A stretch of DNA of 64,000 bases, from positions 82,335,928-82,399,927 of the forward strand of contig JAVIAB010000041.1 of the NCBI GenBank assembly GCA_032433765.1, in the 5' to 3' direction. Of the stretch, positions 1-64,000 are shown piece by piece. Each line of letters starts with the position of its first letter. The stretch's first letter is position 1. A model generated the notes under the pieces. It did not search any database. It was not told where the DNA came from and saw only the letters and a list, made by a program, of their open reading frames with translations. The stretch comes from Megaustenia siamemsis. Its lineage: Eukaryota; Mollusca; Gastropoda; Stylommatophora; Ariophantidae. Made by a program: the position numbers and the translations under genes.

Positions 1-129
1 TGAATGATGTCATTGTTGGTGTCATCAATGTTTGATAGTGTTTTGTGATGGGACCAAGGAAACGTCCTGTTGTGGTGGACGGCATGGAACCAAACAATAT
101 TTGTGTCTGACATTGATTCACTTTCACAG
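1..129 (+). other. 3' end of the intron upstream of exon A
   Basis: No coding signal was seen. It ends in a pyrimidine-rich acceptor (gattcactttcacag). No tandem repeat is visible in this short piece. Confidence 0.6.
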
Positions 130-221
130 ATCCGGACGGGTGTCTGGGAGAAGTTCCACAAAGCATCCTTGATGATGAGGAGGCAGAGATTACCCAGATA
201 CTCCAGCAGTCAGTCGACCTG
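130..221 (+). CDS. DDX54: DDX54 exon A (first in window)
   Basis: The acceptor is ctttcacag ending at 129. The exon opens with two bases that finish a codon and then reads PDGCLGEVPQSILDDEEAEI and on to QSVDL, ending in phase 0 at 221. The donor is GTTAGT at 222. It matches the family segment DGVFGRVPQS-like that follows the helicase core. The donor is also the first base of the 50 bp repeat that fills the next intron. Confidence 0.85.
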
Positions 222-3200
222 GTTAGTTTCCTGACATTTTGCTGTAATTATACATGTTGTCTGTGGGACTGGTTAGTTTCCTGACATTTTCCTGTAATTA
301 TACATGTTGTCTGTAGGACTGGTTAGTTTCCTGACATTTTGCTGTAATTATACATGTTGTCTGTAGGACTGGTTAGTTTCCTGATATTTTGCTGTAATTA
401 TACATGTTGTCTGTAGGACTGGTTAGTTTCCTGATATTTTGCTATAATTATACATGTTGTCTGTAGGACTGGTTAGTTTCTTGACATTTTGCTGTAATTA
501 TACATGTTGTCTGTGGGATTGGTTAGTTTCCTGACATTTTACTGTAATTATACGTGTTGTCTGTGGGATTGGTTAGTTTCCTGACATTTTACTGTAATTA
601 TACATGTTGTCTGTGGGACTGGTTAGTTTCCTGGCAATATTTTACTGTAATTATACATGTTGTGTGTGGGACTGGTTAGCTTCCTGACAATATTTTACTG
701 TAATTATACATGTTGTCTGTGGGACTGGTTATTATCCTGGCAATATTTTACTGTAATTATACATGTCTGTGGGACTGGTTATTATCCTGGCAATATTTTA
801 CTGTAATTATGCGTGTTGTCTGTGGGACTGGTTATTATCCTGGCAATATTTTACTGTAATTGTACGTGTTGTCTGTGGGACTGGTTATTATCCAGGCAAT
901 ATTTTACTGTAATTATACGTGTTGTCTGTGGGACTGGTTAGCTTCCTGACAATATTTTACTATAATTATACGTGTTGTCTGTGGGACTGGTTATTATCCT
1001 GGCAATATTTTACTGTAATTATACGTGTTATCTGTGGGACTGGTTAGCTTCCTGACAATATTTTACTGTAATTATACGTGTTGTCTGTGGGACCGGTTAG
1101 CTTCCTGACAATATTTTACTGTAATTATACATGTTGTCTGTGGGACTGGTTAGCTTCCTGGCAATATTTTACTGTAATTATACATGTTGTCTGTGGGACT
1201 GGTTAGCTTCCTGGCAATATTTTACTGTAATTATACATGTTGTCTGTGGGACTGGTTAGCTTCCTGGCAATATTTTACTGTAATTATACATGTTGTCTGT
1301 GGGACTGGTTAGCTTCCTGGCAATATTTTACTGTAATTATACATGTCTGTGGGACTGGTTAGCTTCCTGACAATATTTTACTGTAATTATACATGTCTGT
1401 GGGACTGGTTAGCTTCCTGACAATATTTTACTGTAATTATACATGTTGTCTGTGGGACCGGTTAGCTTCCTGACAATATTTTACTGTAATTATACATGTT
1501 GTCTGTGGGACTGGTTAGCTTCCTGGCAATATTTTACTGTAATTATACATGTTGTCTGTGGGACTGGTTAGCTTCCTGGCAATATTTTACTGTAATTATA
1601 CATGTTGTCTGTGGGACTGGTTAGCTTCCTGGCAATATTTTACTGTAATTATACATGTTGTCTGTGGGACTGGTTAGCTTCCTGGCAATATTTTACTGTA
1701 ATTATACATGTCTGTGGGACTGGTTAGCTTCCTGACAATATTTTATGCCTCCATGTCCCCCTATACACTCGCTTGTGCTACATTCTGATCACGTGGCAGT
1801 GGTTGAGGCTTTGTTGATGAGGAGGGCACCACATTTATCTTTGTCTGCTTGACTTTCTACTCTTTTAGTGAACTGACTCACAGTTATGTAAATTGACCTA
1901 CCATTATGTGAACTGACTCACAGTTATGTAAATTGACCTACCATTATGTGAGCTGACTCACAGTTATGTAAATTGACCTACCATTATGTGAACTGACTCA
2001 CAGTTATGTAAATTGACCTATCATGTGAACTGACTCTCAGTTATGTAAATTGACCTATCATTATGTCAAATGACTTAATTGATTTATCATTATGTTAGCT
2101 GTTTTTATTGTTATGTGAACAGTAAATTGAGCTATCATTATGTGAACTGACTTAATTGACTTATTGTTATGTAAATTGACTTACATTATGTGAAGGGTTT
2201 ACTATTATTTGAATTGACTTATAGTTATGCAAATTGACATATTATGTGAACTGACTTAATTGACTTATCATTATGTGAACTGACTTACCATTGTGTGAAC
2301 TGACTGTAACAGGCTTACGTTATGTAAATTGACCTACTGTTATGTAAATCCACTTATCATTATGTAAATTGACTTATTGTAGTGTGAACTGACTGATTGC
2401 TGTGTGAAGTGACTGATTGCTATCTCATGAGCTACTCTATATTTCTACTCTTGACTGTCATGCAGAACAACCAGGTGCGGGTCTGTGCCAATGCCTACAA
2501 GAAGTACTGCAGGTCAAGGCCAGCCCCAGCACACGAGTCCATCAAGAGGGTTAGGACAATGGTGACAGATGCGATCAAGTTGGGCATCCATCCTTTATTC
2601 TGTAGGTATTTTGTTTGTGGGTCAGTTTCTCATAGGGGACAACACACACAATCACACAGGAAGGGCACAGTGTTGATATGTTGTCAAACATTACATTAGC
2701 AGACTTTGACACACAGACAAACATTAGCAGACTTTGTCACTCAGACAAACATTAGCAGACTTTGACAAACAGACAAACATTAGCAGACTTTGACACTCAG
2801 ACAAACATTAGCAGACTTTGACACTCAGACAAGCATTAGCAGACTTTGACACTCAGACAAACATTAGCAGACTTTGACACACAGACAAACATTAGCAGAC
2901 TTTGACAAACAGACAAACATTAGCAGACTTTGACACTCAGACAAGCATTAGCAGACTTTGACACTCAGACAAACATTAGCAGACTTTGACACACAGACAA
3001 ACATTAGCAGACTTTGACACACAGACAAACATTAGCAGACTTTGACACACAGACAAACATTAGCAGACTTTGACACTCAGACAAACATTAGCAGACTTTG
3101 ACACACAGACAAACATTAGCAGACTTTGACACTCAGACAAACATTAACAGACTTTGACACACAGACAAACATTAGCAGACTTTGACACTCAGACAAACAT

Positions 3201-6200
3201 TAGCAGACTTTGACACACAGACAAACATTAGCAGACTTTGACACTCAGACAAACATTAACAGACTTTGACACACAGACAAACATTAGCAGACTTTGACAC
3301 TCAGACAAACATTAACAGACTTAGACACACAGACAGTGCACACATACATATGTTGGTGTGCTTGACTCAGTCCTCCTGTGTGACCAACAGGTTACCAAGA
3401 TCTCGATGAGAGGGACACCAGACTGGTCATGCTGAATGCCCTCAAGAGTTACAAGCCTAAAACTGTAAGTTCTGCTCCAGGTCCTGTTACCAGGGTCTCA
3501 ATGTGTGAAGTTAACCTCTAGAAAACTTATACTGCCTCCATCATTTACCTCTTGCTCTTGAAAAATGCTTTTTTCTAGACTTGTTTTGTTACCAATAGTT
3601 CTTCATCCTTTTTCTGTCAAATTCTGATAACTCAAAAATGTATTATATATAGAGCAGAGAATAAACTGTATTTTCCTCTCTACTACACTTAGATCAAATA
3701 GAGCAGAGAATCAACTGTATTTTCCTCTCTACTACACTTAGATCAAATAGAGCAGAGAATCAACTGTATTTTCCTCTCTACCACACTGAGATCAAATAGA
3801 GCAGAGAATCAACTTTATTTTCCTCTCTACCACACTTAGATCAAATAGAACAGAGAATCAACTTTATTTTCCTCTCTACCACACTTAGATCAAATAGAAC
3901 AGAGAATCAACTGTATTTTCCTCTCTACTACACTTAGATCAAATAGAGCAGAGAATCAACTGTATTTTCCTCTCTACTACACTTAGATCAAATAGAACAG
4001 AGAATCAACTGTATTTTCCTCTCTACTACACTTAGATCAAATAGAGCAGAGAATCAACTGTATTTTCCTCTCTACTACACTTAGATCAAATAGAGCAGAG
4101 AATCAACTGTATTTTCCTCTCTACCACACTTAGATCAAATAGAACAGAGAATCAACTGTATTTTCCTCTCTACTACACTTAGATCAAATAGAGCAGAGAA
4201 TCAACTGTATTTTCCTCTCTACCACACTGAGATCAAATAGAACAGAGAATAAACTGTATTTTCCTCTCTACCACACTGAGATCAAATAGAACAGAGAATA
4301 AACTGTATTTTCCTCTCTACCACACTGAGATCAAATAGAGCAGAGAATAAACTGTATTTTCCTCTCTACCACACTGAGATCAAATAGAACAGAGAATAAA
4401 CTGTATTTTCCTCTCTACCACACTGAGATCAAATAGAGCAGAGAATCAACTTTATTTTCCTCTCTACCACACTGAGATCAAATAGAGCAGAGAATCAACT
4501 TTATTTTCCTCTCTACCACACTGAGATCAAATAGAACAGAGAATAAACTTTATTTTCCTCTCTACCACACTGAGATCAAATAGAGCAGAGAATAAACTTT
4601 ATTTTCCTCTCTACCACACTGAGATCAAATAGAGCAGAGAATAAACTTTATTTTCCTCTCTACCACACTGAGATCAAATAGAGCAGAGAATCAACTTTAT
4701 TTTCCTCTCTACCACACTGAGATCAAATAGAGCAGAGAATCAACTTTATTTTCCTCTCTACCACACTGAGATCAAATAGAGCAGAGAATCAACTTTATTT
4801 TCCTCTCTACCACACTGAGATCAAATAGAACAGAGAATAAACTTTATTTTCCTCTCTACCACACTGAGATCAAATAGAGCAGAGAATAAACTTTATTTTC
4901 CTCTCTACCACACTGAGATCAAATAGAGCAGAGAATCAACTTTATTTTCCTCTCTACCACACTGAGATCAAATAGAGCAGAGAATCAACTTTATTTTCCT
5001 CTCTACCACACTGAGATCAAATAGAGCAGAGAATCAACTTTATTTTCCTCTCTACCACACTGAGATCAAATAGAGCAGAGAATCAACTTTATTTTCCTCT
5101 CTACCACACTGAGATCAAAGTTTGGATTTTTAAAGAAATCTTGAAGCTCTGATTAGTACTGATTAAAATCCTAATGGTGGACAAATGTGCGCTGTTGTAC
5201 TTGCTTCATCGCTGACAGAAAGGTGTTTGGTATCCCCCTTCCCCCCAACAAATTCAATAGTACAATGCAATAGTGGGTGGAGTCTCTTCTTGCATTTCTT
5301 GAATCAATCAAAGTGTTGACTTGTTGTTATTTGTACATGATAAGTTTTTGTGGCAACTTTTGTGTCGCTGTTTTTGTTCTTATATACTTGTTTCATCTAT
5401 AGATGTAGTTTTTGTATTTTATATTGACATCTGGTCAATTAAAAACTGCTACACCGCTAGTGGTGAAATTTAGCAACACGTAAACGTTTTTTACGTGAAG
5501 ATCGATTCATCCATTGATTTTATATGATTTTTTTGTTCTTCATTGTTTTGTGTTGATGAAGGGTGAATGTCATAGTTTATCACATTCAGTATCTGAAGTT
5601 AGCCAGGGTGAATGTCATAGTTTATCACATTCAGTATCTGAAGTTAGCCAGGGTGAATGTCATAGTTTATCACATTCAGTATCTGAAGTTAGCCAGGTGA
5701 ATGTCATAGTTTATCACATTCAGTATCTGAAGTTAGCCAGGGTGAATGTCATAGTTTATCACATTCAGTATCTGAAGTTAGCCAGGGTGAATGTCATAGT
5801 TTATCACATTCAGTATCTGAAGTTAGCCAGGGTGAATGTCGTAGTTTATCACATTCAGTATTTGAAGTTAGCCAGGGTGACTGAATGCTGTAGTTCTGAA
5901 AGAATGAATGATGATGTTTTGTTATGTTTGATGATATAATAAATGTTTGATAGTTCATTGAAAGATAGCTTGTTGCTAACCGTATGTTGTGTCTCTATCG
6001 ATAGCTTGTTGCTAACTGTATGTTGTGTCTCTATTGATAGCTTGTTGCTAACTGTATGTTGTGTCTCTATTGATAGCTTGTTGCTAACTGTATGTTGTGT
6101 CTCTATTGATAGCTTGTTGCTAACTGTATGTTGTGTCTCTATTGATAGCTTGTTGCTAACTGTATGTTGTGTCTCTATTGATAGCTTGTTGCTAACTGTA

Positions 6201-9200
6201 TGTTGTGTCTCTATTGATAGCTTGTTGCTAACTGTATGTTGTGTCTCTATTGATAGCTTGTTGCTAACTGTATGTTGTGTCTCTATTGATAGCTTGTTGC
6301 CAACTGTATGTTGTGTCTCTATTGATAGCTTGTTGCTAACTGTATGTTGTGTCTCTATTGATAGCTTGTTGCTAACTGTATGTTGTGTCTCTATTGATAG
6401 CTTGTTGCTAACTGTATGTTGTGTCTCTATCGATAGCTTGTTGCTAACTGTATGTTGTGTCTCTATTGATAGCTTGTTGCTAACTGTATGTTGTGTCTCT
6501 ATTGATAGCTTGTTGCTAACCGTATGTTGTATCTCTATTGATAGCTTGTTGCTAACTGTATGTTGTATCTCTATTGATAGCTTGTTGCTAACTGTATGTT
6601 GTGTCTCTATTGATAGCTTGTTACTAACTGTATGTTGTGTCTCTATTGATAGCTTGTTGCTAACCGTATGTTGTGTCTCTATTGATAGCTTGTTGCTAAC
6701 CGTATGTTGTGTCTCTATTGATAGCTTGTTGCTAACCGTATGTTGTGTCTCTATCATCCCAAGACCATCTTTGAAATCAACAGCACCAGCAAGAAATCTG
6801 GCTTGGAAGTCATGAAAGCCAAACGGGCACAGCATGAGCAGATCCTCATCAGCAACGAGGCTCGTAGGAGAGACAAACATGGTAGAGAGCTGTTGACATC
6901 ATCTTTCTCAGTTCCAAAAAGTGAGAACAGGGACAAGCAAACTGTGGGAGAAGCTGACCAGGAAGATATTGATGTATGTTGGTGTTTGTTTGAGAAATAT
7001 CTTGTCTCTGGTGTTTTGTTTTAGAAATGTCCGTCCCCCTCCCAACTTATAGTGAGAGCATTGTAAAAAAAAAAAAAAAGTCAAGAGCCCTGTCACACCA
7101 AGTGGCATATATGGAATATGGTGTTAGTGACCATCAATTTTACAGACCTTCGGCGCATGATTTTTGGGGTAATGTGGTGGGTATTATCCCCATGCCGCTT
7201 TACTTTCCCAGAACAAATCAGGTACCCATTTAAGAGTGAGAGCATTGATCTGGTGTTAAAGAATGACATTAATGGAGATCTCTGGGAGAGTTTCTAGACT
7301 CAGTTATATTGGCCTGCTTGATTCAGGCTTGTTTCTTCTTTACAATGAGTGAATCTTAAATGTTGATTGTTGGTTCTTTACAATGAGTGAATCTTAAATG
7401 TTGATTGTTGGTTCTTTACAATGAGTGAATCTTAAATGTTGATTGTTTGTTTTCTACATCAGTTCTAATTTGTTTCTTCATCTTGGAGTATGTCAATCCG
7501 TGTCTTGCTTGTTCTATATCAGTCTGTCTTTTGTCACATCAATAGGATGTTCTTCAGACTAGTCTGTAATTAGTCGCAATAAGTTGTTTGTTATTCAGGC
7601 TAGTCTGTATTTGGCTGTATCGTGTTGTGTTTTCTTCAGACTGCTCTGTCTTTGATCACATCATGTTGTATGTTCTTTATACCAAGCTGTCTTTGATCAC
7701 ATCATGTTGTATGTTCTTTATACCAAGCTGTCTTTGATCACATCATGTTGTATGTTCTTTATACCAAGCTGTCTTTAATCACATCATGTTGTATGTTCTT
7801 TATACCAAGCTGTCTTTGATCACATCATGTTGTATGTTCTTTATACCAAGCTGTCTTTGATCACATCATGTTGTATGTTCTTTATACCAGGCTGTCTTTG
7901 ATCACATCATGTTGTATGTTCTTTATACCAAGCTGTCTTTGATCACATCATGTTGTATGTTCTTTATACCAAGCTGTCTTTGATCACATCATGTTGTATG
8001 TTCTTTATACCAAGCTGTCTTTTATCACATCATGTTGTATGTTCTTTATACCAAGCTGTCTTTGATCACATCAAGTTATATGTTCTTGATATTAGGCTGT
8101 CTTTGATCATGTCATGTTGTATGTTCTTTATACCAAGCTGTCTTTGATCACATCATGTTGTATGTTCTTTATACCAAGCTGTCTTTAATCACTTCATGTT
8201 GTATGTTCTTTATACCAAGCTGTCTTTGATCACATCATGTTGTATGTTCTTTATACCAAGCTGTCTTTTATCACATCATGTTGTATGTTCTTGATATTAG
8301 GCTGTCTTTTATCACATCATGTTGTATGTTCTTTATACCAAGCTGTCTTTTATCACATCATGTTGTATGTTCTTTATACCAAGCTGTCTTTTATCACATC
8401 ATGTTGTATGTTCTTTATACCAAGCTGTCTTTAATCACATCAAGTTATATGTTCTTTATACCAAGCTGTCTTTGATCACATCATGTTATATGTTCTTTAT
8501 ACCAAGCTGTCTTTGATCACATCATGTTATATGTTCTTCATACCAGGCTGTCTTTGGTCATGTCATGTTGTATGTTCTTTATACCAAGCTGTCTTTGATC
8601 ACATCAAGTTATATGTTCTTTATACCAAGCTGTCTTTGGTCATGTCATGTTGTATGTTCTTCATACCAGGCTGTCTTTGATCACATCAAGTTATATGTTC
8701 TTGATATTAGGCTGTCTTTGATCATGTCATGTTGTATGTTTTTCATACCAGGCTGTCTTTGATCACATCAAGTTATATGTTCTTGATATTAGGCTGTCTT
8801 TGATCATGTCATGTTGTATGTTTTTCATACCAGGCTGTCTTTGGTCATGTGCTGTCTTCCAAATCAAAGTGCAACTCTTCCCTACAAGATGGGAGACACA
8901 AGAAGTCATCCGATGTGATAGACAAGGAGAACTACATCCACTACAGACCTTCTGACTTTGCGACTGAGAGGGGGTAGGTCTGTTGTCACAAGTTTCATGT
9001 TGTTGGATTTTGTGGAATTGACAGCTCTTGGAAAAAACCCACAAATAAAGAACAGAAAACACAGCCAACAATAGACAGACTGAACTAGGATCGAACCCAT
9101 ACTCCTTGCCACTAGAGAGCTGCTTATTTAAGCGCACTGTTAGCTCAGCAGCGAAAAACTGACAGAACTTACACACATACATAATTTATAGAACATAATT

Positions 9201-12200
9201 GTTTTTATGTGTTTCCTGTTAACAAGTATAAGCCACACTCACACAAATACTTGCTTCTGTGACTTCCGGCTCCGAAATAGTGAAATAGAGCATGTGTTTC
9301 ATTGATCATTGCAGGATTTCATTTGGAGATTGATCAATTTCAGCTCCCTAATGTAGATCACTCCTTTAACGTCAATCAGAGGTTCAACTTCATGGATTCA
9401 TGCTGGTGCTATGGGGTTTGTGCACCTGGCAGAGGTCCTTTTCTATGAATCTGATGCTGAGAATATGGGCACCCTCAATTGTGAAGTTGTACTTATTAAA
9501 TCTTGAGAGCAGTTCATAAATCGCTGTTGGATTGTTCAGGGCTGATTACTGTTAGTTCCTTTATGTAGATCGCTGTGCCAAGTCAACCGTTGGTTCCACT
9601 TTAATGATTCTGCGCCAGCATTATGGTGTTCGTGCATCTGGCTGCAGCCTATAAAGTGAATCAAGCGTTGTCGATGAATCCATTGATGACAAAAGTTGTG
9701 CGTGCTACATCATAATGATGGCTATAGATATACCCATAACTGTACATGAAACAGGGAGTTAACAAGGAGCAAAGAGTGGAACAGATCTATTCACGGACGG
9801 CAATGAAGTTAGTATGTTGTTGCACAGTTCGCAACAGAGAACAAGTTGAGACAGTGTGTGCAATGGTGCACCAAGTGAAACTTTAGGAGAAGTGTGACGT
9901 GAGCGGAGAGAGTCGGGGTTGGCAACAAGAACGTCAGTAGGAGACGAACGTGCAAGGGTGAACAAGGCCAAGTTCAGTGGATTATGTAGTGGAACAGTTG
10001 AATTGTGATTGAGTTCACAACGTCATCTTCATCAGACAGATGAGGATGAAAATGTAGTTGGGCAAGTTGCCGCAACGAACAAAGTGGTGGCAGTTCTTGA
10101 GTAACTCACATCAATGTAGGCTTCAAGAGAAGCAGCGAGTTGAAAGGTAGTGCTCTCAGTAGCATCTACGACCAGTCTAGTGACAATAGAAAGGAGAATA
10201 GCTTTCTAGAAGCCTATCAACCAGGACAGGGCTCGACACGGAGTATGAGGCTCTAGCAGACAACAAGGTAGGCGAAGGGAGTGAACTCAATATCGCTGAT
10301 TCATGAGTAGCAACCTAGCTGCTGTGGGACACTAGGGACATAATCCTAAACACTGCTGTTAAAGGGAGATAGGAGAGGCCCGAGTGGCGAGAGATCGGGC
10401 AGCTTTATAACTGGGTAGTGTTATTGAACAATGCTAGTGTTATTGAACGCCTCAAAAGTGAGCGGCAACTATATGTGAGAGTGCAAGCAGAATATTGAAA
10501 TTGTAAAATTCAATGAAATTTGTGAAGTGGAGATTGTCAAGAATAAAACTACAGGTGAGTGTTTCTTTCATCTGGTGTTTAGTCAATGACTGTTCGAGTG
10601 TGAGCTGTACTTTGTCTGTCACTGGCGGAGAACGAAATTGGGTTGTAAATAACCGAAGGCGTAAAACTAACAGCGTGAAGTACAACGGCACGATCAACCC
10701 GGCCAAGGGGTGTTATACAGGGGCAGAATCAAACACAGCTACAGTTGGAGCAGTGGCCAGCCATCGCAGGCAGAGGTCGACTCGGCGTGTCAGTTCACAC
10801 AGGCAGCTCACCCATCTTCGAGCGAAGCCCAATCACTTGAATCACCTTTTGTTTTTTAGCTTCCACATGTAAAATTAGGCCATCAGATTTTGATGATATT
10901 GTGGGATATTTAGGTTTGATTCAACTAGAGGTGATAGTGTGACAGTTATTCCAATGATTTGAAATACTGTACGTCTTTTGAAGAATTTGTAACAATCAGA
11001 ATCAGACATCATGTGACAATGTAATGTACAAAACTACCTGTGTATGTGCCATATTGCTACAGTCAAGTACTACCTGTGTATGTGCCATATTGCTACAGTC
11101 AAGTACTACCTGTGTATGTGCCATATTGCTACAGTCAAGTACTACCTGTGTATGTGCCATATTGCTACAGTCAAGTACTACCTGTGTATGTGCCATATTG
11201 CTACAGTCAAGTACTACCTGTATGTGCCATATTGCAACAGTCAAGTACTACCTGTATGTGCCATATTGCAACAGTCAAGTACTACCTGTATGTGCCATAT
11301 TGCTACAGTCAAGTACTGCCTGTATGTGACATGTTGTTACAGTCAAGTACTACCTGTATGTGACATGTTGTTACAGTCAAGTACTACCTGTATGTGACAT
11401 GTTGCCAAAGTTAAGTACTACCTGTATGTGATATGTTGTTACAGTCAAGTACTACCTGTATGTGACATGTTGCCAAAGTTAAGTACTACCTGTATGTGAC
11501 ATGTTGTTACAGTCAAGTACTACCTGTATGTGACATGTTGCCAAAGTTAAGTACTACCTGTAAGTGACATGTTGCTACAGTCAAGTACTACCTGTAAGTG
11601 ACATGTTGCTACAGTCAAGTACTACCTGTATGTGACATGTTGCTACAGTCAAGTACTACCTGTAAGTGACATGTTGCTACAGTCAAGTACTACCTGTAAG
11701 TGACATGTTGCTACAGTCAAGTACTACCTGTATGTGATATGTTGCTACAGTCAAGTACTACCTGTAAGTGATATGTTGCTACAGTCAAGTACTACCTGTA
11801 TGTGATATGTTGCTACAGTCAAGTACTACCTGTAAGTGACATGTTGCTACAGTCAAGTACTACCTGTATGTGATATGTTGCTACAGTCAAGTACTACCTG
11901 TAAGTGACATGTTGCTACAGTCAAGTACTACCTGTAAGTGACATGTTGCTACAGTCAAGTACTACCTGTAAGTGATATGTTGCTACAGTCAAGTACTACC
12001 TGTATGTGATATGTTGCTACAGTCAAGTACTACCTGTATGTGATATGTTGCTACAGTCAAGTACTACCTGTAAGTGACATGTTGCTACAGTCAAGTACTA
12101 CCTGTAAGTGACATGTTGCCAAAGTTAAGTACTATCTGTATGTGACATGTTGCCAAAGTCAAGTACTACCTGTATGTGATATGTTGCTACAGTCAAGTAC

Positions 12201-15200
12201 TACCTGTATGTGACATGTTGCTACAGTCAAGTACTACCTGTATGTGACATGTTGCTACAGTCAAGTACTACCAGTATGTGATATGTTGCTACAGTCAAGT
12301 ACTACCTGTATGTGACATGTTGCTACAGTCAAGTACTACCTGTATGTGATATGTTGCTACAGTCAAGTACCATCAACGTATATTTGAGAGGGCAGCCACT
12401 GATCTGTTTACTTGCAGGCTGAGTGTGTCCAACACTTTTGAGAGAGAGGCCGGCGGTGCTGTTCTAGACCTGACAATGATGAGGCTGATAGCAGCAACCG
12501 AAGCAAGAGACGATGGTCAGTGCTGGACTACTTGATGTTTATATTAATCTGTTTGTTGTTGATGATATTGTTATCTAAGCTGTTTGTTGTTGATGATATT
12601 GTTATCTAAGTTGTTTGTTGTTGATGATATTGTTATCTAAGTTGTTTGTTGTTGATGATATTGTTATCTAAGTTGTTTGTTGTTGATGATATTGTTATCT
12701 AATCTGTTGTTGATGATATTGTTATCTAAGTTGTTTGTTGTTGATGATATTGTTATCTAAGTTGTTTGTTGTTGATGATATTGTTATCTAAGTTGTTTGT
12801 TGTTGATGATATTGTTATCTAATCTGTTGTTGATGATATTGTTATCTAAGTTGTTTGTTGTTGATGATATTGTTATCTAAGTTGTTTGTTGTTGATGATA
12901 TTGTTATCTAAGTTGTTTGTTGTTGATGATATTGTTATCTAAGTTGTTTGTTGTTGATGATATTGTTATCTAATCTGTTTGATGATATTGTGTTTATATG
13001 TGTGACTGTTGTCTACTAGCACACATATAGTTATAGAAGTCTCCTGACTTGACTGTTGTCTACTAGCACACATATAGTTATAGAAGTCTCCTGACTTGAC
13101 TGTTGTCTACTAGCACACATATAGTTATAGAAGTCTCCTGACTTGACTGTTGTCTACTAGCACACATATAGTTATAGAAGTCTCCTGACTTGACTGTTGT
13201 CTACTAGCACACATATAGTTATAGAAGTCTCCTGACTTGACTGTTGTCTACTAGCACACATATAGTTATAGAAGTCTCCTGACTTGACTTGTCTACTAGC
13301 ACACATATAGTTATAGAAGTCTCCTGACTTGACTATTGTCTACTAGCACACATATAGTTATAGAAGTCTACTGACTTGACTGTTGTCTACTAGCACACAT
13401 ATAGTTATAGAAGTCTCCTGACTTGACTGTTGTCTACTAGCACACATATAGTTATAGAAGTCTACTGACTTGACTGTTGTCTACTAGCACACATATAGTT
13501 ATTTTAGTCTCCTGACTGGACTTGTCTACTAGCACACATATAGTTATAGAAGTCTCCTGACTTGACTATTGTCTACTAGCACACATATAGTTATAGAAGT
13601 CTACTGACTTGACTGTTGTCTACTAGCACACATATAGTTATAGAAGTCTCCTGACTTGACTGTTGTCTACTAGCACACATATAGTTATAGAAGTCTCCTG
13701 ACTTGACTGTTGTCTACTAGCACACATATAGTTATAGAAGTCTCCTAACTTGACTTGTCTACTAGCACACATATAGTTATAGAAGTCTACTGACTTGACT
13801 GTTGTCTACTAGCACACATATAGTTATAGAAGTCTCCTGACTTGACTGTTGTCTACTAGCACACATATAGTTATAGAAGTCTACTGACTTGACTGTTGTC
13901 TACTAGCACACATATAGTTATAGAAGTCTCCTGACTTGACTATTGTCTACTAGCACACATATAGTTATAGAAGTCTACTGACTTGACTATTGTCTACTAG
14001 CACACATATAGTTATAGAAGTCTCCTGACTTGACTGTTGTCTACTAGCACACATATAGTTATAGAAGTCTACTGACTTGACTGTTGTCTACTAGCACACA
14101 TATAGTTATAGAAGTCTACTGACTTGACTGTTGTCTACTAGCACACATATAGTTATAGAAGTCTCCTGACTTGACTTGTCTACTAGCACACATATAGTTA
14201 TAGAAGTCTCCTGACTTGACTATTGTCTACTAGCACACATATAGTTATAGAAGTCTACTGACTTGACTGTTGTCTACTAGCACACATATAGTTATAGAAG
14301 TCTCCTGACTTGACTGTTGTCTACTAGCACACATATAGTTATAGAAGTCTACTGACTTGACTGTTGTCTACTAGCACACATATAGTTATTTTAATCTCCT
14401 GACTGGACTTGTCTACTAGCACACATATAGTTATAGAAGTCTCCTGACTTGACTATTGTCTACTAGCACACATATAGTTATAGAAGTCTCCTGACTTGAC
14501 TGTTGTCTACTAGCACACATATAGTTATAGAAGTCTACTGACTTGACTGTTGTCTACTAGCACACATATAGTTATAGAAGTCTACTGACTTGACTGTTGT
14601 CTACTAGCACACATATAGTTATAGAAGTCTCCTGACTTGACTGTTGTCTACTAGCACACATATAGTTATAGAAGTCTCCTGACTTGACTGTTGTCTACTA
14701 GCACACATATAGTTATAGAAGTCTCCTAACTTGACTTGTCTACTAGCACACATATAGTTATAGAAGTCTCCTGACTTGACTGTTGTCTACTAGCACACAT
14801 ATAGTTATAGAAGTCTACTGACTTGACTGTTGTCTACTAGCACACATATAGTTATAGAAGTCTCCTGACTTGACTATTGTCTATTAGCACACATATAGTT
14901 ATAGAAGTCTCCTGACTTGACTATTGTCTACTAGCACACATATAGTTATAGAAGTCTACTGACTTGACTATTGTCTACTAGCACACATATAGTTATAGAA
15001 GTCTCCTGACTTGACTGTTGTCTACTAGCACACATATAGTTATAGAAGTCTACTGACTTGACTGTTGTCTACTAGCACACATATAGTTATAGAAGTCTCC
15101 TGACTTGACTGTTGTCTACTAGCACACATATAGTTATAGAAGTCTCCTGACTTGACTGTTGTCTACTAGCACACATATAGTTATAGAAGTCTCCTGACTT

Positions 15201-18200
15201 GACTATTGTCTACTAGCACACATATAGTTATAGAAGTCTCCTGACTTGACTATTGTCTACTAGCACACATATAGTTATAGAAGTCTACTGACTTGACTAT
15301 TGTCTACTAGCACACATATAGTTATAGAAGTCTCCTGACTTGACTGTTGTCTACTAGCACACATATAGTTATAGAAGTCTCCTGGCTTGACTATTGTCTA
15401 CTAGCACACATATAGTTATAGAAGTCTCCTGACTTGACTATTGTCTACTAGCACACATATAGTTATAGAAGTCTACTGACTTGACTGTTGTCTACTAGCA
15501 CACATATAGTTATAGAAGTCTACTGACTTGACTTGTCTACTAGATCTATAGTTATAGAAGTCTCCTGACTTGACTATTGTCTACTAGCACACATATAGTT
15601 ATAGAAGTCTCCTGACTTGACTATTGTCTACTAGCACACATATAGTTATAGAAGTCTCCTGACTTGACTGTTGTCTACTAGCACACATATAGAAGTCTCC
15701 TGACTTCACTATTGTCTACTAGCACACACATCTTGTAGAAGTAACTGTTTCTTCCTTGTCTAAAGCCATCTTGTCTATTTTCAATGTGTATATTTTCAAA
15801 TCATTGATGCTCTCATTTCCACTCTTTGATCAGTTATCACAAGCCAGTTATTGTCTGATGTCAGCACTTGTTGTTTCTGCAGGGACAGAAAGAGGAAGAA
15901 GTTTGTGACAGACAATGTAGACGATATCAAGAAGAAGAAGATCAAAACTGAGAGTGGAAACTGGATACCAGCATCATACAAGTCCAATGCATATCCTTGT
16001 TGATGTGTCAGTCAATGTCCCAGGTGTAATTGATGTGTCAGTCAATATCCTGGATGTAATTGATGTGTCAGTCAATGTTCTGAACATAACTGGTGTGTCA
16101 GTCAATGTCCTAGACATAATTGGTGTGTTTGTCAATGTCCTAGATATAATTGGTGTGTTTGTCAATGTCCTAGACATAATTGGTGTGTCAGTCAATGTCC
16201 TAGACATAATTGGTGTGTTTGTCAATGTCCTAGACATAATTGGTGTGTCAGTCAATGTCCTAGACATAATTGGTGTGTCAGTCAATGTCCTAGACATAAT
16301 TGGTGTGTTTGTCAATGTCCTAGATATAATTGGTGTTTGTCAATGTCCTAGACATAATTGGTGTGTCAGTCAATGTCCTAGACATAATTGGTGTGTTTGT
16401 CAATGTCCTAGATATAATTGGTGTTTGTCAATGTCCTAGATATAATTGGTGTGTTTGTCAATGTCCTAGACATAATTGGTGTGTTTGTCAATGTCCTAGA
16501 CATAATTGGTGGGATTGTCAATGTCCTAGATATAATTGGTGGGATTGTCAATGTCCTAGATATAATTGGTGTGTTTGTCAATGTCCTAGACATAATTGGT
16601 GTTTGTCATTGTCCCGAATGTATTTGGTGTGTTTGTCATTGTCCCGAATGTATTTGGTGTGTTTGTCATTGTCCTGGACATAATAGGTGTGTTTGTCAAT
16701 GTCCTAGACATAATTGGTGTTTGTCATTGTCCCGAATGTATTTGGTGTGTTTGTCATTGTCCCGAATGTTTTTGGTGTGTTTGTCAATGTCCTGGACATA
16801 ATTGGTGTGTTTGTCAATGTCCTGGACATAATAGGTGTGTTTGTCAATGTCCTAGATATAATTGGTGGGATTGTCAATGTCCTAGAAATAATTGGTGTTT
16901 GTCAATGTCCTGGACATAATTGGTGTGTTTGTCAATGTCCTGGACATAATTGGTGTGTTTGTCAATGTCCTAGATATAATTGGTGTTTGTCAATGTCCTA
17001 GATATAATTGGTGTTTGTCAATGTCCTAGATATAATTGGTGTGTTTGTCAATGTCCTAGACATAATTGGTGTGTTTGTCATTGTCCCGAATGTATTTGGT
17101 GTGTTTGTCATTGTCCCGAATGTATTTGGTGTGTTTGTCATTGTCCCGAATGTATTTGGTGTGTTTGTCATTGTCCCGAATGTATTTGGTGTGTTTGTCA
17201 TTGTCCTGGACATAATTGGTGTGTTTGTCAATGTCCTGGACATAATAGGTGTGTTTGTCAATGTCCTAGATATAATTGGTGGGATTGTCAATGTCCTAGA
17301 AATAATTGGTGTTTGTCAATGTCCTGGACATAATTGGTGTGTTTGTCAATGTCCTGGACATAATTGGTGTGTTTGTCAATGTCCTAGATATAATTGGTGT
17401 TTGTCAATGTCCTAGATATAATTGGTGTTTGTCAATGTCCTAGATATAATTGGTGTGTTTGTCAATGTCCTAGACATAATTGGTGTGTTTGTCATTGTCC
17501 CGAATGTATTTGGTGTGTTTGTCATTGTCCCGAATGTATTTGGTGTGTTTGTCATTGTCCCGAATGTATTTGGTGTGTTTGTCATTGTCCCGAATGTATT
17601 TGGTGTGTTTGTCATTGTCCCGAATGTATATGGTGTGTTTGTCAATGTCCTGGGGTAGTTATATTAGAAATAATTTTCAGAGTTGTGTTCCTTGACTGGG
17701 TTCCCACATACCAGGACTGGAGGCACAGGGCCAAGTTTGCTGAGAGGGCGGACTCGAGCGGGGATGAGGACAACACTAGAGGAGGTCCTAGCAGGACTGC
17801 AGGACATAGTTCCTCCAGCAGGAAGTTTTCTGTTGCTGGCACAAGGAGAAAAAATTGTGAGTAAAGTCTTGGAATGTTGTATCATTGCTGCATCAACTGC
17901 ACAGATGTTATTGGTCACTTTGTTGTATCATTGCTGCATCAACTGCACAGATGTTATTGGTCACTTTGTTGTATCATTGCTGCATCAACTGCACAGATGT
18001 TATTGGTCACTTTGTTGTATCATTGCTGCATCAGCAGATGTTATTGGTCACTTTGTTGTATCATTGCTGCATCAGCAGATGTTATTGGTCACTTTGTTGT
18101 ATCATTGCTGCATCAGCAGATGTTATTGGCCACTTTGTTGTATCATTGCTGCTTCAGTAGATGTTATTGGTCACTTTGTTGTATTATTGCTGTATCAAAA

Positions 18201-21200
18201 GATGACTTTCTTTGTTGCTTCTGGATGCAGCAACTACATTATAACATGGTATTCATCATTGAGCATGAATGTGTGGAAGCTGTCTAGCTTCCTGTCAAGT
18301 CAATTGTTCGCTGCCTTAAAGATTCTAACTCCTGACACTAACACAATTCTGATCATCCGCAAATCTGCGAACTCTACAAATCCTTACACTAACACAGTTC
18401 TGATCATCCGTAAATTTGCGAACTCTACAAATCCTTACACTAACACAATTCTGATCATCCGCAAATCTGCGAACTCTACAAATCCTTACACTAACACAAT
18501 TCTGATCATCCGCAAATCTGCGAACTCTACAAATCCTTACACTAACACAATTCTGACTGTCCATGAATCTGTGAACTCTCTCTAGCTCACTAGCCCTACA
18601 CTGTTCATTGGCTTTGAGTTTCAGAACTCCTTATTCTAACACAAGTCTAACTGACTATGAATCTGCAGCACGGTCCATGTTACTCGACCGCCGTACCCCA
18701 ACTGACTAACTCTAACCCCTAATGGGCACCACAACTCACTATGCTCACGGTACCGGTTTGCCAAACACAACAAAACCGTTCACACTGAGCACTCGTTATA
18801 TCTCGACTGACTTCCCAACCTATCATTCTTCCTCACATCCCTCCTTTCGACCAATCATACCCCGTTTTACATTTCAACCTCACTCCTAATTGCGTCTTAT
18901 TCTTTCCCGTGCGATTTGATTTTTCTCTATTCTCTTTATTACTAATCACTTTTCCCTGTAGACTCGGGAGGAAAGAGTCAATACAAGAGTATGGGGAAAG
19001 AATAAGGGAAATGGCAGAGCAAGGTTTTGGACAAGTGGGCAGAAACAGAAGAAATAAGTAAACTCTTGACAGCCTCATTCATAACAGGAGAAACAAAGGG
19101 TTAAAGATGATGTTAGCAAGAAAGAAAGTGACAACAATATCACAATTAATAAGTGCAGTGAAAGAAGAGGAGGGTATTATGAAGAGATTTGAGGAAGAGC
19201 GAAGCCAAGATAGGGAAACGAATACAAGTAACAGACAAGAAAGGCCCATGGAAATAGATCACACAAGGCAAAGAAATACGGAACAGGGCGATAGACAGGT
19301 AGTAAATGTTATTCAAGAGACAAGGAGGTGTTATAGGTGTGGTAGAATATGGCATATTGTGAGGGAATGTCGAGAAGGAGTAATTAGACAAGAATCAAGA
19401 GGAAGGTATCAGAGAGCGGGAAACGGGAGCAGTGCTCAAAGAAGCAGGCGGTTTGAGTTTTAGCTTTTGAGCTCACCATTTAAACTTGACGAATTTGTTT
19501 GTTAATGTTTCTGTGAACTTTGGTATAAACCTTCTGTAATACCCGCACATTCCTAGAAAACTGCGCACCTCCCTCACTCTTGTTGTTAATGGTTCTGTGA
19601 ACTTTGGTATAAACCTTCTGTAATACCCGCACATTCCTAAAAAACTGCGCACCTCCCTCACTCTTGTTGGTGGTTCCATTTCTCTGGTCGCTTGTACTTT
19701 CTCCTTAACTGGTAACATTCCTTACCTACTCACCACAAACCCTTTGACTTCTTTCCTTAGAAATGGACATTTATTTACCTTTGTATCATGTTGCTGTTCT
19801 CTTTCAAATACTAACCCAATGTGTTGTTCTTTTGGTGAAAATGATTATATCGTCTACGTATGCTTTGTTGTATCATTGCTGCATCAGCAGACTGCATTGG
19901 TCACATTGTTGTATCATTGCTGCATCAACAGATGTTATTGGTCAATTTGTTGTATCATTGCTGCATCAACAGATGTTATTGGTCAATTTGTTGTATCATT
20001 GCTGCATCAGCAGATGTTATTGACCACTTTGTTGTATCATTGTTGCATCAACAGATGTTATTGACCACTTTTCTGTATCATTGTTGCATCAACAGATGTT
20101 ATTGACCACTTTTCTGTATCATTGTTGCATCAACAGATGTTATTGACCACTTTGTTGTATCATTGCTGCTTCAGTAGATGACATTGGCTGTGCAGTCTAT
20201 AACCATTTTCTTGTGTGAACTTCCTCTGTATCCACCATCCTAGATGTCCTCTGTATCCACCATCCTAGATATCCTCTGTATCCACCATCCTAGATGTCCT
20301 CTGTATCCACCATCCTAGATATCCTCTGTATCCACCATCCTAGATGTCCTCTGTATCCACCATTCTAGATGTCCTCTGTATCCACCATCCTAGATGTCCT
20401 CTGTATCCACCATTCTAGATGTCCTCTGTATCCACCATCCTAGATATCCTCTGTATCCACCATCCTAGATGTCCTCTGTATCCACCATCCTAGATATCCT
20501 CTGTATCCACCATCCTAGATGTCCTCTGTATCCACCATCCTAGATGTCCTCTGTATCCACCATCCTAGATGTCCTCTGTATCCACCATTCTAGATGTCCT
20601 CTGTATCCACCATCCTAGATATCCTCTGTATCCACCATCCTAGATGTCCTCTGTATCCACAATACTAGATGCCCTCTCTATCCACTATACTAGATGCCCT
20701 CTCTATCCACTATACTAGATGCCCTCTCTATCCACTATACTAGATGCCCTCTATGCACTATACTAGATGCCCTCTCTATCCACTATACAAGATACCCTCT
20801 CTATCCACTATACTAGATGCCCTCTCTATCCACTATACTAGATGCCCTCTCTATCCACTATACTAGATGCCCTCTATGCACTATACTAGATGCCCTCTCT
20901 ATCCACTATACTAGATGCCCTCTCTATCCACTATACTATATGCCCTCTCTATCCACTATACTAGATGCCCTCTCTATCCACTATACTAGATGCCCTCTAT
21001 GCACTATACTAGATGCCCTCTCTATCCACTATACTAGATGCCCTCTCTATCCACTATACTAGATGCCCTCTATGCACTATACTAGATGCCCTCTCTATCC
21101 ACTATACAAGATACCCTCTCTATCCACTATACTAGATGCCCTCTATGCACTATACTAGATGCCCTCTCTATCCACTATACTAGATGCCCTCTCTATTCAC

Positions 21201-22069
21201 TAAAATAGATGCCCTCTCTATTCATTATACTAGATGCCCTCTCTATCTACTGTATCTCACCTCCATTAACTAAACCAATTATTCTCCAACACGTCACCTC
21301 CATTAACTAAACCAATTATTCTCCAACACATCACCTCCATTAACTAAACCAATTATTCTCTGACACATCACCTCCATTAACTAAACCAATTATTCTCCGA
21401 CACATCACCTCCATTAACTAAACCAATTATTCTCCGACACGTCACCTCCATTAACTAAACCAATTATTCTCCGACACGTCACCTCCATTAACTAAACCAA
21501 TTATTCTCCGACACGTCACCTCCATTAACTAAACCAATTATTCTCCCACACATCACCTCCATTAACTAAACCAATTATTCTCCGACATGTGACCTCCATT
21601 AACTAAACCAATTATTCTCCGACACGTCACCTCCATTAACTAAACCAATTATTCTCCGACACGTCACCTCCATTAACTAAACCAATTATTCTCCGACACG
21701 TCACCTCCATTAACTAAACCAATTATTCTCCGACACGTCACCTCCATTAACTAAACCAATTATTCTCCGACAGGGCACACTAAAGGTTCAACTAAGGAAG
21801 TCAGCAGAAAACAGAACAAGCTGAAGTTTAAACGAGGTCGAGCTGGTGAGCTCAAATCTGCTGATCAGATCCTGAAGAACCGCAGAAGGAAAGACAAAAT
21901 TCAGAATTTCCAGAAATTTCGACAAAATCAACGACAGAAAAGTAAAGGGCAAGAATTTGGTGGGAAGGCGGGCAAACAGTTTGGTTCAAAGGGTAAAGGT
22001 CAGAGTTTCAATTCAAAGGGCAAAGGTCAAGGAAGAGGTTTCAGTTCAAAGGGTAAAGGTAAAAACTGA
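130..22069 (+). CDS. DDX54: DDX54/Dbp10-like DEAD-box RNA helicase, C-terminal half, nine exons (5' part lies upstream of the window)
   Basis: Exons 130-221, 2466-2601, 3391-3464, 6764-6973, 8834-8973, 12418-12515, 15883-15990, 17708-17856 and 21774-22069 join in phase, apart from one base in exon 6, to give about 430 residues ending in TGA. In order the peptides match what I recall of vertebrate DDX54 after the helicase core: RSRPAPAHESIKR, GIHPLF, TIFEIN, YRPSDFATERG, GGAVLDL, WDRKRKKFV, KKKIKTESG, SYKSNAYQDWRHRAK and a basic tail with ADQILKNRRRKDK. The segment around exons 5-7 corresponds to the conserved DBP10CT region. Family knowledge: Dbp10/DDX54 acts in the nucleolus in 60S ribosomal subunit biogenesis. 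The catalytic DEAD-box motifs are not in this window. Introns are unusually rich in tandem repeats. The identification rests on recalled family sequence, not on a search. Confidence 0.9.
222..1745 (+). repeat. 50 bp minisatellite starting exactly at the exon A donor
   Basis: About 30 head-to-tail copies of a unit starting gttagtttcctgacattttg and ending tgtgggactg. There are 53 bp (gacaatattttac) and 45-47 bp variants. The first base of the array is the first base of the intron, and every unit repeats the context ggactg|gttag. 1746-1868 is single-copy sequence in which I see nothing. Confidence 0.95.
1869..2430 (+). repeat. Degenerate 40 bp repeat in intron 1
   Basis: Three or four good copies of gaactgactcacagttatgt + aaattgacctaccattatgt, then increasingly degraded copies (gaactgactt, aattgactta) as far as the exon B acceptor region. 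The decay gradient suggests an older array than the others. Confidence 0.85.
2466..2601 (+). CDS. DDX54: DDX54 exon B
   Basis: The acceptor is gactgtcatgcag (to 2465), preceded by a pyrimidine-rich stretch. Forty-five codons encode VCANAYKKYCRSRPAPAHES and on to LGIHPLF, the most recognisable DDX54 signature (RSRPAP-ESIKR then G-HPLF). The donor is T|GTAGGT at 2602. It leaves one base that joins GT of the next exon to make a cysteine codon. The alternative donor five bases later would put a stop early in the next exon. Confidence 0.9.
2692..3335 (+). repeat. 28 bp minisatellite in intron 2
   Basis: About 23 copies of ttagcagactttgacacaca + gacaaaca. Variation is mostly acacac/acactc/acaaac and aaac/aagc. 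It fills most of intron 2 (2602-3390), leaving about 55 bp before the next acceptor. Confidence 0.95.
3391..3464 (+). CDS. DDX54: DDX54 exon C
   Basis: The acceptor is tgaccaacag (to 3390) and the donor a consensus GTAAGT at 3465. The exon starts with two bases completing a Cys codon, then reads YQDLDERDTRLVMLNALKSY and KPKT, ending in phase 0. It corresponds to the family stretch ending in -SYRSRAT just before TIFEIN. Confidence 0.85.
3651..5118 (+). repeat. 49 bp minisatellite in intron 3
   Basis: About 30 copies of a unit starting agagcagagaatcaactgta and containing ttttcctctctaccacac. Most variation is at a few fixed positions (atcaact/ataaact; ctta/ctga). Confidence 0.95.
5119..5562 (+). 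other. Single-copy part of intron 3 with one perfect small hairpin
   Basis: No coding signal. At 5477-5497 there are 8 bp arms, cacgtaaa and tttacgtg, around a 5 base loop. It may be the end of an old transposon, but I see no partner. Confidence 0.5.
5563..5878 (+). repeat. 45 bp minisatellite in intron 3 (seven copies)
   Basis: The unit starts gtgaatgtcatagtttatca and ends agttagccagg. One copy lacks a base. Because 45 is a multiple of three, several frames stay open; this is not a gene. Confidence 0.95.
5964..6754 (+). repeat. 36 bp minisatellite ending next to exon D
   Basis: Twenty-two copies of gatagcttgttgctaactgt + atgttgtgtctctatt with very few substitutions. The period of 12 codons keeps frames open on both strands (about 290 and 340 codons). 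They are simple repeat translations. The array ends nine bases before the exon D start. Confidence 0.95.
6764..6973 (+). CDS. DDX54: DDX54 exon D
   Basis: The acceptor is ctatcatcccaag (to 6763). Seventy codons start TIFEINSTSKKSGLEVMKAK and end ADQEDID before GTATGT at 6974. TIFEIN is a clear DDX54 family motif. The rest is charged and low in conservation, as expected for the linker after the core. The 36 bp array of the preceding intron stops only about nine bases before this exon. Confidence 0.88.
6974..7336 (+). other. Left part of intron 4, single copy
   Basis: It starts with the donor GTATGT. It contains a short A-run at 7065 and a stretch (7075-7230) with no obvious gene. The latter could be a mobile-element end, but I cannot name it. 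Confidence 0.4.
7337..7450 (+). repeat. 38 bp repeat, three copies
   Basis: Unit ttctttacaatgagtgaatc + ttaaatgttgattgttgg. Confidence 0.9.
7518..8850 (+). repeat. 41 bp minisatellite that runs through the exon E acceptor
   Basis: Twenty-nine good copies (7643-8833) of gctgtctttgatcacatcat + gttgtatgttctttatacca + a. Three strongly diverged copies (7518-7642) precede them. The unit boundary ..tacca[a/g]|gctgtctttg coincides with the intron 4 3' splice site, and the last partial unit forms the first 17 bases of exon E. Confidence 0.95.
8834..8973 (+). CDS. DDX54: DDX54 exon E; first bases are also the end of a 41 bp minisatellite
   Basis: The acceptor is catac-cag (8831-8833). The exon reads AVFGHVLSSKSKCNSSLQDG and on to YIHYRPSDFATER plus GG, with the donor GTAGGT at 8974. 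YRPSDF-TERG matches the family YRPKDF-SERG. Its first 17 bases (GCTGTCTTTGGTCATGT) are a copy of the start of the 41 bp unit that fills the intron upstream, so the array crosses the intron/exon border. Confidence 0.87.
9080..9155 (-). repeat. tRNA-derived SINE remnant
   Basis: On the minus strand GGTTCGATCC (9088-9097) is a good RNA polymerase III B box. It lies about 50 bases downstream of gctgagctaacagtgcgctt, which resembles a degraded A box and D-arm. Spacing and order are as in a tRNA, but stems are not clean, so this is a SINE head rather than a working tRNA gene. Confidence 0.55.
9156..11032 (+). other. Single-copy part of intron 5, probably old mobile-element sequence
   Basis: No DDX54 coding sequence. 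Two related stretches, 9341-9431 and 9551-9643, share ..atgtagatc.., ..tggtgctatgg/gcattatgg.. and ..gtgca(c/t)ctggc at the same spacing: a diverged direct repeat. Short open frames here do not resemble a protein I know. Nothing else can be supported. Confidence 0.4.
11033..12370 (+). repeat. 34/36 bp minisatellite in intron 5
   Basis: About 39 copies of gtactacctgtatgtgacat + gttgctacagtcaa. Left copies carry gtgtatgtgccatatt (36 bp). Right copies carry tgacatgtt, tgatatgtt or tgccaaagtt. It ends 47 bases before exon F. Confidence 0.95.
12418..12515 (+). CDS. DDX54: DDX54 exon F, with an apparent one-base frameshift at 12473-12474
   Basis: The acceptor is gtttacttgcag (to 12417) and the donor G|GTCAGT at 12516. 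From the previous exon's phase it reads LSVSNTFEREAGGAVLDL up to 12472, matching family G-LSIS-to-AGAVLDL. The conserved continuation NDEADSSNRSKRR and then W (joined to the next exon, WDRKRKKFV) is in a different frame starting at 12475. Only two bases (AC) lie between CTG and AAT where three are needed. Keeping the first frame gives MMRLIAATEARDD and a stop soon after the next junction. So one base looks missing: a sequencing or assembly error, a real mutation in this copy, or an unseen exon arrangement. Confidence 0.8.
12545..12985 (+). repeat. 31 bp minisatellite in intron 6
   Basis: About 14 copies of gtttgttgttgatgatattg + ttatctaagtt, with some shortened units. It begins about 30 bases after the exon F donor. 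Confidence 0.95.
13003..15728 (+). repeat. 47 bp minisatellite filling intron 6
   Basis: About 58 copies of gactgttgtctactagcaca + catatagttatagaagtctc + ctgactt. Variation is limited (tgttg/tattg, tctcc/tctac, loss of tgt). The same order of variants recurs, for example gttattttagtctcctgactgg at about 13497 and again near 14387, so blocks were copied together. Confidence 0.95.
15883..15990 (+). CDS. DDX54: DDX54 exon G, ends at a U12-type AT-AC intron
   Basis: The acceptor is ttgtttctgcag (to 15882). After G completing Trp it reads DRKRKKFVTDNVDDIKKKKI, KTESGNWIPASYKSN and then GC, completed by the A of the next exon. WDRK-KKF and KKKIKTESG are strong DDX54 family matches. No GT donor gives a sensible junction here. 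The exon ends before ATATCCTTG at 15991, which fits a minor-spliceosome 5' splice site. Confidence 0.87.
16001..17654 (+). repeat. 30 bp minisatellite inside the U12 intron
   Basis: About 55 copies of gtcaatgtcctagacataat + tggtgtgttt. A second variant class is gtcattgtcccgaatgtatt + tggtgtgttt. A marker copy with cctagaaataattgg occurs at 16881 and 17295, showing a block duplicated at a 414 bp offset. The array starts about ten bases after the 5' splice site and stops about 33 bases before the branch site. Open frames here are periodic artefacts. Confidence 0.95.
17688..17696 (+). promoter_or_regulatory. U12 branch-site element
   Basis: TTCCTTGAC, with the branch A at 17695, is an exact match to the minor-class branch-point consensus and lies 12 bases before the intron's last base. 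Confidence 0.8.
17708..17856 (+). CDS. DDX54: DDX54 exon H
   Basis: It begins with A completing GCA after an intron ending ...cccac, then YQDWRHRAKFAERADSSGDE and a serine/arginine-rich tail to TRRKN plus T. The donor is GTGAGT at 17857. The joined peptide SYKSNAYQDWRHRAK has the same length and pattern as the family SYK-DLYQKWKQKQK, which fixes the start to the base. The acidic patch SSGDED follows, as in relatives. Confidence 0.87.
17874..18197 (+). repeat. 41 bp minisatellite, left part (split by a retroelement)
   Basis: Copies of tgttattggtcactttgttg + tatcattgctgcatcagcag. The first three carry catcaactgcacag. The array stops at about 18197 and continues at 19862, so the sequence between them interrupts it. 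Confidence 0.9.
18322..18582 (+). repeat. 51 bp repeat, five copies
   Basis: Unit acaaatccttacactaacac + aattctgatcatccgcaaat + ctgcgaactct. The multiple-of-three period leaves frames open by chance. Confidence 0.9.
18583..18957 (+). other. Single-copy stretch, probably part of the inserted retroelement
   Basis: CT-rich on the plus strand. It includes a TCGACCGCC..CCCC stretch. No coding signal on either strand that I can support. Confidence 0.35.
18958..19463 (+). pseudogene. Ty3/gypsy-like Gag fragment with CCHC zinc knuckle
   Basis: The first piece reads ESIQEYGERIREMAEQGFG, typical of a Gag capsid segment. After frame breaks, 19107-19463 is open. It carries CYRCGRIWHIVREC at 19329-19370, which is a CX2CX4HX4C nucleic-acid-binding knuckle. 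An Arg/Ser/Gln-rich end follows. A stop before 19107 and the lack of flanking LTRs show it is a broken copy. It sits in intron 8 of DDX54. Confidence 0.75.
19473..19860 (-). pseudogene. Ty3/gypsy-like Pol (reverse transcriptase) fragment, opposite orientation to the Gag piece
   Basis: On the minus strand TYVDDIIIFT holds the YVDD catalytic box (19849-19860). After frame breaks come KCPFLRKEVKGFVVS and LPVKEKVQA, and then VREVRSFLGMCGYYRRFIPK, the usual connection to RNase H. The stretch of about 28 codons around RSFLGMCGYYRRFIPKFTE is present twice in tandem. Frameshifts and a stop make it non-functional. Its orientation against the neighbouring Gag fragment points to rearrangement or two separate insertions. 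Confidence 0.8.
19862..20190 (+). repeat. 41 bp minisatellite, right part
   Basis: The same unit as at 17874-18197 (tttgttgtatcattgctgca..), about eight copies, ending tgcttcagtagatgacattgg. It resumes directly after the Pol fragment. Confidence 0.9.
20229..21245 (+). repeat. 25 bp minisatellite in two sequence classes
   Basis: 20229-about 20655: tcctctgtatccaccatcct + agatg. From there to 21245: ccctctctatccactatact + agatg, with 20 bp short units (ctctatgcactatactagatgc). The two classes are clearly related and meet at a sharp border, so each was homogenised separately. Confidence 0.95.
21250..21773 (+). repeat. 37 bp minisatellite abutting the last-exon acceptor
   Basis: Fourteen copies of cacctccattaactaaacca + attattctccgacacgt. 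The final copy reads attattctccgacag and is the 3' splice site of the last exon, so each unit contains a near-acceptor differing mainly by g to c. Confidence 0.95.
21774..22069 (+). CDS. DDX54: DDX54 last exon, basic C-terminal tail and stop
   Basis: The acceptor is tattctccgacag (to 21773). It starts with GG completing a Trp codon, then a lysine/arginine-rich tail with ELKSADQILKNRRRKDKIQN (family ELKTKQQILKQRRR-). Three or four short GSKGKGQ-type glycine/lysine repeats follow, then TGA at 22067-22069. A basic, repeat-rich tail suits an RNA-binding nucleolar protein. The intron array upstream has the same tattctccgaca just before its unit boundary. Confidence 0.88.
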
Positions 22070-22116
22070 CAAACTGTGGAAACTTTAAGGGAGGGAATAA
22101 TCAGCTGCTGGATGTG

Positions 22117-24020
22117 GAGTAACACGAAGAGGGAGATGTAATGATGCTCTTAGATGAGTTGACTAACAGGAAGAGAGAGATGTAATGAGGCTCTTAGATG
22201 TGTGGACTAACAATAAGAGAGAGATGTAATGAGGCTCTTAGATGTGTGGACTAACAGGAAGAGAGAGATGTAATGAGGCTCTTAGATGTGTGGACTAACA
22301 GGAAGAGAGAGATGTAATGAGGCTCTTAGATGTGTGGACTAACAGGATGAGAGAGATATAATGAGGCTCTTAGATGTGTGGACTAACAGGAAGAGAGAGA
22401 TGTAATGAGGCTCTTAGATGTGTGGACTAACAGGAAGAGAGAGATGTAATGAGGCTCTTAGATGTGTGGACTAACAGGAAGAGAGAGATGTAATGAGGCT
22501 CTTAGATGTGTGGACTAACAGGAAGAGAGAGATGTAATGAGGCTCTTAGATGTGTGGACTAACAGGATGAGAGAGATATAATGAGGCTCTTAGATGTATG
22601 GACTAACAGGAAGAGAGAGATGTAATGAGGCTCTTAGATGTGTGGACTAACAGGAAGAGAGAGATGTAATGAAGCTCTTAGATGTGTGGACTAACAGGAA
22701 GAGAGAGATGTAATGAGGCTCTTAGATGTGTGGACTAACAGGAAGAGAGAGATGTAATGAGGCTCTTAGATGTGTGGACTAACAGGAAGAGAGAGATGTA
22801 ATGAGGCTCTTAGATGTGTGGAGTAACAGGAAGAGGGAGATATAATGAGGCTCTTACATGTGTGGAGTAACAGGAAGAGGGAGATGTAATGAGGCTCTTA
22901 GATGTGTGGACTAACAATAAGAGAGAGATGTAATGAGGCTCTTAGATGTGTGGACTAACAATAAGAGAGAGATGTAATGAGGCTCTTAGATGTGTGGACT
23001 AACAGGAAGAGAGAGATGTAATGAGGCTCTTAGATGTGTGGACTAACAGGAAGAGAGAGATGTAATGAGGCTCTTAGATGTGTGGACTAACAGGAAGAGA
23101 GAGATGTAATGAGGCTCTTAGATGTGTGGACTAACAGGAAGAGAGAGATGTAATGAGGCTCTTAGATGTGTGGACTAACAATAAGAGAGAGATGTAATGA
23201 GGCTCTTAGATGTGTGGACTAACAGGAAGAGAGAGATGTAATGAGGCTCTTAGATGTGTGGACTAACAGGAGGAGGGAGATGTAATGAGGCTCTTAGATG
23301 AGTTGACTAACAGGAATAGAGAGATGTAATGAGGCTCTTAGATGTGTGGACTAACACGAAGAGGGAGATGTAATGAGGCTCTTAGATGTGTGGACTAACA
23401 CGAAGAAGGAGATGTAATGAGGCTCTTAGATGAGTTGACTAACAGGAAGAGAGAGATGTAATGAGGCTCTTAGATGTGTGGACTAACACGAAGAGGGAGA
23501 TGTAATGAGGCTCTTAGATGTGTGGACTAACACGAAGAGGGAGATGTAATGAGGCTCTTACATGTATGGACTAACAGGAGGAGGGAGATGTAATGAGGCA
23601 CTTGTATGTAAAGTAACAGGAAGAGAGAGATGTAATGAGGCACTTGCATGTAAAGTAACAGGAAGAGAGAGATGTAATGAGGCACTTGCATGTAAAGTAA
23701 CAGGAAGAGATAGATGTAATGAGACACATGTATGTAAAGTAACAGGAAGAGAGAGATGTAATGAGGCACTTGCATGTAAAGTAACAGGAAGAGAGAGATG
23801 TAATGAGGCACTTGTATGTAAAGTAACAGAAGAGAGAGATGTAATGAGGCACATGTATGTAAAGTAACAGGAAGAGAGAGATGTAATGAGGCACATGTAT
23901 GTAAAGTAACAGGAAGAGAGAGATGTAATGAGGCACATGTATGTAAAGTAACAGGAAGAGAGAGATGTAATGAGGCACATGTATGTAAAGTAACAGGAAG
24001 AGAGAGGGGCAATGAGGCTC
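22117..24020 (+). repeat. 44 bp then 42 bp minisatellite in the 3' UTR region
   Basis: 22117-23570: about 33 copies of gaggctcttagatgtgtgga + ctaacaggaagagagagatg + taat. 23571-24020: about ten copies of a 42 bp relative, gaggcacttgcatgtaaagt + aacaggaagagagagatgta + at. It is a purine-rich plus strand. The shared half agagagagatgtaatgaggc shows one array budded from the other. Confidence 0.95.
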
Positions 24021-24105
24021 TTGGATGTGGAGCAGACTTGTGAGGTTAGTTGCTGACAAGTCTAGCAGTCACCACTAGATCATCATTGCGACAGTTCCTG
24101 GTGGA

Positions 24106-24857
24106 CATCTGAAGCAATCATTGGCCAGTGGTAAGCCACCATCTGAAGCAATCATTGGCCAGTGGTAAGCCACCTTCTGAAGCAATCATTGGCCAGCGGT
24201 GGGCCACCATCTGAAGCAATCACTGGCCAGCGGTAAGCCACCATCTGAAGCAATCATTGGCCAGTGGTAAGCCACCATCTGAAGCAATCATTGGCCAGTG
24301 GTAAGCCACCATCTGAAGCAATCATTGGCCAGTGGTAAGCCACCATCTGAAGCAATCATTGGCCAGTGGTAAGCCACCTTCTGAAGCAATCATTGGCCAG
24401 TGGTAAGCCACCTTCTGAAGCAATCATTGGCCAGTGGTAAGCCACCATCTGAAGCAATCATTGGCCAGTGGTAAGCCACCTTCTGAAGCAATCATTGGCC
24501 AGTGGTAAGCCACCATCTGAAGCAATCATTGGCCAGTGGTAAGCCACCTTCTGAAGCAATCATTGGCCAGTGGTAAGCCACCATCTGAAGCAATCATTGG
24601 CCAGTGGTAAGCCACCATCTGAAGCAATCACTGGCCAGCGGTAAGCCACCATCTGAAGCAATCATTGGCCAGTGGTAAGCCACCTTCTGAAGCAATCACT
24701 GGCCAGCGGTAAGCCACCTTCTGAAGCAATCACTGGCCAGCGGTAAGCCACCTTCTGAAGCAATCACTGGCCAGTGGTAAGCCACCTTCTGAAGCAATCA
24801 CTGGCCAGCGGTAAGCCACCATCTGAAGCAATCACTGGCCAGTGGTAAGCCACCATA
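24106..24857 (+). repeat. 34 bp minisatellite
   Basis: About 22 copies of gccaccatctgaagcaatca + ttggccagtggtaa. Each unit holds tggccagtggtaa. Variants are atctg/ttctg, cattgg/cactgg and agtgg/agcgg. Confidence 0.95.
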
Positions 24858-24991
24858 TGAGAGAACACGGTTACTGCCAGCATTAACAAGCTGTCTGAGC
24901 TGTCCGGTGTAGCTGTCCATATCTCTTGTTTGTGTGTCTTGTCATCTCAGCAGACTTGAGGTTCTCTTGTTGACCTCAACGGTGGTCTGCT

Positions 24992-24997
24992 ATTAAA
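24992..24997 (+). promoter_or_regulatory. Candidate poly(A) signal ATTAAA
   Basis: Variant signal within gctattaaagttc, followed by ttgttattttgtgtgtg as a possible downstream GU-rich element. Confidence 0.35.
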
Positions 24998-25059
24998 GTT
25001 CTTACTGTTGCTCTTATTTGCTCTTGTTATTTTGTGTGTGGGAGATGAATGGATGACTG

Positions 25060-25885
25060 AGATAAGATGTTGGGTAGGAAATGATGGTTCAGTGAGATAA
25101 GATGTTGGTGGGGGGAATGTTGGTTCAGTCAGATAAGATGTTGGTGGGGGGAATGTTGGTTCAGTCAGATAAGATGTTGGTGGGGGGAATGTTGGTTCAG
25201 TGAGATAGATGTTGGTGGGGGGAATGTTGGTTCAGTGAGATACGATGTTGGTGGGGGAATGTTGGTTCAGTGAGATACGATGTTGGTGGGGGGAATGTTG
25301 GTTCAGTGAGATACGATGTTGGTGGGGGGAATGTTGGTTCAGTGAGATACGATGTTGGTGGGGGGAATGTTGGTTCAGTGAGATACGATGTTGGTGGGGG
25401 GAATGTTGGTTCAGTGAGATGCGATGTTGGTGGGGGGAATGTTGGTTCAGTCAGATAAGATGTTGGTAGGGGGAATGTTGGTTCAGTGAGATAAGATGTT
25501 GGTGGGGGGAATGTTGGTTCAGTCAGATAAGATGTTGGTGGGGGGAATGTTGGTTCAGTCAGATAAGATGTTGGTGGGGGAATGTTGGTTCAGTCAGATA
25601 AGATGATGGTGGGGGGAATGTTGGTTCAGTCAGATAAGATGTTGGTTCAGTCAGATAAGATGTTGGTGGGGGGAATGTTGGTTCAGTCAGATAAGATGTT
25701 GGTGGGGGGAATGTTGGTTCAGTCAGATAAGATGTTGGTGGGGGGAATGTTGGTTCAGTCAGATAAGATGTTGGTGGGGGGAATGTTGGTTCAGTCAGAT
25801 AAGATGTTGGTGGGGGGAATGTTGGTTGTCAGATAAGATGTTGGTAGGGGGAATATTGGTTCAGTGAGATAAAATATTGGTGGGG
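25060..25885 (+). repeat. 36 bp G-rich minisatellite
   Basis: About 23 copies of gataagatgttggtgggggg + aatgttggttcagtca. There is one run of five or six G per unit on the plus strand. The 12-codon period keeps frames open; this is not a gene. Confidence 0.95.
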
Positions 25886-26497
25886 AAGTGATGGAAATTT
25901 TCAGGCCAGATAAAGTGGTAGAATCTGTTGTCCACTTGAGAAGCACTGGCCACACTTAATAAGCTCATTCAACCACTTTCCAGCACACCAAGCCAGTCAA
26001 TATTTAGAATTTTTCTCCTGGGCTCAGATTCTCTCAGGACGAACATTTCTTCCTTCTCTACTCACTTCTCACCAACATTTCTTCCTTCTCTACTCACTTC
26101 TCACCAACATTTGGTCCATCTTGTCAGACAATTTTCATATCCTTACTGTAGTTCAGCCTACACTGTTCTCTCTCTTTGAGGCATCAACGTGTGATTTATC
26201 AAGCAACATGATAATAGTGACACATATAAGATTGTATGGCAGACATTTAATATGGTTTACCAACTTTCATCAGTTGCAAGACACAAAATCAGCCACACAA
26301 GGCAACTCATCAGACAAAGGCAGGAAGCTGGACATGCCAGAAATCCACCTCGCTGATGGTGTGCCAGTACCGGCACTTGCTTCTTTTTCTTTGCAACCAC
26401 ACACACACAGGGGTTCCCAACATTTTGTAAAGCAACCACCAAGCTATTAAAATATAACTGCGGCTGTAACAACAAAAACGGTTGTATGATCACACTA
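25886..26497 (+). other. Single-copy stretch between arrays
   Basis: It holds a two-copy 33 bp repeat at about 26036-26112 (acatttcttccttctctact..). Open frames on both strands of 80-110 codons resemble no family I know. Near 26408 there is caggggttcccaa, a sequence seen at ends of hAT-type transposons, but no second end was found. Confidence 0.4.
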
Positions 26498-28890
26498 CAT
26501 TCAAGACACAGTTGAGCTTACACACACTAAACATTCAAGACACAGTTGAGCTTACACACACTAAACATTCAAGACACGGTTGAGCTTACACACACTAAAC
26601 ATTCAAGACACAGTTGAGCTCACACATACTAAACATTCAAGACAGTTGAGCTCACACATACTAAACATTCAAGACACAGTTGAGCTCACACACACTAAAC
26701 ATTCAAGACACAGTTGAGCTCACACACTAAACATTCAAGACACAGTTGAGCTCACACACACTAAACATTTAAGACACAGTTGAGCTCACACACTAAACAT
26801 TCAAGACACAGTTGAGCTCACACACACTAAACATTCAAGACACAGTAGTGCTCACACACACTAAACATTCAAGACACAGTTGAGCTTACGCAAACTAAAC
26901 ATTCAAAACACAGTTGAGCTCACACACACTAAACATTCAAGACACAGTTGAGCTTACACACACTAAACATTCAAAACACAGTTGAGCTCACACACACTAA
27001 ACATTCAAGACACAGTTGAGCTTACACACACTAAACATTCAAGACACAGTTGAGCTTACACACACTAAACATTCAAGACACAGTTGAGCTTACACACACT
27101 AAACATTCAAGACACATTTGAGCTCACACACACTAAACATTCAAGACACAGTTGAGCTTACACACACTAAACATTCAAGACACAGTTGAGCTTACACACA
27201 CTAAACATTCAAGACACAGTTGAGCTTACACACACTAAACATTCAAGACACAGTTGAGCTCACACACACTAAACATTCAAGACACAGTTGAGCTTACACA
27301 CACTAAACATTCAAAACACAGTTGAGCTCACACACACTAAACATTCAAGACACAGTTGAGCTTACACACACTAAACATTCAAGACACAGTTGAGCTTACA
27401 CACACTAAACATTCAAGACACAGTTGAGCTTACACACACTAAATATTCAAGACACAGTTGAGCTCACACACACTAAACATTCAAGACACAGTTGAGCTTA
27501 CACACACTAAACATTCAAGACACAGTTGAGCTTACACACACTAAACATTCAAGACACAGTTGAGCTCACACACACTAAACATTCAAGACACAGTTGAGCT
27601 CACACACACTAAACATTCAAGACACAGTTGAGCTTACACACACTAAACATTCAAGACACACTAAACATTCAAGACACAGTTGAGCTTTACACACACTAAA
27701 CATTCAAGACACAGTTGAGCTCACACACACTAAACATTCAAGACACAGTTGAGCTCACACACACTAAACATTCAAGACACAGTTGAGCTTACACACACTA
27801 AACATTCAAGACACAGTTGAGCTCACACACACTAAACATTCAAGACACAGTTGAGCTCACACACACTAAACATTCAAGACACACTAAACATTCAAGACAC
27901 AGTTGAGCTTACACACACTAAACATTCAAGACACAGTTGAGATTACACACACTAAACATTCAAGACACAGTTGAGCTTACACACACTAAACATTCAAGAC
28001 ACAGTTGAGCTTACACACACTGAACATTCAAGACACAGTTGAGCTCACACACACTAAACATTCAAGACACAGTTGAGCTTACACACACTAAACATTCAAG
28101 ACACACTAAAAATTCAAGACACAGTTGAGCTTACACACACTAAACATTCAAGACACAGTTGAGCTTACACACACTAAACATTCAAGACACAGTTGAGCTC
28201 ACACACACTAAACATTCAAGACACAGTTGAGCTTACACACACTAAACATTCAAGACACAGTTGAGCTTACACACACTAAACATTCAAGACACAGTTGAGC
28301 TCACACACACTAAACATTCAAGACACAGTTGAGCTCACACACACTAAACATTCAAGACACAGTTGAGCTCACACACACTAAACATTCAAGACACAGTTGA
28401 GATTACACACACTAAACATTCAAGACACAGTTGAGCTTACACACACTAAACATTCAAGACACACTAAACATTCAAGACACAGTTGAGCTTTACACACACT
28501 AAACATTCAAGACACAGTTGAGCTCACACACACTAAACATTCAAGACACAGTTGAGCTCACACACACTAAACATTCAAGACACAGTTGAGCTTACACACA
28601 CTAAACATTCAAGACACAGTTGAGCTTACACACACTAAACATTCAAGACACAGTTGAGCTCACACACACTAAACATTCAAGACACAGTTGAGCTCACACA
28701 CACTAAACATTCAAGACACAGTTGAGCTTACACACACTAAACATTCAAGACACAGTTGAGCTCACACACACTAAACATTCAAGACACAGTTGAGCTCACA
28801 CACACTAAACATTCAAGACACAGTTGAGCTTACACATACTAAACATTCAAGACACAGTTGAGCTCACACACACTAAACATTCAAGACACA
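26498..28890 (+). repeat. 34 bp CA-rich minisatellite, copy 1
   Basis: About 70 copies of acacactaaacattcaagac + acagttgagcttac. Variation is mainly gctta/gctca, plus truncated units (gacacactaaacattcaag). It lies in the left part of the large duplication. Confidence 0.95.
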
Positions 28891-29290
28891 GAATAAGCCA
28901 AGTATTCAAAGACTCAAAGAAAAATGCTCTCCAATCATCATCTTTCCACAACACAATCATTCCTCTCATCAACTTTCCAATCTTTACTCAACTTCTCTGA
29001 TTGTCCCGTTGATCATCTATGTTAGCCACGATAAAGAAATTACAATTCTAGTCAATTTTTTACAGTAAAATAAAATGAGGGCAATGTAACACAAACAGGA
29101 TGGGACAAGACAACTTTGATAAATAAACAATCTGATGGAAGTAGGGTCTGAATATGACAGTCTAGGCAGCAGCAAAACACTGAGGCATCTCTGGTGGGGG
29201 CAACCTTAATGCAGCAGCAGGGCAGCTGCCCATCAGCTGACTAAGATCTACCAGTTCTACCTCCTCATTTGTCTCCCCTGGTAATAGCCA
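28891..29290 (-). other. Single-copy island with a possible terminal exon (copy 1)
   Basis: On the minus strand an acceptor-like ttatattggctattaccag is followed by an open frame ETNEEVELVDLSQLMG, then PPPEMPQCF, ending in TAG near 29159. The plus strand of the same stretch also has a short open frame (NTEASLVGATLMQQQG). I recognise neither. The island is repeated at 36868-37266 with one extra C in the run next to the acceptor (tctcccctgg here, tctccccctgg there). Confidence 0.3.
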
Positions 29291-31545
29291 ATATAAAAGC
29301 AGGCTGGCTAATAGAAGCAATGACCGCTGTAGTGGTAGCTTTCACTAAGATGGGACAAGTCTCACAGGCTGGCTAATAGAAGCAATCACCGCTGTAGTGG
29401 TAGCTTTCCCTAAGATGGGACAAGTCACACTGGCTAATAGAAGCAAGGACTGCTGTAGTGGTAGCTTTCACTAAGATGGGACAAGTCTCACAGGCTGGCT
29501 AATAGAAGCAATGACCGCTGTAGTGGTAGCTTTCACTAAGATGGGACAAGTCTCACAGGCTGGCTAATAGAAGCAATCACCGCTGTAGTGGTAGCTTTCC
29601 CTAAGATGGGACAAGTCACACTGGCTAATAGAAGCAAGGACTGCTGTAGTGGTAGCTTTCACTAAGATGGGACAAGTCTCACAGGCTGGCTAATAGAAGC
29701 AAGGACTGCTGTAGTGGTAGCTTTCACTAAGATGGGACAAGTCTCACAGGCTGGCTAATAGAAGCAATCACCGCTGTAGTGGTAGCTTTCCCTAAGATGG
29801 GACAAGTCACACTGGCTAATAGAAGCAAGGACTGCTGTAGTGGTAGCTTTCACTAAGATGGGACAAGTCACACTGGCTAATAGAAGCAAGGACTGCTGTA
29901 GTGGTAGCTTTCACTAAGATGGGACAAGTCTCACAGGCTGGCTAATAGAAGCAAGGACTGCTGTAGTGGTAGCTTTCACTAAGATGGGACAAGTCTCACA
30001 GGCTGGCTAATAGAAGCAATGACTGCTGTAGTGGTAGCTTTCACTAAGATGGGACAAGTCACACAGGCTGGCTAATAGAAGCAATGACTGCTGTAGTGGT
30101 AGCTTTCACTAAGATGGGACAAGTCACACAGGCTGGCTAATAGAAGCAAGGACTGCTGTAGTGGTAGCTTTCACTAAGATGGGACAAGTCACACTGGCTA
30201 ATAGAAGCAAGGACTGCTGTAGTGGTAGCTTTATCTATGATGTAAGGACTGCTGTAGTGGTAGCTTTATCTATGATGGAAGTACTGCTGTAGTGGTAGCT
30301 TTATCTATGATGGAAGGACTGCTGTAGTGGTAGCTTTCTATGATGGAAGGACTGCTGTAGTGGTAGCTTTCACTATGATGGAAGGACTGCTGTAGTGGTA
30401 GCTTTATCTATGATGGAAGTACTGCTGTAGTGGTAGCTTTATCTATGATGGAAGGACTGCTGTAGTGGTAGCTTTCTATGATGGAAGGACTGCTGTAGTG
30501 GTAGCTTTATCTATGATGGAAGGACTGCTGTAGTGGTAGCTTTCACTATGATGGAAGGACTGCTGTAGTGGTAGCTTTATCTATGATGGAAGTACTGCTG
30601 TAGTGGTAGCTTTATCTATGATGGAAGGACTGCTGTAGTGGTAGCTTTCACTATGATGGAAGGACTGCTGTAGTGGTAGCTTTATCTATGATGGAAGTAC
30701 TGCTGTAGTGGTAGCTTTATCTATGATGGAAGTACTGCTGTAGTGGTAGCTTTCACTATGATGGAAGGACTGCTGTAGTGGTAGCTTTCACTAAGATGGG
30801 ACAAGTCACACAGGCTGGCTAATAGAAGCAAGGACTGCTTTAGTGGTAGCTTTCACTATGATGGAAGGACTGCTGTAGTGGTAGCTTTCACTAAGATGGG
30901 ACAAGTCTCACAGGCTGGCTAATAGAAGCAAGGACTGCTGTAGTGGTAGCTTTCACTAAGATGGGACAAGTCACACAGGCTGGCTAATAGAAGCAATGAC
31001 CGCTGTAGTGGTAGCTTTCATCAAGATGGAACAAGTCACACAGGCTGGCTAATAGAAGCAATGACTGCTGTAGTGGTAGCTTTCACTAAGATGGGACAAG
31101 TCACACAGGCTGGCTAATAGAAGCAAGGACTGCTACAGTGGTAGCTTCCACTATGATGGAAGGACTGCTACAGTGGTAGCTTCCACTATGATGGAAGGAC
31201 TGCTACAGTGGTAGCTTCCACTATGATGGAAGGACTGCTACAGTGGTAGCTTCCACTATGATGGAAGGACTGCTACAGTGGTAGCTTCCACTAAGATGGA
31301 AGGACTGCTACAGTGGTAGCTTCCACTATGATGGAAGAACTGCTACAGTGGTAGCTTCCACTATGATGGAAGGACTGCTACAGTGGTAGCTTCCACTAAG
31401 ATGGAAGGACTGCTACAGTGGTAGCTTCCACTATGATGGAAGGACTGCTACAGTGGTAGCTTCCACTATGATGGAAGGACTTCTACAGTGGTAGCTTCCA
31501 CTATGATGGAAGGACTGCTACAGTGGTAGCTCCCACTGTGATGGA
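29291..31545 (+). repeat. 65 bp / 35 bp compound minisatellite, copy 1
   Basis: Long units: ggctggctaatagaagcaat + gaccgctgtagtggtagctt + tcactaagatgggacaagtc + tcaca. Short 35 bp units keep only the middle: ggactgctgtagtggtagct + ttatctatgatggaa. To the right is another 35 bp class, aaggactgctacagtggtag + cttccactatgatgg. The shared core is ctgtagtggtagctt. Confidence 0.95.
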
Positions 31546-31933
31546 AGACCTCTAGATGGGACCTAGTCACAGTTTCCCAGCAGACCCTTCAAGAGAACTT
31601 TTCCAGGAAAAACTGGGAATGTCAAGAAAGCCATTACGCCCCATCAGACTTGATCTGGCCATATCATCCTGCAGCATTAGGTCAACAACTGACCTGGTTC
31701 AATGACTCAGCGATACAGGACTGTCCGCATTACTACAGGGTGTTTGTGGCTCATGTACACTGGCCACTTCAATAGGGCAAACCAAAAGAGCTGCTGGAGG
31801 CTTGAATTAGCATCTGTTCTGATATGAGGCTGGTATTTGTAGCTTTTGGTCCAACTTTGTCATATCCTTCATTAAGGCACAGACAACTATCTGAATGTAG
31901 ATGACTTGACTCTGCTAGTTGCTCTTTATGGCA
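31546..31933. other. Single-copy island between arrays, coding on neither strand proven (copy 1)
   Basis: Plus strand: 31542-31772 is open for 77 codons to TAG (31773-31775), with peptide pieces such as SHYAPSDLIWPYHPAALGQQ and HYYRVFVAHVHW. An acceptor-like cagtttcccagcag lies inside. Minus strand: after a good acceptor (catgcaactttctgcag, exon start 31933) a 55-codon frame runs to a stop at 31769 (NEGYDKVGPKATNTSLISEQ). Both look protein-like and neither is recognised. An identical island lies 7975 bp to the right. Confidence 0.35.
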
Positions 31934-32400
31934 CTGCAGAAAGTTGCATGTCTTTTTTAGCAGCTCTGTGGGTGCAGAAAGTTGCATGTCTTTTTTAGCA
32001 GCTCTGTGGGTGCAGAAAGTTGCATGTCTTTTTTAGCAGTTCTTTGGGTGCAGAAAGTTGCATGTCTTTTTTAGCAGCTCTGTGGGTGCAGAAAGTTGCA
32101 TGTCTTTTTTAGCAGCTCTGTGGGTACAGAAAGTTCCATGTCTTTTTTAGCAGCTCTGTGTGTGCAGAAAGTTGCATGTCTTTTTTAGCAGCTCTGTGGG
32201 TACAGAAAGTTGCATGTCTGTTTTAGCAGCTCTGTGGGTGCAGAAAGTTGCATGTCTTTTTTAGCAACTTTTTGGGTGCAGAAAGTTGCATGTCTTTTTT
32301 AGCAGCTCTGTGGGTACAGAAAGTTGCATGTCTTTTTTAGCAACTTTTTGGGTGCAGAAAGTTGCATGTCTTTTTTTAGCAGCTCTGTGGGTGCAGAAAG
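31934..32400 (+). repeat. 38 bp minisatellite, copy 1
   Basis: About 12 copies of gcagctctgtgggtgcagaa + agttgcatgtcttttttа-type units (last bases ttttta). On the minus strand each unit resembles the 3' splice-site region catgcaactttctgca that borders the island to its left. Confidence 0.9.
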
Positions 32401-32450
32401 TGTACTGTCAATGGTAGGACAGGAGGAGCTGTCTTCATAGTGTAGTCAGG

Positions 32451-32918
32451 TACAGGCAGTGTAGCAACAAGTGGGGGACATATTCCAGCTGATGTCAGTG
32501 TAGCAACAAGTGGGGGACATATTCCAGCTGATGTCAGTGTAGCAACAAGTGATGGACGTATTCTAGCTGATAATGTCAGTGTAGCAACAAGTGATGGACA
32601 TATTCTAGCTGATAATGTCAGTGTAGCAACAAGTGGAGGACAGATTCTAGCTGATAATGTCAGTGTAGCAACAAGTGGTGGACAGATTCTAGGCTGATAA
32701 TGTCAGTGTAGCAACAAGTGGTGGACAGATTCTAGCTGATAATGTGAGTGTAGCAACAAGTGGTGGACAGATTCTAGCAGATAATGTCAGTGTAGCAACA
32801 AGTGGTGGACAGATTCTAGCTGATAATGTCAGTGTAGCAACAAGTGGTGGACAGATTCTAGGCTGATAAATACAGTGTAGCAACAAGTGGTGGACAGATT
32901 CTAGCAGATAATGTCAGA
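32451..32918 (+). repeat. 42 bp minisatellite, copy 1 (cut short)
   Basis: About 11 copies of gataatgtcagtgtagcaac + aagtggtggacagattctag + ct. Left units are diverged (gggggacatattccagctg). It stops abruptly at gcagataatgtca, where the 34 bp CA-rich array starts again: the junction of the large duplication. Confidence 0.95.
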
Positions 32919-35900
32919 TAATCACACACTAAACATTCAAGACACAGTTGAGCTCACACACACTAAACATTTAAGACACAGTTGAGCTCACACACTAAAC
33001 ATTCAAGACACAGTTGAGCTCACACACACTAAACATTCAAGACACAGTAGTGCTCACACACACTAAACATTCAAGACACAGTTGAGCTTACGCAAACTAA
33101 ACATTCAAAACACAGTTGAGCTCACACACACTAAACATTCAAGACACAGTTGAGCTTACACACACTAAACATTCAAAACACAGTTGAGCTCACACACACT
33201 AAACATTCAAGACACAGTTGAGCTTACACACACTAAACATTCAAGACACAGTTGAGCTTACACACACTAAACATTCAAGACACAGTTGAGCTTACACACA
33301 CTAAACATTCAAGACACATTTGAGCTCACACACACTAAACATTCAAGACACAGTTGAGCTTACACACACTAAACATTCAAGACACAGTTGAGCTTACACA
33401 CACTAAACATTCAAGACACAGTTGAGCTTACACACACTAAACATTCAAGACACAGTTGAGCTCACACACACTAAACATTCAAGACACAGTTGAGCTTACA
33501 CACACTAAACATTCAAAACACAGTTGAGCTCACACACACTAAACATTCAAGACACAGTTGAGCTTACACACACTAAACATTCAAGACACAGTTGAGCTTA
33601 CACACACTAAACATTCAAGACACAGTTGAGCTTACACACACTAAATATTCAAGACACAGTTGAGCTCACACACACTAAACATTCAAGACACAGTTGAGCT
33701 TACACACACTAAACATTCAAGACACAGTTGAGCTTACACACACTAAACATTCAAGACACAGTTGAGCTCACACACACTAAACATTCAAGACACAGTTGAG
33801 CTCACACACACTAAACATTCAAGACACAGTTGAGCTTACACACACTAAACATTCAAGACACACTAAACATTCAAGACACAGTTGAGCTTTACACACACTA
33901 AACATTCAAGACACAGTTGAGCTCACACACACTAAACATTCAAGACACAGTTGAGCTCACACACACTAAACATTCAAGACACAGTTGAGCTTACACACAC
34001 TAAACATTCAAGACACAGTTGAGCTCACACACACTAAACATTCAAGACACAGTTGAGCTCACACACACTAAACATTCAAGACACACTAAACATTCAAGAC
34101 ACAGTTGAGCTTACACACACTAAACATTCAAGACACAGTTGAGATTACACACACTAAACATTCAAGACACAGTTGAGCTTACACACACTAAACATTCAAG
34201 ACACAGTTGAGCTTACACACACTGAACATTCAAGACACAGTTGAGCTCACACACACTAAACATTCAAGACACAGTTGAGCTTACACACACTAAACATTCA
34301 AGACACACTAAAAATTCAAGACACAGTTGAGCTTACACACACTAAACATTCAAGACACAGTTGAGCTTACACACACTAAACATTCAAGACACAGTTGAGC
34401 TCACACACACTAAACATTCAAGACACAGTTGAGCTTACACACACTAAACATTCAAGACACAGTTGAGCTTACACACACTAAACATTCAAGACACAGTTGA
34501 GCTCACACACACTAAACATTCAAGACACAGTTGAGCTCACACACACTAAACATTCAAGACACAGTTGAGCTCACACACACTAAACATTCAAGACACAGTT
34601 GAGATTACACACACTAAACATTCAAGACACAGTTGAGCTTACACACACTAAACATTCAAGACACACTAAACATTCAAGACACAGTTGAGCTTTACACACA
34701 CTAAACATTCAAGACACAGTTGAGCTCACACACACTAAACATTCAAGACACAGTTGAGCTCACACACACTAAACATTCAAGACACAGTTGAGCTTACACA
34801 CACTAAACATTCAAGACACAGTTGAGCTTACACACACTAAACATTCAAGACACAGTTGAGCTCACACACACTAAACATTCAAGACACAGTTGAGCTCACA
34901 CACACTAAACATTCAAGACACAGTTGAGCTTACACACACTAAACATTCAAAACACAGTTGAGCTCACACACACTAAACATTCAAGACACAGTTGAGCTTA
35001 CACACACTAAACATTCAAGACACAGTTGAGCTTACACACACTAAACATTCAAGACACAGTTGAGCTTACACACACTAAACATTCAAGACACATTTGAGCT
35101 CACACACACTAAACATTCAAGACACAGTTGAGCTTACACACACTAAACATTCAAGACACAGTTGAGCTTACACACACTAAACATTCAAGACACAGTTGAG
35201 CTTACACACACTAAACATTCAAGACACAGTTGAGCTCACACACACTAAACATTCAAGACACAGTTGAGCTTACACACACTAAACATTCAAAACACAGTTG
35301 AGCTCACACACACTAAACATTCAAGACACAGTTGAGCTTACACACACTAAACATTCAAGACACAGTTGAGCTTACACACACTAAACATTCAAGACACAGT
35401 TGAGCTTACACACACTAAATATTCAAGACACAGTTGAGCTCACACACACTAAACATTCAAGACACAGTTGAGCTTACACACACTAAACATTCAAGACACA
35501 GTTGAGCTTACACACACTAAACATTCAAGACACAGTTGAGCTCACACACACTAAACATTCAAGACACAGTTGAGCTCACACACACTAAACATTCAAGACA
35601 CAGTTGAGCTTACACACACTAAACATTCAAGACACACTAAACATTCAAGACACAGTTGAGCTTTACACACACTAAACATTCAAGACACAGTTGAGCTCAC
35701 ACACACTAAACATTCAAGACACAGTTGAGCTCACACACACTAAACATTCAAGACACAGTTGAGCTTACACACACTAAACATTCAAGACACAGTTGAGCTC
35801 ACACACACTAAACATTCAAGACACAGTTGAGCTCACACACACTAAACATTCAAGACACACTAAACATTCAAGACACAGTTGAGCTTACACACACTAAACA

Positions 35901-36867
35901 TTCAAGACACAGTTGAGATTACACACACTAAACATTCAAGACACAGTTGAGCTTACACACACTAAACATTCAAGACACAGTTGAGCTTACACACACTGAA
36001 CATTCAAGACACAGTTGAGCTCACACACACTAAACATTCAAGACACAGTTGAGCTTACACACACTAAACATTCAAGACACACTAAAAATTCAAGACACAG
36101 TTGAGCTTACACACACTAAACATTCAAGACACAGTTGAGCTTACACACACTAAACATTCAAGACACAGTTGAGCTCACACACACTAAACATTCAAGACAC
36201 AGTTGAGCTTACACACACTAAACATTCAAGACACAGTTGAGCTTACACACACTAAACATTCAAGACACAGTTGAGCTCACACACACTAAACATTCAAGAC
36301 ACAGTTGAGCTCACACACACTAAACATTCAAGACACAGTTGAGCTCACACACACTAAACATTCAAGACACAGTTGAGATTACACACACTAAACATTCAAG
36401 ACACAGTTGAGCTTACACACACTAAACATTCAAGACACACTAAACATTCAAGACACAGTTGAGCTTTACACACACTAAACATTCAAGACACAGTTGAGCT
36501 CACACACACTAAACATTCAAGACACAGTTGAGCTCACACACACTAAACATTCAAGACACAGTTGAGCTTACACACACTAAACATTCAAGACACAGTTGAG
36601 CTTACACACACTAAACATTCAAGACACAGTTGAGCTCACACACACTAAACATTCAAGACACAGTTGAGCTCACACACACTAAACATTCAAGACACAGTTG
36701 AGCTTACACACACTAAACATTCAAGACACAGTTGAGCTCACACACACTAAACATTCAAGACACAGTTGAGCTCACACACACTAAACATTCAAGACACAGT
36801 TGAGCTTACACATACTAAACATTCAAGACACAGTTGAGCTCACACACACTAAACATTCAAGACACAG
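32919..36867 (+). repeat. 34 bp CA-rich minisatellite, copy 2
   Basis: The same unit as 26498-28890. It is longer because a run of about 1.77 kb is present twice. Markers such as cacactgaacattc (once near 28017 in copy 1) occur here near 34220 and 35996. Confidence 0.95.
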
Positions 36868-37266
36868 AATAAGCCAAGTATTCAAAGACTCAAAGAAAAA
36901 TGCTCTCCAATCATCATCTTTCCACAACACAATCATTCCTCTCATCAACTTTCCAATCTTTACTCAACTTCTCTGATTGTCCCGTTGATCATCTATGTTA
37001 GCCACGATAAAGAAATTACAATTCTAGTCAATTTTTTACAGTAAAATAAAATGAGGGCAATGTAACACAAACAGGATGGGACAAGACAACTTTGATAAAT
37101 AAACAATCTGATGGAAGTAGGGTCTGAATATGACAGTCTAGGCAGCAGCAAAACACTGAGGCATCTCTGGTGGGGGCAACCTTAATGCAGCAGCAGGGCA
37201 GCTGCCCATCAGCTGACTAAGATCTACCAGTTCTACCTCCTCATTTGTCTCCCCCTGGTAATAGCC
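36868..37266 (-). other. Single-copy island with a possible terminal exon (copy 2)
   Basis: Duplicate of 28891-29290 with one extra C. The minus-strand open frame and its TAG are kept. Confidence 0.3.
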
Positions 37267-39520
37267 AATATAAAAGCAGGCTGGCTAATAGAAGCAATGA
37301 CCGCTGTAGTGGTAGCTTTCACTAAGATGGGACAAGTCTCACAGGCTGGCTAATAGAAGCAATCACCGCTGTAGTGGTAGCTTTCCCTAAGATGGGACAA
37401 GTCACACTGGCTAATAGAAGCAAGGACTGCTGTAGTGGTAGCTTTCACTAAGATGGGACAAGTCTCACAGGCTGGCTAATAGAAGCAATGACCGCTGTAG
37501 TGGTAGCTTTCACTAAGATGGGACAAGTCTCACAGGCTGGCTAATAGAAGCAATCACCGCTGTAGTGGTAGCTTTCCCTAAGATGGGACAAGTCACACTG
37601 GCTAATAGAAGCAAGGACTGCTGTAGTGGTAGCTTTCACTAAGATGGGACAAGTCTCACAGGCTGGCTAATAGAAGCAAGGACTGCTGTAGTGGTAGCTT
37701 TCACTAAGATGGGACAAGTCTCACAGGCTGGCTAATAGAAGCAATCACCGCTGTAGTGGTAGCTTTCCCTAAGATGGGACAAGTCACACTGGCTAATAGA
37801 AGCAAGGACTGCTGTAGTGGTAGCTTTCACTAAGATGGGACAAGTCACACTGGCTAATAGAAGCAAGGACTGCTGTAGTGGTAGCTTTCACTAAGATGGG
37901 ACAAGTCTCACAGGCTGGCTAATAGAAGCAAGGACTGCTGTAGTGGTAGCTTTCACTAAGATGGGACAAGTCTCACAGGCTGGCTAATAGAAGCAATGAC
38001 TGCTGTAGTGGTAGCTTTCACTAAGATGGGACAAGTCACACAGGCTGGCTAATAGAAGCAATGACTGCTGTAGTGGTAGCTTTCACTAAGATGGGACAAG
38101 TCACACAGGCTGGCTAATAGAAGCAAGGACTGCTGTAGTGGTAGCTTTCACTAAGATGGGACAAGTCACACTGGCTAATAGAAGCAAGGACTGCTGTAGT
38201 GGTAGCTTTATCTATGATGTAAGGACTGCTGTAGTGGTAGCTTTATCTATGATGGAAGTACTGCTGTAGTGGTAGCTTTATCTATGATGGAAGGACTGCT
38301 GTAGTGGTAGCTTTCTATGATGGAAGGACTGCTGTAGTGGTAGCTTTCACTATGATGGAAGGACTGCTGTAGTGGTAGCTTTCTATGATGGAAGGACTGC
38401 TGTAGTGGTAGCTTTCACTATGATGGAAGGACTGCTGTAGTGGTAGCTTTATCTATGATGGAAGTACTGCTGTAGTGGTAGCTTTATCTATGATGGAAGG
38501 ACTGCTGTAGTGGTAGCTTTCTATGATGGAAGGACTGCTGTAGTGGTAGCTTTATCTATGATGGAAGGACTGCTGTAGTGGTAGCTTTCACTATGATGGA
38601 AGGACTGCTGTAGTGGTAGCTTTATCTATGATGGAAGTACTGCTGTAGTGGTAGCTTTCACTATGATGGAAGGACTGCTGTAGTGGTAGCTTTATCTATG
38701 ATGGAAGGACTGCTGTAGTGGTAGCTTTCACTATGATGGAAGGACTGCTGTAGTGGTAGCTTTCACTAAGATGGGACAAGTCACACAGGCTGGCTAATAG
38801 AAGCAAGGACTGCTTTAGTGGTAGCTTTCACTATGATGGAAGGACTGCTGTAGTGGTAGCTTTCACTAAGATGGGACAAGTCTCACAGGCTGGCTAATAG
38901 AAGCAAGGACTGCTGTAGTGGTAGCTTTCACTAAGATGGGACAAGTCACACAGGCTGGCTAATAGAAGCAATGACCGCTGTAGTGGTAGCTTTCATCAAG
39001 ATGGAACAAGTCACACAGGCTGGCTAATAGAAGCAATGACTGCTGTAGTGGTAGCTTTCACTAAGATGGGACAAGTCACACAGGCTGGCTAATAGAAGCA
39101 AGGACTGCTACAGTGGTAGCTTCCACTATGATGGAAGGACTGCTACAGTGGTAGCTTCCACTATGATGGAAGGACTGCTACAGTGGTAGCTTCCACTATG
39201 ATGGAAGGACTGCTACAGTGGTAGCTTCCACTATGATGGAAGGACTGCTACAGTGGTAGCTTCCACTAAGATGGAAGGACTGCTACAGTGGTAGCTTCCA
39301 CTATGATGGAAGAACTGCTACAGTGGTAGCTTCCACTATGATGGAAGGACTGCTACAGTGGTAGCTTCCACTAAGATGGAAGGACTGCTACAGTGGTAGC
39401 TTCCACTATGATGGAAGGACTGCTACAGTGGTAGCTTCCACTATGATGGAAGGACTTCTACAGTGGTAGCTTCCACTATGATGGAAGGACTGCTACAGTG
39501 GTAGCTTCCACTGTGATGGA
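37267..39520 (+). repeat. 65 bp / 35 bp compound minisatellite, copy 2
   Basis: Duplicate of 29291-31545 with a few unit gains and losses in the short-unit part (around 38340-38720). Confidence 0.95.
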
Positions 39521-39908
39521 AGACCTCTAGATGGGACCTAGTCACAGTTTCCCAGCAGACCCTTCAAGAGAACTTTTCCAGGAAAAACTGGGAATGTCAA
39601 GAAAGCCATTACGCCCCATCAGACTTGATCTGGCCATATCATCCTGCAGCATTAGGTCAACAACTGACCTGGTTCAATGACTCAGCGATACAGGACTGTC
39701 CGCATTACTACAGGGTGTTTGTGGCTCATGTACACTGGCCACTTCAATAGGGCAAACCAAAAGAGCTGCTGGAGGCTTGAATTAGCATCTGTTCTGATAT
39801 GAGGCTGGTATTTGTAGCTTTTGGTCCAACTTTGTCATATCCTTCATTAAGGCACAGACAACTATCTGAATGTAGATGACTTGACTCTGCTAGTTGCTCT
39901 TTATGGCA
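39521..39908. other. Single-copy island (copy 2)
   Basis: Duplicate of 31546-31933 with both open frames intact (plus strand from 39517 to its stop at 39748; minus strand stop at 39744). Confidence 0.35.
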
Positions 39909-40374
39909 CTGCAGAAAGTTGCATGTCTTTTTTAGCAGCTCTGTGGGTGCAGAAAGTTGCATGTCTTTTTTAGCAGCTCTGTGGGTGCAGAAAGTTGCAT
40001 GTCTTTTTTAGCAGTTCTTTGGGTGCAGAAAGTTGCATGTCTTTTTTAGCAGCTCTGTGGGTGCAGAAAGTTGCATGTCTTTTTTAGCAGCTCTGTGGGT
40101 ACAGAAAGTTCCATGTCTTTTTTAGCAGCTCTGTGTGTGCAGAAAGTTGCATGTCTTTTTTAGCAGCTCTGTGGGTACAGAAAGTTGCATGTCTGTTTTA
40201 GCAGCTCTGTGGGTGCAGAAAGTTGCATGTCTTTTTTAGCAACTTTTGGGTGCAGAAAGTTGCATGTCTTTTTTAGCAGCTCTGTGGGTACAGAAAGTTG
40301 CATGTCTTTTTTAGCAACTTTTTGGGTGCAGAAAGTTGCATGTCTTTTTTTAGCAGCTCTGTGGGTGCAGAAAG
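39909..40374 (+). repeat. 38 bp minisatellite, copy 2
   Basis: Duplicate of 31934-32400. One unit has lost a T (aacttttggg for aactttttggg), which changes the local offset from 7975 to 7974. Confidence 0.9.
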
Positions 40375-40424
40375 TGTACTGTCAATGGTAGGACAGGAGG
40401 AGCTGTCTTCATAGTGTAGTCAGG

Positions 40425-42486
40425 TACAGGCAGTGTAGCAACAAGTGGGGGACATATTCCAGCTGATGTCAGTGTAGCAACAAGTGGGGGACATATTCCA
40501 GCTGATGTCAGTGTAGCAACAAGTGATGGACGTATTCTAGCTGATAATGTCAGTGTAGCAACAAGTGATGGACATATTCTAGCTGATAATGTCAGTGTAG
40601 CAACAAGTGGAGGACAGATTCTAGCTGATAATGTCAGTGTAGCAACAAGTGGTGGACAGATTCTAGGCTGATAATGTCAGTGTAGCAACAAGTGGTGGAC
40701 AGATTCTAGCTGATAATGTGAGTGTAGCAACAAGTGGTGGACAGATTCTAGCAGATAATGTCAGTGTAGCAACAAGTGGTGGACAGATTCTAGCTGATAA
40801 TGTCAGTGTAGCAACAAGTGGTGGACAGATTCTAGGCTGATAAATACAGTGTAGCAACAAGTGGTGGACAGATTCTAGCAGATAATGTCAGTGTAGCAAC
40901 AAGTGGTGTACAGATTCTAGCTGATGTCAGTGTAACAACAAGTGGTGGACAGATACTAGCTGATAATGTGAGTGTAGCAACAAGTGGTGGACAGATTCTA
41001 GGCTGATAATGTCAGTGTAGCAACAAGTGGTGGACAGATTCTAGCTGATAATGTGAGTGTAGCAACAAGTGGTGGACAGATTCTAGCTGATAATGTGAGT
41101 GTAGCAACAACTGGTGGACAGATTCTAGCTGATAATGTGAGTGTAGCAACAAGTGGTGGACAGATTCTAGCTGATAATGTCAGTGTAGCAACAAGTGGTG
41201 GACAGATTCTAGGCTGATAATGTGAGTGTAGCAACAAGTGGTGGACAGATTCTAGGCTGATAAATACAGTGTAGCAACAAGTGGTGGACAGATTCTAGCT
41301 GATAATGTTAGTGTAGCAACAAGTGGTGGACAGATTCTAGGCTGATAAATACAGTGTAGCAACAAGTGGTGGACAGATTCTAGCTGATAATGTGAGTGTA
41401 GCAACAAGTGGTGGACAGATTCTAGGCTGATAATGTCAGTGTAGCAACAAGTGGTGGACAGATTCTAGCTGATAATGTCAGTGTAGCAACAAGTGGTGGA
41501 CAGATTCTAGCTGATAATGTCAGTGTAGCAACAAGTGGTGGACAGATTCTAGGCTGATAATGTCAGTGTAGCAACAAGTGGTGGACAGATTCTAGGCTGA
41601 TAATGTGAGTGTAGCAACAAGTGGTGGACAGATTCTAGCTGATAATGTGAGTGTAGCAACAAGTGGTGGACAGATTCTAGCTGATAATGTCAGTGTAGCA
41701 ACAAGTGGTGGACAGATTCTAGCTGATAATGTCAGTGTAGCAACAAGTGGTGGACAGATTCTAGCTGATAATGTCAGTGTAGCAACAAGTGGTGGACAGA
41801 TTCTAGGCTGATAATGTCAGTGTAGCAACAAGTGGTGGACAGATTCTAGGCTGATAATGTGAGTGTAGCAACAAGTGGTGGACAGATTCTAGCTGATAAT
41901 GTGAGTGTAGCAACAAGTGGTGGACAGATTCTAGCTGATAATGTCAGTGTAGCAACAAGTGGTGGACAGATTCTAGCTGATAATGTCAGTGTAGCAACAA
42001 GTGGTGGACAGATTCTAGCTGATAATGTGAGTGTAGCAACAAGTGGTGGACAGATTCTAGCTGATAATGTCAGTGTAGCAACAAGTGGTGGACAGATTCT
42101 AGCTGATGTCAGTGTAGCAACAAGTGGTGGACAGATTCTAGCAGATAATGTCAGTGTAGCAACAAGTGGTGGACAGATTCTAGCTGATAATGTGAGTGTA
42201 GCAACAAGTGGTGGACAGATTCTAGCTGATAATGTCAGTGTAGCAACAAGTGGTGGACAGATTCTAGGCTGATAAATACAGTGTAGCAACAAGTGGTGGA
42301 CAGATTCTAGCTGATAATGTGAGTGTAGCAACAAGTGGTGGACAGATTCTAGCTGATAATGTCAGTGTAGCAACAAGTGGTGGACAGATTCTAGCTGATA
42401 ATGTCAGTGTAGCAACAAGTGGTGGACAGATTCTAGCTGATAATGTCAGTGTAGCAACAAGTGGTGGACAGATTCTAGCAGATAAT
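40425..42486 (+). repeat. 42 bp minisatellite, copy 2 (full length)
   Basis: About 49 copies. The first ten or so match copy 1, and the rest exist only here. Units with taggctgataa (one extra G) break the frame. Between them the 14-codon period gives open frames on both strands that are not genes. Confidence 0.95.
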
Positions 42487-42900
42487 ATCATTGCCTACAC
42501 TTAGGATTATACAGGGGGCCCAGCTTGAGCAGGTGTTGGTTAGTGAGAGCAGGTCCTGTTCTGATCTGGAAGATCAGACTTGTGACTGGGTCCTGTGGGT
42601 GTGGCTTAGTCTGGACATTTCAGGCAATGAGCAACATGTCAAAATGGGAGCATCACTCCCCCAGACACCAACATCAGCACTTGCAAACAAATTCTCACAA
42701 CAAACTATAAACAACAGTGGGTCACAACTCTCCGATAATTGTGAAAGTAGATAAGGGTTTTTGTCAGCTCTGGTTTGCTGCATCTAATGTCAGCAGTCAG
42801 GTATCAACTTATGTGTCATAGGTCAGTGGTACACCTGAGAAGTGAAGTGACTTAGGAAGACACAGATCTCTCACACAGAAATAAATAATAGCAGTTTGTG
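42487..42900. other. Single-copy island, possible exon of unknown gene
   Basis: The plus strand is open from 42491 to a TAG at 42752-42754 (pieces: EQVLVSESRSCSDLEDQTCD, ALANKFSQQTINN), after a possible acceptor ctacacttag. AATAAA lies at about 42882 and 42927. The minus strand has acceptor-like cattgcctgaaatgtccag and an open stretch 42610-42501 (TKPHPQDPVTSLIFQI, NQHLLKLGPLYNP). I recognise neither and cannot choose a strand. Confidence 0.3.
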
Positions 42901-42934
42901 AGGTTGTGATCATGGCCGTCGAGCAATAAATACA

Positions 42935-43165
42935 TTACATGGTACATACATTACATAGTACATACATTACATGGTACATACATTACATAGTACATACATT
43001 ACATAGTGCATAAACTAATTACATAGTAAATACATAACATAGTGCATAAATTAATTACACAGTACATACATTACATAATGCATAAATTAATTACATAGTA
43101 CATACATTACATAATGCATAAATTAATTACATAGTACATACATTACATGGCACCTACATTATATA
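42935..43165 (+). repeat. Short AT-rich repeat of tacatacattacatag and relatives
   Basis: Irregular units of 16-17 bp (gtacatacattacatg) mixed with 35 bp units containing gcataaattaattacatag. Confidence 0.85.
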
Positions 43166-43459
43166 GTACATAAATAAACAATTGATACGAACAGGATGTA
43201 CAAGTGTCCCCAACAATTGTGGTAACAAAAATAAAATGAATGACCTGTGTGTCGGCTTTTTAGTATGAACTTCCACACAGGATTTGTCTAAGGACATACA
43301 ACCAACAGTGTGTACAAGTAGATCTCAGTCAACAGCAGATCAACAAACTTTGCCACGATGATGTATGAATCTATCTATTGACATTTGGAGCCATAGCCGG
43401 CCCATAGGGCATAGACCCAGATACTCTTTCTCTTATCTAAATTTTTATTCTAGCCATTC
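43166..43459 (-). mobile_element. Likely 3' tail of the RTE-like element (43380-43459) plus unassigned flank
   Basis: 43380-43430 reads, on the plus strand, gagccatagccggcccatag next to tctatctattgac. The same kind of sequence (gagccgaagacggcacatag beside tctatctattgtcc) occurs at 63078, so this looks like the 3' end of the family with a TCTA-type tail. I see nothing in 43166-43370. Confidence 0.5.
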
Positions 43460-44125
43460 TCAATCCTTGTAAAGATATTTTATCAAATCTCGCCATTTAT
43501 CTCTGTTCTGTGCAAGCAGCTCTATCTCATCGTGGGAGCCGAATCCTGCTGCTCTTGCCTCTCTCATCAATGTTCTTCTCAGTGTCTCTCTGGGTCTTCC
43601 TCTTTTTCTCTTACCTGTTGTTTCCCATATGAGGGCCTGCTTTGCTATTCAGTTATTATCTCTTCTCATCACATGTCCAACATATGACCATCGTCTTTTC
43701 TTTATTACTGAAGATATTAGTGTTTGATTGGCGATTTCTCTAATTTCCTCGTTTGTTTTGAATTCGTTCCATGCTATACCAAGTATTTTCCTTAGACATT
43801 TATTTTCGAATGCGTTCAACTTTGTTTCTATATCTCTTGTTGTTTTCCAGCTCTCACATGCATATGTAAGGGTTGATAGTACATTTGATTTGAATAGCCT
43901 AAGTTTTGTGTTTGTGCTGATGAGTTTTGATTTCCACAACTTTCCAAGGCTTCTGAAAGACATTGCTGCTTTAGCCATTCTGATTCTAATTTCTTTGCTT
44001 GTATCCCCTTCCCGATCAATGTGACTTCCAAGATAGATAAAGTGATCGATCTCTTCCACTGGTTTGTTTTCCATGTATATTCTGTCATCTGTTGGAATTA
44101 AGCTTTTCATGACTTTAGTCTTGAC
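43460..44125 (-). pseudogene. RTE-like non-LTR reverse transcriptase, C-terminal fragment, 5' truncated
   Basis: On the minus strand it reads KTKVMKS, then VEEIDHFIYLGSHIDREGD, SNVLSTLTYACESW, NKCLRKILGIAWNEF, RRWSYVGHVMRRDNN. After one in-frame TGA come GKRKRGRPRETLRR, LLAQNRDKWRDLIK and a final stop at 43460. This is the usual region after the reverse transcriptase core in RTE-type elements. Truncation at the 5' side and the internal stop show a dead copy. It keeps single copies of three segments that are arrays in the element at 47116-56325. Confidence 0.85.
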
Positions 44126-44330
44126 TTATGAATGTATAATAGAGTGAACAAAAAATATTGACAAGATGCAGACAACACTATATAGGATAGTCATTACTGA
44201 TATAACAGAATATATGCTCTTTATTGTTACATAGAAGCAAGTCTTTTGATTTGTATCTGGAATATAATCATGGACAGATACAGAGTTGGAGGTGGGGGGT
44301 GTCTTGTCAGTAATCTTGTCTCAATAAACA

Positions 44331-47115
44331 GAGGTCTTCAAACTTGATCACAATTAGACAGAGGTCTTCAAACTTGATCACAATTAGACAGAGGTCTTCA
44401 AACTTGATCACAATTAGACAGAGGTCTTCAAACTTGATCACAATTAGACAGAAGTTTTCTTCAAACTTGATCACAATTAGACAGAGGTCTTCAAACTTGA
44501 TCACAATTAGACAGAGGTCTTCAAACTTGATCACAATTAGACAGAGGTCTTCAAACTTGATCACAATTAGGCAGAGGTCTTCAAACTTGATCACAATTAA
44601 TGTCTTCAAACTTGATCACAATTAGACAGAGGTCTTCAAACTTGATCACAATTAGACAGAGGTCTTCAAACTTGATCACAATTAGACAGAGGTCTTCAAA
44701 CTTGATCACAATTAGACAGAGGTCTTCAAACTTGATCACAATTAGACAGAGGTCTTCAAACTTGATCACAATTAGACAGAGGTCTTCAAACTTGATCACA
44801 ATTAGACAGAGGTCTTCAAACTTGATCACAATTAGACAGAAGTTTTCTTCAAACTTGATCACAATTAGACAGAGGTCTTCAAACATGATCACAATTAGAC
44901 AGAGGTCTTCAAACTTGATCACAATTAGACAGAAGTCTTCTTCAAACTTGATCACAATTAGACAGAGGTCTTCAAACTTGATCACAATTAGACAGAAGTT
45001 TTCTTCAAACTTGATCACAATTAGACAGAGGTCTTCAAACTTGATCACAATTAGACAGAAGTCTTCTTCAAACTTGATCACAATTAGACAGAAGTCTTCT
45101 TCAAACATGATCACAATTAGACAGAAGTTTTCTTCAAACTTGATCACAATTAGACAGAAGTCTTCTTCAAACTTGATCACAATTAGACAGAAGTCTTCTT
45201 CAAACTTGATCACAATTAGACAGAAGTCTACAAACTTGATCACAATTAGACAGAGGTATTCAAACTTGATCACAATTAGACAGAGGTCTTCAAACTTGAT
45301 CACAATTAGACAGAGGTCTTCAAACTTGATCACAATTAGACAGAGGTATTCAAACTTGATCACAATTAGACAGAGGTCTTCAAACTTGATCACAATTAGA
45401 CAGAAGTCTTCTTCAAACTTGATCACAATTAGACAGAGGTATTCAAACTTGATCACAATTAGACAGAAGTCTTCTTCAAACTTGATCACACTAGACAGAA
45501 GTCTTCTTCAAACTTGATCACAATTAGACAGAGGTCTTCAAACTTGATCACAATTAGACAGAGGTCTTCAAACTTGATCACAATTAGACAGAAGTCTTCT
45601 TCAAACTTAATCACAATTAGACAGAGGTCTTCAGACTTGATCACAATTAGACAGAGGTCTTCAAACTTGATCACAATTAGACAGAGGTCTTCAAACTTGA
45701 TCACAATTAGACAGAGGTCTTCAAACTTGATCACAATTAGACAGAGGTCTTCAAACTTAATCACAATTAGACAGAAGTCTTCTTCAAACTTGATCATAAT
45801 TAGACAGAAGTCTTCTTCAAACTTGATCACAATTAGACAGAGGTCTTCAAACTTGATCACAATTAGACAGAGGTCTTCAAACTTGATCACAATTAGACAG
45901 AGGTCTTCAAACTTGATCACAATTAGACAGAAGTCTTCTTCAAACTTGATCACAATTAGACAGAAGTTTTCTTCAAACTTGATCACAATTAGACAGAAGT
46001 CTTCAAACTTGATCACAATTTGACAGAGGTATTCAAACTTGATCACAATTAGACAGAGGTATTCAAACTTGATCACAATTAGACAGAGGTCTTCAAACTT
46101 GATCACAATTAGACAGAAGTCTTCTTCAAACTTGATCACACTAGACAGAAGTCTTCTTCAAACTTGATCACAATTAGACAGAGGTCTTCAAACCTGATCA
46201 CAATTAGACAGAAGTCTTCTTCAAACTTGATCACAATTAGACAGAAGTCTTCAAACTTGATCACAATTAGACAGAGGTATTCAAACTTTATCACAATTAG
46301 ACAGAGGTCTTCAAACTTGATCACAATTAGACAGAAGTCTTCTTCAAACTTGATCACACTAGACAGAAGTCTTCTTCAAACTTGATCACAATTAGACAGA
46401 GGTCTTCAAACTTGATCACAATTAGACAGAGGTCTTCAAACTTGATCACAATTAGACAGAGGTATTCAAACTTGATCACAATTAGACAGAAGTCTTCAAA
46501 CTTGATCACAATTAGACAGAAGTCTACAAACTTGATCACAATTAGACAGAAGTCTTCAAACTTGATCACAATTAGACAGAAGTCTACAAACTTGATCACA
46601 ATTAGACAGAAGTCTTCTTCAAACTTGATCACAATTAGACAGAGGTCTTCAGACTTGATCACAATTAGACAGAAGTCTTCTTCAAACTTGATCACAATTA
46701 GACAGAGGTCTTCAGACTTGATCACAATTAGACAGAAGTCTTCTTCAAACTTGATCACACTAGACAGAAGTCTTCTTCAAACTTGATCACAATTAGACAG
46801 AGGTCTTCAAACTTAATCACAATTAGACAGAGGTCTTCTTCAAACTTGATCACAATTAGACAGAGGTCTTCAAACTTGATCACAAATAGACAGAGGTCTT
46901 CAAACTTGATCACAATTAGACAGAGGTCTTCAAACTTGAGTACAATTAGACAGAGGTCTTCAAACTTGATCACAATTAGACAGAGGTCTTCAAACTTGAG
47001 TACAATTAGACAGAGGTCTTCAAACTTGATCACAATTAGACAGAGGTCTTCAAACTTGAGTACAATTAGACAGAGGTCTTCAAACTTGATCACAATTAGA
47101 CAGAAGTCTTCAAAC
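44331..47115 (+). repeat. 30/33 bp minisatellite
   Basis: About 90 copies of gatcacaattagacagaggt + cttcaaactt. Longer units have cttcttcaaac (33 bp). Because both lengths are multiples of three, frames of up to 300 codons stay open on both strands. Rare units with cacactagacag occur at about 45485, 46137, 46351 and 46755 and break them. Confidence 0.95.
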
Positions 47116-47140
47116 TGCTGTTGACATGCTTGTGTGTGAG

Positions 47141-47612
47141 GAACAAGCAGGATTTAGAAAAAGGGAGAAGTTGGCTTCATGTCACCCTACAATTTATGTA
47201 AAAGAAATGTATAGAAAAGCAGAAGCCTTTTGTACTCAACTTTATTGATTTCAAAAAGGCTTAAGACAGCCAATATAAACACTCGTGGAACATACTCAGA
47301 CAATATGGAATACCACCAGAAATGATGAACATCATCAAAGACCTGTATGAAGACTTCTCATGTACAGTTCTCACAGAGGCAGGACTGAGTGTATGGTTTC
47401 AGATTGATACCAGAGTGGAACAAGGATGTGTTTTATCTGTCTTGTTATTTGAAATTGCCATCTACATCATTATGCAGGCATGCTGTACAGGTGACAAAGA
47501 CATTGGATGGACACTTGCATCTCAATTGGAGGACCTTGATTTTGTGGACCACATATTTCTTACCAGTAGCAAAGTGAACATGATGTAAGAAAGAGCAAAT
47601 ATCCTGTCATCA
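47141..47612 (+). pseudogene. Reverse transcriptase core of the RTE-like element, decayed
   Basis: It reads EEQAGFRK, two stops, then ILRQYGIPPEMMNIIKDLYE, VEQGCVLS (family VRQGCVLSP) and LEDLDFVDHIFLTSS, where the catalytic (Y/F)ADD box has become FVDH. A TAA follows at about 47586. Loss of the second catalytic Asp and the stops mean it is inactive. Confidence 0.85.
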
Positions 47613-50600
47613 ATGGCTAGGAGAATAGGACTTGAGATCAAACAAGAAAAGATAAAAGTCATGTCATCAATGGCTAGGAAAATAGGACTTGAGATCAAAC
47701 AAGAAAAGACAAAAGTCATGTCATCAATGGCTAGGAAAATAGGACTTGAGATCAAACAAGAAAAGACAAAAGTCATGTCATCAATGGCTAGGAAAATAGG
47801 ACTTGAGATCAAACAAGAAAAGACAAAAGTCATGTCATCAATGGCTAGGAAAATAGGACTTGAGATCAAACAAGAAAAGACAAAAGTCATGTCATCAATG
47901 GCTAGGAAAATAGGACGTGAGATCAAACAAGAAAAGACAAAAGTCATGTCATCAATGGCTAGGAAAATAGGACGTGAGATCAAACAAGAAAAGACAAAAG
48001 TCCTGTCATCAATGGCTAGGAAAATAGGACGTGAGATCAAACAAGAAAAGACAAAAGTCCTGTCATCAATGGCTAGGAAAATAGGACTTGAGATCAAACA
48101 AGAAAAGACAAAAGTCCTGTCATCAATGGCTAGGAAAATAGGACGTGAGATCAAACAAGAAAAGACAAAAGTCATGTCATCAATGGCTAGGAAAATAGGA
48201 CTTGAGATCAAACAAGAAAAGACAAAAGTCCTGTCATCAATGGCTAGGAAAATAGGACTTGAGATCAAACAAGAAAAGACAAAAGTCCTGTCATCAATGG
48301 CTAGGAAAATAGGACTTGAGATCAAACAAGAAAAGACAAAAGTCATGTCATCAATGGCTAGGAAAATAGGACTTGAGATCAAACAAGAAAAGACAAAAGT
48401 CATGTCATCAATGGCTAGGAAAAATAGGACGTGAGATCAAACAAGAAAAGACAAAAGTCATGTCATCAATGGCTAGGAAAATAGGACTTGAGATCAAACA
48501 AGAAAAGACAAAAGTCATGTCATCAATGGCTAGGAAAATAGGACGTGAGATCAAACAAGAAAAGACAAAAGTCATGTCATCAATGGCTAGGAAAATAGGA
48601 CGTGAGATCAAACAAGAAAAGACAAAAGTCATGTCATCAATGGCTAGGAAAATAGGACTTGAGATCAAACAAGAAAAGACAAAGTCATGTCATCAATGGC
48701 TAGGAAAATAGGACTTGAGATCAAACAAGAAAAGACAAAAGTCATGTCATCAATGGCTAGGAAAATAGGACTTGAGATCAAACAAGAAAAGACAAAAGTC
48801 ATGTCATCAATGGCTAGGAAAATAGGACGTGAGATCAAACAAGAAAAGACAAAAGTCATGTCATCAATGGCTAGGAAAATAGGACTTGAGATCAAACAAG
48901 AAAAGACAAAAGTCCTGTCATCAATGGCTAGGAAAATAGGACGTGAGATCAAACAAGAAAAGACAAAAGTCCTGTCATCAATGGCTAGGAAAATAGGACT
49001 TGAGATCAAACAAGAAAAGACAAAAGTCCTGTCATCAATGGCTAGGAAAATAGGACTTGAGATCAAACAAGAAAAGACAAAAGTCCTGTCATCAATGGCT
49101 AGGAAAATAGGACTTGAGATCAAACAAGAAAAGACAAAAGTCATGTCATCAATGGCTAGGAAAATAGGACTTGAGATCAAACAAGAAAAGACAAAAGTCA
49201 TGTCATCAATGGCTAGGAAAATAGGACGTGAGATCAAACAAGAAAAGACAAAAGTCATGTCATCAATGGCTAGGAAAATAGGACTTGAGATCAAACAAGA
49301 AAAGACAAAAGTCCTGTCATCAATGGCTAGGAAAATAGGACGTGAGATCAAACAAGAAAAGACAAAAGTCATGTCATCAATGGCTAGGAAAATAGGACGT
49401 GAGATCAAACAAGAAAAGACAAAAGTCATGTCATCAATGGCTAGGAAAATAGGACTTGAGATCAAACAAGAAAAGACAAAAGTCCTGTCATCAATGGCTA
49501 GGAAAATAGGACTTGAGATCAAACAAGAAAAGACAAAAGTCCTGTCATCAATGGCTAGGAAAATAGGACTTGAGATCAAACAAGAAAAGACAAAAGTCAT
49601 GTCATCAATGGCTAGGAAAATAGGACTTGAGATCAAACAAGAAAAGACAAAAGTCATGTCATCAATGGCTAGGAAAATAGGACTTGAGATCAAACAAGAA
49701 AAGACAAAAGTCATGTCATCAATGGCTAGGAAAATAGGACTTGAGATCAAACAAGAAAAGACAAAAGTCATGTCATCAATGGCTAGGAAAATAGGACTTG
49801 AGATCAAACAAGAAAAGACAAAAGTCATGTCATCAATGGCTAGGAAAATAGGACTTGAGATCAAACAAGAAAAGACAAAAGTCATGTCATCAATGGCTAG
49901 GAAAATAGGACTTGAGATCAAACAAGAAAAGACAAAAGTCATGTCATCAATGGCTAGGAAAATAGGACGTGAGATCAAACAAGAAAAGACAAAAGTCATG
50001 TCATCAATGGCTAGGAAAATAGGACTTGAGATCAAACAAGAAAAGACAAAAGTCATGTCATCAATGGCTAGGAAAATAGGACGTGAGATCAAACAAGAAA
50101 AGACAAAAGTCATGTCATCAATGGCTAGGAAAATAGGACTTGAGATCAAACAAGAAAAGACAAAAGTCATGTCATCAATGGCTAGGAAAATAGGACTTGA
50201 GATCAAACAAGAAAAGACAAAAGTCATGTCACAATGGCTAGGAAAATAGGACGTGAGATCAAACAAGAAAAGACAAAAGTCATGTCATCAATGGCTAGGA
50301 AAATAGGACGTGAGATCAAACAAGAAAAGACAAAAGTCATGTCATCAATGGCTAGGAAAATAGGACGTGAGATCAAACAAGAAAAGACAAAAGTCATGTC
50401 ATCAATGGCTAGGAAAATAGGACTTGAGATCAAACAAGAAAAGACAAAAGTCATGTCATCAATGGCTAGGAAAATAGGACGTGAGATCAAACAAGAAAAG
50501 ACAAAAGTCATGTCATCAATGGCTAGGAAAATAGGACGTGAGATCAAACAAGAAAAGACAAAAGTCATGTCATCAATGGCTAGGAAAATAGGACGTGAGA

Positions 50601-53586
50601 TCAAACAAGAAAAGACAAAAGTCATGTCATCAATGGCTAGGAAAATAGGACTTGAGATCAAACAAGAAAAGACAAAAGTCATGTCATCAATGGCTAGGAA
50701 AATAGGACGTGAGATCAAACAAGAAAAGACAAAAGTCATGTCATCAATGGCTAGGAAAATAGGACTTGAGATCAAACAAGAAAAGACAAAAGTCCTGTCA
50801 TCAATGGCTAGGAAAATAGGACGTGAGATCAAACAAGAAAAGACAAAAGTCATGTCATCAATGGCTAGGAAAATAGGACGTGAGATCAAACAAGAAAAGA
50901 CAAAAGTCATGTCATCAATGGCTAGGAAAATAGGACTTGAGATCAAACAAGAAAAGACAAAAGTCATGTCATCAATGGCTAGGAAAATAGGACTTGAGAT
51001 CAAACAAGAAAAGACAAAAGTCATGTCATCAATGGCTAGGAAAATAGGACTTGAGATCAAACAAGAAAAGACAAAAGTCATGTCATCAATGGCTAGGAAA
51101 ATAGGACGTGAGATCAAACAAGAAAAGACAAAAGTCATGTCATCAATGGCTAGGAAAATAGGACTTGAGATCAAACAAGAAAAGACAAAAGTCCTGTCAT
51201 CAATGGCTAGGAAAATAGGACGTGAGATCAAACAAGAAAAGACAAAAGTCCTGTCATCAATGGCTAGGAAAATAGGACTTGAGATCAAACAAGAAAAGAC
51301 AAAAGTCCTGTCATCAATGGCTAGGAAAATAGGACTTGAGATCAAACAAGAAAAGACAAAAGTCCTGTCATCAATGGCTAGGAAAATAGGACTTGAGATC
51401 AAACAAGAAAAGACAAAAGTCATGTCATCAATGGCTAGGAAAATAGGACTTGAGATCAAACAAGAAAAGACAAAAGTCATGTCATCAATGGCTAGGAAAA
51501 TAGGACGTGAGATCAAACAAGAAAAGACAAAAGTCATGTCATCAATGGCTAGGAAAATAGGACTTGAGATCAAACAAGAAAAGACAAAAGTCCTGTCATC
51601 AATGGCTAGGAAAATAGGACGTGAGATCAAACAAGAAAAGACAAAAGTCATGTCATCAATGGCTAGGAAAATAGGACGTGAGATCAAACAAGAAAAGACA
51701 AAAGTCATGTCATCAATGGCTAGGAAAATAGGACTTGAGATCAAACAAGAAAAGACAAAAGTCCTGTCATCAATGGCTAGGAAAATAGGACTTGAGATCA
51801 AACAAGAAAAGACAAAAGTCCTGTCATCAATGGCTAGGAAAATAGGACTTGAGATCAAACAAGAAAAGACAAAAGTCATGTCATCAATGGCTAGGAAAAT
51901 AGGACTTGAGATCAAACAAGAAAAGACAAAAGTCATGTCATCAATGGCTAGGAAAATAGGACTTGAGATCAAACAAGAAAAGACAAAAGTCATGTCATCA
52001 ATGGCTAGGAAAATAGGACTTGAGATCAAACAAGAAAAGACAAAAGTCATGTCATCAATGGCTAGGAAAATAGGACTTGAGATCAAACAAGAAAAGACAA
52101 AAGTCATGTCATCAATGGCTAGGAAAATAGGACTTGAGATCAAACAAGAAAAGACAAAAGTCATGTCATCAATGGCTAGGAAAATAGGACTTGAGATCAA
52201 ACAAGAAAAGACAAAAGTCATGTCATCAATGGCTAGGAAAATAGGACGTGAGATCAAACAAGAAAAGACAAAAGTCATGTCATCAATGGCTAGGAAAATA
52301 GGACTTGAGATCAAACAAGAAAAGACAAAAGTCATGTCATCAATGGCTAGGAAAATAGGACGTGAGATCAAACAAGAAAAGACAAAAGTCATGTCATCAA
52401 TGGCTAGGAAAATAGGATTTGAGATCAAACAAGAAAAGACAAAAGTCATGTCATCAATGGCTAGGAAAATAGGACTTGAGATCAAACAAGAAAAGACAAA
52501 AGTCATGTCACAAATGGCTAGGAAAATAGGACGTGAGATCAAACAAGAAAAGACAAAAGTCATGTCATCAATGGCTAGGAAAATAGGACGTGAGATCAAA
52601 CAAGAAAAGACAAAAGTCATGTCATCAATGGCTAGGAAAATAGGACGTGAGATCAAACAAGAAAAGACAAAAGTCATGTCATCAATGGCTAGGAAAATAG
52701 GACTTGAGATCAAACAAGAAAAGACAAAAGTCATGTCATCAATGGCTAGGAAAATAGGACGTGAGATCAAACAAGAAAAGACAAAAGTCCTGTCATCAAT
52801 GGCTAGGAAAATAGGACTTGAGATCAAACAAGAAAAGACAAAAGTCCTGTCATCAATGGCTAGGAAAATAGGACGTGAGATCAAACAAGAAAAGACAAAA
52901 GTCATGTCATCAATGGCTAGGAAAATAGGACGTGAGATCAAACAAGAAAAGACAAAAGTCATGTCATCAATGGCTAGGAAAATAGGACGTGAGATCAAAC
53001 AAGAAAAGACAAAAGTCCTGTCATCAATGGCTAGGAAAATAGGACTTGAGATCAAACAAGAAAAGACAAAAGTCATGTCATCAATGGCTAGGAAAATAGG
53101 ACGTGAGATCAAACAAGAAAAGACAAAAGTCCTGTCATCAATGGCTAGGAAAATAGGACGTGAGATCAAACAAGAAAAGACAAAAGTCATGTCATCAATG
53201 GCTAGGAAAATAGGACGTGAGATCAAACAAGAAAAGACAAAAGTCATGTCATCAATGGCTAGGAAAATAGGACGTGAGATCAAACAAGAAAAGACAAAAG
53301 TCCTGTCATCAATGGCTAGGAAAATAGGACGTGAGATCAAACAAGAAAAGACAAAAGTCATGTCATCAATGGCTAGGAAAATAGGACTTGAGATCAAACA
53401 AGAAAAGACAAAAGTCATGTCATCAATGGCTAGGAAAATAGGACTTGAGATCAAACAAGAAAAGACAAAAGTCATGTCATCAATGGCTAGGAAAATAGGA
53501 TGTGAGATCAAACAAGAAAAGACAAAAGTCATGTCATCAATGGCTAGGAAAATAGGACGTGAGATCAAACAAGAAAAGACAAAAGT
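47613..53586 (+). repeat. 57 bp minisatellite made from reverse transcriptase codons
   Basis: About 105 copies of atggctaggaaaataggact + tgagatcaaacaagaaaaga + caaaagtcatgtcatca. Translated in the element's frame each unit is MARKIGLEIKQEKTKVMSS, the segment that normally follows the catalytic box once. Main variants are cttgag/cgtgag and gtcatg/gtcctg. Single-base losses or gains near 48420, 48682 and 50229 reset the frame. Giant open frames here (up to 1143 codons, both strands) are artefacts of a 19-codon period. Confidence 0.95.
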
Positions 53587-53621
53587 GATAACAAATAAAA
53601 TTCGTCCAGAAGAAAAATACA

Positions 53622-53995
53622 CCTGGAAGGAAAGGCAGTGGGAGATGTAGATCACTTTGTATATCCTGGAAGGAAAGGCAGTGGGAGATGTAGATCACTT
53701 TGTATATCCTGGAAGGAAAGGCAGTGGGAGATGTAGATCACTTTGTATAAGGCAGTGGGAGATGTAGATCACTTTGTATATCCTGGAAGGAAAGGCAGTG
53801 GGAGATGTAGATCACTTTGTATATCCTGGAAGGAAAGGCAGTGGGAGATGTAGATCACTTTGTATATCCTGGAAGGAAAGGCAGTGGGAGATGTAGATCA
53901 CTTTGTATATCCTGGAAGGAAAGGCAGTGGGAGATGTAGATCACTTTGTATAAGGCAGTGGGAGATGTAGATCACTTTGTATATCCTGCAAGCTG
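53622..53995 (+). repeat. 43 bp minisatellite made from the next segment of the same element
   Basis: About nine units of gcagtgggagatgtagatca + ctttgtatatcctggaagga + aag, some shortened to ...tttgtataag. It corresponds to GDVDHFVYPG, the YLG segment that is single copy at 44040 (EEIDHFIYLG). 43 is not a multiple of three, so the frame is lost. Confidence 0.9.
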
Positions 53996-54047
53996 CACAG
54001 ATCATGATGGGAAGATAAAGAAAGAAATTAGAGCAACGTTTATTGAA

Positions 54048-54770
54048 GGCTCGTTGTGTTGTGATCTTTCTGACTTGTCCCATGACCAAACCATTTTATC
54101 TGTTGTTTCTTTATACATTCTATGGCGAGGATTATTCCTAGCTTTTTTTCTCAGTTCTTCATTTCTGATCTTATCTCTCAGACTGTTTCCTGTCATTCGT
54201 CGAACACATTTCATCTCAGTAGAGGTTATTTTTCTTATTGTTCTTACATCTAGGGTCTAGGACTGGCATTGGTAGCACAACGTTGGGATGAAGATTGTAT
54301 TGTATAGTGCTCGTTTTGCCTCCAGAGTTATTTCCTTGTTGGACAATAGTGGTGGTGGTTGTCCAATGATTTGACAAGCTTTGTTGCATCTTGGATCTAT
54401 CTCTGCTGTTTGTGAATTGTTGTCTGTCACTAGACTTCCTAGGTGTATTAAAACTCCTCTACTTGTTTCAGTTGCATGTGTCAATAGTTATGTTGATGTT
54501 CTGTTTCTTTTATGCAATATTCATGACTTCTGTTTTGTTAATGTTGAGTGCCCGTACTGTTGAGTCTATTTAAGTGTTCTTGTAGGTCTTCTATTTTCCT
54601 CCCATGTATTAGTGCCTGATCATCTGCAAGCTCGTTGATCTCCTCTGTCTCTGATGGGTTGGCTAGCTGACATATGTAGTCCATGTAGGTTATAAACAAT
54701 AGAGGAGATAGTTCGCACCCCTGTCTTACTCCTGATATAACTTCAAAGTGGTGTGTTTAGCCTGCTGTTG
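54048..54770 (-). pseudogene. Second non-LTR reverse transcriptase fragment, minus strand, nested
   Basis: On the minus strand: HFEVISGVRQGCELSPLLF (near 54737-54680), ELADDQALIHGRKIEDLQEH (ADD box near 54613-54630), LGSLVTDNNSQTAEI, then ALYNTIFIPTLCYQCQS, and MKCVRRMTGNSLRDKIRNEE. It is a different lineage from the host element and interrupted by frameshifts and stops. It lies where the host element's middle C-terminal part should be. Confidence 0.8.
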
Positions 54771-54957
54771 CTCTGACTATGTAGTTGCTGCTGTTCTGAC
54801 TGCAATTGCTGTTGTTCTGACTGTGCAGCTGCTGTTCTGACTGTGCAGCTGCTGTTGATGTAGATACTTTTACTGTTAGATGAAATAAGGAAGTCAAAGT
54901 GACTGAGCACAAAATCAAATTTATTTTATTTAAGCAAGAGCTGGAAATCAACTCAAG
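54771..54957 (+). other. Border of the nested fragment
   Basis: It contains three or four copies of a 15-18 bp repeat, ctgctgttctgactg-type, at 54771-54855, then AT-rich sequence. No gene seen. Confidence 0.6.
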
Positions 54958-55069
54958 AAATAGAAAATCAACTGGAGACACATGTCTGAAGGTATAGCAT
55001 GGGATGTGTTCAAGCTTAGGGCAGAGATCAGAGACATGACAAAGCATCCAAAAATATCAATTGTAATCA

Positions 55070-55885
55070 TGAGAAGAGGGCGGTCATACGTTGGTCATGA
55101 GATGAGAAGAGATAACAAGAGAAGGTGGTCATATGTTGCTTATGAGATGAGAAGAGATAACAAGAGAAGAGGGCGGTCATATGTTGGCCATGAGATGAGA
55201 AGAGATAACAAGAGAAGGTGGTCATATGTTGGCCATGAGATGAGAAGAGATAACAAGAGAAGAGGGCGGTCATATGTTGGTCATGAGATGAGAAGAGATA
55301 ACAAGAGAAGAGGGCGGTCATATGTTGGTCATGAGATGAGAAGAGATAACAAGAGAAGAGGGCGGTCATATGTTGGTCATGTGATGAGAAGAGATAACAA
55401 AAGAAGAAGGTGGTCATATGTTGGTCATGTGATGAGAAAAGACAACAAGAGAAGAAGGTGGTTATATGTTGGCCATGTGAAGAGAAGAGACAACAAGAGA
55501 AGAAGGTGGTTATATGTTGGTCATGAGATGAGAAGAGACAACAAGAGAAGAAGGTGGTTATATGTTGGCCATGTGAAGAGAAGAGACAACAAGAGAAGAA
55601 GGTGGTCATATGTTGGCCATGAGATGAGAAGAGACAACAAGAGAAGAAGGTGGTCATATGTTGGCCATGAGATGAGAAGAGACAACAAAAGAAGAAGGGG
55701 GTCATATGTTGGTCATGTGATGAGAAGAGACAACAAAAGAAGAAGGTGGTCATATGTTGGCCATGAGATGAGAAGAGACAACAAAAGAAGAAGGTGGTCA
55801 TATGTTGGCCATGAGATGAGAAGAGACAACAAAAGAAGAAGGGGGTCATATGTTGGTCATGTGATGAGAAGAGACAACAAAAGAA
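55070..55885 (+). repeat. 48 bp minisatellite made from the C-terminal segment of the RTE-like element
   Basis: About 17 units with 45 and 51 bp variants. The unit contains ggtggtcatatgttggccat + gagatgagaagagacaacaa and encodes RRWSYVGHEMRRDNK in the element's frame. The same peptide (RRWSYVGHVMRRDN) is single copy in the fragment at 43650. The frame is open across the array and on to DNKRISKLALK. Confidence 0.95.
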
Positions 55886-56008
55886 TCTCAAAGTTGGCCC
55901 TCAAATAGGAACCAGAGGGTAAAAGGAAAAGAGGCCGACCTAGAGAAACACTGAAAAGTACACCAAGGTGAGAGGCAACAACAGCAGACACCAGCTCCTT
56001 TGCTGAAG
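55886..56008 (+). pseudogene. C-terminal tail of the RTE-like element between two arrays
   Basis: It reads ISKLALK, a stop, EPEGKRKRGRPRETLKSTPR, a stop and then EATTADTSSFAEVK: the family's GKR-GRP-ET segment. Confidence 0.8.
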
Positions 56009-56285
56009 TTAAGAGACACCCAGAACAGGGACGAGTGGAGAGACACCCAGAACAGGGACGAGTGGAGAGACACCCAGAACAGGGACGAGTGGAGAGACAC
56101 CCAGAACAGGGACGAGTGGAGAGACACCCAGAAAAGGGACGAGTGGAGAGACACCCAGAACAGGGACGAGTGGAGAGACACCCTGAACAGGGACGAGTGG
56201 AGAGACACCCAGAACAGGGACGAGTGGAGAGACACCCAGAACAGGGACGAGTGGAGAGACACCCAGAACAGGGATGAGTGGAGAG
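56009..56285 (+). repeat. 27 bp minisatellite made from the last segment of the RTE-like element
   Basis: Ten copies of gagacacccagaacagggac + gagtgga, encoding RDTQNRDEW, then RDPMLVLCKIRR to a stop. The related fragment at 43500 has one copy (LLAQNRDKWRDLIK). The array is very uniform, with three single-base variants. Confidence 0.95.
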
Positions 56286-56412
56286 ATCCAATGCTGGTCC
56301 TGTGCAAGATCAGACGTTAGCAAGGATCGTCGGAGGTTTAGAGTCTGGAATTAGTGTCCTATGTGCCGTTTTTGGCCTGAAACAAGAGACCAGAATGACT
56401 CAAACACGAACA

Positions 56413-56950
56413 AGTTTGGGGACTGGTCAGTCTTGAGACAAGACACCTGTTTGGGGGACTGGTTAGTCTTGAGACAAGACACCTGTTTGGGGGACTGGTT
56501 AGTCTTGAGACAAGACACCTGTTTGGGGGACTGGTTAGTCTTGAGACAAGACACCTGTTTGGGGGACTGGTTAGTCTTGAGACAAGACACCTGTTTGGGG
56601 GACTGGTTAGTCTTGAGACAAGACACCTGTTTGGGGGACTGGTTAGTCTTGAGACAAGACACCTGTTTGGGGGACTGGTTAGTCTTGAGACAAGACACCT
56701 GTTTGGGGGACTGGTTAGTCTTGAGACAAGACACCTGTTTGGGGGACTGGTTAGTCTTGAGACAAGACACCTGTTTGGGGGACTGGTTAGTCTTGAGACA
56801 AGACACCTGTTTGGGGGACTGGTTAGTCTTGAGACAAGACACCTGTTTGGGGGACTGGTTAGTCTTGAGACAAGACACCTGTTTGGGGGACTGGTTAGTC
56901 TTGAGACAAGACACCTGTTGGGGGACTGGTTAGTCTTGAGACAAGACACC
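56413..56950 (+). repeat. 36 bp minisatellite, almost perfectly uniform
   Basis: Fifteen copies of gggggactggttagtcttga + gacaagacacctgttt. Only the first (tcag, ggga) and last (tgttgggg) differ visibly, so it is very young or strongly homogenised. Open frames on both strands are artefacts. Confidence 0.95.
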
Positions 56951-57005
56951 GGTCTTGAGAGAGAGGTTGTGAGTTCAAATCATGGCTGCACCGGTTCGGA
57001 TTTTT
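56935..57005 (+). repeat. tRNA-derived SINE-like piece
   Basis: gactggttagtcttgagaca .. gagaggttgtgagttcaaat + catggctgcaccgg. AGTTCAAATC (56972-56981) resembles a B box, and ggttagtcttgagacaag upstream resembles an A box and anticodon arm. The array to its left consists of copies of that upstream half. Confidence 0.45.
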
Positions 57006-58435
57006 ATTTGTGATTTCTCTCTGTGGCAACAACCCCCCTGGTCTCAGCAGTGAGGCCTCTCTGTGGCAACAACCACCCCTGGTCTCAGCAGTGAGGCCTC
57101 TCTGTGGCAACAACCACCCTGGTCTCAGCAGTGAGGCCTCTCTGTGGCAACAACCACACCTGGTCTCAGCAGTGAGGCCTCTCTGTGGCAACAACCACCC
57201 CTGGTCTCAGCAGTGAGGCCTCTATGTGGCAACAACCACCCCTGGTCTCAGCAGTAAGGCCTCTCTGTGGCAACAACCACCCCTGGTCTCAGCAGTGAGG
57301 CCTCTCTGTGGCAACAACCACCCCTGGTCTCAGCAGTGAGGCCTCTCTGTGACAACCACCCCTGGTCTCAGCAGTAAGGCCTCTCTGTGGCAACAACCAC
57401 CCCTGGTCTCAGCAGTGAGGCCTCTCTGTGACAACCACCCCTGGTCTCAGCAGTAAGGCCTCTCTGTGGCAACAACCACCCCTGGTCTCAGCAGTGAGGC
57501 CTCTCTGTGGCAACAACCACCCCTGGTCTCAGCAGTGAGGCCTCTCTGTGGCAACAACCACCCCTGGTCTCAGCAGTGAGGCCTCTCTGTGGCAACAACC
57601 ACCCCTGTTCTCAGCAGTGAGGCCTTTCTGTGACAACCACCCCTGGTCTCAGCAGTGAGGCCTCTCTGTGACAACCACCCCTGGTCTCAGCAGTGAGGTC
57701 TCTCTGTGGCAACCACCCCTGGCCTCAGCAGTGAGTCATCTCTGTGACAACAACCACACCTGGTCTCAGCAGTGAGGCCTCTCTGTGGCAACCACCCCTG
57801 GTCTCAGCAGTGAGGTCTCTATGTGGCAACAACCACACCTGGTCTCAGCAGTGAGTCATCTCTGTGACAACAACCACACCTGGTCTCAGCAGTGAGGTCT
57901 CTATGTGGCAACAACCACACCTGGTCTCAGCAGCGAGTCATCTCTGTGGCAACCACCCTGGTCTCAGCAGCGAGTCATCTCTGTGGCAACCACACCTGGT
58001 CTCAGCAGCGAGTCATCTCTGTGGCAACCACCCCTGGTCTCAGCAGCGAGTCATCTCTGTGGCAACCACACCTGGTCTCAGCAGCGAGTCATCTCTGTGG
58101 CAACCACACCTGGTCTCAGCAGCGAGTCATCTCTGTGGCAACCACACCTGGTCTCAGCAGCGAGTCATCTCTGTGGCAACCACCCCTGGTCTCAGCAGCG
58201 AGTCATCTCTGTGGCAACCACCCCTGGTCTCAGCAGCGAGTCATCTCTGTGGCAACCACCCCTGGTCTCAGCAGCGAGTCATCTCTGTGGCAACCACCCC
58301 TGGTCTCAGCAGCGAGTCATCTCTGTGGCAACCACCCCTGGTCTCAGCAGCGAGTCATCTCTGTGGCAACCACCCCTGGTCTCAGCAGCGAGTCATCTCT
58401 GTGGCAACCACACCTGGTCTCAGCAGTGAGGCCCG
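57006..58435 (+). repeat. 41/38 bp minisatellite
   Basis: The left part has units gtggcaacaaccacccctgg + tctcagcagtgaggcctctc + t. From about 57920 the units are 38 bp: gtggcaaccacccctggtct + cagcagcgagtcatctct. The right part is more uniform than the left. Confidence 0.95.
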
Positions 58436-58690
58436 GCTTGAAATGTCAGTTACTCATGGACGGAAAAATATGAGTACTTCCGAAGACAGAGTTATCTGCC
58501 TGTGCGGTGAGGGGCCTCTGTGCACACGGCTGCCAGGGAAAAATGGATTAACATGTAAAATTCAGTTCCTAATCTCTAGGAACTTCATCAAAGGTAAAAA
58601 GCAGGCAAACAAACAAAAAATACACAAACAACAAAACTGTGGACAACCTTTGGGTAGCATAAACCTGTTGCTGATGAAAAGATAGTTTTT
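58436..58690 (+). other. Single-copy stretch
   Basis: It starts cggcttgaaatgtcagttac and contains an A-rich end (acaaacaaaaaatacacaaac). It could be the body and tail of the SINE whose head lies at 56935-57005, but I cannot prove it. No gene seen. Confidence 0.35.
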
Positions 58691-61108
58691 ACAATTCACA
58701 TATAATCTTGGTGAAGTTCACTGATGGGATTTATGTAATCTTGGTGAAGTTCACTGATGGGATTTATGTAATCTTGGTGTAGTTCTCTGATGGGATTTAT
58801 GTAATCTTGGTGAAGTTCACTGATGGGATTTATGTAATCTTGGTGAAGTTCACTGATGGGATTTATGTAATCTTGGTGAAGTTCACTGATGGGATTTATG
58901 TAATCTTGGTGTAGTTCTCTGATGGGATTTATGTAATCTTGGTGAAGTTCACTGATGGGATTTATGTAATCTTGGTGAAGTTCACTGATGGGATTTATGT
59001 AATCTTGGTGAAGTTCACTGATGGGATTTATGTAATCTTGGTGAAGTTCACTGATGGGATTTATGTAATCTTGGTGAAGTTCACTGATGGGATTTATGTA
59101 ATCTTGGTGAAGTTCACTGATGGGATTTATGTAATCTTGATGAAGTTCACTGATGGGATTTATGTAATCTTGGTGTAGTTCTCTGATGGGATTTGTGTAA
59201 TCTTGGTGTAGTTTAATCTTGGTGTAGTTCACTGATGGGATTTGTGTAATCTTGGTGTAGTTCACTGATGGGATTTATGTAATCTTGGTGTAGTTCACTG
59301 ATGGGATTTGTGTAATCTTGGTGTAGTTCACTGATGGGATTTATGTAATCTTGGTGTAGTTCACTGATAGGATTTGTGTAATCTTGGTGAAGTTCACTGA
59401 TGGGATTTATGTAATCTTGGTGTAGTTCACTGATGGGATTTATGTAATCTTGGTGTAGTTCACTGATGGGATTTATGTAATCTTGGTGAAGTTCACTGAT
59501 GGGATTTGTGTAATCTTGGTGAAGTTCACTGATGTGATTTATGTAATCTTGGTGTAGTTCACTGATAGGATTTATGTAATCTTGGTGTAGATGACTGATA
59601 GGATTTATGTAATCTTGGTATAGTTGACTGATAGGATTTGTGTAATCTTGGTGTAGTTCACTGATAGGATTTATGTAATCTTGGTGTAGTTCACTGATAG
59701 GATTTGTGTAATCTTGGTGAAGTTCACTGAAAAGATTTGTTTAATCTTAGTGTAGTTCACTGATAGGATTTATGTAATCTTGGTGTAGTTCACTGATGGG
59801 ATTTGTGTAATCTTGGTGAAGTTCACTGATTGGATTTATGTAATCTTGGTGTAGTTCAATGATGGGATTTATGTAATCTTGGTGAAGTTCACTGATGGGA
59901 TTTGTGTAATCTTGGTGAAGTTCACTGATGGGATTTGTGTAATCTTGGTGTAGTTCACTGATAGGATTTGTGTAATCTTGGTGAAGTTCACTGATGGGAT
60001 TTATGTAATCTTGGTGAAGTTCACTGATAGGATTTGTGCAATCTTGGTGTAGTTCACTGATGTGATTTCTGTAATCTTGGTGCAGTTCACTGATAGGATT
60101 TATGTAATCTTGGTGTAGTTCACTGATAGGATTTATGTAATCTTGGTGTAGTTCACTGATAGGATTTGTGTAATCTTGGTATAGTTCACCGATAGGATTT
60201 GTGTAATCTTAGTGTAGTTCACTGATATGATTTATGTAATATTGGTGTAGATCACTGATAGGATTTGTGTAATCTTTGTATAGTTCACTGATAGGATTTG
60301 TGTAATCTTGTTGTAGTTCACTGATAGGATTTATGTAATCTTGGTGTAGTTCACTGATAGGATTTGTGTAATCTTGTTGTAGTTCACTGATAGGATTTAT
60401 GTAATCTTGGCGTAGTTCACTGATAGGATTTGTGTAATCTTGGTGTAGTTCACAGATGGGATTTGTGTAATCTTGGTGTAGTTCACTGATGGGATTTGTG
60501 TAATCTTGGTGTAGTTCACAGATGGGATTTGTGTAATCTTGGTGTAGTTCACAGATGGGATTTGTGTAATCTTGGTGTAGTTCACTGATGGGATTTGTGT
60601 AATCTTGGTGTAGTTCACAGATGGATTTGTGTAATCTTGGTGTAATTCACAGATGGGATTTGTGTAATCTTGGTGTAGTTCACTGATGGGATTTGTGTAA
60701 TCTTGGTGTAGTTCACAGATGGGATTTGTGTAATCTTGTTGTAGTTCACTGATGGGATTTGTGTAATCTTGTTGTAGTTCACAGATGGGATTTGTGTAAT
60801 CTTGTTGTAGTTCACTGATGGGATTTGTGTAATCTTGTTGTAGTTCACAGATGGGATTTGTGTAATCTTGTTGTAGTTCACAGATGGGATTTGTGTAATC
60901 TTGTTGTAGTTCACAGATGGGATTTGTGTAATCTTGGTGTAGTTCACAGATGGGATTTGTGTAATCTTGTTGTAGTTCACTGATGGGATTTGTGTAATCT
61001 TGTTGTAGTTCACAGATGGGATTTGTGTAATCTTGTTGTAGTTCACAGATGGGATTTGTGTAATCTTGTTGTAGTTCACAGATGGGATTTGTGTAATCTG
61101 GACCTCAA
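58691..61108 (+). repeat. 33 bp minisatellite
   Basis: About 73 copies of aatcttggtgtagttcactg + atgggatttatgt. Sub-regions differ: gaagttcactgatggg (left), tagttcactgatagg (middle), tgttgtagttcacagatggg (right). The 11-codon period gives open minus-strand frames of 70-190 codons that are not genes. Confidence 0.95.
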
Positions 61109-61255
61109 AACCACAACTGGCTATTTCAAACACAAACTTTTAATACAAACATCACATACAAATATCACAGATACAACTAATGTACCACCACAAAGTACCG
61201 AATGAACTGCCACAAAGTACCGAATGTACTGCCACAAAGTACCGAATGTACCACC
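61109..61255 (+). repeat. Link with a 22 bp repeat
   Basis: Single-copy start, then about four copies of cacaaagtaccgaatgtact + gc at 61190-61255. Confidence 0.8.
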
Positions 61256-63077
61256 ACAAATACTGACTGTATATACTGACTGTTCTATCTACCAACACAA
61301 AATACTGACTGCTCTATCTACCAACACAAATACTGACTGTTCTATCTACCAACACAAAATACTGACTCTTCTATCTACCAACACAAAATACTGACTGCTC
61401 TATCTACCAACACAAAATACTGACTGTTCTATCTACCAACACAAAATACTGACTGCTCTATCTACCAACACAAAATACTGACTGCTCTATCTACCAACAC
61501 AAAATACTGACTGTTCTATCTACCAACACAAAATACTGACTCTTCTATCTACCAACACAAAATACTGACTTTTCCATCTACCAACACAAAATACTGACTG
61601 TTCTATCTACCAACACAAAATACTGACTGCTCTATCTACCAACACAAAATACTGACTCTTCTATCTACCAACACAAAATACTGACTCTTCTATCTACCAA
61701 TACAAAATACTGACTGTTCTATCTACCAACACAAAATACTGACTCTTCTATCTACCAACACAAAATACTGACTGCTCTATCTACCAACACAAAATACTGA
61801 CTGTTCTATCTACCAACACAAAATACTGACTGCTCTATCTACCAACACAAAATACTGACTGCTCTATCTACCAACACAAAATACTGACTGTTCTATCTAC
61901 CAACACAAAATACTGACTCTTCTATCTACCAACACAAAATACTGACTTTTCCATCTACCAACACAAAATACTGACTGTTCTATCTACCAACACAAAATAC
62001 TGACTGCTCTATCTACCAACACAAAATACTGACTCTTCTATCTACCAACACAAAATACTGACTCTTCTATCTACCAATACAAAATACTGACTTTTCCATC
62101 TACCAACACAAAATACTGACTGTTCTATCTACCAACACAAAATACTGACTTTTCCATCTACCAACACAAAATACTGACTGTTCTGCTACCAACACAAAAT
62201 ACTGACTGTTCTGCTACCAACACAAAATACTGACTGTTCTGCTACCAACACAAAATACTGACTGTTCTGCTACCAACACAAAATACTGACTGTTCTATCT
62301 ACCAACACAAAATACTGACTGTTCTATCTACCAACACAAAATACTGACTGTTCTGCTACCAACACGAAATACTGACTGTTCTATCTACCAACACAAAATA
62401 CTGACTGTTCTATCTACCAACACAAAATACTGACTGTTCTGCTACCAACACAAAATACTGACTGTTCTGCTACCAACACAAAATACTGACTGTTCTGCTA
62501 CCAACACAAAATACTGACTGTTCTGCTACCAACACAAAATACTGACTGTTCTGCTACCAACACAAAATACTGACTGTTCTGCTACCAACACAAAATACTG
62601 ACTGTTCTGCTACCAACACAAAATACTGACTGTTCTATCTACCAACACAAAATACTGACTGTTCTATCTACCAACACAAAATACTGACTGTTCTGCTACC
62701 AACACGAAATACTGACTGTTCTATCTACCAACACAAAATACTGACTGTTCTATCTACCAACACAAAATACTGACTGTTCTGCTACCAACACAAAATACTG
62801 ACTGTTCTGCTACCAACACAAAATACTGACTGTTCTGCTACCAACACAAAATACTGACTGTTCTGCTACCAACACAAAATACTGACTGTTCTGCTACCAA
62901 CACAAAATACTGACTGTTCTATCTACCAACACAAAATACTGACTGTTCTATCTACCAACACAAAATACTGACTGTTCTATCTATCAACACAAAATACTGA
63001 CTGCTCTATCTACCAACACAAAATACTGACTCTTCTATCTACCAACACAAAATACTGACTCTTCTATCTATCTATCT
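61256..63077 (+). repeat. 29/28 bp minisatellite, left part
   Basis: About 64 copies of ctgttctatctaccaacaca + aaatactga, with 28 bp units (ctgttctgctaccaac). Block copying is visible: an aacacgaaat unit at 62361 recurs at 62701 with the same neighbours, and a cttttccatc unit near 61568 recurs near 61945. Confidence 0.95.
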
Positions 63078-63460
63078 ATCTATTGTCCTTTTGAGCCGAA
63101 GACGGCACATAGGGCAGAACCACAAACTTAAAAATAGAAACCTTGCATGCCAAAATGGCACATATTGCAAAGATCACTGCTTCCAAAATCTATGGTTCTG
63201 TTTCCATAACAATACTTTTTACAATGACAGCTTGTCAAGCCATCAATCAACCTCCTGAGTCGCCTCTTACGACATGCTTGGAAGGACACAGTGTCACTAT
63301 TCTTTACTTCCCACATAATGAGGCCCCGGTAACACACGGCTCTTCTATCGCTCTCTCTATTGTTCTTTCGAGCCGAAGACGGCACATAGGGCAGAACCAC
63401 AATCTCAAAAGCAGAAACCTTGCATGCCAAAATGGCACATATTGCAGAGATCACCACTTC
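63078..63460 (-). mobile_element. Retroelement 3'-end fragment inserted in the 29 bp array
   Basis: Two copies about 280 bp apart of gagccgaagacggcacatag + ggcagaaccacaa.. + ccttgcatgccaaaatggca + catattgca flank a middle stretch with gagtcgcctcttacgacatg. The tctatctatctatctattgt beside the first copy resembles the tail of the RTE-like fragment near 43380. No protein can be supported. Confidence 0.55.
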
Positions 63461-64000
63461 TATCTACGAACACAAAATACTGACTGTCCTATCTACCAAC
63501 ACAAAATACTGACTGTTCTATCTACCAACACAAAATACTGACTATTCTATCTACCAACACAAAATACTGACTGTTCTATCTACCAACACAAAATACTGAC
63601 TGTTCTATCTACCAACACAAAATACTGACTTCTATCTACCAACACAAAATACTGACTGTTCTATCTACCAACACCAAATACTGACTGTCCTATCTAGCAA
63701 CACCAAATACTGACTGTCCTATCTAGCAACACCAAATACTCTCTGCATACATCATCACCAGCAGCACTGCCACAAAGTTCAGCTACTGATGAACCACCAA
63801 CACAAAATACTGACTGTCCTATCTAGCAACACCAAATACTGACTGTCCTATCTAGCAACACCAAATACTGACTGTCCTATCTAGCAACACCAAATACTGA
63901 CTGTCCTATCTAGCAACACCAAATACTCTCTGCATACATCATCACCAGCAGCACTGCCACAAAGTTCTGATGAACCACCAACACAAAATACTGACTGTCC
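63461..64000 (+). repeat. 29 bp minisatellite, right part, continuing past the window end
   Basis: The same unit as before, then a variant with ctagcaacaccaaatactga. A longer segment (ctctgcatacatcatcacca + gcagcactgccacaaagtt) occurs at about 63730 and again at about 63926, showing a further block duplication. Confidence 0.92.

Follow-up and report, generated by a model that had tools for sequence, protein, structure and literature searches.

The locus described here raises the question of what an intron of the minor (U12-type) class keeps when nearly all of its interior is tandem repeat. It lies in what we call the window, the whole 64-kb stretch of DNA analysed (JAVIAB010000041.1, 82335928–82399927, 1.9 Mb from the end of an 84.3-Mb contig in an assembly of 2.59 Gb and 155 contigs), which carries the 3′ part of DDX54 on its + strand. 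There, a 1717-bp, phase 2 intron at 15991..17707 (+), placed by its signals and by the junction peptide, reads as U12-type with AT-AC termini, and it is filled by a 30-bp minisatellite.

Borders and signals of the intron

The DDX54 exon upstream of the intron (15883..15990, +; DRKRKKFVTDNVDDIKKKKIKTESGNWIPASYKSNA) ends in AATGC, with its last codon split GC|A, and the exon downstream (17708..17856, +; A|YQDWRHRAKFAE...) starts ATACCAG. Between them the sequence runs from the U12-type 5′ splice site ATATCCTT (15991..15998, +), which matches the consensus at 8 of 8 positions, through the U12-type branch site TTCCTTGAC (17688..17696, +; branch A at 17695), which matches TTCCTTRAY at 9 of 9, to a closing CCCAC whose AC (17706..17707, +) lies 12 nt past the branch A, 17707 being the last intron base. 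In U12-type introns, the branch site stands about 10–16 nt from the intron end. An earlier note on this DNA had read the same 5′ site, branch site and AC 12 bases on, and all three were found. TTCCTTRAC occurs in the 64 kb once per strand (17688 on +, 22034 on −) and is accompanied by an AC at the correct spacing at 17688 only, both strands considered, while ATATCCTT occurs four times on the + strand (at 15991, 26137, 31862 and 39837) and not once on the − strand of the 64 kb. A 5′ site paired with a branch site within 5 kb appeared in 0 of 100 first-order Markov sequences of the window's length and composition, searched on one strand.

The borders were also examined through the protein that they yield. 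GT-AG, GC-AG and AT-AC models were tried with donors and acceptors within 15931–16300 and 17401–17760; 35 of the models were open, 10 of these 35 kept both flanking blocks, and SNAYQDW arose from 15991/17707 only, which bears out the claim that these borders alone give the conserved peptide SYKSNA|YQDW. The terminal AC coincides with the junction defined by the protein, and shifting the AT-AC junction along the sequence gave rise to no equivalent GT-AG or GC-AG border. Compared with the protein of Bradybaena (like Candidula a stylommatophoran land snail), a model permitting AT-AC scored 140 and the top GT/GC-AG model 119. Retention of the intron reads SNAYPC and then a stop. The junction peptide aligned to the DDX54 chain of PDB 8fkt, which we take to be the human DDX54 structure, with E 5.1e-8 and gapless at the junction, in support of the DDX54 identity proposed earlier, and it matched Dbp10 8v84 with E 0.09 only. 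A longer DDX54 peptide gave E 2e-53 with 8fkt and 7e-15 with Dbp10 8i9v, both Dbp10 entries being presumably fungal. The signals, their spacing and the model scores agree with the predicted U12 AT-AC class that the earlier note had assigned.

The same genome carries genes for U12 (132.9 bits), U11 (105 bits) and U6atac (90.2 bits) snRNAs, each above its Rfam cut-off, while 14 control genomes gave no match in any of these searches. The U12 snRNA of the snail genome retains GUAAGGAA, which, paired by eye, matches TTCCTTGAC with one G-U and a bulged A, and its U6atac retains AAGGAGAGAAGG. An Rfam search of the 64-kb window itself gave no match at the gathering cut-off. Elsewhere in the genome, two U6atac-like partial sequences lie within 300 bases and are probably pseudogene copies.

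Repeats in the intron, the gene and the genome

The 30-bp minisatellite (16000..17651, +; 55.7 copies, 90% matches) makes up 96% of the AT-AC intron, leaving ~65 non-repeat bases, 9 of them 5′ of the array and 56 on its 3′ side. It begins 9 bases into the intron and stops ~35 bases before the branch motif; both gaps, like the count of about 55 copies, had been estimated closely from the letters alone. The array has a higher-order period of 414 bp, with 300 of 300 bases identical at that offset from 16788, and this duplication suggests recent expansion. Within the array there are 274 GT dinucleotides; ATATCCTT is matched once at 7/8 and nowhere at 8/8, and branch-like sites reach no higher than 7/9.

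Such filling extends well beyond this intron. Counting arrays of at least 3 copies and period 10–150, minisatellites take up 38–98% of all 17 located DDX54 introns, among which the AT-AC intron at 96% is joint third. When minisatellites of at least 4 copies are counted, they cover 78% of the window and a mean of 78% of the preceding 60 kb, against a mean of 21% (0–63%) in 20 regularly placed 10-kb stretches on three contigs, and for this reason the filling is a property of the DDX54 gene and its region, in a minisatellite-rich genome. The suggestion that a minor intron stuffed with a minisatellite is unusual, and with it that of an exceptional tolerance, is accordingly weakened, since the other located DDX54 introns are filled as well and an interior of this kind is nothing special among them. 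Inside DDX54 intron 3, 20 kb of the contig (82295928–82315927) are wholly covered by Tandem Repeats Finder, with a GC content of 50%, above that of the surroundings.

The class and size of the intron are likewise unexceptional in the light of the available passages of two sources, because minor and major intron lengths correlate across species (PMC10639083) and AT-AC introns form 26% of human U12-type introns (PMC7367187). Literature searches, judged mostly from listings, returned no published case of a minisatellite within a minor intron; among the passages available on minisatellites together with U12-type introns, one source does no more than cite a review on U12 and a minisatellite in an intron of fish growth hormone, and a search on snail minisatellites returned nothing.

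Several arrays of the gene copy its own exon–intron boundaries. The units of a 41-bp array (7646..8847, +) reproduce the 3′ splice site that follows and the start of its exon, in the manner of the amphioxus 'mirages' discussed below. In a 53-bp array (236..1745, +) the 5′ splice site at 222 is copied, and in a 37-bp array (21257..21772, +) the units repeat the region of the 3′ splice site that ends at 21773, the best-matching copy having CACG versus CAG at the real site. Compared with the interior of their own introns, 7 of 34 DDX54 boundaries matched better than any of 400 shuffles did, and in six of the seven the best alignment spans the junction (donors of introns 3 and 10; acceptors of introns 6, 7, 13 and 17); the intron 7 donor beats the shuffles with a best alignment that does not span it. 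GT or AG is kept in the best copy at four boundaries (the donors of 3 and 10, the acceptors of 6 and 13), and the strongest copies match at 30 of 30 positions over the 3′ site 8833/8834 and at 31 of 32 over the intron 3 donor.

The 30-bp array might then itself have arisen from the U12 5′ site by duplication of the mirage type, with each unit a degenerate ATATCC site. Its units carry ATGTCCTA or ATGTCCTG (6/8) and one carries ATATCCTG (7/8), boundary-derived arrays are present in other DDX54 introns, a lenient test of the AT-AC donor against the array core gave p 0.038, and 0 of 1000 shuffles did as well as 15991–16012 against early array units, most of this segment, from 16000, being itself array. 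We nonetheless consider this origin unlikely: an in-register test on the part of the intron that precedes the array gave p 0.22, windows across the exon end gave p 0.06–0.77 against the array, and in the gene-wide boundary test (p 0.06 at the donor, 0.71 at the acceptor) copying was detected at neither end of the AT-AC intron. Matches to ATATCCTT of the same quality are, moreover, found in other arrays, at 6/8 in units of 5 of the 18 others examined and at 7/8 in one more.

The gene copy and its junction in relatives

In the 52 kb before the window, exons match the Bradybaena protein from residue 79 onward, the located DDX54 exons starting at about this residue. Besides the two exons that flank the AT-AC intron, coding exons were placed on the + strand of the window at 130..221, 2466..2601, 3391..3464, 6764..6973, 8834..8973 (AVFGHVLSSKSK...), 12418..12515 and, as the final one including the stop, 21774..22069. 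The start at 8834 was set by comparison with relatives and replaced candidate starts at 8889 and 8870; the longer query peptide, employed in the structure search and in an early comparison with relatives, was without AVFGHVLSSKSK. Intron 5, which lies upstream of the window (window coordinates −15091 to −11057), is predicted to be GC-AG with a GCAAGT donor. Beyond the final coding exon, ~6.4 kb is repeated ~8 kb downstream (26491–32917 and 34440–40891, 99.0% identity over 6457 aligned bases), and RVT_1 (reverse transcriptase) and DUF6451 fragments lie at 47265–47585 (+; below the Pfam cut-off), 54541–54756 (−) and 43652–44125 (−).

In the exon at 12418..12515 the reading frame seems to be broken by 1 base near 12470, where LDLT is followed by DEAD; this is either an assembly error or the mark of a damaged copy. 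This break, in a DDX54 region that is highly repetitive and difficult to assemble, would fit a copy that is decaying, or mis-assembled, rather than the expressed DDX54. We judge that highly improbable, given that usable-looking splice sites were present at all 17 located introns (16 modelled and one, 12516–15882, set by eye on account of the frame break in the neighbouring exon) and that the encoded protein is 65.5% identical to that of Bradybaena over 406 aligned residues, the closest among the fetched relatives, with Candidula at 60.7% over 402. By this relationship the animal would be a stylommatophoran gastropod, in all probability. Judged by its sequence, the copy looks functional except for the break near 12470.

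Among 152 fetched DDX54 homologs, for which one listing comprised the best 120 of 151 matches, the junction motif is retained in 143. A strict first motif had made 46 of the 152 appear odd; with the widened motif, 7 were disrupted and 2 were without it, of which a Plakobranchus protein without the region was dropped and the other was counted as disrupted. Of the 26 named mollusc proteins, 7 thereby have a disrupted junction, versus 1 of 125 others (Fisher p 1.5e-5, on rows that are not independent), the mollusc list having been compiled by hand from source names, with unnamed proteins, of which there are many, placed among the others. The motif is unbroken in the other 19 of the 26, which is compatible with an AT-AC intron and uninformative on its class. 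The disrupted non-mollusc is Haemaphysalis longicornis, with SDFPPSYKQW versus SDVYKQW in other ticks (FPPS for V); ticks may have an intron at the same junction.

The disruptions in molluscs have a recurrent form. At the junction, the annotated Plakobranchus protein departs from the family with SSAYPYLCFIYLDW, that of Bulinus reads SNAYPSFLET, that of Lymnaea SNAYPFCTG, and that of Dreissena SNVYPLKK followed by an early end. All four have Y-P and then a residue with a codon able to start with T, as reading through GC/GT|ATATCCTT in frame would give. Among the 143 motif-intact proteins a P follows the Y in one, from Haliotis asinina, where AYPLW (versus AYRDW in H. cracherodii) could reflect either a genuine isoform or an artefact. 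Residues are lost at the junction in Biomphalaria pfeifferi, Candidula and one of two Mya proteins. With AT-AC forbidden, the best model of the window reads SNAYPFVFLDW, and since a model limited to GT/GC-AG errs here in this way, annotation errors of the Y-P type are to be expected. Some mollusc database proteins thus seem to be mis-annotated at the DDX54 junction, and the pattern, read from annotated proteins and not from DNA, supports without proving an AT-AC intron common to gastropods and bivalves. That the snail intron is instead a U2-type GT-AG intron with borders at 15999 and 17682 and a short added peptide, SNAYPFVFLDWVPTYQDW, is scarcely credible, for although this model is open in frame, is the top GT/GC-AG model and resembles the Y-P peptides of some annotated relatives, it scores 119 versus 140, the residues that it adds are the translated U12 5′ site and branch site, its donor GTTGAT deviates from GTRAGT, and 143 of the 152 homologs have the motif free of any insert.

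A minor intron among known systems

We conclude with high confidence that this gastropod DDX54 has a minor AT-AC intron at SYKSNA|Y, probably an old one, whose interior is filled by a 30-bp repeat up to the signals. In the splicing that we envisage, U11/U12 would recognise ATATCCTT and TTCCTTGAC, U6atac would next pair with the 5′ site and the intron would be excised, its interior being ignored and the terminal signals sufficing. Slippage or unequal exchange most probably expanded the repeat inside the pre-existing intron, an expansion that would have left little beyond the terminal signals and would parallel the state of the other located DDX54 introns. A broader proposition, for and against which we find the balance even, is that minisatellite has here taken over the interior of an ancient DDX54 minor intron, one that gastropods share with bivalves and perhaps with primates, until ~65 non-repeat bases were left, and that the mirage-like arrays of this genome copy U2-type sites and did not copy the U12 sites of this one minor intron. 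If true, it would make the locus a natural experiment in which a minor intron requires terminal signals alone.

Some consequences reach further. Read-through as Y-P at a conserved junction would be a simple signature for other mis-annotated AT-AC introns, and a minor intron that already serves to report on splicing in primate cells is given an exact position in mollusc DDX54, at which part of the public annotation appears to be wrong. The boundary copies suggest that a gastropod gene, too, can have mirage-type arrays of the amphioxus kind at many of its introns, and those of DDX54 would be tractable for how splicing picks the true site among near-copies.

DDX54 is already published as a U12-type-intron gene for primates, its exons 18–19 representing one of five genes with U12-type introns assayed in Vero cells (PMC10098413). 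That intron is in the same gene as the snail one and is known as U12-type, its termini being unstated in the available passages of the source. Translated by eye, one frame of the assay's forward primer, the only primer placed relative to the junction, reads GQSGQE, a peptide that 8fkt has a short way before the junction, and from this position a primate U12-type intron would therefore lie at or near the snail junction. In the abalone TSSK1-like gene, available passages describe in intron 3 a minisatellite of 62 repeats of a 27-bp unit, polymorphic in that repeat number differs between individuals (PMC6905558); it is likewise a gastropod intronic minisatellite of similar unit size, but sits in another gene than DDX54. 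The amphioxus mirages, in the parts of the sources available, are intronic tandem repeats that span exon–intron boundaries and are reported without disturbance of splicing (PMC3087553, PMC3902484), and they resemble the boundary-spanning arrays at 6 of the 34 snail DDX54 boundaries, whereas the AT-AC intron's own array fails the boundary test. With U12-type AT-AC introns, finally, the snail intron agrees in its 5′ site, branch site, spacing, AC end, phase 2 and the minor snRNAs of its genome, and it differs from them in an interior that is nearly all tandem repeat.
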